From Diphasiastrum complanatum (Eukaryota; Streptophyta; Lycopodiopsida; Lycopodiales; Lycopodiaceae), in NCBI GenBank assembly GCA_029204225.1, contig CM055099.1, positions 63,580,626 through 63,644,625 of the forward strand: 64,000 nucleotides of DNA, given 5' to 3'. Shown one piece after another: positions 1 through 64,000 of this stretch (positions are counted from its first letter, which is position 1; each line of letters opens with the position of its first letter). The notes beneath the pieces were generated by a model, which did not search any database, was not told the origin of the DNA, and saw only the letters and a list, made by a program, of their open reading frames with translations. A program made the position numbers and the translations under genes.

Positions 1-1280
1 TAGGCCACCAATACTTGGCAGTCATTATCTTATTAACTGTGTTCTTCAAAGCAAAATGTCCACCAACATCTTCTGAGTGTAAGGCTTTAAGGACTTTTTT
101 AATGTCTTCGGATTCGAGACATCTTTGAAGCTGAAAATCTGCACCAAGCTTGTACATAACGTTGTTAATAATTGTATAAGCTGCTACCTTACTGTCTTTT
201 GCTCCAAATCATAACCATCCGGATATATATCTGATCCTTGAGATAAGTAATGATATTAGAATATAGCGAATTTGTAGATGAAATCTCGAATAAATATTCG
301 TCTGAAAAATCATCATTGATAGGGTCTTCAATTTTTCCAATGCTGAGTCGCAATAAATAATCAGCATTTGTATGATACTTTCCTTGACAAAGCTCTACTT
401 GATAAGTAGATTCTTGCAGAAGTAGAACCCATCGAGCAATTCGTCCTGATAGATCTGGTTTATTTACAAGATACTTAAGAGCATGATGATCCACATGAAA
501 AATAAATACATATCCCAGCAAATAATGCCAAAAATTTTTAACAGTGAAAATCATGCCAAGTGCTTCACTTTCTGTAGCCGAATAATTTTTCTCTGATGAT
601 CCTTCTTCTGGTCGTCCTTTTGGCTTGGACAGACGCCAATAGCAAATGCAAAAACATCCACATAACTATGAAATAAAATAGCCCAGTTGGGTGGTCTCAG
701 AATAGGAGCATTGATCAACCTTTGCTTAAGATCTTCAAATGCTTTCTGCTGTTCATTCGTCCACAAGTATTCCACTTGTTTCTTCAGTAGATGTGTAAGA
801 GAGGCAACAATAGAAGCATGATTTTGAATAAATCTCCTGTAATAGCCAACATGTCCTAAGAAAGCTCTTAGTTCACGCAAATTGGTTGGTATTAGGAGGT
901 TCTTTATAAACTCAACTTTATCTTTGTCGACTTCTATTCCTTTGTATCCGAGCAATATTCCTTCTTTCATACCAGAAAAAATATTTCTCTAGATGAAGAG
1001 ATAAACAAGTATCTCAACACCGTTGCAATGTTAATTTTAGCTTCTATAGGTGTGTCTTTATATCACTGTACACACAGAAATCATCAATAAATATTTCGAG
1101 AAAAGTTCTCAGGAAGGCAGCGAAAATTAACATCATGATTCGCTGAAAAGTCGCTGGAGCGTTACAAAGACCAAAGGGCATTTTGTTGTAGACATAAGTG
1201 TCAAATCCGTCGTGAATGTGGTCTTTGAGTGATCCTCCTTTTGCAATCCCACCTGATTTTACACTTAACCAGCTCATATC
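1..1280 (-). pseudogene. Ty3/gypsy pol remnant (RT, RNase H, integrase zinc finger)
   Basis: Read on the minus strand from 1277 down, the pieces run in normal Ty3/gypsy order. First comes RT with MPFGLCNAPATFQ and a catalytic box read as FIDDF (usual Y/L-x-DD). Next is the RT-RNase H connection (FLGHVGYYRRFIQNHASIV, about 970-551). RNase H follows with VDHHALKYLVNK and a degraded QGKYHTNADYLLR motif (554-189). The end (188-1) gives an integrase H2C2 zinc-finger stretch, HSEDVGGHF then a TAKYWWP motif. The parts sit in different frames and carry stops, so it is a dead copy. It runs off the left end of the window, so the integrase core is not visible. Confidence 0.9.
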
Positions 1281-1479
1281 TTCATTTTTGAGTATATCAT
1301 GCCATATTTATGTTGGTATTCAATTTTTGACATTTGCGTGGCATCACAAAAATTATCATTCTTGATCGAGGAGAAGGGTCGCCCACGCATACCTATACGG
1401 GATACCCTGATGGATTCCACTCCCCCGATGTGTACGATAAAGATCTGCCTTAGAAGCTCAAGCAGTCCCATCTAGAGAC

Positions 1480-3088
1480 ATCCACACGTTCCCAGATTTT
1501 GGCAAGCCACCAGAGGAGGTTGATGTCCCAACGGCCAGTGCACTTTCTCATGTGCATGGTCTACTCAAGGATCTCAACTGGCTATTGCAAGATCGACTCC
1601 ACTACCATCGCCGAGCAAAGTCAGCAATGAAAGCTAAATAGGACCTTGAGCTCCACAACCAACAATTGCAACAAGAAGCTGATCACGCAAAGAAGCAGAT
1701 GGCCATGATGCAACATGAAATGGATGAAATGCGTTCTAGCATCCAATCTTACCAACAGATGGCCTAAACATTGCAACATGCACATAAACACCATGATGCC
1801 CAACTCCAGGCAGAAAAATAGCGGACCTCACGCCAAATCAATATAACTCTTGAAAAAGAAGTGGTCATCAAAACTTGGCAAAAAATGTTCGATGACCAAA
1901 AGCAAACAATTGATTTATATCTTTCAGTTCCACCTCAACCAAATTCCTCTACGGTCCCCACAGAAAAATACAATGAACTCTTGGCCAAACTTCAGACTTG
2001 TCATAAGACGTTGCAAAATTTTGAAGCTCAACAATCTGAGTATATCCAACCGTTCATTGAGGTAATTACTAGGTTGGAGAAACAACACGCAAAGCTAGAA
2101 AAATAGCTTGATGCTTTGCTTGCAACCAGAGAACCTCCTGCCACATCTCAAAGCGCCCCATCAGCCAGCGCACAAGCCTCCAACCCGGCCAATGTTGAAT
2201 TTGATGCATCTTTTTTCATTGATGACATTCTTGAGAGAGACCCATCAGTGGCTGCCGCCACATCGGACATTCTGTCCCTTGGTGATTCACGCACAACAAG
2301 GCCAAGCCACACCTAGGGCCAGATCTATCTTTAAGAAACCACAGTCACTTGAAGAATCCATCCAAGAGTATGCGACCACTTATCCAAAAGACGAGATGCG
2401 AGGGGAATATGTGTTGCCATGCTCCATAGCTAAAATCAAAGGCAAGGAAAAATAGATCAGCGAACAGCTGGCACCCCAACCCATATGGCGCAATGTCCTC
2501 TTCAAGGACCACAAAAATGTCCTGAACGAATATTTTTGGATTCCTAGGTATTTGCGCATGAATCCAATCTATCTATCCATCCCCATGCGAGCAACATGGC
2601 CCAAGAAGCAAGAGGATGCCAGTGCACCACCAAACTGGCCCATCATTCCAAACTCCAGGACTTGGAAGAACCAAGCAAATTTCCAGTATGCCTTGGAGCA
2701 GTTTCATCACAGGCACCACCAATCAGTTGATTCCACGGTGCAGCAAGCGGCGCTCAACTGCAAGGAGCTTGCTTTCCTTAGTACTCTCAAATTCCATTGG
2801 GATCACTCCTTGGGTCCCTTGTTTTTTGATCCCAACACCACTTTTCCTAGTCTCAAACGTAAGGACCAGTTAACCGTGGCACAAATTTATTACCGAGTAG
2901 CAATGACAGCATCCCAACATGCAGCACGAGTGGAAGAGTGGCAACGCTTCCAATGGTTGCCCCATAGCTTCCATGTCTTCGGGCCTCTCAAGGATGACAA
3001 CACTGTACGAGCCCAAGCACCGGAGGGTTACAGAAAACTCATCCAAGAAATCCGCAAGAACAATGAAGCGCAAGATGCCAAGCTATAG
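1480..3088 (+). pseudogene. 3' extra ORF of a Ty3/gypsy-type element (coiled coil)
   Basis: One ancestral reading frame can be followed across a frameshift near 2290 and several stops (for example after KLEK at about 2106 and after KGKEK at about 2455). The N-terminal part (1500-2100) is rich in Q, E, K and heptad-like spacing, suggesting a coiled coil. The C-terminal part (2552-3088, 178 codons open) has no motif I recognise. It ends 56 bp before the polypurine tract and LTR at 3145, where some Ty3/gypsy elements carry an extra ORF after pol. A second copy of the last 0.6 kb lies inverted at 26799-27402, again just before an LTR. The function is unknown to me. Confidence 0.6.
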
Positions 3089-3144
3089 GAAGCCCTATTC
3101 AAGTGAATTGCCATGGGACTAGCAACCTTTTGGCAGTGGGGGAG

Positions 3145-4811
<1,667 letters not shown>

Positions 4812-4823
4812 TGGTAGGAAATC
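4812..4823 (+). other. Primer binding site, Ty3/gypsy copy 1
   Basis: TGGTAGGAAATC starts right after the LTR end and is conserved in the inverted copy at 24604-24615. TGG is the expected complement of a tRNA CCA end. It is not the common iMet site, and I did not assign the tRNA. Confidence 0.6.
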
Positions 4824-4826
4824 AAT

Positions 4827-5100
4827 ATGGTAGATGATAATGCAAATGCAGCTCTCGGTGGTCAGGTGCCAATGCCCACCTATCTGCAAATTTGCTAGTC
4901 ATTAAGCCAAGTGCTTAATGAAATAAACAACATGAACACTTTAAGTGATCAACAAATGGAAGTATTGTTGAATCAAGTGAAAACTTTATCCACACCAAAT
5001 TTGGGCTTTCAGCTTGAACCTTTTTTGGGAGAGAAGAAAGAGAAAACCCGGCAGAAGACGAATACTCAGATGAGGATGTTCGAGTCGCACCTTAGTTAAC
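4827..5100 (+). pseudogene. Ty3/gypsy gag N-terminus, copy 1
   Basis: ATG at 4827 opens a frame (MVDDNANAALGGQVPMP) shared with the minus-strand copy starting at about 24600. A TAG interrupts it near 4895, and it continues to about 5099. Identity with the other copy ends near GEKKEK. The next part of copy 2, the gag core, is absent here, so this copy has an internal deletion. The following 5100-5310 can be read as a decayed low-complexity continuation without recognisable domains. Confidence 0.65.
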
Positions 5101-5317
5101 CTCAGCTGGAGCAGCGAATCAGAAAAAAAAGGACCACAAGCATGCCAGTTGCTAGACACCCTATAAATCAAGATGGTTTTGGACCTAGCAGAACAGATAA
5201 AGACAAAGGCATTGCAATCACTACAACATTCTGGAGGATTTCTGACCCTATTACCAAGGCTTTTATGAAGAATTTTATTTTGAAAAAAGACCGTAACCCT
5301 CAGTATACACTCTGAAA

Positions 5318-5537
5318 TATACCTCGGAACGAGATCCTTGATAATTGCCTCAGTAATCGAGGCTTCTTCACTTCGTTTTTGCCTTGTTTATAAAACGGGT
5401 ATATTGAGAGATATACCAAGGGCCCTCGGTATATCCCTCCCAAACAAGTGATTGGCGACATGTCATTTTCAAGGGATATACCAAGGGATATCCCTTGGTA
5501 TATCTCTTCTAAAAGTTTATCCTGTTCCGAGGGTATA
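5318..5537. repeat. Foldback/MITE-like palindromic element
   Basis: The outer arms are TATACCTCGGAAC (5318-5330) and GTTCCGAGGGTATA (5524-5537), which are inverse complements with one indel. Inside are an imperfect palindrome near 5408-5433 (centred on AGGGCCCT) and a perfect 30-bp palindrome at 5475-5504 (centred on GGGATATCCC). Just outside lies a 24-bp hairpin, ATGGAGCCAG-ATTA-CTGGCTCCAT (5567-5590). No coding capacity. A non-autonomous foldback element fits; I could not fix a target-site duplication. Confidence 0.65.
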
Positions 5538-5700
5538 AAATTAGAAAAAAGAAATTTTAGGACACAATGGAGCCAGATTACTGGCTCCATTCTGCCCTAA
5601 AAATGGACTCCATCCGATCCCAGGAGTCTTTTGCACCATGAGATCCTTGCTGATGGAACTAGATGTGGTGGAATTTTTAAATTGAATTTGTGAAGTTGCT

Positions 5701-6700
5701 TTGTTATCTAAGGAGGAGTTGTGGCATAGACGGTTGGGACATCCTAACTTTACATCTATGTCTTCTATGGTTAAGAAGGAGAAGGCTATTGGTCTTCCAA
5801 AATCGCTTTCTAAAGATTTCAAGCCTTGTGAGGCTTGTGTCATTGCAAAGTCAAACAGAAGGCCATATCAAAAGTCCTTTATAAAGACTACTTATCCATT
5901 GGAACTCATACATTCAGATGTATATTTTTCTTCTTCTAAAAGTATTGGTGGTGCAACATGTTTTGTCACCTTTATTGATGACTTTACTAGATACACTTGG
6001 TTGTATCTACTTTCTTCAAAGGCTATGGTTTTTTATCACTTCCTTATCTTCAAAGCTTATGTAGAAAAACAGTTTTCTTGCAAAGTTAAAGCTTTAAGAT
6101 GTGATGGAGGAGGTGAATATATCTCCAACAAGTTTCATAATTATTTTGAAGGTGAAGGAATAAAGAGAGAATTTTCTTGTGCCTATTCTCCATCCCAAAA
6201 TGGAGTAGCTGAGATGAAAACCAGATATTTATGTGAATGTGCTAAAGCAATTCAAGTAGCAGCTTCTTTGCCTATTGAATATTGGGGTGAAGCTATAAAT
6301 TGTGCAAACTATTTGTGCAATAGATTACCTCACAATGCTCTTGCTGGAAAAACACCTTTTGAAGTCTTGTTTCAGAAGAAACCTAAGGTAGATCACCTTA
6401 GAGTTTTTGGTTGTACTTGCTTTGTTAATATGCCCTTGGAAACAAGGAAAAGAGATGACCCTAATTCTGTTAAAGGGATCATGGTTGGATATGCATCCAA
6501 GAAGAAAGCTTACAGAATCTATATTCCCTCTACCTCAACTACAATTGAGCCTGAGTAGAGATGTTATATTCCATGAAGATCAAAAATACATTCTTGAGAA
6601 GGCCGAGTTCAAAGATTCTCACAAAGATACTCCAATCATCACTCTTGAAGACCATCATGGAGAGATGGGGCCAAGATTTGAGGAGTGACCTCGAATTTTT
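5701..6700 (+). pseudogene. Ty1/copia GAG-pre-integrase and integrase, element A
   Basis: The frame is open from 5701 to 6558 (285 codons). It starts in the GAG-pre-integrase region (ELWHRRLGHPNF, then CEACVIAKSNRRPY). The integrase core follows with catalytic residues in HSDV, RCDGGGEY and SPSQNGVAE, so D, D and E all look present. The C-terminal KPKVDHLRVFGCTCFV and GYASKKKAYRIY motifs are typical of copia. Around 6560 the frame breaks, and the linker to RT (6561-6770) lies in other frames. No gag or protease lies upstream: the 5' part of the element is missing at about 5700. Confidence 0.93.
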
Positions 6701-6769
6701 TCACCAAGGAGATCTCAAAGAGAAAGATCCGAGTCTAGAAGGCTTACCAATCAAGATAGAGGAAAGCAA

Positions 6770-8350
6770 GTGGAAACCACTAATTGTGCCTATTTTATTT
6801 CTCACGAGGAGCCGAAGGATGTATATGATGCTATCAACTCAAAGGGATGGTACCTTGCCATGAAGGAGGAATATGATGCTTTGATGGCCAATAATACATG
6901 GGAGCTTGTGGATCTTCCATCCAACAAGCATACCATTGGTTGCAAATGGGTTTTTCGAATCAAGTATAATCAAGATGGCACAATCAACAAGTACAAGGCT
7001 AGGCTTTGTGCTAAAGGCTTTGCTCAAGTATATGGACTTGATTATGAGGAGGCCTTTGCCCCAGTTGCAAAGATGGTGTCAATTAGAATCATGATTTCTC
7101 TTGCTTGTTTTTTCAATTGGCAAATTCTTCAACTAGATGTTTCTAATGCATTTCTAAATGGCAATCTACAAGAAGAGATCTATATGGATCAACCTATTGG
7201 GTTCATCCATGATGAAGGAAAAGTTTGCTTGCTCTTCAAAAGTTTATATGGATTAAAGCAAGCTCCAAGGTCATGGTATTCTCAACTTAACACCTTTCTT
7301 GAGTCACTAGGATTAAATCTTAGTAACTATGATCCTTCCTTATATGTCAAGTTTTTTGATAAAGATATTGTCATCCTTCTTATTTATGTGGATGATATCA
7401 TTCTGACAGGAAGTTGTATCAATTTAGTTGAGGAAACCAAGATTGCACTTGGAAAAGAGTTCAAGATGCAAGATCTTGGAAAAATTCACTATATTCTAGG
7501 ATCAGAGATTGACTTTTTTAAAGATAAAGCTTTTGTATGTCAATCTAAGTATGCTCTTTCAATGTTAAAAAAGTTCAATATGTTGAATTGTAAGAGTATA
7601 GAAACACCTATGGAGCAAAATGTAAAGGACTCTAACAAAGGTGATGAAAGATCCTTCGAGGACATCACACTTTTTAGAAGTCTTATAGGCTCCTTAATTT
7701 GGCTCACAATAACTAGACCTGACATAAGCTTTAGTGTTTATAACTTGAGCCAGGCTATGCAAAATCCTTCAGTTTATCATTGGAAAATAGCCCAGAGAGT
7801 GCTTACATATATATCTTCAACTTTTGATTTTGGTTTATTGTATAAAAGTGAAGATCTTTCTATTATTAGTTATTCTAACTCGGATTTTGCAAGTGATAGA
7901 GGAGATCGAAAATCTACAAGTGCTTATGTCATATATCTTGGAGCAAACTTGATATCTTGGCTTTTCGAAAAGCAAGATACTATATCACTCTCATCATGTG
8001 AAGCTGACTACAAGGCGCTCATTACAACAACAAAGGAAGTGCTTTGGATCAAGAGGTTACTAGTGGAGCTAAAGAAACTTATGGAAGAAGATATACCTCT
8101 GATCATGTGTGACAACATTTTAGCTCAAGCCCTTGCCAACAACCCAATATTCCATGCAAGGAGCAAGCATATCGAAGTTGCACATCACTTCGTGAGAGAG
8201 AAGCTCATTGGAGGTGAAATCAAATTGGAGCACATCGACACATCATCTTGCATTGCTGATATGCTCACCAAACCTTTGAGCAAAAGTTCCTTCAACAAGC
8301 ATAGAGCCAACCTTGGAGTTATACCAAGATCCATGTTCAAATCAATATAG
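6770..8350 (+). pseudogene. Ty1/copia reverse transcriptase-RNase H, element A
   Basis: The longest open retroelement frame in the window (526 codons). RT (RVT_2 type) shows GCKWVFRIKYN, YKARLCAKGF, LDVSNAFLNG, SLYGLKQAPRSWY and the catalytic LIYVDDIILTG. RNase H shows YSNSDFASDRGDRKSTS, SLSSCEADYKAL, CDN and a [17 protein letters not shown] block, ending in ADMLTKPLS and GVIPRSMF. The domain set is complete, with no internal stop. It has no ATG near its left end and depends on the broken integrase frame just upstream, so it would not be made as part of a normal polyprotein. Confidence 0.93.
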
Positions 8351-8364
8351 ATCATTTTTAGGAG

Positions 8365-8945
8365 TGTTAAAATTGAAAAACAATCCATATTGATTTCTTG
8401 GCTTGCTACAAATGTTGAATCATGCAAGATAATGCAAAATGCCAAGTTTGGCCTACATAGAACTTGAGCTACATGGTTATGTATTATCTAGTTTGATAGA
8501 TGTAACTTGCATATAGTTTGTAGACATAGAATTAGCATGATTATGCTTGTAGAAACTCGTGACAATTCACATGCATTAATTGTAAGTGATCCATAGTGAC
8601 ATGCAAGGCATGCACAGAGTTTAATGGACACATGCATGATGATTTGGACATTTCTAGTTATAACTAGTACACTTGTAAAAAGTTGGTAGAATTTCATGCA
8701 TGACAAGTGACAAATGTCACATAGACTCTAGATGTCACTTTAGATGTCATTTTGGAATGGATGGATGTGGTTCTACCTTGAGCTACCTCAATCTCCATAA
8801 ATATGTGTAGCTCTCCACACAATCAATGATGAAGAACCAAAGTTTTGTGCTATCTCATGCCATTTTGGATCTAAACTAATATTGCTTGTTATCTCTCTAG
8901 CTTTCTCTCTCCAACTCTGCATGCACATGAATTAGTCTTCCGAAA
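8365..8945 (+). repeat. 3' LTR of copia element A (right end approximate)
   Basis: A purine stretch ending AGGAG at 8364 is followed by TGTTAAAATTG, the usual polypurine tract to LTR step 14 bp after the RNase H stop. The body is non-coding. The right end is uncertain: no partner LTR is present, and a weak TGGTATGGTAG resembling a primer site starts at 8948. Confidence 0.55.
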
Positions 8946-8999
8946 AATGGTATGGTAGTGGGAGAGAATAGAAAGTTTAAAGAACATAAAATGGATGTG

Positions 9000-10211
9000 A
9001 TGTCGTACATGAGGAGTAGCATCCTAGTTTATATGCACGCCCTGCCTCTCCAATAACTCGAGTACTGCCTACGTACTGTGGTAATACGCATCCATGTACT
9101 CATCATGTGTGGGAGACTGCCCCATGGCAGATCGCTGAAAAAACATTCCAGATTTTGATCATATAAAAAGAGCATTTTTATGTGCCCTCATTCTCCACAT
9201 AGGAAGGCCTGGCTCTCTCAACTTTCATTGCATCTTGGATCTCCGATTTGCGGTGGTTCATTGCAAATCCCATGCGGCTCCTCATCCATTTATGTGCGAA
9301 TTCCATATCTTGGGATGGCACAAGGAACTCACTACACAGCTGGTCAATGACGCGATTCTTGTGGTCATTGCTGACATCAAGCCAGTCATGAAATGTGTCT
9401 CTGGAAAAGTGTACATACATGAGCTCCCTCATGCGCATGAAGACCCTCTTATCATAGTTATTGTCAATGATGTGACCATTCTTGTCTATGTCATATGACG
9501 ATGGGATGACAACTAGTGGAGATGTGGCTATGGGAGTGTCTATGGGGGTGGCCTCCTGTATGGGAGGTCTGGCCTTGGGAGTGTCAGCGGGAGTGGCCGC
9601 AGGTATGGGAGATGCCTCACTGATGGGAGAATACTGATGATGTGTAGTGTACGTGGTGTATTGGGGGGGAGAATAGGTAGAAGGGGGGGGGGGTTACCAA
9701 GAGGAGAATAGCCAGTGGGGGATGTTAGGATGGGAGAATAGCTAGGGGTGGACTGGAAGGAAGTGGGCTAGAACCCCCATGGTGAAACATGACCCCACGG
9801 AGCATATCCGGGAGGACAAAACTCAGTGGCAGTGGGTGCAGAGGGAGGAAAAATGTGAGAGGTAAAAGTGGGTATGTCAGGAATCTGTGTGATAGATATA
9901 GTATCGTGTGCCATACATGCAACCTCCTAGGTCAGTGTCTCTCGAAGTAGGGACTCCCCACGATGAGATGTGCTACACGGACATGCAGGACTCATGACCA
10001 CATCAGGGATATCAAGGTCATCGCCACATCCTCCACAGTAGGAGACACCGAGGCGTCGGCTCCTTTCCCATCGGGAGGAGGCACTGGCAATAGTGCCATG
10101 AGTGGGGGTGCGACCCTCATCAGAGTGACCCTCACAGGAAGAGAAAACATGTGACTGGTCTACATGAGGAGTCGACTGAATCTCCTCGGTTGATGATGTG
10201 TACTCAACCAA
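9000..10211 (-). pseudogene. Decayed ORF, possibly DNA-transposon-associated (Transposase_24-like)
   Basis: The minus strand gives an 86-codon piece at 9178-9438 with HDWLDVSNDHKNRVIDQLC followed by an aromatic and basic stretch. It continues in the same direction to a DEYMDAYYHST stretch near 9090. Upstream (9500-10211) the minus frames are Pro/Ser-rich and repetitive. The arrangement resembles plant CACTA-associated proteins (W..., K-V-I-D-L, WR/KS blocks), but the match is by eye and weak. Composition is GC-richer than the neighbouring retroelements. No terminal repeats were identified. Confidence 0.3.
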
Positions 10212-10473
10212 TTTGATGGAGCTACGAGCCTTGCATTGAGCCCTCAGTCACTCTAAGATCTTATCCTGTTGTGAGGAAGACAACTGATCATGGTAGCTTA
10301 ATGAGCTTAGTCTCGCTCATAGAGGAAAGGCGGGATGACCCGCGAATGTCCTGACCTCTGGCTAGGGGATCCACCCTCTGACATAATGGGTGCAATGGAA
10401 TAAGAGGGATAAATATTGCAGACAACCAATGAGAGCTTCAACAATAGTAAAAAAAATATCACCATTTCCATCT

Positions 10474-11200
10474 TGTGAAAAATAGTCAAAAATCTATCTT
10501 GGTGATTTTATGAATGTGTGTTTGTGAGTACATTTCACATGTGTGGAGCATGTTCCCACGTGTAGAATAGTTATAAAAAGCTATCTATCATAGCTTTAGG
10601 GGTTTCCTAAGTTTTTATGTCAAGCATCTTGGTGTAGAGTTGTGATAGGGCCAAAAATTGGCATAGATGGCAAATTGGTCAAATCCACATGTAATGCCTC
10701 TATTGAGCCAAAAGTAGCTTATGATGAGATCTCGAGCTAGTTAGGCCTGTAAATAGGCTTGTGACACCTGCGTTAATGTAACTTGATGAGTGATCAAGTC
10801 AAAGTGTTGGCTTTGGTCAAGGGGTTCCAATAGAAATTGAGAAATCCTCATGAAGGGTCCAATAGAATTGCAAGATGGATGCATCACTCATCCAATAACA
10901 TTAGAGAGGCTAGGAATAGGGGTACAATAGGAAGTGAGCAAGCTCTCCATGAGTTTTATATGTACTCCTCTTTCCAATTATAATCTAAGTTGGTTTTTTG
11001 AGTCAAAATTGAGAATTGTTATTTTTTGCTTATATTACACTCTCTCTCTAGTTGAGACCAAATTTTCTCTATTATCTCTCTACTCGAGGAGAGGAGCTTA
11101 TTTTTACTTAGGTTTTTCATGGATCACTTTCTTACATGTGAAAGTTTTGCTACCTAAAGCAGGTTGGAGACCTGTATGACAGATCTTGATTTCATACCGT
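10474..11200 (+). repeat. Solo LTR-like repeat, family X, copy 1
   Basis: Starts TGTGAAAAATAGTCAAAAATC and shares a long collinear stretch with 20108-20550. Shared anchors are GTGGAGCATGTTCCCACGTG, CAAGCATCTTGGTGTAGA, GATAGGGCCAAAA and GATGCATCACTCATCCAATA. A TATAAAAAGC box lies near 10572. The right border is not defined. No internal domain is attached on either side, so it is a solo or truncated LTR. Confidence 0.55.
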
Positions 11201-11735
11201 CTTTTGGTGATGTTTGTAAAGTGATCCGAGGGGGGTTTTTGAGCCATTATTTCTATTCTCCTGAGGGTATATCATTGTCTATACCCTGGTGACATTGTGA
11301 TTAGATTGCAAAATTGTGTAGATGGTAGCTACTTTGAGGTCCACGAACTCACTATTGATAGATCTTGGTGGCCTAGAAATCCCATTACAATCACCAAGTT
11401 CAGCCAATAGTACAAATGCTTGAAATAACTATAGGAGACATCTTCAATGGGTATGATTGGAAAGAAGCTCAGGAGCTCCATAGGCAAGTGAGATAGGAAT
11501 GATATTAAGAATGATTGTATACCCCTTCATCAATATATCTCTAGAGGCTTGGAGACTCTCTATTAATTGTGAAGGCACGGTTTTGTTGATAAAACATGTC
11601 CGAGATCACTAGTCTAGAATCAAGTTTCAGACATGTGTAGCCATTCTCGTAGCAGCATGATACTGGAAATGTTGCACCCTGTTAAGTTATTCCCTCCCCT
11701 ATGTTGATCCCATGGTGAGGAAAAAACCTAACATG
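11200..11735. other. No gene recognised
   Basis: Non-coding sequence between a family-X LTR and an RT-less copia fragment. It contains no open frame of note and no repeat I could pair with another part of the window. Confidence 0.5.
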
Positions 11736-11955
11736 TAGCTAGTTTCACCATAGACAATTTGCACCCATCCACATGAAATTACTCAAACATGAGATAGAAC
11801 AAGTAAACTTGAACAACACTTCATTGTTGTTCTTTTGACATTACTTGAGTCTTCAAACACTTGCAAAAATAGATTTAAAACATCTTTTCCATTTGGTGCT
11901 CTTGACTAGCTCCAATTGCCACCTTTCCTTTTGTGTTATTGAAGCCCTTTGAGAG
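11735..11955 (-). mobile_element. Fragment of RT-less copia family T (non-coding middle)
   Basis: The reverse complement matches the middle of the family at 22000-22150 and 42500-42740. It runs from GGGCTTCAATAACACAAAAG through AGCTAGTCAAGAG and TTGTTCTATCTCATGTTTGAG to CATGTGGATGGGTGCAAATTG. The match stops at 11955, where copia RT sequence on the plus strand begins. Confidence 0.7.
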
Positions 11956-11959
11956 AGGA

Positions 11960-12802
11960 TGTGATTTTAGCTTCATTTGTCAATCTAAATATGCTACATC
12001 CATCCTAGATAGATTTGGAATGAAGAATTGTAAAGACATTGAGACACCAATGGAGCAACATGTGAAAGCATCTATTGGTTGTGATGAAGCATCCTTTGAG
12101 GACATCACATTATATAGAAGGCTTATTGGCTCCTTGATCTATTTAACTATAACTAAACCTGATCTTAGTTATAGTGTTGGAAAGTTAAGACAATTCATGC
12201 AAATTCCTCTAGTTTCACATTGGAAGATGGCCAAAAGATTCCTTAGATACATTTCATCTACTAAGAATTTTGGCATTTTGTATAGAGGGACTAATCTTGG
12301 GTTAAGAGCCTATAGTGACTCGGATTTTGCAGGTGACAAAGTGGATAGAAGATCAACAAGTGTTTTTGCCACCTTTATATGTGATGGAGTAGTATCATGG
12401 CTTTCCAAAAAGCAAGATACCATCTCCCTATCTTCCATAGAATCCGAATACAAGGCCTTGACATCAACATGCAAGGAGGTCTTGTGGCTCAAAAGGCTAT
12501 TGGTGGAGCTTCATGTCATGGAGGAGGAGATTCCTATCATCTACTGTGACAACCAACCAGCCCAATCACTTGCAACTAATCCTACATTCCATGCAAGGAG
12601 CAAACACATCGAGATTGCTCATCATTTTGTGAGGGAGAAAGTGCAAGCCAAAGAGATCAAGCTCCAACATGTGTCATCATCAAGTTGCTTGGCTGATTTG
12701 TTTACTAAATCTTTACCTAAAGATTCATTTGTCAAACTTAGATCTTCAATTGGAGTTATTGATAAAAGCATTGTGATTTCCAAGGCTAGATTTGAGGAGG
12801 AG
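11960..12802 (+). pseudogene. Ty1/copia RT C-terminus and RNase H, element D
   Basis: A long open frame begins inside RT at SFICQSKYATSILDRFG, after the YVDD box, which is absent. It passes IETPMEQHVK, SLIYLTITKPDLSYSVG and the full RNase H block ([68 protein letters not shown]), then GVIDKS near the C-terminus. The frame runs on to 12892 through LTR sequence by chance. The 5' part of the element is lost at about 11960, at the junction with the family-T fragment. Confidence 0.9.
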
Positions 12803-12855
12803 TGTGAAAAATTGCCTACATTGGCAAATCTAGCCATGTACAATATTGTACATTT
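12803..12855 (+). repeat. Outer LTR (element D), left piece
   Basis: TGTGAAAAATTGCCTACATT starts after the polypurine tract GAGGAGGAG that follows element D's RNase H. After 53 bp the LTR is cut by the inserted element at 12856, and it resumes at 16654. The last bases before the insertion are CATTT. Confidence 0.8.
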
Positions 12856-13555
12856 TGTGAAGAATTGCCAAACATTGGCAAATCTAGCTTGATCAAAAAC
12901 TATGTAGTATAATGTAAATTTGGTACATAAGTGGATTCCACACATGTGAGGCCAAGATGCCACATGGCAAACCACTCCTAACGTAGGTTAGTTCAAGTCA
13001 AGAGAGTTGGTCATGTCTATTTGGTGGTCATCCCTACTTTATAGGACCTAAACCTAAGTTTAAGGTGAAAATTGACCAACTAGCTACCTACCAAGCATAA
13101 CTCAAGGATCTAGGCTAGGGTTTCATTTTAGGGCGAGAAGGATGAGTTAACTTCCTTATTACATGCTGGAAATCCACCTAACTTCAAGAAGGAAGTCGAA
13201 TTTGCTCTATATTCCAAGCTCCCATAGTGAGAAGATAGAAAATTTTTGGAGCTCATTGGCAATCTCAAGCTAGTTCACTATGTACATTGAGTTTTTGTGA
13301 TCCAAATGAAACCAAATCAATTTCTACTTGTTTATCAGGTTGAAGGTCATACCGCAGACTTTATTACACATGTGTGGGCTCGTATTTCAATGTTGATCAA
13401 TGCTTTTGATTGTTGATGCTTGTCGTTTGTCAAATTGCCAATCTAGATCAACTTTTTTGTGTCTAGTTTTTTGATAGATTGTTAAGCAAGCATGCAATCA
13501 CTCTTGTGGATCTTTTGTAGATCCATTTATGGTCCTAAAGTATAGTACTTTCACA
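12856..13555 (+). repeat. 5' LTR of the nested gag-only element
   Basis: Begins TGTGAAGAATTGCCAAACATTGG and ends GTACTTTCACA, directly before the primer site. It matches 15953-16653 along its whole length. Confidence 0.93.
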
Positions 13556-13568
13556 TGGTATCATATCC
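13556..13568 (+). other. Primer binding site (iMet type, mutated)
   Basis: TGGTATCATATCC directly after the 5' LTR. It differs from the usual TGGTATCAGAGCC by one base. It is followed by an untranslated leader to the gag ATG at 14360. The leader (13569-14359) contains an internally repeated stretch (TCATCTTATCTTCATTCCA, then GTGAGGGAGT) near 14024 and 14195. Confidence 0.85.
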
Positions 13569-14359
13569 AAGTACAAGAGCATAAGCCATTGATCTAATGC
13601 AAATCCATTTTTAGCAAGTTTTGGTGCTAAAAACTAGTATTGAGAGGGCAAGCTGGAATCTTGATTTTGGTGAGGAGATTTGATCCCAAACTTGGTAGGG
13701 GTCCAAATCCATACTATCCACATGTGTGGGAACCTCTGAACCTGCATTTAATGCATGATATTCATTTGATCCAAAGAAATTCAATATGTGAGCTTTTGAG
13801 GTAATTTTTGGAGGAAATCTTAGGATAAGCTTCCAAGATTGAGTGCCATTGATTAGATTTGACATAGGGTCATGAAGTCTAATTAATATAGGCTGAAATC
13901 AGGTCCTCTAAATTTGTTTTACAGGTCTTGAAAGTACATCAAAAAGTGTGAGGGAGATTTAGTCATGTTATTGTCCAAAAATAGCCAAAATTGACAAGAT
14001 TTGATTGTAAGTAGATTTCACATCATCTTATCTTCATTCCAACTTTGTGAGGGAGTGCTAGAACTGAGATTATAAGTCCATTTGTTGGATTAGAAATCTA
14101 GTTTGAGTGAAAAACTACAAGAGAGAGACCTTAGTGACTTTCTAGAGACAATCAACTTCGTTTCTTGGCAAGATTTGTTTGAAAGTAGTTTTTAGTTCAT
14201 CTTATCTTCATTCCAGCTTTGTGAGGGAGTGATAGAACTATAATTATAAGTCCATTTTTGGATTAGAAATCAAATTTGAGTGAAACAGTGCAAGTGTGAG
14301 ACCTTTGTAAGTTTCAAGTCATTCAAATCTATTTCTTGTTTGTAGAAGTCACTAATAAG

Positions 14360-14950
14360 ATGGGATCTGCTAGAGCATACCTTCTAGAAGCTAGTGAGAT
14401 ATTGAATTCTACAAATTATGCTATTTGGAAGGTTAGTATGGAGTCACTCTTGGTGCTCCAAGACCTTTATGAGTTCTTGATTGAAGATGAAGATGAAACT
14501 CTAGGTGCATAGGAGTTAGCTAGATACAAGAAGAGATCTAGGCTTGCACTTCATTGTGTGAAGATGAATGTGAGCAATGATCAGTTGAGAGAAGTATCAG
14601 CATGTACTAGTGCTAAAGAAGCTTGGGAGTCTTTAAAATCAATCTATGAATCTAGTAACACTTCAAGAGTACTCATGCTTAGAAATCAGATTTTGCAAAG
14701 CATGAGGAGAAGTGAGGAGAGTGCACAAGATTATGTACTTAGAATCAAGTCTCTATATAGGGAGTTGGCTTCCATTGGAGAGAAGATTCATGATGGAGAG
14801 CTTGTAGAAATTGTTCTTAATGGTCTAGGAGATGACTTTGCAAATTTGGTCCAAAGTTTTGTCATCCAAGACACTTTGCCAACTATAGAAAAACTTCACA
14901 GTGTATTAGTGGCTGAAGAGTGTAGGATGCTCTGTGCAAATCTAGGATGA
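14360..14950 (+). pseudogene. Copia gag (UBN2 type), nested element
   Basis: ATG at 14360 (MGSARAYLLEASEILNST) leads into the copia gag fold: NYAIWKVSMESLL, LALHCVKMNV, AWESLKSIYES, RVLMLRNQILQSMR, YRELASIGEKI, VLNGLGDDFANLVQSF. One in-frame TAG lies near 14511 after the DETLGA stretch. The frame ends at 14950, and the zinc-knuckle part continues in another frame. In copia elements gag forms the particle that packages the RNA; this copy could at best make a truncated product. Confidence 0.9.
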
Positions 14951-14959
14951 GTTCCTTCT

Positions 14960-15744
14960 CTTTGTAGGATGGTGATGAGAAAGCAAATTTCTCGTTCAAG
15001 GGCAAAAAAAAGACTAATGGAAAGAAGAAGCATCCAAAGGAGGCCAAAGAAGAGGATGATGCATCAATCTCAAAGGACAAGTCAAAGCAGAAATGCTTCT
15101 TTTGTGGAAAGAAGGGGCATTATGAATCTGAATGCTACAAGAGGCTAAGAGCAAACCTTGCAAAGGAGGAGGAGGAGGATGAAGTAGATGTATTCTTGAT
15201 GGCATCTACATCCTCACCAATAAGCAATAGCAATTCAAGAGACAATTGGTGGATCGACAGTGGGGCTAGCTCCCACATGTCTTGTGAAAAGGACTTTTTC
15301 TCAACCTTACACTCATTCAATGTTGCTAAAATGTTTGTCTTTACTGCAAATGATTATCCTATTTCAATGATAGAAATAATGCAAGTGTTTTTCTCTTCAA
15401 GTAGAGATTGTAGATTCTACTTGTTTTCCATCAAAGAAGTTGTCAATGGTGGAAATGTGATCTTTCAAAAGTGGAAGATTTGTAAACTTGAAGAAGCACA
15501 TTTGGATCAACACCTTATTCAATTCATTGATGGTTTGGAGTCAAGTCAAGTGGAGGAGCAAGCTCAAGACCCAAGGACTCCAAGAAGAACCTTAATTATC
15601 AAGATGGAGCCATCAAGGCTCAATCATATGGATCAAGCAAGGCAAGTTGTTTTTGGCAACATTATTTATGCACTTAATATTTTAACTGGTGTATTTTCAA
15701 GTGCACAAAATGCCTTGGAATCCATGGCTTGGCATGATGTATAG
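14960..15744 (+). pseudogene. Zinc knuckle and protease, then deleted pol remnant
   Basis: A Lys-rich stretch leads to the CCHC knuckle KCFFCGKKGHYESEC (about 15090-15135). The aspartic protease site NWWIDSGASSHMSCEKDF follows near 15246, with the D-S-G triad intact. After about 15330 the reading jumps to short pieces resembling the integrase-RT linker. It remains open to 15744 but encodes no integrase or RT. This is an internal deletion product that keeps the cis signals and gag-PR. Confidence 0.85.
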
Positions 15745-15952
15745 TTTTTGAAGTGTGCTACATGTATATAGACACATTTGTGGAACATCTTGTAAGGGAT
15801 TCTTTAAGAGGTGGTGAAAGATCCTTCATGGACATCATTCTCTATTGGAGTCTCAAAAGTTCTTTGTTTGTAGCTGGAGTTTTTAGACACTTCTAAAAAC
15901 ATTCATTCATCTAGCAAGAGAGTTGTAGATAGATCAAGCTAAATTTGAGGAG

Positions 15953-16653
15953 TGTGAAGAATTGCCAAAAATTGGCAAATCTAGCTTGATAAAAAACTAT
16001 GTAGTATAATGTAAATTTTGTACATAAGTGGATTTCACACATGTGAGGCCAAGATGCCACGTGGAAAACCACTCCTAATGTAGGTTAGGTCAATTCAAGA
16101 GAGTTGGTCATGTCTATTTGGTGGTCATCCCTACTTTATAGGACCTACACCTAAGTTTAAGGTGAAAATTTGACCAACTAGCTACCTACCAAGCATAACT
16201 CAAGGATCTAGGCTAGGGTTTCATTTTAGGGCAAGAAGGGTGAGTTAAATTCCTTATTACATGCTGGAAATCCACCTAACTTCAAGAAGGAAGTCGAATT
16301 TGCTATGTATTCCAAGCTCCCATAGTGAGAAGATAGAAAATTTTTAGAGCTCATTGGCAATCTCAAGCTAGTTCACTATGTACATTGAGTTTTTGTGATC
16401 CAAATGAAACCAAATCAATTTCTACTTGTTTCTCAGGTTGAAGGCCGTACCACAGCCTGTAGTACACACGTGTGGGCTCGTATTTCAATGTTGATCAATG
16501 CTTTTGATTGTTAATGCTTGTTGTTTGTCAAATTGCCAATCTAGATCAACTTTTTTGTGTCTAGTTTTTTGATAGATTGTTAAGCAAGCATCCAATCACT
16601 CTTGTGGATCTTTTGTAGATCCATTTATGGTCCTAGAGTACAGTAATTTCACA
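15953..16653 (+). repeat. 3' LTR of the nested gag-only element
   Basis: Starts TGTGAAGAATTGCCAAAAATTGG after GAGGAG and ends GTAATTTCACA. The next bases (TATTT) mirror the CATTT before the 5' LTR. Confidence 0.93.
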
Positions 16654-17030
16654 TATTTTGTCAATATTGTTTGTTGGTTACTTGAAATGGCCAAACTGCC
16701 GCTAGACCATGATTTATGATGAGGTTTGTACCTACCATGCACCTACCAAGTATGACTCTTGGATCTAGGCTAGGGTTTTCACATTAGGGCAAGAAAGTTG
16801 AGTCCACTTCCTTATTACATGCTGGATTTTCACCTAATTTGGCAAAGGAAGTGTCTTTTACTATGTATTCTCATTCTCCATAGTGAGGAGATAGAAACTT
16901 TTTGGAGCCTCAAGGAGAAACTCGAGTTTTCTCTCATTGTATGGTGATTGCTTTTGATTCCAATGAAACCCAGCTTTGGCACATTCTAAAAACTGTCTAC
17001 AGGCCGTACTACTTATCATGGTCAATGTCC
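16654..17030 (+). repeat. Outer LTR (element D), right piece, truncated
   Basis: Continues the LTR broken at 12855. Shared blocks with the inner LTR family are CTACCAAG, GGATCTAGGCTAGGGTTT, TTCCTTATTACATGCTGG and CATAGTGAGGAGATAGAAA. It stops near AGGCCGTACTACTTATCATGG, short of a terminal CA, where a coding fragment of another kind starts. Confidence 0.75.
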
Positions 17031-17038
17031 TGACAAAA

Positions 17039-17347
17039 AGCTTTTAGAACGAGTAAGGTAAATGAATATGATTACTATGTCATTGAAGGATGCCATTTTG
17101 CCGAAGCTAGAAGGCAATTAGTGCAAGAATATCCAAACTCACCCTACTTTAAAGCTATTGAGTGCAAGATCTATGCTGGGTTGAATATGGATGAGGCAAA
17201 ATTATTGGTGTGAGATGACAACAATGACAATGACTACAGCCTTAGTATGTCATTCATCCAAAGGATACGATTTTTTCATAATGAGTATTTGGAGATAATG
17301 TGGTCTACAGAATGTAGTTTTACAAATGCATCAATTCATTTCACCTA
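17039..17347 (+). pseudogene. ParB/sulfiredoxin-like domain fragment
   Basis: The translation shows NEYDYYVIEGCHFAEARRQL, then IECKIYAGLNMDEAKLLV, a TGA stop near 17212, and a DNNDNDYSLSMSFIQRIRFF tail to a TAG at 17347. The pattern aromatic-aromatic-V-I-x-G-x-H-x-x-x-A, a middle cysteine-rich strand and a late N-rich turn resembles ParB-like nuclease/sulfiredoxin folds found in some eukaryotic transposon proteins. No start codon or partner domain is visible, and the left side abuts a truncated LTR. The call rests on motif shape only. Confidence 0.4.
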
Positions 17348-17497
17348 GGTCATGGTATAGTAGTTGTCTTTGTTAAATTTACATTTCAAGTATACTTTTG
17401 ACATATAGCATGCACTTTAAGTAGATCATTGCATTTTCTCACAGATGTAGTTCAAAATAGGTTTTTGGTGTATCGATTGTAGAGCATCTTGAAAATT

Positions 17498-17822
17498 GTT
17501 TTGCTATAAAAATTCACCAATATTCATTTTTTATCAAATTGTAATTGGATATTCAGTATGTATTCCTTATGTGTGATGATGAATAGTTTGGACATCTAAA
17601 AAAATGTATTGACAGTTGTTTTGCTACATAAATTTACCAATATTTATTCTTTATCATGTTGTAATTGAATATTCAATATGTGTGTCCTTATGTGTGATGA
17701 TGTATAGAAAAATGTATTGACAACTGTTTTGCTACATAAATACAACAATATTCATTTTCTATTAGGTTCTAATTGAATATTTAGTATGTATTTCCTTATC
17801 TGTGACGATGAATAGTTTGGCC
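17498..17822. repeat. Three tandem copies of a 108-120 bp unit
   Basis: Units begin GTTTTGCTA at 17498, 17618 and 17726. Each continues with TAAA, ACCAATATT-like, TTCATTTT/TATTC, a GTAATTGNATATT block and TTCCTTATGTGTGATGATG. AT-rich and non-coding. Confidence 0.85.
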
Positions 17823-18735
17823 TTGCAATGAAAACACTACCACATTTGCATCATTTGATAGTTTACATTATTGGAAGTAGTTGTAAACCCACGATGGGTG
17901 AACAGTACACATTGACATATTTTAAGTTTAAAAAAAAAAAATTCACTCATTGGCCTAATAATAAATGATTGAGACTTGACCTTAGAGACATTACTACAAA
18001 AGGAGATCTAAAATCCAAACATTTTTCATGGGATTGTATGCTAATAGAGTTGTGACACTTCATAACTATATGATAGCCCTTAAAAATTTGTCACATCTAT
18101 TATGATTACATAAGATTGCCTATGTTCATTTGTTCTATTTTTTGTTTTCCATTGCATAGATTATGTTAGTCAATGCAATATATACAATTGTACATTTGGA
18201 TGAATAGGGTGTAGGCCAAGTTTTGGCATAAGCCAACATATCGCACCACCAAGAATTGAGACTATCCCTTTGAACGCTATATTCATTTGAGCCACAATAG
18301 ATTGATTGTTCTTGTAATAGTTCTATTGAAACCTATAAGCATACTCATTTTACACGTTTTTTGTTTCTTTTTTTCAATGAGATACATACAATAATTTTTT
18401 GAACGTCTATAATATAATTGATAATCTAAATTTTGTATTTGTAATTTAAGACTTGGTCATGATTTATTTGTGAATATAGTGCTCAATTTTTATTTTCTCA
18501 TTTGGTATTTCTTCACTGCATTTTTTTTATAGCATTTTAGTTTTTAGAGTCTCAATACGTTTGTAATTTTTTTTAACAATGGTATTGCCCTAAAATAAAT
18601 TACGGAGTGCCAATATTTGACTCACTTTTTTAAAATTGTTAAAAAAGCTAAGTTTTTCAAGGGAATCTTCAAATAGGTAACATGCAACATTATCTATTCA
18701 ATACGCAACAGTGTTAAAATAGAATTGCTTACCAA
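17823..18735. other. AT-rich non-coding stretch
   Basis: No gene, LTR or repeat pair was recognised. It contains several poly-A and poly-T runs. Confidence 0.5.
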
Positions 18736-18739
18736 TCTT

Positions 18740-20062
18740 TGGGCTGAAAGGTTATCACAAAAGATGATTGGACTCTCTGAAAAATCCAACAAGTGAAAAT
18801 CCATTACCATCCTTTTGATTTATAGCATCTCTTTTGTGCATGAAGTCAAGGCTTTGTACTCGGCCTCACTAGAAGATAATGAGATTGTAGTTTGTGTCTT
18901 CAACATCCATGAGATAGCTCCATCACCTATGAAATAGAATGTGCACTTATGGATTTCCTATCCATTTGATCTCTAGCAAACTCCGAATCTGAAAATCCAT
19001 ACAAGTTAGATGATGATCCTCCATAAACAATGCCAAAATCTCTAGAACCTGAGATGTACCTCAATACCCTGTTGCCTAGCTTCCAATGCTCCACACTAGG
19101 ATCATGCATAAACTGACTTAGTCTACCAACACAATAGTTTAGATCAGGTCTTGTGATGGCTAGATACATGAGTGAACCAGATATCTTCCTATAGAGAGTA
19201 ACGTCTTCGAAGGATCTTTCATTACCTCTTATAGCGAGCTTTACATTTGACTCCATTGGTGTATCACAAGATTTAGCATCTACCATATGAAATCTTTTTA
19301 GAATAGAATTGGCATAGTTCTCTTGACAAATGAAAGTAGATTTAGAAGCTCTAAATACCTCTATTCCCAAGATATAATGCAAAAGACCAAGATCATGCAC
19401 ATTAAACTCTTTTTTTAATGCAACCTTGATATCATCAATTGTTGCCTCTACTCAAAATGATATCATCCACATAGATTAGAAGAATGGTACCATCATTTTC
19501 AACAAATCTATAGTAAAGTGAATGATCATACTCACTCATATTGAAATTTTGAGAAAGTAGAAAGATGTTAAGCTTAGCATACCAACTCCTTGGTGTCTGC
19601 TTAAGTCCATAAAAACTGTTTTGTAGAAAACACACATGGTTAGGCTTTCCATGTGAAATGTAGCCCTCAAGTTTCTCCATAAACATCTCCTCTCAAGTCA
19701 AGAATGCATTTGTGATATCCAATTGCCATAGATCCAATCCAAATAGTGCTACAAGAGATATGATGACCTGAATGCTTACCATGTTTGCCACGGGTGCAAA
19801 GGTCTCATCATAGTCAATTCCATACTCTTGTGCATATCCTTTTGCACCAACCTTGCTTTGTACTTGATGATTGATCCATGTTCATTTGTCTTCACTTTGA
19901 AGATCCACTTGCATCGAATAGCCTTCTTGTCCTTTGGAGGTACCACCAATCTCCATGTGTCATTTTTCATAAGAGCTTGATACTCAAGATCCATTGCTTG
20001 GATCCACTTCTCTTTTTATCTTGCTTCATCTACACATGTAGGTTCATCAAAAAAGGTTAGGA
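18740..20062 (-). pseudogene. Ty1/copia RT-RNase H remnant, element E
   Basis: The minus strand from about 20060 down gives the RT N-part (EYQALMKNDTWRLV, CKWIFKVKTNE), FYGLKQTPRSWYAKLN, the catalytic LLIYVDDIIL (about 19450), then LHYILGIEVFRASKS, CDTPMESNVK and a RPDLNYCVGRLSQF block. RNase H starts with YGFSDSEFARDQMDRKS. A scrap (TISLSSSEAEYKAL-like, 18840-18905) ends the match. Frames change at about 19690 and 19430. The left end lacks the rest of RNase H, and the integrase is missing on the right. Its RT start (LEYQALMKN.TWRLV.PKDKKAI) is closely related to family T at 42320-42410. Confidence 0.9.
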
Positions 20063-20107
20063 AAAGCATAGTTTGTACCACCTAGAGGAAAGAGCAATAG
20101 AGGTTTG

Positions 20108-20550
20108 TGTGAAAAATTGTCAAAATCTATCTTGGATAGTTTTTGTGTTTCTAGTTTGTATGTGTGGAACATGTTCCCACATGTAGAAAAAGTAAAAATA
20201 GTTTAGTCATGTTGAATTTAGGGGTATCATAAAGATTTTGTATCAAGCATCTTGGTGTAGAATCTTGATAGGGCCAAAATTGGCATAGAGGTCAAAATGG
20301 ACAAATCCACATGTAAAGCCTCAATTTGGCCAAAAGTACATTGTAATGCAAACTTGAGGTAGTTAGGCTTGTGAAACATGTCAAGTTTAGGTTTGATGAT
20401 TGATGCACCCTATGTGGTGGCAAAAGTCAAAGGGTCCAATCATAAGAGAGAGATGTGTTGGAAGGGTCCAATCAAAAGTTAGGGATGATGCATCACACAT
20501 CCAATAGGATTAGAGAGGATATGTTTAAGGGGTCCAATATAAGAGACTTC
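20108..20550 (+). repeat. LTR-like repeat, family X, copy 2 (truncated)
   Basis: Matches 10474 onward from TGTGAAAAATTGTCAAAATC. It is cut on the right near 20550, where minus-strand copia RT begins. It sits between two unrelated copia remnants. Confidence 0.55.
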
Positions 20551-21090
20551 CAATGGGTGATGTCAGGATTAGCCATGAATTGGCTTAGTGAGCTGACTAC
20601 AAAAGCGATATTAGGTCTTGTGTAGACCATTGCATACATGAGAGATCCAAGTATTGATTGATATGGATACTCTCTCATCTACTCACCTTCTAGTTTTGTT
20701 TGAGGAAACTGGTCCTTTAACAGTCACATGTCTGGATCCATTGGTGAGTGAGCTTCTTTACAATTGATCAGATTATATTTGATAAGGGTATTGTGAAGAT
20801 ACCTTTGCCGAGTGATATAAATCAATCGTCTTGCTCTTTCTTTGTGGATTTGAATAGTAGATAGTAGTGAGCTTCGCCCATATCGGTCATGTCTACTTCG
20901 AAAGACAACATTTGTTTAACATCCTTCACCTGATCGGTACTGTTGCTGAAAGACAACATATCGTCGACATACAAGGTGATGATAATGAAAGGATACGATA
21001 CTGAATTGAAATTAACATTGAAATCGGTAGTGCTTGGTTAAAAATCATGTTGGATGAGGAATGTGTTGATCCTCAAGGCACTGCATGGCA
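20550..21090 (-). pseudogene. Ty1/copia RT fragment, element F
   Basis: On the minus strand an RT piece runs from LRINTFLIQHDF (about 21080) through ITLYVDDMLSFSNSTDQVKD and FEVDMTDMGEAHYYL to CKEAHSPMDPDM, SILGSLMYAMVYTRPNIAF and VSSLSQFMANP (about 20570). YVDD is intact, but frames shift and stops occur. It belongs to a different copia lineage from its neighbours (PNIAFVVSSLSQF instead of PDLSYSVG). Confidence 0.85.
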
Positions 21091-21630
21091 AACCCACACA
21101 GCGTGTCGACGTGAGAGAAGCTATGTCTCTCACAAATTACATCTTGCTTACTAGCGGACTACTTGCATCTCTCTGGATCTCTCTGATTGCTTCTTGTGCA
21201 TCTAGCAACACAATGTCTACATAATTACCATATTTTGAGAACAACATCTGGATTGTTAGATTAAGCAATCTAAAAACTAATCACAGATTACAAGAACGGT
21301 TGATTAGGCACGTCCTAACGTTCCTATGGTGACATCATCAGAATTAGATCAGGAGTTTGTACTTTATGGTATGTCTTTGATTTTCCCTGTACTTGGAGCA
21401 TGAAGAACCAAAAGCATTCGGTCTTCGGGTGTGCCGACTATTTCCCTTCATCCATCGTCCGAACTTCAGTTTTTCGGTTGAGCTCCTCCTATCTACAAAT
21501 ATTTTTTTTTTGAGGTATTCAACTGAAACTGCTAAGTTGGCAGTGAAACCGTGTGCGTAGACTCTTCAGGTTTTGACAGGTTGAAAATTGAGAGCTAGCA
21601 AAGCTTTGAAGACAAAAATATTTTGTTTCT
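21090..21630. other. No gene recognised
   Basis: Non-coding, with some GC-richer spots (21360-21500). It may be the leader or edge of a lost element. No borders or repeats were assigned. Confidence 0.45.
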
Positions 21631-22842
21631 TCATAGATGATGCTATGCAAGTGGATGGATGTTATCTTGCTATAAAATCAAGTAATGGATCTGGAAAAGA
21701 TCACCAATCTTGCCTTGTGCTTTGCTATACTTCCATCTGCATGGTACTTAGTTCTGTATACCCATTTGCAACCAATGGGTTTCTTGCCAACTGGTGGGTC
21801 TACTAAGTCCCATGTGCTATGCTTAGCAATTGACTCCATCTCTTCTCCCATGGCCTTGACCCAAATGTCATCATCCTTCGCTTCACCATAAGTCGAAGGT
21901 TCTTTGCTGATGATGATCAAGAGGTTGATCTCAAAGGGCTTCAACTAGTCAAAAGAGAAGTTGGCAATTTGGAGCTAGTCAAGAGGATCAAAGGAGAGTC
22001 AATTGGCAAAGATGTTATTGATCTATTTTTTCATCTTATTTTACTCAAGTAAGGTCAAAGGAGTAGCAAGGAAGTGTTGTTCAAGTTTACTTTACTTGTT
22101 CTATCTCATGTTTGAGCAAATTGTCAAGATATAGTAAAACTAACTACATTGGTGAGCATCATTTTGATGTTGGATTTGTACTAACATTCTTGGATGGATG
22201 TGCTGATGGAAATGAAGCTATTGTAAGTTCATTATATCACTCATCCATGAATAAGTTCTCAAGTGTTGAGCTACTTGATGCCAATGTTTGGTGATTGTCA
22301 ATTTTTGGTGAATTCATGGTCATTTTCTTGTGTCAAGAAGATCTTGAAAATGGACTAGTAAAACTTGCTTGATTTATAGAGTCACGTGGTGCTGCTTTAG
22401 TATCATGGATGAACTCACTTACTCATGGATTTCCAAGGCTTGATGGTTTCTTGTGGCAAGAGGAAGATGAGGCTCATTCATGGAGTATCATGGTGGATAC
22501 AAGTCAACAAAGAACAAAGATGGAGGAGGCATGCAAGCAAACGTTGATCACTCACATTTTTATTGTTTGTTTGTTGTATTTTTCTAGAGAGTTCAAAGTT
22601 GATAGCATGGAGGAATCATCTCATTTACATTCTATGTGATTCTTCATGTCTCATTGAAGTGGTATTGCAACATTTTGTGAGGGAGAAAGTCATTGCAAAG
22701 GAGGTGGAGCTTCAACATGTGTCCTCAAGGGAATGTGTAGCTGATATCTTCACCAAAGCATAGGGAAAGGACTTGTTCATGAAGCATAGGACATCACTTG
22801 AAGTGTTATCAAATTCTATGCTAAAACTAGTTGAAGAGGGAG
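21630..22842 (+). mobile_element. RT-less copia family T, copy 1, internal part
   Basis: The left end matches the family at the linker (GATGATGCTATGCAAGTGG). The middle follows 42430-43050: GATCAAGAGGTT, GAGCTAGTCAAGAG, TCTATCTCATGTTTGAGCA, GGAGGCATGCAAGCAAA, GATAGCATGGAGGAATCATC. The right end is a copia RNase H tail, HFVREKVIAKEVELQHVSS then ADIFTKA. RT is absent. In its place is about 0.9 kb without recognisable coding, and the same arrangement occurs in copy 2, so this is a family trait. A 0.2-kb patch of another element interrupts it at 21695-21905. Confidence 0.8.
21695..21905 (-). pseudogene. Patch of antisense copia RT N-terminus (element H type)
   Basis: Minus-strand translation ISKEPSTYGEAKDDDIWVKA then GCKWVYRTKYHADGSIAKHK. 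By eye it is about 95% identical in DNA to 55630-55845 of element H, in the same orientation in the window. On both sides the flanking DNA is family T, and family-T copy 2 has a short unrelated stretch here (42442-42475), so the patch replaces rather than extends. Confidence 0.88.
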
Positions 22843-23490
22843 TGTGAAAGATTCAACTAGATTGATCATATTTGTTATATTTCCATATTTGACAAATTGA
22901 GGCCAACTTTGTTTTAAACTTAGAGTTTGACTTTTCAAAGTTTATTAGTCTATATTTCATTTGAATAAACACTTTTTGAAAGTGTGGAAAAGTTAGAAGG
23001 AGAGTTTGAGTAGATTCAAATTTGAATGTTGGGTACTTTGAATTTAGACCCAAAAATAGTAGGGTTAGCATTTTGGTGGGAAAGCCAAGTGGCCAAATAG
23101 GGTTTGGACCTGTTATAAAAGGATGTAACTCATGGACATACATATCTTCTCTCTTCTCTATCTCATTTCATGCTTATACATGGTTCTCTTGGGTTCTACT
23201 ATCAATTGGTGCACTATACTTGTGATTGCATGCAATTCTATGTGTAGAATGATCTATATTTATTATTTTTGGATCCACATGTGTGAAAAATACAATAACT
23301 TGTTGGTTTTTTATGGACAACAACAATACTTTATTATTTTATTCATGTTTGATCAGGTTCTATTAGAGTTTGCATCTCATTTTGTGTGTGGATGCTGATT
23401 TTCTACATTGATGACATTGGTAGAGTATCTTCTGTTGTAACCCAATATCTTTTTGTGGATTGGATCATCAATGATCTAAAATCCTTCACA
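22843..23490 (+). repeat. 3' LTR of family T, copy 1
   Basis: Starts TGTGAAAGATTCAACTAG after GAAGAGGGAG and ends AAATCCTTCACA. It matches 43246-43855 along its length. A TATAAAAGG box lies near 23114, likely the element promoter. Confidence 0.88.
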
Positions 23491-24125
23491 TAGTGTAGGC
23501 AAGCTTAGCCAATCAACGCAAAGTCCATTGGTTTGTCATTGGAAAAATGCAAAAAGGGTGTTGAGGTACATCTCGTCCACCAGGAACTTTGGCATTTTGT
23601 ATCATGGATCTAACCTTGCTTTGAGGGCATATTTGAATGCTGATTTTGTAGGTGATAAGGTGGATAAGAGGTCCACAAGTGCTTTTGCTACCCTCCTTTG
23701 TGGCATAGTGTCTTGGATTTTCAAAAAACAAGACACAATATCTTATCTTCAACCGAGTCGGAATACAAGGCCTTAACTTCAACAACCAAGGAGGTCTTGT
23801 GGTTAAAGAGGCTTTTGGTGGAGCTACAAGTCATGGAGGCTGAGGAGTAGACAATCATATATTGTGACAACCAATCAAGCCAAGTATTAGCAACCAATCC
23901 CACATTCCATGCAAGGAGCAAGCACATAGAGATTGCTCACCACTTTGTGAGGGAATAGGTCCAAGCAAAGGAGATCAAGCTACAACATGTATCTTCTTCA
24001 GATTGCCTTGCTGATCTACTCACTAAAGCCTTTCCAAAGGCTTCATTTATCAAGTTAAGATCAGCCTTAGGAGTTGTAGATAGATGTACCATAGATGTAA
24101 TATCAAAGTAAAAATTGAGGAGAAG
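23491..24125 (+). pseudogene. Ty1/copia RNase H remnant, element G
   Basis: Picks up inside the RT-RNase H linker at VGKLSQ, then CHWKNAKRVLRYISSTRNFG, a NADFVGDKVDKRSTSAF block, a frameshift near 23740, [17 protein letters not shown] (followed by a TAG), LADLLTKAFPK and GVVDR. It is closely related to element D. The first bases of its LTR (TGTTAGATTTTAGC, 24126) follow, but the LTR is cut after about 60 bp at the inverted Ty3/gypsy block. The left side abuts the terminal CA of a family-T LTR. Confidence 0.88.
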
Positions 24126-24173
24126 TGTTAGATTTTAGCAATTTTCACCTTGTAAAAGCAATTTGTTTGACAT

Positions 24174-24603
24174 CTATGTGGATCCACACGTGTGAGGACC
24201 TGTTCTGAACACTTCCATAAACTCATCCCATGTGGTAGAATTTGTTTGCAGATCACACCACCACGACGAAGCTTTCCCACGAAAGAACATAATAACACTC
24301 TCAATCTTTTCTTCTTCAGGAATTTCATGTAGATTAAAATAATCGATCCACTTGGTTAACCAATCATCTACAACTTCGAATTTTCTCTTTCTTCTCTCCC
24401 GAAAAAGGTTCAAGCTGAAAGCCCAAATTTGGTATGGATAAAGTTTTCACTTGATTCAACAATACTTCCATTTGTTGATCCCTTAAAGTGTTCATGTTGT
24501 TTATTTCATTAAGCGCTTGGCTTAATGTCTGATAGATTTGCAGATAGGTAGGCATTGGCACCTGACCATCGAGAGCTGCATTTGCATAATCATCTACCAT
24601 ATT
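24174..24603 (-). pseudogene. Ty3/gypsy gag, copy 2
   Basis: Minus-strand gag starts MVDDYANAALDGQVPMP at about 24600 and includes NEINNMNTLRDQQMEVLLN. After a frameshift near 24390 it gives the retrotransposon gag core: VVDDWLTKWIDYFNLHEI, ESVIMFFRGKASSWWCDLQ, TTWDEFMEVF. The W-x-x-W-x-x-YF and L/F-x-G-x-A-x-x-WW pattern is the classic Ty3/gypsy gag signature. It is truncated at about 24185 against a copia LTR. Confidence 0.88.
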
Positions 24604-24615
24604 GATTTCCTACCA
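24604..24615 (-). other. Primer binding site, Ty3/gypsy copy 2
   Basis: On the minus strand TGGTAGGAAATC follows an LTR ending in GCA. It is identical to the site at 4812-4823. Confidence 0.65.
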
Positions 24616-26798
24616 TGCAAAATTAGCTTAATTAGTCGAGATCCAATCATCAACTAATAAGTGAAAAGTTCAAAACCTCATAACTGGACGATCTTACTCA
24701 ACAAGGTCTTTCACTCAATTTAAGAAAAATTTCACAAAATCAATATAAGACTGATTTATACAACAACAACTTTTAGGACCAAGTCTTAAAATTTATGAAC
24801 CCTATAATTTTCGAAATCCGTCCGAAATGGACCAACTGTGAAAATCAATTAAGAAATCAATTTAACAGATTCACAGGCATTGTCACATTTTGAAATTATT
24901 TCTAAACATTATGCATGTATCTAACTTGACATGCACGAAATTTTTCAAAAAAATGATTTTTTTTTCGTAAAAAGCCTATTTACTAGGAAATCAGCTTTTT
25001 GATCTAAAACTACCAAAAATAACTTCATGTAAGAAATCTATTGATCAATCTATTGATTACGCATGCAACATCCATCCAAGCATGCATGCAGGTCTAGCTA
25101 TACATTTTTATCAATAGACAAGCACTATACTGAATTACAAGCATGCATGCATCAGAACATTTCCAAAATTTTGCAAACTTTAGTTCAAAAATTGCCAAAT
25201 TTCAGATGACCATAACTTTCTCTACAAGAAACCGAATTGGTTGATGTAAAGCACAGTACAGGGGAAGATAGGTCTACAAGGCACTTTCTATATCACACTA
25301 CCACCTAGGCTTCACACATGCGAGCAATAAATGACCAAAATTTAGGTAGTAGGGCACACTTTAGGAAGGTGGTATCATCAATATTGTACTCCAGCCCAAT
25401 AAGCATCCCATTAGAGGTTACAAAGCACTCTACTAAGGTTCATTAGAGAGGCACAGAAGCTTCTAATAGGTCCAGCAAGCAATCATAAGCTTAGATCATG
25501 CAAAAACTCCATTTTTGGCCTCCTTCAACAAGCAAAACTTCAAGATGATGGTGTCTAATGTTCACCTATCCAAATTGGATGCATGATGGCTCAAATCAGA
25601 GGAAATCCATCATATCTTTAAGCTTTTAATGTAACCAATAGGTTCAGACCCCCATTTGAAAGGTTTTCATGCCCGAAAATCACCAAAAATACACTATTTT
25701 TTTTATGTTTTGAGGCCTCTAATGGTGTGTCCAATCCTAACCAAACTTCATGACAGCCCTAGGATAGCTTCATTACACCTTTGAAATCGTGCTTACCAAC
25801 TATTGTCTAAGAATGTTGAGATCCACCATAAAATTAAGTCAAAAAACATAAAAAAACCATTATTTTTGCCAAAATTTGACCAATTTTGACCAAAATTTTT
25901 GGGATAAATGTTGTCAAGAAGTAGAAGGCTTCCACCTTCTTCTCCTAAGCATTTGTAGCATGGGAAGTAGGGCTCGAACCTAGGAGTCTTGAAGATGCAT
26001 GCAAAACCAAAAAGCTTAACACTATTTCTACTAGCAAGCAAGATGCCTTGAAAACACAACTAAAACCAAATAGTACTAACTTTAAAACCAAAAGCACACT
26101 AACTCTAACACACTCTTTCACACCTTCTCCTCTCTCTCTCTCTCTCTTCCCTCTCTACTCACTCATACACTCTTCCACAAATTATCTACAAAGCTCCACT
26201 AAACTAGAAACACACAAAGATTAAGCACATATGCTAACATGGGCTAAAATAGCAAGAAATTAGAAACAAAAGCAATAAGCATAAAGCCATACTATAATTA
26301 GCCAGACACCAAAATTAGCACAAGTGGACCCAAAATGGTAGCACTTAGCTCTCTTGCATTAAGGATAGAAAGTACATAAAATGGCTTCTTTTAATAGAAG
26401 CTTGTGGAGTGTCCTTTCCACATTTACTTATGGGACTAGGGATGTCAAGTCTCAATATAGAATGTAAGCTCTTTTTAGATTCTTGACATTGACTTTTGCA
26501 TACTTTTTTAAGTCTAAGTTTAAACCTTGGGATTTGCAAAATTTGATTTCTTGCCCCCTAGTGACTAATGACACCACAAGTTGGACTTCTGCACACAAGG
26601 TGCCATACTTGGGGCCTAACACCACATATCTACTAACAACTCTTCAAGATAGGCTTACACGCACATGATGCCATGCTTGGGCCATTAATTACACAAAATT
26701 GATATTTATATTGCCTTCTTCCCTGTAAGGTACTACTTTCTTCAGTTCTCCCGAGCTCCATTGAAATGCCCCTTAGGCCTTGTATTCCGGCCCCCACA
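24616..26798 (-). repeat. LTR of Ty3/gypsy element, copy 2
   Basis: On the minus strand it starts TGTGGGGGCCGGAATACAAGG at 26798, after GGCAGTGGGGGAG, and ends TTTTGCA at 24616, giving TG...CA ends. It is longer than copy 1 (2.18 versus 1.67 kb), with additional sequence around 25010-25290 and 26160-26490. Copy 1 and copy 2 lie in opposite orientation about 20 kb apart. Confidence 0.85.
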
Positions 26799-27402
26799 CT
26801 CCCCCACTGCCAAATGGTTGCCAGTCCCATGGAAATTCACTTGAATAGAGCTTCCTGCAGCTTGGCGTCTTGCGCTTCAATGTTCTTGTGGATTTCCTGG
26901 ATGAGTTTTCTGTAACCCTCCGGTGCTTGGGCTCGTATAGTGTTGTCATCCTTGAGAGGCCCGAAGACATGGGAGCTATGGGGCAACCATTGGGAGCGTT
27001 GTCACTCTTCCACTCGTGCTGCATGTTGGGATGCCATCATTGCTGTTCGGTAATAAATTCGTGCCACGGTTAACTGGTCCTTACATTAGAGACTAGGAAA
27101 AGTGGTGTTGGGATCGAAAAACAAGGGACCCAAGGAGTGATCCCAATGGCATTTGAGAGTACTAAGGAAAGCAAGCTCCTTGCAGTTGAGCGCTGCTTGC
27201 TGCACCATGGAATCAATTGATTGGTTGTGCCTGCGATGAAACTGCTCCAAGGCATACTGGAAATTTGCTTGGTTCTTCCAAGTCCTGGAGTTTGGAATGA
27301 TGGGCTAGTTTGGTGGTGCACTGGCATCCTTCTGCTTTTCTGGCCACGTTGCTCGCATGGGGATAGGTAGATAGATTGGATTCATGCGTAGATACCTAGG
27401 AA
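26799..27402 (-). pseudogene. 3' extra ORF of Ty3/gypsy element, copy 2 (C-terminal part)
   Basis: Matches 2540-3144: MNPIYLPIPMRATWPEKQKD, then ALEQFHH-like and WNHSLG-like blocks, ending near GLKKKTPSCRKL. It has frameshifts. The match begins exactly at a CCTAGG-containing stretch (about 27391-27402), where copia element B sequence takes over, so the junction cuts both elements. Confidence 0.75.
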
Positions 27403-29181
27403 TTCGATCTTCAGATTTACAAAAAGCAAGATCAATGGCTCCATCAAGAATTTTCTCTCGAACAAAATGGTAGTGTATTTTGATGTGCTTGGTTCGAGCA
27501 TGTAGAACTGGATTTTTGGCAAGGTGAATGCAACTTTTAGTCACATCCACCTGTGGTTGACCTAAATCCACAAGCAATCTTCGTAACCATACCGCTTCTT
27601 GTGTAGCATTGCTGAGTGCTTGATATTCAGCTTCCGTCGATGGTAAGACTATTGTAGGTTGCTTTCTGTTGTTCCATGAAATCGCAGTTGTACCATAACT
27701 GAATGTATGACCACAGGTAGATCTTCTATCATCAATATTACATGCCCAATCGGCATCTATATAACCTACCAACATTGGCACTTCAGGCTAATCATACTTC
27801 AAGCCAAAATTCAATGTCCCTCGAATGTATCTGAGAATACATTTAGCAGACTTTCAATGTGCTTGACTAGGATTTTGCATAAATTGACTAACAACACCAA
27901 CAACATAAGAAATATCAGGTCGTGTGTGTGTCAAATAAATCAAACTACCCACCAGCTGTCTATACAGATAAGCATCCACTTTTTCAGATTCATCATATGC
28001 AGTAAGCTTCATGTTGACATCCATAGGTGTACTCAAAGGCTTACAATCCTGCATATTGAACTTATAAAGAAAATCTCGTGCATATTTGCTTTGTGTAAGA
28101 AAGACCATGTCTTCCTTTTGCCATACTTCAATGCCAAGACAATAGTGCATCAATCCTAGATCACTCATGTCAGAAGCATTGGAAAGATCTGATTTTATTT
28201 CATCAATTAAGCTCTCATTACTTCCTCTAATAATCAAATCATCCACGTACAACACAATGAACACTATATCTGAGCCTTGCCTTAGAATGTAAAGATTAGG
28301 ATCATCATCACTCTTTACCATTCCCCTTCGCTTGAAGTGTCCATCAATGCAAGAGTACCACACCCGTGGTGCTTGCTGCAATCCATAAATGGCTTTGTTG
28401 AGCTTACAAACGAGATGCCCTCTCACTGGCTCAACAAATCCTTGAGGTTTTACTAAGTACACCTCTTCATCCAGCACTCCATTAAGAAAAGCAGATATAA
28501 CGTCCATTTGTTGGATCAACCATAGAAAACAGAAATAGCAATGATAGAACATATAGTTACCATCTTAGCTACAGGTGCGAAGGTTTCCTCAAAATCAATA
28601 CGTTCCTGCTGCTCAAATCCTCTCGCAACCAACCGTGCTTTGTACTTGTTGAGTTGCCCATCAATTCCATATTTGATCTTGTATATCCATTTGCAAGTGA
28701 TAGGCGTCTTACCATCAGGTAGCTCAACCAAGTTCCACGTCCTATTTTTTGTTATAGCTTCCATTTCTGTTTCCATAGCTTCATGCCACTCCTTGTGCTC
28801 CTTTGCTTTATCAAAAGTTTTTGGTTCTTGAGCCTTGAGCACAGAACCCATTAGGGCTAGATTCATCTCTAATCTTGCAGGAGGTTTTCGATTTCTACTT
28901 GATCTTCTAAGCTCTCCCTGCTCACTTGATTCGGCAGTATCTCCCTTATTAGCATCACTTCTTACTGACAAGTACCACTTAGGCACTCTCCTAGGAATCT
29001 CATTATTGACCCTGTCTTTTTCCATTAGCTCTTCCATATCGACACCAACTTCTTCCTTCACTTGCACTTTAGCTTTATCATCAAAGGGATCAATTGTCAA
29101 TTTTATTTGGTCATTTTGACCCATCTCATCAGAAGTAGCATCTCTAGAAATCACGATCTTTTGTGCATCTATGTCATACAT
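27403..29181 (-). pseudogene. Ty1/copia RT-RNase H, element B
   Basis: Minus order: integrase-RT linker (GELRRSSRNRKPPARLEMN), RT start (WHEAMETEMEAITKNRTWNL, CKWIYKIKYG, KARLVARGFEQQ), a break near 28520, then MDVISAFLNGVLDEEVYL, GLQQAPRVWY and IVLYVDDLIIRGSN with YVDD intact. Then GLMHYCLGIEVWQKEDMV, TPMDVNMKL and RPDISYVVGVVSQFMQNPS. RNase H has GYIDADWACNIDDRRSTCG, PSTEAEYQALS and HARTKHIKIHYHFVREKI. RNase H is cut at CKSEDRI|PRYL, where the gypsy 3' ORF starts. The lineage is distinct from elements A, C and D. Confidence 0.92.
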
Positions 29182-30159
29182 CCTGTATTCCTTGGCACTT
29201 TCATCGTATCCAAGGAAAATACACTTAACAGCTTTTGCATCCAGCTTCTTTCATTTTTCATCACGTACATGAGCGTAAGCATCACAACCAAATACTCGTA
29301 AATGAGAAACATTAGGTTTCTTTCCAGTAAAAGCTTTGTAAGGTGTCTTACCCTCCACGGACTTCGTAGGACACCGATTCAAGATATGAGTAGCTGTGTT
29401 GCATGCTTATGCCCAATAAGTATTTGGAAAACCCTTGCTCTTAAGCATTGCCCTAGCCATCTCCACAATGGATGTGTTTTTCCATTATGCAACTCCGTTC
29501 TGTTGTGGTGAATAGGGTGTAGTGGTTTGTCTCTTGATCCCCTGATCCTTGCAAAAGTTTATAAACTCTATTGAAAAATAATCACCACCACCATCTGATC
29601 TGAGGGTCTTCATATAACAATCTGTTTGTTTTTCAACTAGAGCCTTGAACTCTCTAAACTTGGCAAAAGCATCAAATTTCTTGCTTATGAAATAAATCCA
29701 GATATGTCTACTATAGTCATCAATGAATGTGATGAAATAGTAACAACAACTAATGGACCTAGTTTTTATTGGTCCACAAAAATCACTATGAACAAGATCA
29801 AGAATGTCGTTGGCTCTTCTTGCTCCATCTTTGGGAAATCTCTCTCTATGTTGTTTTCCCAAAATGCAACCCTCACAAATTTTTCCTTCAAAAGAGATAT
29901 CAGGCAATCCAACAACTATATTACCTCTTTTAAGAATTTGCAAGCTTTGAGCATTGATATGACCAAACCTTTGATGCCAAAGATCACTTTGACTATCAAC
30001 AGTGCTTACCATAGCTTGAGTAAAAGATCTCGCATTCAATTTATAGAGTCGATTTTCGTTGACTCTAGATCCTGTAGGAATCACTATGTAGTGATTCTTG
30101 ATGTCTTTGACAAGACATTTGTCACTGTCAAACTCAACCTTGAGTTGTTTATCAGCCAT
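29182..30159 (-). pseudogene. Ty1/copia integrase, element B
   Basis: GAG-pre-integrase LWHQRFGHINAQSLQILKRG then CEGCILGKQHRERFP. The core has HSDFCGPI and SDGGGDY. The third catalytic position reads QQNGVA followed by TAA, so the usual Glu codon has become a stop (29485). The C-terminal integrase part resumes in frame-broken pieces (LRVFGCDAYAHVRDEK, CIFLGYDESAKEY). Confidence 0.9.
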
Positions 30160-30660
30160 CGTCCCAACAGATAGTAGTTAGCTAAGTCAGGTACATATTG
30201 CACATTGCTTATCTGCTTTATCTTCCCGCTGGCTAACTTCACTGGTACCACTCCAACTCCTTTAACAGATAGCAATTTTCCATCATCTTGTCCAACTTCA
30301 TCACCATTGTCAGTTTCCTTGAGTTATGAAAACCACTCTTTCCTTTCATGTGCTTGGATGCACCACTATCAATGTACCATGTATCCTTGGCTTCATCACT
30401 TGTCATTAATGCTGTAATGAACAATTTTGAACTCTCACCAGTATCATCTTCATATTGATCATCATCGTATTGATGTTGATCAGTATAATTGTCTTCATAA
30501 TAATAGTCATCAAATTGATGTTGATCAGCATAATTTCCCGCTTGCCATTTGTCTTTTCTTTGTTCGATCTCCTTCTGTTTCTTGAAGCATTCACGCTCCC
30601 AGTGGCCAGGTTTGTTGCAGTACCTACAATTTCCAGGTTTATTTTTTCTTGAATAGCCTC
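30160..30660 (-). pseudogene. Zinc knuckle and protease, element B
   Basis: CRYCNKPGHWEREC (30600-30640) is a regular CCHC knuckle. It is followed by a Gln/Asp/Tyr-rich linker with an imperfect repeat (DQHQFDDYYYEDN / DQHQYDDDQYEDD). The protease site DTWYIDSGASKHMKG lies near 30380, with D-S-G intact. Frames shift between the parts. Confidence 0.88.
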
Positions 30661-31366
30661 ATCCTTGATCTCGGCCTTGATTCCAATTGCCTAGATTCGT
30701 ACTATCATTGACTTGCTCATAAAATTGTTGAAATGATCCCCGGTTTGAGTTTCCTCTTCTCGATTGATACCTTCCACGACCAAATCTTCCACCTCGTCCT
30801 CTAACTGCAAGAGCTTGATCATAGCTCCTGTTACAATGATTCAAGTTCTCTTGACGTTGCTCTTCTTGCAAAAGCAAACCACCTAGTTCTTCATAGGTTG
30901 GAAAATTTTCTCTTGTGGCTATATTCCTCACAAACATCTGATGTGACTCACTCAGACTATTCAATGTCAATTGCATGATCTCACAATCTTGTACTCACTC
31001 TCCAACTACTGCTAATTGGTCACGGATCTCTTTGATCTTCAGTATGTGATCGGCAATAGTTGCACCATCATCCATCCGCAATGTATGCAACTTCGTCTTC
31101 AGAAACAATATTCGAGATGTATTTGTCGTTTCAAACAATGCCTTCAATGTATCCCACGTTTCTTCTGGTCTTTCTGAATCTAAAATATAGGGAATAATTG
31201 CATCTCTAATTGATAAGTTGATGACATTTTGGGCTTTCTGTTTTCTCCTATCAAATGCCTGTTGATCTTCTTCAATCACTTCATGGAAATCTTCTAGAAG
31301 AAAAAACTTGCCTACTTCAGCTATTTCCACACATGTGAGCTGTCCTCTACACATGGGATGTGACAC
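30659..31366 (-). pseudogene. Ty1/copia gag, element B
   Basis: Two open pieces: 30995-31366 (AQNVINLSIRDAIIPYI, TWDTLKALFETTNTSRI, LKTKLHTLRMDD) and 30659-30976 (LTLNSLSESHQMFVRN, PTYEELGGLLLQEEQRQ, then an Arg/Gly-rich tail). The N-terminus is missing: before about 31330 the sequence is LTR DNA of element C. This places the 5' truncation of B at the end of the truncated element-C LTR. Confidence 0.88.
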
Positions 31367-31605
31367 CTATTCAAAATATTTGGCTCATGCAATCATTAGA
31401 TTGGTGCCATGTGTCATATCTCTAGAGAACTAGTTTTTGGCCATTTTAGTCACTAGAACTTGAATTAGAACATATGTACAACATATATGATTATGGTACA
31501 TGAAAAGTACACTAGTTTCACACGTGGGAATAGGCTCCACACATTGTGTCTATCCTATATACAAGATTTTTGGCCTCTACCAAGCTTATTTTTGCATTTT
31601 TCACA
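31345..31605 (-). repeat. 3' LTR of copia element C, truncated
   Basis: On the minus strand TGTGAAAAATGCAAAAATAAG follows the polypurine tract TTTTTGAGGAG and the RNase H end. Only about 260 bp remain before the LTR runs into gag of element B. Confidence 0.75.
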
Positions 31606-31617
31606 CTCCTCAAAAAT

Positions 31618-33116
31618 CTAGCTTGGCAAATCTAGCATAGATCTATCTATAACTCCAAGAGCCAATCTTAATTTTATAAATGGACCTTTGGGCAATGCCT
31701 TGGTGAGTATATTAGCAATGCAATCTGATGATGAAACATGAATAAGCTTGATCTCCTTTGCTTGCACTTCCTCCCTCACGAAATGATGTGCAATCTCGAT
31801 GTGCTTTGTTCGAGCATGGAAGACTGGATTGTTTGCAAGTTGTTGAGCTGCTTGATTATCACAATATATGCAAGGAATATATTCATCCTTGATCACATGT
31901 AGCTCCTCCAAAAGTCTTTTAAGCCAAAGAACCTCCTTTGTTGTTGTTGTCATAGCTTTATATTCGGATTCTGTTGATGAAAGAGAGATGGTATCTTGCT
32001 TTTTGGAAAGCCAAGATATAACTCCTCCACATAAGAATGTAGCAAATGCACTTACGAATCTTCTATCCATCTTGTCACCTGCAAAACTTGAGTCCAAATA
32101 TGCTCTCAAACAAATATTAGTCCTTTCATAAACTATGCCAAATTCTTTTGTAGCCGAGATGTACCTTAACGCCCTTTTTGCTTCTTTCCAATGGCATATT
32201 AATGGACTTTGCATGTATTGACTCAACTTGCCAACACAAAAACTAAGATATGGTCTATGATAGTTAAGTATATCAAGGAACCAATAAGCATTCTATAGGT
32301 AGTGATGTCCTCAAAGGATGCTTCATCACTTTTCTTGAAAACTTTTACACTTAGTTCCATAGGAGTTTCAACTCCTTTACAATCAATCATGCCAAATCTT
32401 GCTAAGATTGATCTAACATACTTAGATTGACATATGAAGGTAAAATCATTACTTCTAGTGACTTCTACTCCAAGTATAACTATAAGAAGTCCTAGATCTA
32501 CCATCTTAAATTCACTAGACAAGGAAACTTTTACATTCTTGATGTCATCTAGATCATTTCCTGTGAGTATAATGTCATCAACATATAAAACTAAGATAAT
32601 GATCTTTCCATCATTACATTTGTAGTATAATGATGGTTCATAAGAACTTACAACAAATCCAATGGAAATAAGATAGGAATGCAACCTAGAGTACCATGCT
32701 CTTGGTGCTTGCTTGAGTCCATAAAGACTCTTCTTCAAGAGACACACCTTGTCTTCTTCTCCATTTTTTATGAAGCCCTTGGGTTGGCACATGTTGATTT
32801 CCTCTTCCAAGAATCCATTCAAGAAAGCATTTGTCACATCAAGTTGGAAGAGCTCCCATTTGAAAGAAGTTGCAAGAGATATGATTAATCTAATGGTCAC
32901 AAGCTTTGCAACAGGTGCAAAGGTTTCATCATAATCTATGCCTTTGACTTGCAAAAAACCTTTTGCTACGAGTCTAGCTTTGTACTTATGAATGGAATCA
33001 TCTTGATTATTTTTCAATCTATATATCCATTTACAAGTAAGAGGCTTCTTTCCATAAGGTAAATCAACAAGTTTCCAAGTTTGATTTTCCATTACTGCAT
33101 CAAACTCTACTTGCAC
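31618..33116 (-). pseudogene. Ty1/copia RT-RNase H, element C
   Basis: An almost continuous minus-strand frame: CKWIYRLKNNQDDSIHKYK, LDVTNAFLNGFLEEEIN, SLYGLKQAPRAWY, LVLYVDDIILTGND, a frameshift near 32225, then RNase H with [59 protein letters not shown] and ANILTKALPK. Only one clear break, so this is one of the better preserved copies. The SDADFAG aspartate is Ser-Ser here (LDSSFAG), which may affect RNase H. Confidence 0.93.
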
Positions 33117-34257
33117 ATAGTAGTCAAGAAAGTATAAGAGTTGACTAGTTGAGAATCTTCCCTTTGCTCCCCTTTATCACTATAAGTGAGCGTTGATGGC
33201 TCAATCCTTGTCCTTGTTGATCTTCTTGGCACCCTTGGACTTGGAGTAGATTCCACTTGGTCTTCATCTTCATGAAGCTCCTCCTCGGCCATAGCATGAT
33301 CTTTGACAATTTGAGTGTTGTTGGAAGTCACCTTTCCTTTGGCTTGGAGAGATTCATCAAAAAGTACATTTCTACTAGCAACAACCTTTTTTGTAATAGG
33401 ATCATATATCCTATAAGCTTTCTTACTTTCACTATAACCAACAAAGATGCCTTTGAAAGAAGTGGCATCTTCCTTTTTCCTTGTTTCTAAAGGAATATGT
33501 ACATAACAAGTACATCCAAAAACTTTCAAATCACTAAGATTTGGCTTTTTGCCAAACAATACTTCATTAGGTGTAAGTCCTTTAATCGCACTATTAGTCA
33601 TTCTATTACAAAGAAAGTTTGCACATAAAATAGCTTCTCCCCAAAATGAAATAGGAAGAGATGCATCTAATCTCATAGCTTTAGCATACTCACATAGTGT
33701 CATGTTCTTTCTTTCAGCTACTCCATTTTGTTGTGGAGTATATGTACAAGTAAACTCTCTCTTTATGCCATTAATTTCACAAAACTCTGTCATCCTATTG
33801 GAGATGTACCCCCCTCCATTATCACTTCTTAATACTTTCAAGCTAGTATTAAGTTGCTTTTCCACAAGAGTTTTGAACTTTACAAAGGACTCAAAAACTT
33901 CATTTTTCTTAGACAAGAGATAAACCCAAGAGTATCTTGATTTATCATCAATAAAAGTGACATACATAAGAGCTCCACCATTCGATTCATGTGAAAATGA
34001 ATGAACATCCGAGTGTATAAGGTCAGAGGAGAGTTAGTTCTTATCAAAGATCTCTTTAAAGGAAGCTTATGAGATTTGGAGAGTCCACAAGCTTCACAAA
34101 GCTTTCCACACTTGGATATGGTTTTGGGAAGTCCTCTTGCTAACTCCTTTGTCACCATGGTCTCCATAGCTTTGTAGTTAAGATGGCCTAACCTTTTGTG
34201 CCATAATTCCACTTGAGTGAGCTCCTCCCTTGCCATGTTCACACTTTCAACCATCAC
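33107..34257 (-). pseudogene. Ty1/copia integrase, element C
   Basis: The main frame 33107-33967 has TFIDDKSRYSWVYLLSKKNE, SDNGGGY, PQQNGVAERKN (catalytic Glu present), FWGEAILCANFLCNR, LKVFGCTCYVHIPLETRKK, and the linker PSPRVPRRSTRTRIEPS. Upstream (33880-34257) is the GAG-pre-integrase piece ELWHKRLGHLNY, CEACGLSKSHKLP, with a frameshift that splits the first catalytic HSDV near 34015. Nothing of gag or protease remains: the element is cut at about 34262 against an unrelated multi-exon gene. Confidence 0.92.
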
Positions 34258-34265
34258 ATTAGCTT

Positions 34266-36720
34266 ATGATGACATTGTATCATCTACATTTGGATATCCC
34301 TACTGATTTGGCACCTTTGCAAAGAAGAGGAGGCAAAGGAATTCAAATATATGTTGAGGATCGTTCTCATTATAGGGCATGAGGAAAGAAGAACTTGGAT
34401 TTGTGGACAGATGAAAAATTATATTCTCAAGATCCAAGCACTTTGACACATCCCACATTCTCTTCAATAACTTATTTAGTTACATAGGATATTGTGAGAG
34501 ATTGCAGAACCATGGATAAAATTCACTTTTTAGAATGTGAGTTAATATGGATATCCTCTTATTGTCAAAATAGAGATTGTCTTCTCCAAAAGACATTAGA
34601 GAAAAATGAACAACTTAAAAAAAATAATGAATCATTACAGAAGATAACAATCAATATCAAATCAGAACTAGAGCAGATGCCATCAATCTTACAATCTATT
34701 CGATTACTTAAGGATGTGGAATTGGCTAAGAAGAAGGCATAAAATAAGAAGTGAAAGCGACAAAGTTACAAGGATATTCAAATACTTTCAAAGGAGGTTA
34801 TCGAAATAAAAGGATTCGTGCATTCAAGTAAGCATATTCTGATTTTTGTAACTTGATCAATGACATTTGGATTTAATTTTAGCTATGGTGATATTATGCT
34901 AACTAGCTATATTTTTGCAGGTCTGCATTAGTAGTTCCTCAGAATATTAAGGACAATGCTTCACTAGGAATGTCGTTGGCCTCAATATTGACATGCAAAT
35001 CCACAGAGTGTATCATAATGAACAATAGGAGTTCAAATGTAAAGTGCAAAATAATAGAGTCTTTTGTGGTGGACATTCAAAATTTTTTAGATAAGACTAT
35101 AGTTTAGGGTGCTTGTGATTTTGCAGGCATTAGCAGAGAAGAATATGCAACAATATTTAAATTTATTAGAGAAGCTTTTAAGCAAGTTCGAATTAGAAAA
35201 GTCCCAATTCCAAGGTCATATCACTTGAAGAAAGAGAGAGATACATTAAACATGGGTATGCATAAAATCACTAGTACTCCATTTCATATTGAGGAGGTGT
35301 ATGAAACTGATGGAAGATCAATATCCTATAATTCATCAAACAACTTATTTGTTGATCTAAATTACTTGCTGATATACATCATCACATTCTATGATATAAC
35401 CTTTGAAAAGGTGAATGACAAAATAATCATAGTACTTAAGTTAGATGAGTTAGAAATTGTGAAAGGGAAGAAGATGGAGAGGGTTAGTATAACTCTCATG
35501 AATGGTGCACTGTCACAAACAGAGGACCAAGAGGATTTTAGATTCAGTGTCCAGTCTGAAAATGATATATGGTAGTTGGCAGCGTTCTAGGTAACTAGCC
35601 TCATTATTACATTAGATTCAGTGAATAGTATTATTTCATAGTAAACTAAGTTTGATTAGTTCTTTGGACAGGTGCTGGAGGAGGATCATGATATATTATC
35701 ATGGATATTCTCAAGGACATCTTATCCTAGGATCATCAAGGAGCATATGGATGGAGGATTTCTCAATGTTCCAGGAGTTGGAGACTTCAATGTTGAATGG
35801 CACTTAGCAGGTAATTTGAAAATATTGAAATGCATGTATAATATCTCTCACGGTGCTACATCTAAACACCCTTGTTTGTATTGCATGAAAATGGCAAAAG
35901 ATCTTACTAGGAGTACAAGAATTACTAGAGAATATGCACATCCACACTGGAAGCTTGTGGTGCCTATTCCCTTGAAAAATGTGCATGTTTGCACTTCTCA
36001 TGCAGAAGTTAGATAAATATAAAAGATCATTTATCATCATATAGTTTTTGCTTGGAATAGTAAGCCAACATCATCCGCAAAGGAAGGCTTAACTATATCT
36101 CGATTAAAAGAAGTGTTATCGAAAGCAGGACTTCATAAGGGACATGTCAAAATTCAGAAAGATGAAAAGCTTTCAAGAAAGACAGGAAATATGCCAACTA
36201 AGCCAAGCATAGGAGGAGCAAAAGCACGTCGATTCCTATCAAACCATACTGGTAAGACTTCTGATATTCAACACTTGTTGCCACTTAGGACCTCGAGAAG
36301 AGCAGCAAAACTAGAGTACTAAAAGTTGATGTATGGAAGAAGCTTGATAAAATAATTGAAATTCTAAGAAAAGATAAATTCTCTGAATTGATAAGGTACA
36401 AAGGACTTGTGTCGAGTTTGTTGATGCAGTATCAAAAGCATGGGGAGAAGATCACATCACTCATTACATGGTTAGTATAAATTATTCAAGTTGCTTTTAA
36501 TTTTTTTATATATTTAGATCCAAACATAAAACTGACATTATGATTTTCAGATCTACAGCACATACTAAGAAATCATACAACATTTTTTTCAAACACATAT
36601 GGAAGCCTGAGTGTCTGGATAAGTCACATTGGCAAGCACAGGCAACAAATACACAACATGGAGGAACCAATGAAAAACGAAACTACATTTGTCAATTGTT
36701 TTAGTGGCTCTACCGCAGAG
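34266..36720 (+). pseudogene. Multi-exon transposase-like gene, unknown family
   Basis: A frame from about 34300 (CRTMDKIHFLECELIWISS, then a Lys/Glu/Asn-rich possible coiled coil) splices cleanly: donor CAA|GTAAGC at 34828 and acceptor TTTTTGCAG|GTC at 34921 keep frame into SALVVPQNIKDNASLGMS. Later parts are KIIIVLKLDELEIVKGKKME (35400-35490), an intron to an acceptor near 35671 and ISHGATSKHPCLYCMKMAKD (35840-35900) with a CxxC zinc-ribbon-like pair. Next are VPIPLKNVHVCTSHAEV and, after AG at 36550, FFKHIWKPECLDKSHWQAQA. Stops lie near 34368, 34480, 35104 and 36014. The mix resembles DDE-type transposon proteins, but I could not place it in a known superfamily. Confidence 0.45.
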
Positions 36721-36954
36721 TTCAATTGGACAAATAACAAAGTCCACACAATACAACAAGTTTAGAAAAGCATGCAAGTTCATACAGAAAGAGAGAAATT
36801 AGATGATTGTTGAATAGAAGATAACAAAGACATTCAGTCATCATTGTCATCAAATCATGACAAGTTCATAATTGCTTGCAAATTCATGAAACAAGAGAGA
36901 GGAACAATACTCAATGTAAATGTATTGATTGTATAATAACATAATACAAAGTGT

Positions 36955-38450
36955 TCACTCTTCATCATCAGCTTTTGTATCAGCTTCTATGGCTGTATTG
37001 TCATGAAGAAATTATCTGCTTGAGTATGCATCTAATAGATGTGCATTATCCTTGTTTCCACTAAGTTCAATATAAGTAGAGTACAATGAATAATGGGAGC
37101 TTCTGAAAGGAACATTCCCATCAGTAAAACCTAGAATGTTCAAAACATAAGATCTTTTGACAAAAATGATCTTATTTGTCTTAACAAATTTATGTCCTCC
37201 TAGATATAAATATAAAGCTTTAACTGCCATTATCAGAGTCTCCCCAACTGGGATCAGCTTCGAATGAGCAGTACAAATCTCATTCTTTAGAAAATGTCTA
37301 AGAGAGTGGCCAAGTCCACTATCGCTCTAGAACGAAGAAGCATGTTGTCTGTAACCACCTCATCTCAAAGCAGTCATCAATTATAAGGGCATCCTGCAAT
37401 AAAAAATATGCTAAGAAAAAACATTGAAAAGTAAACAACATTCATTGGCAAGGAAGTCAAAACACTTACACATTCTTCATCATCATCAGCAACCAGATCT
37501 GGATGATCAATATTATGACCACATACTGAAGAAAAATCATTTGTGAAATGCATTAATGATGGACGAGGGAAGCTCATCTGGGATTGAAATGTCGTGAATT
37601 CTTCATCAGATGGTATGCTTCGTCCATGCTCAACAAAATTTGACAAAGCTTTCGTCAAGCATTCTTCATCGGTCATTAGTCCATCCTCATCATCATAATC
37701 AATTCCAACCACAAGGTCATCTGTTTCAAAATCTACAAAGTCGTAGAATTCAGAAATTGTGCCAAATAATAAATATAGCACCTCATCCTCACGATAGTCA
37801 AAAAATTGATACAAATCAACTACAGTAATATATACATCGTCATTTATATAATACAGAGCAATTGAAAAGACATTTAGATTCATCTATAGACATTGAATCA
37901 TCAACATTAATATTATGGCCAATGAAAGAATCCCAAAGCACATCAGTATTTACATCAAGAAAATCACTATCCTTATCAGGGGTGTTGATAAGAAAGTGAC
38001 TAATATCTTTAAAGGATGATTGAACTAAGGATGATGCAATTTGAGTATCAGAAGGAACAACTTCCTCATCATCTGAGATCTGAACTAATAGAAAAAGTAC
38101 AAATCCAGTCTGTATTCAACAAAACAATATTTTCTATTGCGATAGGGACACATCGAAATGCTTTAGTAAACATTATATCTAGTCTCTGCTTGAACTGTGG
38201 GAAGAAATGGACAAGATCAATATAATACATGAAGGAGAGTGAACCTAAGGAGATAATAGGTATATTGAGTATATCCCTGAATCTAACATAATGGTCATAA
38301 AGTACTTCTGAATTAGGTTGCGCAGTCTTGAAAACATGTAAATATGGTCGAAATAGGTTGTGGAAGTAGTCTAAGTTGTCAGTTATTCCAAATTCAGTAA
38401 AAAAATGCACTTAGGCTCGTGTCACGGGTAGATCCGGAGGATGAGGCCAT
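36955..38450 (-). pseudogene. Acidic multi-exon gene, unrecognised
   Basis: ATG at 38450 in CCATGGCC context gives MASSSGSTRDTSLSAFF. A T7 run shifts the frame, then TEFGITDNLDYFHNLFRP to 38069, another shift, and an Asp/Glu-rich stretch (37466-38060: SDDEEVVPSD, DDEDGLMTDEECL, DDDEEC). GTAAGT follows near 37465, and an acceptor TTTATTGCAG near 37390 leads to DALIIDDCFEMRWLQTT. The last part (36957-37330) gives MAVKALYLYLGGHKFVKT and ends in KADDEE. About 430 codons in total, with at least three frame breaks. It lies between the transposase-like gene and the histone-like frame, on the opposite strand. No domain was recognised. Confidence 0.4.
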
Positions 38451-38550
38451 GGTAGTCGGACAAATATCGGTCCTGTGCACCACGTAAGCAATCCGAACAA
38501 AATAAATTGTAAAGAACGCACACAAGAGGGATACGTACGGTAGATAGCAA

Positions 38551-39160
38551 TGGTATATCGCACTTGTGCATAGGTATATGGCAAGCTACAACAGACAACA
38601 CAAAGTGCACGCACAAGAGATCTCACGAAATCCAAGAAAAAAAAACAAAAAATTAATCGGGTTGCATGCATTTTATAGGGCATTTTTTCACACGTGCGGT
38701 CAAACGGTCAACGGACACGTGTTGGGTCGCCATTTGTTTGTACGATTATGCACATGTGAACTGACAGTTGGACACCTATGAAATGACATCAAGACACATG
38801 TCACGTGGTCATTGCTTGGATTGGCGACACATGTTGCTTGCCCATTCATTTGTACGTTCACACACGTGTGAAATGACGATGTGACACATGTCACTAGGTC
38901 ATTGGTTGGATTGGAGACATGTGTCATTACTAGACTAAGTGACAGTTCGCACGTGTGACAAGACGATCTTTCACACGTGCAAACCACGATATAAAACTCA
39001 CAATCTACGAGAAATTTTTTCACTATTTTTTTTAGCTCTGCATATCGCACTTGTGCACCACTCTCTCATTCGCTATTCTACCTACTACCTTCCATGCGAC
39101 ATAGATCCGATATCCCCGCATACAGTCTCTGCATATCGCACTTGTACGCCCCTCTACTAT
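38551..39160. repeat. Short tandem repeats with CACGTG boxes between two divergent genes
   Basis: Two repeated themes. At 38690-38995, units of roughly 100 bp with ACACGTG(TG), GACACATGTCAC, GGTCATTG(G/C)TTGGATTGG and GACACATGT recur. CACGTG or CACATGTG boxes appear many times. At 38551, 39033 and 39129 the motif ATATCGCACTTGT recurs, the last two in a 96-bp repeat (CTCTGCATATCGCACTTGT). The region separates the minus-strand acidic gene from the plus-strand histone-like frame, so it is the shared upstream region of both. Confidence 0.6.
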
Positions 39161-39310
39161 ATTCTCTGATACCACTTATACTTCCCGCGCACTGGTCCGA
39201 TATACTCGTACATTATTTCCGTACATATTGCTTGTCTGCGAGAGCAGTCCACCCTTCTTCTTTCTATCTCGCTCATCGCACACAAGTTTGATACCCCTCA
39301 GACTACCTCA

Positions 39311-39817
39311 ATGGAGAGGAGAAAACATACCGAGAGAGATTTTTTCTTTGCTGATGCTTCCTCAGCCCCTTCCATTGCCATAAAGCTGACTCGAACTAGA
39401 CGGCGCAACCGCAGTAGGTGGCTCTATGATATTCATAAATATCAGAGATCAACCAATCTGCTAATCCAGAAAGCTCCATTATACTGTGTTGTCCGCCACA
39501 TCACTAGAGAGGATCTCAGTAGTTTTTTCAAATTCACACCCGCGGCACTTCAATGCCTTCAGGAGGCTACTGAGGACTATCAGAGCCTTTTTTTTTAAGA
39601 TTCATTTTTGCTCTCTATACATGCTAAGAGAGTAACTATTATGCCTAAAGATTTTCAACTACTCTATAGGATGCGAGATAGATACTCCAAATTACACATG
39701 TCTCGACCGGTTACTCCCAGACCAATTATCTTGAGCATACTGGTGAGGGCAAGGCTTCAGCCTCCCGTTGTTGATGATGGTGCTAAGGATGATGTTATTA
39801 TACTAAATAAAGATTAG
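39311..39817 (+). pseudogene. Divergent histone H3 / CENH3-like protein, one internal stop
   Basis: ATG at 39311 opens 168 codons in a single frame, broken only by TAA at 39596-39598. The histone fold is unmistakable: HKYQRSTNLLIQKAP (alpha-N and start of alpha-1), VVRHIT, then FTPAALQCLQEATEDY (alpha-2) and SIHAKRVTIMPKDFQLLYRM (alpha-3). The stop falls where H3 has Glu in its FED turn, so one G-to-T change explains it. The N-terminal tail (about 30 residues, MERRKHTERDFFFADASSAP) lacks the ARTKQTARKS tail. Loop 1 is about one residue longer than in H3, as in many CENH3 proteins. About 45 residues extend past the fold. AATAAA lies at the 3' end (about 39808). A stop read-through or a dead copy are both possible. 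Confidence 0.85.
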
Positions 39818-40139
39818 AAAAATATAGATAGCATAGAATAGATATAGATTGCACATGTATAGAATTGATAGAAAAATATACATTGGTATATCAAATGTTG
39901 TTCTATTTTATGAATTTGGGAGCCCAAAATACATGTACTATTGCCCAACTTGGGCTTTCATTTATTGAATGAAAGATTCTATACATAGATTTTTACTGAA
40001 CTTTATTTGAAGCTATTGTTCTTCCACAATGGTGATTGTTGTAGGTAGATCTTTGCAGCACAATTTCAGCTCCTGTCTTTTTCGCTGCTGTGACATGACA
40101 AATATTAGTGAATGTGCAATTGCAAATTATGTCATTTTC

Positions 40140-41485
40140 CATTATTTTATACTATTTTGAAATGGCAATAAACATAGAGTACTTATGAGTCTTCTGTTGA
40201 TAATAAATATGAAATAAGTTGGCAGATTGGTTTGTAATAGCATGAGCTCTGTTCCAATAAAATCAAGCGTCCAATGCTCTTCCAACTCAACCATAGTCAA
40301 ATATTCTTCATTGTAGATAATGCTTATCTCCATTCGGTTTGTGTGACCATTTAGTTTGAAGTCTTGATCTAGTGGTAGCCATGTACCTTCAATTTTCTTA
40401 TATCTCTGATAGCTAAACGTGAGACTGCGCATTTTTTTTTTGATATGATAACGAAAGATCATTGACGACTTTTAATCATGCATTCTATATCATTATTTGT
40501 TTTGCTATCCCAGCCTTGATCCATGAGATCTGACAAAGTCTCATCTGATAAATCCTTGCAAATAAATAAATTTGGTGTCCTTCGAATACTAGCACTTGAG
40601 AAAAAATCAACAAATATATGCAATGAGATAAACCAACTTAGGTGAACAATTTTTGAGCCCGTACTTATCTTCATAACATTTCTAACATCAATGAGTAGCT
40701 TGCATCTAAAAGATTCAGAAACAATATTGTCAAGAGTAGGCCACTCTTGAAACTAGGCAATAGATTGCTTCGAGCTTGCCAAAACCTCTATCTGTTTGTG
40801 GCAAATAGAAAGATTCATAAAAATATATACCACTATTTGCAAGTTCCTTTGGACTTCTTTCTCTGTATTGCAACTTTCCAACATCAGAGTGAATCACATC
40901 CAATATTCTCCTAGTGATTGTGCTGGCTCTCATTCACTTATGCATGATGGATATAAATTGAAAGAAAAAAAATGTTGAATAATTTAAATCGTAATCTGAT
41001 GAGCATCAATAAAAAAAACACCTATGATTGCAGTAGAGTGCATATGTCTTGATATGCTTTCAGTTACATTTTCGATGATCATGAGGATTGATATCTTGTA
41101 CTTTTATTTTGAATGCATATATACATGTTGTACTAAAACTTCTGATATCGAGTGACCTCTCGGAGTAGTCTTAAACTCCAAAATTTTTGCTTTCCAATAA
41201 GATTTGCATGTCAATTTTGCCCTTTTCTTTTGTCAAAAATTGCCCTTTGATGATGGATGCAACAACACCCATGAATTCTTCATATATTTTGTTGGCTTCC
41301 AGTTATCAGCTTCATCTTTCTCATTGTAAAGAATCGCAGACTCAATTTTAGATCTTGGTCTACTTGCCACTGCTATTTTCAAAGCTTGGGCGCCAAAAAT
41401 CTCTCTGATATGATACTTAATTTCAATTTTTTGTATCACATTTAATCTAATGTGAATGCCACAGTAGTCATAGTTACTGTGCATA
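40140..41485 (-). pseudogene. Unrecognised minus-strand gene, several pieces
   Basis: Adjacent minus-strand pieces: 41233-41484 (HIREIFGAQALKIAVASRP), 40730-40933 (MRASTITRRILDVIHSDVGK, ERSPKELANSGIYFYE), 40459-40674 (SKIVHLSWFISLHIFVDFF, LSDETLSDLMDQGWDSKTN) and 40142-40462. The 40459 frame is open upstream to about 40755, so pieces were probably joined by splicing or separated by frameshifts. No domain was recognised. It faces the histone-like frame tail to tail. Confidence 0.3.
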
Positions 41486-41785
41486 CTATATTTTTTAGGT
41501 AACTGTGCATACTATATTTCTATATACTGTAACTAGTATGGTTAGCAAATTTCATTATACTAACCAGCATAGTTAAGTAAATTTAACTTGAGAAATTGAC
41601 GTCGGGCAGATCAGCCAGGAAGAGCAAACCAATGGGATATGTCCATGCTGTCCAAACACAAATTTCAAAGTTTGTTATAATGTATTTTTATTTCTCAGTT
41701 TATTTGAGCTACGTTACATAGATTTTGAATTTGTGCATTTAGAGAAATAAAAGTATTTTTAAAGGGTCTTTTTTTATTTTGGAAC

Positions 41786-43245
41786 TCTTCTAATGGCTAT
41801 TTTGGATGGAAGGACACCTTTTGAGATGCTATTCAAGAGGAGGCCGAGTGTCAACTTTCTAAGAACTTTTGGATGCACATGTTATGTCAACATTACTCTT
41901 GCTGATAGGACCAAGGAGGATCCATCTTCAAACAGAGGTATTTTTGTTTGATATAGTGAGGTGAGTAAAGCCTACAAGGTTTACATTCCTTCTACTAACA
42001 AAGTGATTGTTGGTAGAGATGTCATTTTTATTGAGGGAAACATTCCAAAAGTGTCTTCAAGTATTATTGATGGTGATGTGGATGGATCTAACATTCTTGA
42101 TGTTGGTGTAAAGGATCCTACTTTAGACGGTGACGATGATGGACCTTTATGAAGTCAAAAGCCAAGGAGAACATCAAGTGAAAGACAAGTACCTTCAAGG
42201 CTCACATATGATGAAAAGGGTAAGCAAGTGGTTTCTAGAAATTATGTTGCTTTTCTAACCTCTTTTGATGAACCTACAAGTGTAGATGAAGCAAGGAAAG
42301 AAGAGGAGTGGATCCAAGCAATGGATCTTGAGTATCAAGCTCTTATGAAGAATGGAACATGGAGATTGGTAGAGTTACCAAAGGACAAGAAAGCTATTGG
42401 ATGTCTTCATGCTGTAAAATAAAGTAATGTATCTGAAAAACAAATTTTGTTCAATGACTTTGATGATCAAGTTGATGATCAAGAGGTTAATCTCAAAGGG
42501 CTTCAACAAGGCAAAAGAGAAGTTGGCAATTTGGAGCTAGTCAAGAGCATCAAAGGAGAGTGAATTGGCAAAGATGTTATGGATCTATTTTTGAAGGTTA
42601 TTGAAGACTCAAGTAAGGTCAAAGGAATATCAAGCAAGTGTTTTCAAATCTAGTTTACTTGTTCTATCTCATGTTTGAGCATTTTCATGTGGATGTGTGC
42701 AAATTGTCAAGATATGGTAAAACTAGCTACATTGGTGAGCATCATTTTGATGTTGGAGTTGTACTGGCATTCTTGGTTGGTTTTGTAGATGGAAATGAAG
42801 CTATTTGAGGTTTATTATCTCACTCATTCATGGTCAAGTCATCAAGTGATGATGGTCTCTTGTGGCAAGATGGAGATGGAGGCTCATTCATGGAGTGCCA
42901 TGGTGGATACATGGCAACAAAGGACAAAGAAGGAGGAGACATGCAAGCAAATGTTGATCACTCTCATTTATTTTTTGTTTGCTGTATTTTCTAGAGAGTT
43001 CAAAGTTGATAGCATGGAGGAATCATCTCATTTACATTCTATGTGATTCTTCATGTCATATTGAGGTGCAATATCATTTTGTGAGGGAGCAAATCGTTGC
43101 AAAGGAGGTGGAGCTTCAACATGCATCCTCAAAATAATGTGTAGCTAATATCTTCATCAAAGAATTGGGAAAGAGCTTGTTCATGAAGCATAGGATATCA
43201 CTTGGAGTGTTTTCAAAGTCATTCTAAAACTAGTTGAAGAGGAAG
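41786..43245 (+). mobile_element. RT-less copia family T, copy 2, internal part
   Basis: Starts inside the integrase C-terminus (AILDGRTPFEMLFKRRPSV, FLRTFGCTCYVNITL, KAYKVYIPSTNKVIVGRDV), with a stop near 41950. The linker (PSRLTYDEKGKQV, then DEARKEEEWIQAMDLEYQAL) and the first RT codons (TWRLVELPKDKKAIGCLHAV) follow. There, at about 42415, coding stops and the 0.6-0.8 kb non-coding middle shared with copy 1 begins. The end is an RNase H tail (HFVREQIVAKEVELQH). The 5' truncation at about 41785 abuts unrelated DNA. Family T therefore lacks RT by structure, not only by decay of this copy. Confidence 0.85.
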
Positions 43246-43855
43246 TGTGAAGATTCAACTAGTTTGATCATATTTGCTAAATTTCTATGTTTGGCAAATT
43301 GAGGCCAAATTTATTTTTGACTTAGAGTTTGACTTTTCAAAGTTCATTAGTCTAAATTTCATCTGAATAAACACTTTTTGAATGTGTGCAAAAGTTAGAA
43401 GTCGAGTTTGAGTGGATTTCAATTTAAATGTTGGGTACATTGAATCTAGACCCAGAAATAGTAGGGTTTACTTTGGAAAGCCAAGTGGCCAAATAGGGTT
43501 TGGACCTGTTATAAAAGGATGTAACTCATGAATGTAACTTATACATGGTTCTCTTGGGTTCTACTATATACTGAGTGCACTATACTTGTGATTGCTTGCA
43601 ATTCTATGTGTATAATGATCTATATTTGCTATTCTTGGATCCACACATGTGAAATACATTAGCTTGCTGGTTTTGTCCAAACAATAGTAGTACTTTATGT
43701 TTTGATACATGTTTGATCAAGTTCTATTAGAGTTTGCATCTCATTTTGTATGTAGATGCTAATTTTTCTACATTGGCAAGATTGGTAGAGTAGTTTCTTT
43801 TGTAACCAAAGATCCTTTGTAGATTTGGATCAATTATGATCTGAATTCTTTCACA
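43246..43855 (+). repeat. 3' LTR of family T, copy 2
   Basis: TGTGAAGATTCAACTAG...GAATTCTTTCACA, matching 22843-23490. Its terminal CA is joined directly to family-T internal sequence in reverse orientation at 43856. TATAAAAGG lies near 43511. Confidence 0.88.
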
Positions 43856-45668
43856 CAACTTCCCATTTAACTTGTTGAAGCCCTTTGAGCAACTTCTTGA
43901 TCATCAAAGTCATTGAAGAAACTTTTTTTTTCCAGATCCATTACTTGATTTTATAGCACATGATAACATCCATCCACTTGCATAGCATCATCTACACAAG
44001 AAGATTCACCATAAGATGTGAGAGAAGCAAAATGAGTTACTTCCACTTGCTTACCCTTCTCATCATAAGTGAGCCTTGAAGGCATTTGTCTTTTCCTTGA
44101 TGTTCTCCTTGGGTTTTGACTTGATGAAGGTCCATCATCATCACCATCTAAAGTAGGACCCTTTACATCAACATCAAGAATGTTAGATCCATGCACATAA
44201 TCATCAATAGTACTTGAAGACACTTTTGGAATGTTCCCCTCATCAAAAATGATATCTCTACCAACAATCACTTTGTTAGTAGAAGGAATGTAAACCTTGT
44301 AGGCTTTACTCACATCACTATATCCAATAAAAATAGCTTTACTTGAAGATGGATCCTCCTTGGTCCTATCATCAAGAGTAATGTTGACATAGCATGTGAA
44401 TCCAAAAGTTCTTAGAAATTTGACACTCGGCCTCTTCTTGAATATCATCTCAAAAGTGTCCTTCCATCCAAAATAGCACTCGGCCACCTATTGCAGAAGA
44501 AATTGGCACACAACAAAGCCTGATCCCAAAATGGTTTATCAAGATTAGAACTTAACCTCATGGCTTTAGCACTTTCACATAAAGTCCTATTCTTCCTTTT
44601 AGCCAGCTCCATTTTGTTGTGGGATCTTTTGTTGTATACTCCCTCTTGATCCCATGCTCATTACAAAAGGCCTTGAACTTGGTAGATATGTACTCACCAC
44701 CATTGTCACTTCTTAAGCACTTGATCCTTGTGGAAAATTGGTTTTCCCTTGCATTCTTGAACTTAACAAAGAGATCATACACTTCATCTTTGCTCTTTAG
44801 TAGATAGATCCAACAAAATCTACTAAAATCATTAGTGGAAGTTACATACATCTTAGCTCCACTATTAAGATATCCTTCCTTTTGATCATACAAGCATCTC
44901 GACTATGAGGCCTTTACCTAGCAATTGACTCACACTAAGCAAATTCTTGGTAATAGATGGAATAAACAAGACATCTATTGAGAGAGAAATATGAATTGTG
45001 CCAATCCCTTTGATTGCACACTCACATCATTGGTCATGTAGATCACCCTCTTGTCATCTCCATATGCCAACAAAGAAGTGAAGTACTCTTTGTGAAAAGA
45101 CATGTGTGAACTTGATCCATTATTAATCCACCAAGGATCTAGATCTCCATCATTAGCAATCATACATGAAGAAATCACAAAAGCATCATCATTTGCATCT
45201 TGAACATCCAAACCATCCTCATCAAGAGTAAGATTACCTTGCTTGTCTCCTTGATCTTTCTTCTGCTTGTAGCACTCACTAGCAAAGTGTCCTTTGATGC
45301 CACGATAGAAGCACTTGAGCTTTGATCTATCCTTTATTTTTCCATTTGAAGAAGCCTCCCCTTAATCTTGCGAAGTAGACTTGGACTCATAAAGCTTCTT
45401 CAAAGCTTTCCATGATGAAGTACACTTACCAATTTTCTTAAAAAGCTCATTGGCAACATTCATCTTGATCATGTGTAGAGCCCTTTTGGCCCTCTTATCA
45501 TACCTCACTTGATCTTGTTGTGTTTCTAGCCTCTCCTCCAAACCTACAACAATATCCAAAACATCATTCATCTCAAGAAGTGATTCCATCTTCAATTTCT
45601 ACAATGAATAGTTACTTGCGGTAAACCGATCAATGGCTTCCAACATGACTCCACTTGATGTTGCCATG
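43856..45668 (-). mobile_element. RT-less copia family T, inverted copy (gag to linker)
   Basis: Minus order: gag start near 45665 (MATSSGVMLEAIDRFTASNY, stop after YSL), MKMESLLEMNDVLDIVVG, KRALHMIKMNVANELFKKI; zinc knuckle CFYRGIKGHFASECYK, in which the second Cys is Arg; protease WWINNGSSSHMS, in which the catalytic Asp is Asn. Integrase has SDNGGEYISTKF, LRTFGFTCYVNITL and KVYIPSTNKVIVGRD, with a frame break at the QNG region. The linker has NPRRTSRKRQMPSRL and GESSCVDDAMQVDG. It ends at the start of the non-coding middle. Loss of the protease Asp and the knuckle Cys means the proteins would not work. Confidence 0.9.
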
Positions 45669-45811
45669 TAGAAACGACCTGATCTTCTTTTTCAACCCAT
45701 TTCAATGCACAAAGCACTCCTTTGAACAACAACAAATGTTTTCAAAAGAAATCACAAAAATTGAAACTATCTCTAAAATTCTCTTCAGCAGGTGTGCTGC
45801 TAAATATCAAC

Positions 45812-46246
45812 ATGGCATATCCGGAGCTGTACAATATTTACACCGATTGGGAGTGCAACTTTTCAATCTATTTTGCGAAAATCAAGCACAATCTGCAAGA
45901 TAGAGCGAAATCCCAAGAATACAAATCTTTCTGTACATATAATTTTTGGCAGTTTGGCACTTTTGTAGCCAAAGTATTATTTTTTGCTCAAAATTTATCT
46001 ATTAAGTATAAATTTATTCAGTTTTCATCTAGTTTATTTGAACAGATTACACTTTGGAAAACCTCTGAAGAAGATTTACAATTAGTTCAAGAACTTTTTG
46101 ATGGAACTCTTCTTCCTATAAGGTTTTCGCCATATGGCAACTTATCCATCGGGAGATATACCAGAGCCAGGGAAGATATTTTATTGCTCAAATGCCAGAG
46201 AGATTTGGAATTAGCACAACAATTGCACGAGGATCTTAATACATGA
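45812..46246 (+). CDS. Small intact ORF, unknown function (144 aa)
   Basis: ATG at 45812 in AACATGG context: MAYPELYNIYTDWECNFSIY, then FCTYNFWQFGTFVAKVLFF, FEQITLWKTSEEDLQLVQEL, YGNLSIGRYTRAREDILLL and QRDLELAQQLHEDLN. No stop over 144 codons in AT-rich DNA where neighbouring frames are short. No domain recognised. An acceptor-like TCTTCAGCAG near 45790 could mean it is the last exon of a larger gene whose first part was lost to the family-T junction at 45668. It may be part of the same block as the histone-like frame. Confidence 0.4.
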   Translation: MAYPELYNIYTDWECNFSIYFAKIKHNLQDRAKSQEYKSFCTYNFWQFGTFVAKVLFFAQNLSIKYKFIQFSSSLFEQITLWKTSEEDLQLVQELFDGTLLPIRFSPYGNLSIGRYTRAREDILLLKCQRDLELAQQLHEDLNT

Positions 46247-48690
46247 AAGATTTTTCTTGTATATGGTGTTACAAATTATGTGATGTTGAGCTTTTATATG
46301 TTATTTGTTGAAATATTTGATGCTAAATTGCCAAGTACAGGTCATATATTTAAACTGAAGAAATATCTTCGCATTTGACCTAACAAAGATTTAAAAGGTG
46401 AAGTATTCAACGATACAAAACTATTTTTTTCTAAAGAATAAATATATCTCAAAATGAAGATTATTTATTCACGAGGACATTTCACATTTGAGGAGGGAGA
46501 TATGTGATACCACATATTTGTTAAAGAATGTATATCTACTCCAAAATGGCAAATATACTTGGAAATGAGGACATGCACTAGACAAATATATATTATGAAG
46601 AGGCCTATGTCATTTTTCGGGATATAATTGCTAAGGACCTGTCTTCTACTAAAGGACAAGATGTCCTGAAATGAAACGATGTCTGGAACATGAACCAACA
46701 AGATTCGTATCGTCGCTGTAAACTAGAATAAATTAAACACTTATTGAAAATTATCTTCAATGATTTAATATACATTTATTTGTAATCTATTTATTAATTA
46801 GAGTTAGTAAATGGAGTGATGCACCAGGAATCTTAAGAGGTGTGTTTGCTTGCTCCTTAGATAATATAAAAGAAGACATGCTTCACACCACCGAGAAAGA
46901 GAGAGTTTCTGTATTATGAGATTGGAGAACTGAATAGAGCGACGAAGGCTATCCTTTCTGATTTCTGTCCTCTGCATTGCTAAATGTGAGTGATTTTGAA
47001 TCTACTAGCAATCTCATATGCATTACTTAAATCATTCCTTGGTCAGACAGTACAATAGTTCATTAGAGTCATTTGTTGTGTTTCCATAAAGTTGATCTAC
47101 AGAACTGTCTCTAACTAACTTAACTGTCTGCACCAATACTTTGTGTTCGTCATCGGAGTAAAGTATCCCTTGGTGTAGTTTTCCACAGTCACTGATAAAG
47201 ATGTATGTATGCATGTGAATTGTTATTCTCTGCCTGAAGAATTAAGTTATTGATCTGTATTCATGTTGTAACGAAGATAATTGTTTCTAACATATTCGCA
47301 AACTATTTGAGTTCCTTAACCATGACTGAAAATTAGTTGTTGAGGACTTTTGTCTAGAACACATGAGTTCATGAATAAGACTAACTATTTGTCTGTTCGT
47401 ACACATCTGCATCGAACATAACACATATCCTTGTTGACAGCTTATCAGTCATAGTGTAATTCATTTGAGCTACTCTGATAACATTTCATTTGTAGAACGC
47501 TTTTCATTCGATTCAATAGAGGAAGACTGTTGTTTGGAATTCATTTATCAACACACACCACAATACAAGTAATACTGGCTACTTATAAAATGTCTGTTGA
47601 CAACCAGAATAACATCTGACTCCATTTCATTCGAAATAAGTCAAACTTTTAAATGCTATCTCCTTGGGGAATGACATAAATACTACATATATCTAGCAAC
47701 TTTAGATTGGTATAGCACGACAATCCTACATCCTATACCCTAAAAGCCAAATCTTGTACCTTGAATCCTAAAACATGTATTCCAAACCCTACATCCCAAA
47801 TGCACAACCTTGAATCCATTCTACATTTCTCATTCTATTCAATTCTATGCTTCATATTACTATTCTTATTCATCATTGATTTTCATATTCCTTCAACATT
47901 AAATCATTCATTCATATTCTACCTATATTCATACGTCTATCTCATTCATATTTTCAAAAGAATTCATCCCTATCCTATTATTGGTCCTATTCCTATTCCT
48001 ATTCCTACTCATTTATCCATTCATGTTCTTAAGCCCTAATCCTTAGATTCTAAATCCTAAACCCTAAACATCATACACCAAATTCTATATCCCAAATCCT
48101 GAATTGCCTACTTTGTGAGTACTCCTTGTATTTTTGTAGAGTCAATTTATTCACTTGTCATTGAGTTGGTTCATTTCTGCAAGTCGCGAAATGAAGACAT
48201 TTGAAGAATGCTAAATATCTGAATCTGAAATAGTCGAGTTTTTCACCTATGTAATTATTGTGTATTCCTATGAGTGAGTAGGAGTAAGATTATCCCCAAC
48301 AAGAACCACCCTTATTGATTGATTGTTGTGAGAGATGTGATTATTGAATGATTGTTGGATCGAATCAATCTCTCACCTAATTCCAATAGGATAGATACTA
48401 TTGATACCATGATGGACATGTAAACCAAAAGATGAATTGATTCCAAACAAGATTTGTGTCACTTTCCACTCTAAGTTTGCACTAACAAAATCTAGAAAGA
48501 TCTACCAAGATCTAGAATACAAAACTTAAAAATCAACTATCAAACCAAATCTAGCCAATTGGATTTTTTAACTCGCTTTGATCTCCAAGATGAAATGCAC
48601 ATAACTTTAAAACATTTACAATCCATAAGAAAATTGTAATCACAAATACAAATGTAACATTCTTTATCATACACTCTTTTACATACAAAA
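46247..48690. other. Non-coding region, degenerate CCTAAA-like stretch
   Basis: No gene was recognised. At 47730-48110 there are scattered CCTAAA / CCCTAAA / CCTATA / TCCTAAA words (for example CCTAAACCCTAAACATC near 48056), like a degenerate telomere-type repeat, plus (CCTATT)n-like runs near 47970-48005. Confidence 0.4.
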
Positions 48691-48870
48691 AACATCAACT
48701 CACATTTAATCAATCTCTCTCTTTCTATCTTTCTTTCCTTCTATTTTTCAATCTCATTCACTCTCCACTTCCTCTCATTCATTCTCACATTCAATCTCTT
48801 CACTTTCATCTCTCTCAATCTTCTCATCAAAAAATCTTGCACTTTCATTCTCTAAACAAAAATGAGAAAT
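48690..48870. repeat. Pyrimidine-rich tract
   Basis: A long CT-rich stretch (TCTCTCTTTCTATCTTTCTTTC, then CATTCTCACATTC-like words). It is either low-complexity DNA or a promoter-type pyrimidine patch; no gene follows directly. Confidence 0.6.
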
Positions 48871-48929
48871 GTTTAGCTTCCACTCTTGTTTTCTACCAAA
48901 AAAAAGGGGTGTGGGTCTGTTCTTGCGAC

Positions 48930-49400
48930 TTTATTTTGGCAAAAAAATAAGTGTGTGGCAGTGCCACACCCGTCCATTTTTTTTGGCCACGCGTGGCAAT
49001 AGTCCAAGGACAGACATTTTTTATTGCCATGCATGGCAACAAAAATGGACAGGTGTGGCACTGCCACGCTTTTTGCTTTTTTATTGCCACGCGTCGCAAT
49101 AAAAAATGACTATCCCTGGAATATTGCTACGCGTGGCAAAATTCCAGGGATTTTCGTGGCACTGCCAGGCGTGGTAGTGCCATGGCCAATGAAATCCGAC
49201 AACAATTTCTCGGGTGGACATGGTGTGGTTGTACCATGAGTGGTTGTGCCACACATTTGAATTTTGAACCATCTACCGCCGGGAAGGAATGCCAGTGCCG
49301 TATTTTGCACGTGTGTGGCTTAACCTGCGTGGCTGTGAACATGTTCATTGCCACGCTCGTTGCCATGCCATAACCACACAATTTGCCACGCGAAACCAAA
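48930..49400. repeat. Cluster of short GCCACGCGTGGC-type palindromes
   Basis: At least eight hairpin words sharing the core TGCCACGCGTGGCA or close variants: GGCCACGCGTGGC (about 48987), ATTGCCATGCATGGCAA (49023), GTGGCACTGCCACGC (49055), TTGCCACGCGTCGCAA (49085), TTGCTACGCGTGGCAA (49124), GTGGCACTGCCAGGCGTGG (49157) and further half-sites to 49390. The region is GC-richer than its flanks. Short open frames on both strands merely mirror the palindromes. Confidence 0.75.
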
Positions 49401-49465
49401 TTGATCCGCGATGCATCATGTGTTGTTTGTGTGGCTATGAGTATGGCAAACAACAGTTATTTGTT

Positions 49466-49468
<3 letters not shown>

Positions 49469-49522
<54 letters not shown>
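49469..49522. repeat. (GA)n microsatellite
   Basis: A pure GA run of about 54 bp, directly after the palindrome cluster. Confidence 0.95.
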
Positions 49523-49525
<3 letters not shown>

Positions 49526-49529
49526 ATGG

Positions 49530-50014
49530 TGATAATTTTGATAGTATGAGTAAAATATGGGAAGTGATGGTGATGCTAATTGATCATAATAGGGATGATG
49601 GTGAATATAGATATGAAGAAATATTGCGCTGATATTGTCATGTGCCAATCTTAGTATTGAAACATCTAATCCATTCTTGAACATAAAATAAGCATGGAAC
49701 TTGCATGAAATCAAGAAAATAAAAGATAGCATCAAAAGCTCAAAAATCACAAATGTAGAATAGCCTCCAAATTAGCATGACCTCTTCTATTTATAGTGGT
49801 CCTTAGTGCCTCTAATTTGAATTTGGTGCCTTATTACCTTAATTTGGGCCTTACAACCATTATTACAATTCCCTTCAATACAAAGATGGAATAGTTGATT
49901 AGGTCGCTTTATTGACGAACTTAATGACATAAGCCTTCTCTAATTTAGCACCATGGCTACATTTAGCAAACTCTTTGGTTGTCACACATGGGCTAGTTAT
50001 ACATAGTACATGAC
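49530..50014 (-). repeat. Probable 3' LTR of a chromodomain Ty3/gypsy element
   Basis: On the minus strand a purine tract GCTGGGGAAG (50024-50015) precedes TGTCATGTACTATG, followed by TATAAATAGAAGAGG near 49795, a good promoter box. The far end is not defined. It lies directly after the chromodomain end, as expected for a chromovirus. Confidence 0.55.
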
Positions 50015-50089
50015 ACTTCCCCAGCTTAAGCATTTTTGTCCTAAAAAATGAAGACCATGCCATGTAGGTCTATGTCAAGTGTCATGAGG

Positions 50090-51110
50090 TAACCATATAT
50101 ATGCCATCTCTTTAGAAAAGAATGATCTTCCCATGTGTTGTCTTCACAAGGCAGCCCTTTCCATGTGATAAGGTACTGTTTTATTCATGTTCCTTTCCTT
50201 AAGTCTTTTTCACGGTACCCAACCACTGCCTCTAGTTCCACTACCAAATTTCCTTTTTCATTTATTGGTGGTAGTTTAACCATTGTTTGAATGTTCTTAT
50301 GAATATGCTTCTTCAAGAAGATGACATGAAACACATCATTTTCATTATGATTGGTAGTTCCAATTCATATGCTAGTTCTCCCACCCATTTGGAACTATAA
50401 CCAACATCTCCTGGTCATGTGTTGGATATGACATCTCCTTGTCGGTCAACTTTGGACTTTAATATGCAATCACATCATCTTTTTGACTTAGTATGGCTCC
50501 TAGTCCAGTTCCACTTGCATCAACAATCACTTTGAATGGTAAACCAAAGTTTGGTTGTACCAAAATTGGGGCATTCACCAAAGCTTCCTTCAATTGAACA
50601 AAGCTCCTTTGAGCATTTTCACTCCATTCAAATTTTCCGTTCCTTAATAAATGTGTGAGTGGTGCTACTACCTTTGAAAAGTTGAAAATGAATCGCCAAT
50701 AGTAGGATGCACATCCTAGAAACCCTCTTGATTGCCAAAAAGTTTTAGGCTTTTCCAATGTTTAACCACCTCGACCTTGCATCCACCTTGCGATCTTTAG
50801 TTACCATATGCTCCAAATACTCAATCTCTTGTTGCGAAAACTCACATTTTGACATCCTAGCAAAAAACCTTATAGTCCCATAACAATTTTAAAACCACTT
50901 CCAAATGATTTGCATGTTCTTTTAAGTTTCAACTATAAACCAAAATGTTATCGAAGAACACCAAGTTAATTTGTACAAGTATGGCCTATTCATCAATGCT
51001 TGGAAAGTAGCGGGTGCATTGGTTTAACCAAAAGGCATAACTTTGAATTGCTAATGCCCCGCATCTTTTTGAAAACTAGTCTTTTGTTGATCCTCCTTGC
51101 TTACTTTGAT
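50090..51110 (-). pseudogene. Chromovirus (Ty3/gypsy) pol remnant with chromodomain
   Basis: Minus order: RT with VMPFG, TNAPATFQALMN and a worn FFDNILVYS region (51065-50950); RT-RNase H connection FLGCASYYWRFIFNFSKVVA and RNase H start PFKVIVDASGTGLGAIL (50758-50459). A YPTHDQEMLVIV motif follows, then a jump over the rest of RNase H and the integrase to VGELAYELELP. The chromodomain is QYLITWKGLPCEDNTWEDHS (about 50185-50125). Stops and frameshifts are frequent. The chromodomain in such elements directs integration to chromatin marks. Confidence 0.88.
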
Positions 51111-51777
51111 TTGATGATAACCCAGAGCAAAGATCAATCTTTGCTTGATGATGTAGCATTTCTACATGGATTTTGTGCTTTCTAGCTTTTTAAGTAGTGC
51201 ATAAAAGCAAATCTCACCTAGGTCTTCACGTTTTTGAAAGAATTTTCTGGTTGCTTTTGCACTAGTTTGGACATCCTATCAGTCTATAGCCCAATGAAAA
51301 GGTCAATGGATACTTTGGCATTCCAATACACATTAAAAGATTTAAGCAATGGTGGTTATTTCATGCACCTTAAAGTCTTTTTCTTAATGTTGGCGTTGCG
51401 TGAGCAAAAGGTACATTGCACAAATCAAAGACATACATAGTAAAATATTATAACTGATGTTAGACCGATTACATGCATAACCCTCGTGATGATCTACTGT
51501 CATAATTTCGAATATGATTTAGCATATGTTCTCCATTTCCATTGGAAAAGTTACCAGAACTATTCTGATGCTATTACCATCTTAAATACTCCTTTGCCAA
51601 ATGAGGAATCTAAAGAGTGTAGCAGGATTCCATGAACAATGATGAACATTACTTGCTCTTATGAATCTGTAGCGGCATACTATTTGTGTTATAACCAGCG
51701 AACTAGATTATTCAATATGTAAATTATCTCATCGTGATCATGTGCGTTTCCTGCAACTCCTGAGCTGAATACATAGG
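51110..51777. other. Non-coding flank of the glycosyltransferase gene
   Basis: No gene was recognised. It contains the 3' flank of the minus-strand glycosyltransferase (to 51777) and the worn N-terminal side of the chromovirus RT. Confidence 0.45.
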
Positions 51778-53379
51778 TCACTGAGGAGCAGCTGGAAGGC
51801 TTATCTCCATATCAATATGAATGTCAGCTTCGTGTGTTGAACCTGCGAATATTTTGAAAAGCTTCTGTACAAATGCCTGAAGGTTTGTGTAAGAAGATCC
51901 GCCTTTCTTCCAAGAGCTTCTTATTACATCTCTGAGCTGTCTTACATTCTTCTTCATTTGCTTCCCTTCCTCTCCTTCCATGAGAATCTTTACGATTTTC
52001 TCGATCTCTTCTTTGCGTAACTTCTTATTCTCGTCGTTTTGAAGTTGTATACCAGCTTTCCACTGCTCAACAATCATCCTGCAGTTCGTTTTTTGTTCTG
52101 CGAATTGAGGATACGCAATCAACGGAACTCCCATGAATATGCTTTCGATGGTTGAATTCCATCCACAATGGGTAAGAAATCCGCCTGTGGAAGGATGGGA
52201 AAGAATTGATAGCTGGGGAGCCCAGGGAGACATAACAAAGCCTCTATCCTTTGTGCGAGATTCAAAGCCTTCCGGAAGCAACACAGAGAGAGAAAGACTC
52301 TGATCTCCAGAGGCGACACCTGGGGGTGGTCTCAGCACCCAAAGAAAAGCATGGGAACTGGCTTCTAGCCCGAGAGCTAGCTCCGTTATGTTCTCAAGGG
52401 AAGGAATGAAAACGCTACCAAAGGACACGTATAAAACGGATGCTGGAGATCGAGAGTTGAGCCATCTCAAGCATTCCTTCTCTTCTTCTTTTCTGTTATC
52501 GGGCTGGTAGAGATCTACATAATTATCATGTAACAGTTGTAGTGGAAGCACAGGACCCAGAGCCTGAACATTGATCTTCGTTTGATTAATACTCTCATAC
52601 TTTTGCAGGACATCGATTGTATTTGCCTCTAGCTCATAACAAGTATTGATGAGGATGGTTGGAGCTGTTTCAGATAATTTATATGCGGCATCTGTAAGGC
52701 GCTGCAGAGTAGCCTTAGGGAGGGAATCACGGATGACATATAGAAGTTCCATATCCCAAGCAGGAGCAAGCCCCGGCAGAGTAATAAGCCTAGGTTCAGC
52801 GGACAACCTCAGAGGAACGTAACCCTGGGAAATCAAAACCGGTAGGTGAAGCATGACTGAGAGTAGAGATGCAGGGGAAGTGAAAAATAAACAGTAATCA
52901 ATTTTCAAGCTGACGGCTACGTCGTGCATCCACCACAGGAATGTATCGGAAACAATGAAGATTGGAGCTCCTAAAGACTCTTCTCCTGCTGCTACTGCTC
53001 GTAATTTATGTACCAGCTGCACAAAGTCATCTTCCATGTAAGCTGCCACCTCCATGAACCAAGGAGTGATACCGGCACCCTCGTCGATGCCCAGCTCCCC
53101 AACCGGCACCCTTTCTGGCAACCCCACCAGACGAATGAGAGGATCAAGGCTCGCAGCAGCATGATCACGCTGCAATCTAGAGATGCGATGCTGCACACAG
53201 ACATAGGTGACGGCCATACCTTTGGAAGCCAGCAATTTGGCAAGGTTAAGTAAGGGGATAGTGTGGCCTTGCGCAGGGAAGGGAATAAGAAGCACATGAG
53301 GAGGAAGCTGATGGGTATGGCGATGGCGATGGAGAGAAATGCTATCGGAAAGAGAGGTAGTGGTGCTCAAGGAAGCCAT
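51778..53379 (-). CDS. UDP-glycosyltransferase, family 1 (PSPG box)
   Basis: An intron-free 533-residue frame. The ATG at 53379 in ACCATGG context is chosen; the frame runs 10 codons further up without an ATG. Numbered from this start, the catalytic His is about residue 39 (PFPAQGHTIPLLNLAKLL) and the partner Asp about 145 (IFIVSDTFLWWMHDVA). The PSPG sugar-donor box is residues 386-429: WAPQLSILSHPSTGGFLTHC, then GWNSTIES, and it ends FAEQ with the Gln typical of UDP-glucose users. The size is slightly above the usual 450-500, mainly from N- and C-terminal extensions. Such enzymes move sugar from UDP-sugar to small molecules in the cytosol; the acceptor cannot be read from sequence. CTTTAAAG about 62 bp upstream could serve as a TATA-like box. 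Confidence 0.96.
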   Translation of the reverse strand: MASLSTTTSLSDSISLHRHRHTHQLPPHVLLIPFPAQGHTIPLLNLAKLLASKGMAVTYVCVQHRISRLQRDHAAASLDPLIRLVGLPERVPVGELGIDEGAGITPWFMEVAAYMEDDFVQLVHKLRAVAAGEESLGAPIFIVSDTFLWWMHDVAVSLKIDYCLFFTSPASLLSVMLHLPVLISQGYVPLRLSAEPRLITLPGLAPAWDMELLYVIRDSLPKATLQRLTDAAYKLSETAPTILINTCYELEANTIDVLQKYESINQTKINVQALGPVLPLQLLHDNYVDLYQPDNRKEEEKECLRWLNSRSPASVLYVSFGSVFIPSLENITELALGLEASSHAFLWVLRPPPGVASGDQSLSLSVLLPEGFESRTKDRGFVMSPWAPQLSILSHPSTGGFLTHCGWNSTIESIFMGVPLIAYPQFAEQKTNCRMIVEQWKAGIQLQNDENKKLRKEEIEKIVKILMEGEEGKQMKKNVRQLRDVIRSSWKKGGSSYTNLQAFVQKLFKIFAGSTHEADIHIDMEISLPAAPQ

Positions 53380-53409
53380 GGTGCTTCTGCGAGAGATGGG
53401 TAGATGCAA

Positions 53410-53970
53410 CTCTTCTTATTGTCTTTTGGAAGCGGCTCGCCTTTAAAGACATGCAAGTTGAAATGGTGTGGCGTAGAGGAACTAAGCACATAAGGTGACA
53501 TGAACCATTAATGATTTTTTTTTTTTGGAGCCATGGTAACTTGTTTGCCATACATTCACAAGGTCCTCTTGTCCTTTGGCAAAATCTATAAACATCCAAA
53601 TACATCTCTCTTTAAGGTGCATGCACCATTCTTTCAAATTGAGGAGCATAACTACCTTTATGAGTGCATAATAAATGGCAAAAAAAATAGCTTTCTCAAG
53701 TTGATCTTCTTGCACAAAAGAATGGAAAATCTATTCTTAAAGAAATCATTCTGCCAACTTGAATTTATTACCGTATGTAGTTGTCTTGCTAATTCAACTA
53801 TTGTAATCAATAGCTTTGTTGAACCTTTTTAGATTAGTGTTGTATTGCAAAAAAATAATTGAGAAGCTCATTAAAAGAAGCGCAAATGATATAATTTGAC
53901 TTAAAAAGGAGAGAAAGTGTAGGTGTTCCTACCAAGTGAGAGAAATTAATAGTTGCTTGACGAATACATA
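53410..53970. other. Upstream region of the glycosyltransferase, non-coding
   Basis: No gene was recognised. It has a poly-T run near 53516 and AT-rich sequence. Confidence 0.5.
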
Positions 53971-54270
53971 TATCACTTAGAATTTGTTTCGAACAGGAAC
54001 ACAGATCATGCTACACAGTAACACAGACAGAAAACACTCTCCACAGCAAGCTCACATAACAACTGTATTTCTCAAAATGAAATTACATTGTAAATATAGT
54101 TGTTCACTCAGGCAACCCATGCATGACCCAGGTTGCCGTTGGCGGGACGCGTGTCCCGTCGACTTGCCTCGTGGCGAGGCCAACTGATCCTTATCAACTG
54201 ATAGGACCCACAGTACAATAGCACAGTGATTCTACTTTGATTCTAACTCTCTCCCTTAAAGTAGAGTCTC
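53970..54270 (-). repeat. Possible 3' LTR of copia element H
   Basis: On the minus strand, a purine-rich CTTTAAGGGAGAGAG (about 54265-54250) follows the RNase H end. A non-coding stretch with a GC-rich palindromic patch (GGGACACGCGTCCC, about 54149-54162) comes next. No partner LTR was found to the right of gag, so the borders are uncertain. Confidence 0.35.
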
Positions 54271-54379
54271 CTTTTTATACAGTCATATACATAGCTTTAA
54301 AGTCAACAAACTTTAAGTACAGAAAGCTTTGATCTAAACTTATCAAACTTTTCTCCAACAACTGGCTTAATGAAAATAT

Positions 54380-55970
54380 CAGCTAGTTGTTCTTCTGTGC
54401 TACAATGAACAACATGAATTTCACGACTCAGCAGCCTCTCACGTATTAAGTGATACTGAATCTCATGTGTTTAGTTCTCGCATGGAACACTGGATTCTTT
54501 GCTAGCTGAATGCCACTCTAACTGTCACTATGTAATGTCGTGGGATTTTTCTGTTTCATGCCAACTTCTTCCAAGATTTGTCTCAACCATATAGCTTCAT
54601 GTGCTGCACTACACATTGCCTTATACTTTGCTTCTATGGTAGAAAGAGCAATTGTACTTTGCTTCTTACTAGACCAGGAAAAGCAACTACCACAAAATTG
54701 GAATACATACTTTGTGGTGGATCTACGATCATCATAGTCACCTCCCCAATCCGCATCCACATAGCCACAACTCAGGTAAACCATCATGCTTCTTGTAAAT
54801 CAAGCCATAATCTGAAGTGCCTTTCACATAACGCAAAATGTGTTTAGCTGCCTTCCAATGCATTTCTGTAGGTGCTGCCATAAACTGACTTACAATGCCA
54901 ATAGCATAGCATATATCTGGTCTAGTCGTGGTAAGGTAAATCAAGCTCCCTACTAACTGCCTATACAGTGTAGCATCAAATCACTGTGACTCATCAAGCT
55001 TAGAAAGCTTTTTACCTGGTTCAATAGGAGTATTCACTGGTTTGCAATCCTTCAACCTAAACCTGTGCAACAACTCTTTGACATACTTCACCTATGTTAA
55101 ACCCACTTCGTGTCCTTTTTGCCACACCTCTACTCCAAGGCAATAATGCATCAAGCTGAGATCTGTCATCTCGAATTGTTCCATGAGGTCTTTTTTAATC
55201 ATATCTATCATCTCTTGATTATTTTCTGTAATATTCAAGTCATCAACATAAAGAGCAATCAAAGCAACCACACCATCAAAGCATAAGACATATAGATTTG
55301 GATTAAAATGTGTTCTCACCATCCCCTTTGAACAAAAGTAGGCATCAATCCTGCTATATCACGCACGTCGTGCCTGTTTAAGACCATAAAGCGCTTTCTT
55401 CAAGTGACATACTTTATTTTCTTGTCCTTTCGCTACAAAGCCTTCAAGATGATCCATGAACACCTCTTCTTCTAACTCACCATTTAGAAAAGCAGATTTC
55501 ACATCCATCTGATGCAAAGGCCAACCAAAATGTGAAGCTAAAGCAACAAGTAGGCGTAGACTATTCCACTTACATACCGGCGCAAAGGTCTCCTCATAGT
55601 CGATGCCTTTACTTTGTGCATACCCTTTGATCACCAATCTTGCCTTGTGCTTTGCTATACTTCCATCTGCATGGTACTTAGTCCTGTATACCCATTTGCA
55701 ACCAATGGGTTTCTTGCCAACTGGTGGTTCTACTAAGTTCCATGTGCTATGTTTAGCAATTGACTCCATCTCCTCTCCCATGGCCTTGACCCAAATGTCA
55801 TCATTCTTCGCTTCACCATAAGTCGAAGGTTCTTTGCTTTGAATAATGCTAGATAAGAGAGCATAATTTGCTTCATACCTTTCAAGTTGTGTCTTCTCTC
55901 TTGTTGATCTTCGTATCTCTCCTTGGCTAGATGATCCTAGAAAGTCATCCATGTCGCGGCTCTCCAACAA
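54380..55970 (-). pseudogene. Ty1/copia RT-RNase H, element H
   Basis: Minus order: linker GEIRRSTREKTQLERYEANY, RT start MGEEMESIAKHSTWNLVEPP, GCKWVYRTKYHADGSIAKHK, MDVKSAFLNGELEEEVFM, ALYGLKQARRA, a break near 55359, LIALYVDDLNITENN (YVDD intact), LMHYCLGVEVWQKGHEV, RPDICYAIGIVSQFMAAPTE, and RNase H with DADWGGDYDDRRSTT, LSTIEAKYKAMCSAA and a worn HARTKHM end near 54480. At least four frame breaks. It is closest in type to element B and is the donor type for the patch at 21695-21905. Confidence 0.92.
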
Positions 55971-56107
55971 TCTCTCAAACCACTTAGGGAGCTTCCTGTC
56001 AGGTGATCGGCTTCTTGGTGAAAATGTATCCCACGGTACATCCTTCTCCTTGCGTTTGTCACCTGCAACTTCAATCCTTCTTGCACCAAAAGTTTGTCTC
56101 TACCTCT

Positions 56108-57057
56108 TCAATCTGTCTCTTGAGGTTGAGTAGTAGTATCTTGAGATGTATCCTCATGTTCATCACTTGGAAGGTCAATGAATGGATCATCATCAGAAGG
56201 TATCATCACTATACCATCTTTCCCACTGGATGTGTCTATCTTCTCAGCATCCTCGTCTTCATACATCTTGGATTCATCAAAGATAACATCACGGCTTACG
56301 TGGATTTTGTTTTCCACTGAATCAAAACATCTATAGCCCTTCACACATTCATCATATCCTAGGAATATACACTTGATAGCTTTCACATCAAGTTTACGTC
56401 TCTCTTCCTTAGGAATGTGTACAAAGGCCTTACATCCAAAGATTCGCAAGTGGTTCACCTTTGGCTTCTTCTTCATGAATGCTTCCTTGGGTGTTATCTT
56501 TGGTATGGCAATGTTAGGACTTCTATTTTGAAGATAGACTACCGTACTGCATGCTTCTGACCAAAAATCTTTTGGTAGTTTCATCTCGGCTAGCATAGAT
56601 CTGGCACTTTCCACAATCGTACGATTCTTGCACTCAGCTACACCATTGAGAGCAAGAGTATGAGCTTGCATAAATTGTCTTTTAATCCCACATTGATCAC
56701 AAAGATCATTGAAGTCATTAGACTTATACTCACCTCCACTATCTGATCTTAGGACTTTGATCTTCCTACATGTCTGATTTTCGACAATGCTTTGAAGCTC
56801 TTGAAATTATCAAATGCATCTGATTTCTTCTTCAAGAAGTAGATCCATGTCTTACGTGACATATCATCAAGAAAGGTCATGAAATAGAAGGCTTTACCTA
56901 AGGACATGGTCCTCATAGGCCCGCATAAATTTGTGTGGATTAAATCCAGGATGTTCTTTGCTCTTGCAACACCACCTTTATTGAACTTCTCTCGATGCTA
57001 CTTCCCATATACATATGATTTGCACATCGATTTCAAGTGGTCTTCTATAGTAGGAAA
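56108..57057 (-). pseudogene. Ty1/copia integrase, element H
   Basis: The C-terminal half is open at 56108-56671: LNGVAECKNRTIVESARSML (the usual QQNGVAE context, with Glu present), KPKVNHLRIFGCKAFVHIP, LDVKAIKCIFLGYDECVKGY, then an acidic linker. The core N-terminal half (56680-57057) is readable only in short frame-broken pieces, including SDSGGEYK near 56735. Confidence 0.85.
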
Positions 57058-57830
57058 TCATGTTACCATCTCCAATTTCCTCATCAAACTGAGGCTTACC
57101 AAGTTCAAGTGACCAAGTCTCTTATGCCACAACTTAGTTTGCGATGGAATGGATGATACAAGTCCATGTTGCCCCTTGATTGTAGCATTCAACCTGTACA
57201 ATTTTGTATTGGTCTCCCTTACTCCATCCGCAATAACTTTGAACTTTTGGTTCACATTCTTCACAAAGCAACGATCATGGGCAAATTCTACTTTCAACTT
57301 TTGATCAGTAATGACTACAACAGAAAGTAGATTTTTCTTCAAACCTGGTACGTAAAGTACCTCCCTAATCGTCCTGCTTTTGCCATCAAGTAGTTGGATT
57401 GAAACGGTGCCTATCCCCTTTATCTTGCACACCTCACCATTTGCTTGTGAAATGGACATTCCATTATCCAACACTTGCAAGCTACTGAACCCATTCTTGT
57501 TACTTGTCATGTGTCTTGTGGCTCCCGAGTCAATATACCACGCTTGATCATCTTGATTAGATGACAATGCATATATGAAGATGCTAAAGTCTTCAATCTC
57601 ACCCTCATCGACAAGGTTACCTGCTTGCTTTGGTTTTCCCCTTGTCTTGTTCTGCCAGAAATTTACGACATTCACTCTTCCAATGGCCCTTTCTACCACA
57701 ATGGAAGCACTTGTCTTTCTTCTTGGTCTTACTGGAAGATCCCTCATCCTCCTAAGTCTTGGCAAATTGCTGCTTAGACTTCTTCTTGCCCTTGCCCTTG
57801 CCTTGTTTTTGGTGTGTCGCAAGTGCATGA
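57058..57830 (-). pseudogene. Zinc knuckle, protease, GAG-pre-integrase, element H
   Basis: CFHCGRKGHWKSEC (about 57685-57645) is an intact CCHC knuckle in a different frame from the upstream gag. The protease has AWYIDSGATRHMTSNKNGF (about 57540) with D-S-G intact. SQTKLWHKRLGHLNLVSLSL at 57130-57080 is the GAG-pre-integrase motif. Confidence 0.9.
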
Positions 57831-58438
57831 TCGTCAGTATTTTGATGTCTAGCTTTCACCATTTCTCGCCGTTGCTCTTCCCGCATCAAGATTCCTATGA
57901 GCTCGTCAAAGGTTGGCAATCTTTCTCTTGATGCTATTCCACTCACAAACATCTGATAGGGTTCTGCAATGCCGCACAATGCATTGTGCACCAACTCCAC
58001 ATCACGTATGCGCTCACCAATAGAATGTAGTTCATCTCTCATTGTTTTGATTCTGGTCATGTACGTCTAAATGTGCTCTCCTTGTTCCATTCGGGCACTA
58101 TTCAGCTTTGACTTCAGAAACATGAATCTTGACGGATTTGACGTCTCAAACTGCTCCTTTAGCACATCCCATGCCTGTCTGGGTGTAACAACATCACAAA
58201 TGTGGGTAATGATGTGATCTTTCACTGACAAGTTAATGAAGGTCAAAGATTTCCTCATCTTTTTGTCGAACACTTTGATGTCAGCTTCATTTGACGATCT
58301 TCTCTCATCACCTGTGACAACTTCTCACACGTCTTTCTCCATCAGTATGTTTTTCATTTTGAATTTCCACACTGCATAGTTGGAAATCCTGTCCAATTTG
58401 CTACTTTCACTCAAAATGGACTCTCCCATATTTGCCAT
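57752..58438 (-). pseudogene. Ty1/copia gag, element H
   Basis: ATG at 58438 (MANMGESILSESSKLDRISN), NYAVWKFKMKNILMEKDV followed by a stop, then 58273-58067 (FINLSVKDHIITHI, AWDVLKEQFETSNPSRFMFL). A stop follows HI, then MTRIKTMRDELHSIGERIRD, ASRERLPTFDELIGILMREE and a Lys-rich tail. Three breaks. Upstream (58549) TGGTAGAAAAGC on the minus strand might be a decayed primer site. Confidence 0.88.
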
Positions 58439-59929
58439 CACAAAACTGCTTGAAACTTTTGCCGTAGGCTAAAAGCAGTATGTCGAGGCCAACTGTGATG
58501 TCAGAAGCTGAAAATCATGACCTGCACTTTTTCCCTTACCAGGCCACTCACCGCTTTTCTACCAATTTGAAAGCCAAATCGGTGTCGCCTCCCGAAATGC
58601 ACTCAGACGTCAACTCCCAACTACATGCCCAGTGAAATGGTGAAATCACTTTTGGTGCACTCCAAACACTTTCTCCGCTGCAATCACTTTGTTTTGTTGT
58701 ACCGTACTTGCAGGTACAGTCCGGGTGCCCTTCGTTTGGAGGTTATAGCCTTTCATTTGGGTCAAAACGGGCAAAGGACCCAAAAATAGGGATTCTCCTT
58801 GTTTTTGAACTGTTTCTTCACCTTGAAGAAACTTCACTCTTCACTTGTGAAGGGACCCAACTCCAATTTCAGTATGAAAATTTTTAATGAACTTGAAGGC
58901 CAGAATGCACTTCAAGACCCTTCAAGACGTTTTCTTCAACATCTAATGGCTTATAGCAATCCAACGGCCCACATGAAGCTTGTATCTGGACAGTTACAAG
59001 AATCCTCGTTACGAGAGAGTGTTAAAATTTCTACTTAATTTCATTCTAATGAGGACCTATCAAGTATGCACATGCACATTATTTTCTATCAATCTACAAT
59101 ATTACAAAGCATTTCTAGTGATAGTAAGGTAGCAACTCAACATCTTTGCATCTAAGTGCCTAGCAGCCCATTAAATGAAAATATTGACTACCACTGCTAC
59201 CACAAGTTTTGGAGTACTTTCTCTCTTGAGTACTAATTCGAGCTCATTTGACAAATCATTGACAATATTCAAACTATTCACCATTGTTTGATAGTTAATC
59301 AACAACCAACAGTCAACCTATAGAAATATTGTCGCTAATTTTTGAATTATTGACTATCATTCAACAATCAATCAACAATCAACCAACATAATTAGTTAAA
59401 TGACACATTCTATAGGCGATCAATGTTAGAGCATTGACATTATGAAACTTTGTAATTTACTCGAATAAAATTTGAAAGTCCTATCTATAGAAATGAACTG
59501 AAAATTTCTCATAGAAGACAAACTACATAAATACAACAAAAAATTTTATAGGTGGAGATTTGGCACACTGACAATAGAATTAATATGGTTAGCTATGTTA
59601 TGTTGTCTAGACAAAGTATAGTAGGTCTGGGAAGGTATATGGTACATCAACTATCGTCTCTCTAATCTGGCAGCCTTCTAATCTTCATTATTTGTCAAAC
59701 AAATACTTTTGTATGTATACAAGTACAAAATGCTAGTGAAGCAAATACTTTTGTATGTATACAAGTATAGAGAATGCTAGTGAAGCAAACTGAACCAATC
59801 ACAAATCAACAATGAATTGATAATGGCAATATTAATTCATCAGATATGAAAAATTCATCTATTTTCAAAAGAAGTTGTGAAGTCACATATTATTTTGCAT
59901 ACTAATCAATGAGAATGTCCCATGTTTTA
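58439..59929. other. Non-coding region between two copia elements
   Basis: Leader of element H (to about 58560), then AT-rich DNA. CAATCAACAATCAACCAAC-like words recur around 59290-59390. ATACTTTTGTATGTATACAAGTA occurs twice (about 59702 and 59744). No gene was recognised. Confidence 0.5.
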
Positions 59930-60572
59930 TGTGAAAATTGTCAACATTTCCTAGCTAGTTTGAGGTCTAAATTGGCAACTTTTGTACATAGTTTTGGATC
60001 TAACCTTTCACACGTGTGAAAGAGGCCTATATACTTTTATTTTAGTATATATTTCATATTGAAGAAGTCTCAAACTTCAAGACCTTCAAAATGACACCAA
60101 AATCATGTTATTTGGACATATAGGCCAAAATTGGCTATTTTAGGCTACTGGTGCCCTAAAATTGGGTCCTAAGTTCTAGAGAGAGGAGAGAGAGTCATCT
60201 CTCTCACCTATATTAGGCTGAAATTCGTGGAGAACAGGTTGGAGAAACCTATTGTATAATTCATTAAGATCAATAGATCATTGTCATTGTTTCTTCCTCC
60301 ATTGAGAGCATTGTCTTGTGTATTGTCTTCAAGCTTTTGTGTATGATCTTAAGAGGTTTCCAAAAGTGGTAGGCTACTATTTGCTGCTATTTTTGGCTGC
60401 CATCAGTACCTTTTATTAGTTTCTTTTGTCTCTTGAATGCTTTGTCAAGTTCATGTGTATTAAAGGTAAGATTAGGATGCTTTGCCATTTCTAGCTTTTG
60501 TAGCTTCTTGTGCAAAGATCTTAGCCAGGTATTTTGGGAGTCTGGATCCATTCAAGATCCACTTTTTTCACA
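59930..60572 (+). repeat. 5' LTR of a copia element (family unassigned)
   Basis: TGTGAAAATTGTCAACATTTC...TTTTTTCACA, 643 bp, ending directly at a perfect primer site. It contains CTATATTAGGCTGAAATTC and AGAGGAGAGAGAG. No matching 3' LTR is in the window. Confidence 0.85.
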
Positions 60573-60584
60573 TGGTATCAGAGC
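60573..60584 (+). other. Primer binding site, tRNA-iMet type
   Basis: TGGTATCAGAGC, the standard plant copia site, starts right after the LTR's terminal CA. Confidence 0.95.
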
Positions 60585-60859
60585 TAGTTGGCTGTTATTT
60601 TTAGTAAGGTTTCCATTTACGATGATATTTGGATGTTTGATCAAGTTCTAGCATGATTATGCATTGCATTGTTGATCAAATCTTACTAACCTTTGTTTGT
60701 TGAGTTGAACTTGTGGATCAAAAGCATATTTCAGGTCTATTGAAGATCGGAGGCTAAGAAGAAGCTATTTTGGATCAGATCATAACACCAAATCATTTGT
60801 TGATTGTGAGGCTTGTGCATATTCAATACTAACAATGTTCCGTTCAATCTATGGTTGAC

Positions 60860-61030
60860 AATCTCCACTTTTGTGGATGAACACTCTCCTTTGTGGATGA
60901 ACACTATCCTTAAGTGAATGAACCTTCTCCTTAAGTGGATGACAAATACTCTTTGAGTGATTTTTTAATTCTCCAAAAGGCTGAGCAAATCTCCCACTTG
61001 GATGAAAGATCCCCTTTTGGGTGAACAGAT
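60860..61030. repeat. Degenerate 21-bp tandem repeat
   Basis: Units like TTGTGGATGAACACTCTCCTT, TGTGGATGAACACTATCCTT, AGTGAATGAACCTTCTCCTT and AGTGGATGACAAATACTCTT follow each other, then weaken. Non-coding. The repeat lies between the retroelement leader and the ULP1-like gene. Confidence 0.75.
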
Positions 61031-61257
61031 TGTCAACAATCTTTTGCACAAATTTTGGTGCACTTTGTTGAGCATGTAAGTAACTCTCATTATGTAATTT
61101 GACTGGAGCATTTGTTGGAAGGTTCTAGCCATTATGCAAATGTGTTTTCAGGTACTTAATAGGTTGAGGAACATTCTCATGTGTTGACAAGCTAGTGAAG
61201 CTAGTCTTGTGATTCACTAAGTGTGCTCTTTCATTCACCTTGCCTAAATCTATACAC

Positions 61258-62224
61258 CTAGCTTGATGTGTATTCAGGAAGTATAAACTGCAAAATAGAA
61301 TATTCATATATTAGTAACAGTTAAAAAAATTTACAGAATAAAAAAAAACTAATCACGATTCCAAAACCAAGAATAAACAGAATAAACTACCTTTGAAATA
61401 TCAACATCCTGCTAAAGGATGAACCACTCAAAAAATAACTTTGCATTATATAAAATGTACCACCCACAACTGAATGAATCATTTTGTTGGGGTAACTGCA
61501 AAAAATTTAGTACACAAGACATCAATTAAGAGATTGAATAAATTAGAATGAAACACATACATTAGAATACTGATTTCAAAATGTTGTTAAGAAAGACAGA
61601 ATTTACTTCCAAACTGACGATATGCCAACATAATCTGGAATATATTTACATATATATGGCAAGACTAATTCTACATCCTTATGCGTATTGAGAGCCTAGT
61701 TCATCTTTACACAAAATATTTTAACAACTATTATCTACAGATTTCTTAATAGAGATTAGGTTTAAACTCCAGTGCTCACTACAAAATAAGATAGAGAGTC
61801 CATTAGCTACAATTCTAAGAACTATTTCCATGGATAATGCCAACGATAAAGCTATAAACTACAAGAAACATTTAACAAATCTTACTTGGCATGATAAGGC
61901 ACGAGCATGTATTTTGTTGCTGTTGTGAATCCACTAGTAAGAACACTGTGACAAAGTGTCGTCATTCTCCTTGATGGCTTGAAGCAAAAAATTATTGAGT
62001 ACCAACAATTCATTGTATGAATCCCTTGTAATATCATATTGCAAGAGTGTGATCTCAGACTCTATCACAGGACCACTGATAGAAGCCCATTTATGTTTTA
62101 GATCCAAACAATCAATAACTCTATAATCTATACTGAACTCAAGTTCCTCTAATCTAAAACAAAATGGAACTCCAACTCTATCTACAGCATCAGATATGTC
62201 ACTCTCAAATTTAAGATAATCATT

Positions 62225-62280
<56 letters not shown>

Positions 62281-62569
62281 ATATATATTATATATCTATA
62301 TATATATAATATATATATATATTTGGAGGAGGAGGAGGTGGACAAGCAGTATCTACAAGAGTAATAGTATTATCAAAAATGGATGTAGCTATGTTTACAA
62401 CCGTATCTAGTGTAGCAGTATCTACATTGTCAACAAGGTTAGGTTGAGGAGAATTTGTAATAATCGCCCTCCTAACTTTCTTCGAGGCTCTCTTGGAGGC
62501 TGGCTGCTTCCTAGGCTGCTTGGTAGGAAGGTCAGTCCTATCTAATACTCTAAAGCTTGTATTTATCAC
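61258..62569 (-). pseudogene. Intron-containing ULP1-type (C48) cysteine protease, decayed
   Basis: Minus strand. A basic N-terminal stretch (RKQPASKRASKKVRRA, NLS-like) and a Pro run (62288-62569) precede a (TA)n tract. A 61934-62227 exon with SDAVDRVGVPFCFRLEELEF follows. After a frameshift near 61945, TATKYMLVPYHA joins across a GT-AG intron (donor 61885, acceptor 61779) to give ANEHWSLNLISIKK: the HW catalytic-His motif forms exactly at the splice. The exon 61391-61495 starts LPQQNDSFSCGWYILY (Gln and catalytic Cys of C48) and has one in-frame TAG. A final exon (61258-61287) gives FILPEYTSS and a stop. Proteins of this type cleave SUMO-like tags and are common passengers of plant DNA transposons. 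Confidence 0.7.
62227..62325. repeat. (TA)n microsatellite
   Basis: An almost pure TA run of about 100 bp with a few interruptions, inside the ULP1-like gene between its two N-terminal pieces. Confidence 0.95.
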
Positions 62570-63000
62570 TTGATGGAGTTTGTAAACTTTTAGAAGTGTG
62601 TTTACATGTGGTTTTAAGGTTGAATAAATATCTTAGTGTGTTGAACATATGTTGATCAAGTTTGTTCAATTCTAGGTATTCTTGGCAGCCTAGTCATGTG
62701 CATTTTCTAAGAATGCAAGTAACTCTTCACACTATCACTTGATTTGGTCACTTTCTGGAAATTTTGAGAGCTTAATCAAGAGTGTGTTTAGGTGGATTTG
62801 AGTTTGTAATCCATTCTTAGTGTGTGCAAAGTGTTGCATGTGTTTCAATCTTCTTTCTATGCTTGACCAACCAAGTTCAAGATAGAAGTGTTTTAGGGTC
62901 CTAGATCTTTGAGATATCCTAATCTATCATTTGTTGAGAGAAAGGTGAGTGCTAGGTGCTTTAAGACAGAGCTTAAAAGTTGAAGAATCATTATATTGAT
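62570..63000. other. Leader-like non-coding stretch before copia gag
   Basis: Non-coding up to a gag ATG at about 62999. No LTR end or primer site was found here. It could be the continuation of the leader starting at 60573, split by the ULP1-like gene. Confidence 0.4.
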
Positions 63001-64000
63001 GGCTTCCAATGGTGGGATCATGTTAGAAACTAATGATAGGTTGAGTTCATCAACTACTCTACCTGGAAAGTGAGGATGGAGTCTTTACTTGAGTTGAATG
63101 AACTCGTGAACATAGTTGTAGGAACTGAAGAGAGACCACCCATAGTTCAAGAGCAACAAAAGTTTGATAAGAAGGCTAAAAGGGCTCTTCATATCATTAA
63201 AACGAATGTTACCAATGAACTTCTCAAGGAAGTTGGTAAAAGTCAAAGTGCAAGCGAAGCATGAAATGTCTTGAAGAAGCTCTTTGAATCAAAGTCCACA
63301 TCTAGGCTATTGACCCTAAGGAGGCAAATATTTTCTAGTATACAAAGAGAGGGAGAAAGTGCTCATGCATTTGTCTTGAGGGTTAAGTCCTTAAGTGATG
63401 ATCTAGCATGCATTAATGAAAGCATAAAAAGATGGTGAAATAGTCCAGGATTATGTTGAATGGTTTGCTAGATGAACATGCTAACCTTGTGCAAAGTTTT
63501 GCCATTCAAAGAGTCTTGCCAAGTGTGGTTGACTTGCAAGAGATCTTATTGGCTGAAGAACATAGGTGCAATCAAAGCTTGATGGTGCATCCTTGCAAGG
63601 TGGAGGTGAAGAGGTTTGTTTCACAAAAGGAAAATCCAAAGGCAAAGGTAAAGGCAAAGGCAAATGGTCCAAAGGTGATAACTTGGATCATGATGATCAC
63701 TCTTCCTCCTCCTCTTCTACTTCTTTTAGAAAGAAAGATAAGTCAAACTTCAAGTGCTTTTATTGTGGATAAAAGGTCATTTTGCTAATGAATGTTGTAA
63801 GAAGAAAAGAGAGCAAGGTGAGAGGCAAGGAAATATACTAGCAATAGATGAAGAAGAACATAGCATTTGTGAAACTCTTGTTATGAATTCAAGTTTTCTT
63901 GCACATATATATGGCAATGATCCTTGGGGATTGATAATGGAGCCTCATCTCACATGACAAGACATAAGGAATACTCTTCATCCTTGTTGTTTTATGAGGG
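62999..64000 (+). pseudogene. Copia gag and protease start, family-T-like, cut by window end
   Basis: ATG at about 62999 (MASNGGIMLETNDRLSSSTT), MRMESLLELNELVNIVVG, KRALHIIKTNVTNELLKEVG, LLTLRRQIFSSIQREGESAH, MLNGLLDEHANLVQSFAIQR; a Lys/Gly-rich GKGKGKGKW stretch; zinc knuckle KCFYCG followed by TAA, then KGHFANECCK; and the protease site read as DNGASSHMTRHKEYSSSL near 63935 (Asp present, Ser to Asn). Frames break near 63260, 63430 and 63770. The gag is clearly related to the inverted copy at 45360-45665. Confidence 0.9.

Follow-up and report, generated by a model that had tools for sequence, protein, structure and literature searches.

A histone H3 variant carried by a multi-gene DNA transposon family in the clubmoss Diphasiastrum complanatum

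Introduction

That a histone H3 can lie inside a transposon is already known. The sections of the literature cited here describe hAT elements of two fungi: in Pyrenophora tritici-repentis a transposase, an ORF of unknown function and an H3-like gene occur together, with 26 H3L and EST support (PMC3538342), and in Pseudocercospora fijiensis an H3 captured by a hAT element is present in 784 H3-like copies, 90% of them truncated and all but the original inactivated by RIP (PMC6710886). Histone fragments are reported in a Helentron (PMC4067079), viral H3s have been reviewed, two cases being 75-77% identical to cellular H3 (PMC9145170), and a count of Transib-like proteins in plants gave 39 (PMC9435367).

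The clubmoss element described here is, like those of the fungi, a DNA transposon with terminal inverted repeats (TIRs) and an H3-like gene. The fungal elements belong to the hAT superfamily, and the cited sections describe no conservation across deep element lineages (PMC3538342, PMC6710886), whereas the clubmoss element differs from them in its predicted transposase fold, its extended H3, its selection signal and a gene set common to two lineages. As in the viral cases covered by the cited part of the review (PMC9145170), a selfish genome brings its own H3, but here the carrier is a chromosomal transposon and the H3, whose core is 48-56% identical to host H3.1 in seven element sequences of lineages A, B and C, has extensions. 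We found no plant transposon with its own H3 in the open PMC literature, a body that leaves most subscription papers and preprints outside its coverage, and an H3 variant under selection that is common to two diverged lineages of a plant element with a predicted RAG1 fold was not met in that literature either. VANDAL plant DNA transposons encode the anti-silencing protein VANC; the element described here would likewise be a plant DNA transposon that counters its own silencing with an encoded protein, although VANC is no histone and the mechanism proposed here is histone replacement. With intact copies that look preserved by selection, this mobile element appears to supply its own form of a DNA-packing protein.

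Results

A dead H3 copy in the window

The window, the whole stretch of 64,000 nucleotides that was analyzed (assembly GCA_029204225.1, contig CM055099.1), contains these features:

34264..41795, + strand: decayed lineage-A copy of the H3-carrying DNA transposon; its right end is present and its left end is truncated at about 34263
34264..36319, + strand: transposase pseudogene of several exons with many stops, exon borders approximate; 398 columns align to the L031 piece at 70% identity
37380..38450, - strand: pseudogene of the acidic protein (gene 2), frame-shifted, in three pieces and divergent from H3; 83 residues of the best piece match the L031 gene at 72%
38451..39310, no strand: upstream region common to gene 2 and H3, containing CACGTG-rich repeat units and a repeated leader segment; putative promoter
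39311..39817, + strand: H3-variant pseudogene, with degenerate H3 tail, histone fold and start of the C-terminal extension
39596..39598, + strand: TAA stop in frame within the H3 fold, in the place of a Glu codon
39725..39726, + strand: internal-deletion breakpoint, about 1.25 kb missing relative to L031 and L034 and 0.8 kb relative to L032
40163..40423, - strand: gene 4, C-terminal piece; 88.5% identity to L031 and 30.5% to lineage B (E 7.5e-10)
41107..41442, - strand: gene 4, N-terminal piece; 81% identity to L032 and 33% to lineage B (E 5.5e-11)
41761..41795, no strand: right TIR, limits approximate, the reverse complement of CATTAGAGGAGTTCTCAATATCAAAAAGACCCTTT with changes; terminal CATT

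The frame at 39311-39817 (+) had been read from its letters alone as a divergent H3 or CENH3, and its H3 fold is clear: the product matched Pfam PF00125 (E 2.4e-22; score 79.9 bits, cut-off 26.4), its best PDB chains are H3s (E 2.8e-20), and it is 50% identical to host H3.1 over 86 columns. Alignment bore out the slightly longer loop 1 (one residue more than H3), and the H3 part does lack introns. The single open frame that the first-pass annotation had assumed is interrupted by the TAA at 39596-39598, which leaves an ORF of 95 aa. Across 18 aligned rows this codon is TAA in three (the window, L058 and L067) and GAA, GAG or AAA in the other 15; it is GAA in L031, L032 and L034, and TAG in L033. 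Because three copies share the same stop, elements whose H3 is broken may have been mobilized by others.

Two further claims held in part. The canonical ARTKQTARKS tail is indeed absent, but it was not simply lost, as the window tail MERRKHTERD is a degenerate form of it that is clearer in other copies (MDRRKQTRRD) and in lineage B (ARTKQTARD). The family does have the C-terminal extension, but the end of the window frame was altered by the deletion after 39725, through which it is fused from farther downstream. The frame had also been suggested to be a decayed host CENH3 retrocopy; decayed it is, but the window copy is a dead transposon and not a host retrocopy. The gene to which the window frame belongs is part of a multi-gene, TIR-bounded DNA transposon family, and this copy of it is dead.

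Limits and copies of the element

We compared 10 kb around each of four lineage-A loci (L031-L034) with the window by blastn. The window block 34264-41743 aligned to them in pieces at 72-91% identity, reaching only to 39725 in L033, only from 35192 in L034, and without 36257-39281 in L032. Comparison of the ends gave TIRs consisting of CATTAGAGGAGTTCTCAATATCAAAAAGACCCTTT and its reverse complement, both of which are present in L031, about 8.2 kb apart; L033 has the left one, and L032, L034 and the window have the right one. A 32-base TIR core occurred 1168 times on one strand of the genome and 1238 times on the other with at most 3 mismatches, counts that may take in copies without H3, and a reversed control occurred 0 times. 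Having terminal inverted repeats and a transposase, the element belongs to class II. TIRs of lineage B were looked for and not found.

The assembly searched comprises 1.745 Gb in 5176 contigs. A histone-family search, in which 150 of 6325 candidates were scored, gave 153 matches, among which 13 are canonical H3 genes (confirmed), three are last-exon matches and the others are divergent copies; 17 divergent loci (L014-L030), sorted by eye, fell into lineages A (4), B (12) and C (1). With the window protein as query, 150 of 7838 candidates were scored, so that copy counts are lower bounds, and all 150 listed matches, the window included, had E<=1.5e-51. By hand count the matched part was free of stops in 44 of these and contained stops in 106. 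The suggestion that the H3 is borne by an element is supported: L031-L034 share the neighbors, termini match, and intact H3 frames under purifying selection exist elsewhere.

A four-gene set in two lineages

Lineage A has four genes, encoding the transposase, an acidic protein, the H3 variant and gene 4, with the acidic gene and H3 divergent. Homologues of the same four genes are present in lineage B, where the acidic-H3 pair is inverted relative to the rest (gene content from four of the 12 loci, examined with 20 kb). In a uniform tblastn comparison, with the window among the lineage-A rows, the transposase was present in 5/5 A and 2/4 B loci, the acidic gene in 4/5 and 4/4 (two partial), H3 in 5/5 and 4/4, and gene 4 in 4/5 and 3/4. 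Matches between the lineages had E values of 5e-53 for the transposase, 5e-22 for H3, 2.7e-7 and 2e-10 for gene 4, and 6e-6 for the acidic gene; the two transposases are 45% identical.

Between the divergent acidic and H3 genes of the window lie CACGTG-type repeats (38772-38979), and the leaders of both genes hold a repeated segment like CTCTGCATATCGCACTTGTGCA. A by-eye impression that the acidic gene is MCM-like found no support in searches. Two elements, one of lineage C and one divergent and A-like, lie close together at L043, where two unlike H3 variants (6018-6410 and 8063-8914) occur within 3 kb, one with the tail MARAKQTTRAD.

The transposase

Eight stops in the window transposase (34380, 34740, 34752, 35105, 35573, 35588, 36014 and 36020) lie opposite sense codons of relatives, and a ninth, TAG at 34485, is common to the window and three relatives. 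We rejected an alternative genetic code in which stops encode Gln, because at these sites the relatives have codons for Glu, Lys, Arg, Gln, Trp or Leu and because changes private to the window are rich in C-to-T (66/741) and G-to-A (88/748) compared with A-to-G (49/1432) and T-to-C (33/1235).

The family transposase conserves D, D, Cx2C and Hx4H, and its predicted fold is RAG1-like (pLDDT 65, pTM 0.51). By predicted fold only, it would resemble the RAG1 core of Transib and RAG-like proteins. Its Cx2C and Hx4H also recall ZnC2 and ZnH2, and CA..TG termini are a further likeness to RAG1, RAG-like proteins and Transib as described in the cited parts of two sources (PMC7204232, PMC9435367). The differences are several. 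RAG1 was absent from a profile search of PDB sequences with the transposase; Pfam RAG1 scored E 0.061 against one protein and was not among the 25 families listed for 19 relatives. No CACWRTG-type terminus was found: 18 of 20 fetched element ends read CATTAGAGG, one reads TATTAGAGG and one differs before AGAGG. A 5-bp target-site duplication was seen in none of three end pairs compared by eye (pairing assumed for two), one of which had three matching bases. No RAG2-like gene was found, and the element carries H3.

Architecture and selection of the H3 variant

From 12 loci fetched because they were listed as stop-free in the window-protein search, 11 yielded full-length H3-variant proteins of 328-337 aa, in which an H3 domain of about 125 aa is followed by a basic linker and then by a C-terminal part. 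The variant may have an additional exon, because a segment from downstream persists in the window, fused to the H3 frame there.

We estimated dN/dS by the Nei-Gojobori method among 14 copies, leaving out L050 (aberrant) and L070 and using pairs with dS over 0.05 (84 of 91 pairs for the core, 73 for the tail, 77 for the linker and 88 for the C-terminal part). The median was 0.11 for the H3 core (pooled pN/pS 0.20), 0.33 for the tail, 0.50 for the linker and 0.34 for the C-terminal part, values biased downward because the copies were chosen for their lack of stops or for the highest similarity to the window protein.

In lineage A, 29 of 31 copies had readable tails, with K4 in 29, T6 in 28, R8 in 29 and Q5 in 22; the K9 position holds D in 20, E in 7, N in 1 and K in 1. 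We take the H3 numbering and the roles assigned to these and the following residues as given. H113, K115, R116 and L126 are kept in 31/31 copies, D123 in 30, T118 in 29 and R129 in 27, with K at this last position in 3. Among the DNA-contact arginines, R63 is kept in 0, R69 in 18 and R72 in 17 of the 31.

Lineage-B tails were readable at 9 of 12 loci by both of two anchors, the first a pattern that itself requires K4 and the second a downstream anchor that does not, and all 9 have K4. ARTKQTAR is exact in 7, and K9 is kept in 0 of the 9, its position holding D in 7 and G in 2. Only L015 (1 of 9 readable loci) has tail and fold in a single open frame, of 417 aa, so that in lineage B their union in one protein rests on this copy. 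In the open B frame (L015 / L037-L038) ARTKQTARD is separated from the fold by about 300 residues, which are SR-rich, Gln-rich, acidic and poly-Pro; the long poly-Pro tract varies in length among copies. The element H3 is a member of Histone H3 and lacks the intact ARTKQTARKS, including K9, of canonical H3.

Relation to H3 and CENH3

CENH3 was represented in our trees by two provisional plant reference sequences. In a 24-row tree all 18 element H3s formed one clade (99/95), apart from host H3 and the CENH3s. When ten more H3s were added (88 columns), the element rows were not one clade in the best tree, with monophyly not rejected (p-AU 0.26), and element H3s, CENH3s and P0031 were grouped at 91/93, on branches so long that the element H3s may derive from either H3 or CENH3. 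P0031, an H3 of 391 aa with the tail MARTKQTMRK, matched the lineage-A profile at 99.2% (hhalign) over 123 columns, about 35 of them beyond the fold, and may be the element H3 of another species. No host CENH3 was found among the matches examined; the last-exon candidates L044 and L045, the two fetched of three, are H3.3 genes with introns.

The 91/93 grouping, together with an LLIP.APF-like segment and a longer loop 1 that element H3s share with CENH3 in the alignment, would fit a variant derived from CENH3 that acts at centromeres, directing insertion or biasing segregation. We consider this unlikely, as the grouping involves long branches and provisional references, CENH3 falls outside the 99/95 clade, the tail keeps K4, T6 and R8 of H3 as well as ARTKQTAR in most readable B loci, and listed element H3 copies occur on every contig from C1 to C24, whatever their position relative to centromeres.

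Discussion

A transposon-resident H3 variant and its possible role

The explanation that we prefer as a whole, with a probability of roughly 0.7, is a transposon-resident H3 variant under purifying selection with a mechanism that links element and chromatin. It starts from what the copies display: element linkage, termini, copy number (as lower bounds), selection signal, a two-lineage gene set and the tail pattern. That the H3 is a resident gene of the element is very likely, and its usefulness to the element is the most economical reading that these data suggest; lineage A by itself suffices to carry the argument.

The retention of K4, the loss of K9 and the conserved bundle residues together suggest incorporation into nucleosomes that can be marked as active or read as such. 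The variant would form nucleosomes on or near element DNA, as the residues of the H3-H3 bundle and K115, R116 and T118 are kept. A tail face with R2, K4, T6 and R8 would leave element chromatin open or in a state that is read as active, and the change of K9 to D, E, N or G would make H3K9 methylation, which plants use to silence transposons, impossible. The acidic protein is a candidate chaperone of the variant; as its gene resembles nothing known in the searches run, this idea comes from its acidity and its pairing with H3 and not from homology. We offer this anti-silencing mechanism tentatively, at somewhat less than even odds. Against the preferred explanation stand the 106 listed copies with stops, the losses at R63, R69 and R72, and the one lineage-A copy with K9.

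If the preferred explanation is true, a mobile element alters chromatin by replacing nucleosomes and not by blocking an enzyme, a direct and testable case, and the family is a source of many natural H3 variants without K9. It would also connect the H3K4 tail, outside animals, to a transposase whose predicted fold is that of RAG1. On a broader and more speculative scale, with a chance slightly below even, a superfamily of plant transposons with a modeled RAG1 fold might build its own chromatin from a dedicated H3 variant, perhaps with a chaperone of its own; with K4 retained and K9 gone, element DNA would escape silencing that depends on H3K9, and the H3 cargo would be ancient and present in several lineages and species.

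The near-invariance of K4, T6 and R8 would also suit a tether or decoy, in which host K4 readers are recruited or titrated by the H3 tail, or a RAG-like transposase complex is docked on chromatin by it. The cited part of one source describes docking of RAG2 PHD fingers with methylated H3K4 (PMC7204232), and the predicted RAG1 fold of the transposase points the same way. No PHD or Kelch match was found among 10 window pieces and 6 proteins scanned, however, and dN/dS is lower on the core than on the tail. This reading is about as improbable as a CENH3-derived variant that acts at centromeres.

Less probable still is that an ancestral element took up a host H3 message and amplified it without use, as a passenger. 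The fungal hAT transposons do carry captured H3, according to the sections cited (PMC6710886, PMC3538342), and stops in the matched part of most listed copies (106/150, hand count) fit such a history; but the low dN/dS values, smallest for the H3 core although drawn from a biased sample, the presence of homologous H3 in both lineages with their diverged transposases, and conservation of the K4 tail and bundle residues all argue against it. That the frames are dispersed processed pseudogenes of host H3 or CENH3, lying in repeats by chance, can be dismissed despite the intron-free frame and the stop in the window copy: neighbors on both sides and termini are common to the copies, intact copies exist, and no processed CENH3 pseudogenes without these neighbors were met among the loci examined.

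Sequence around the window element

A copia fragment adjoins the window element at 34263, where the left end is gone. Ty1/copia fragments lie on both sides, at 31618-34254 (-) and 41796-44851, and the latter flank contains an inverted copia pair (41818-42231 / 44043-44456, 92%). Farther out, 2540-5046 and 24381-27403 form a large inverted pair, 83-98% identical in blocks and about 20 kb apart, which is probably two retroelement copies.
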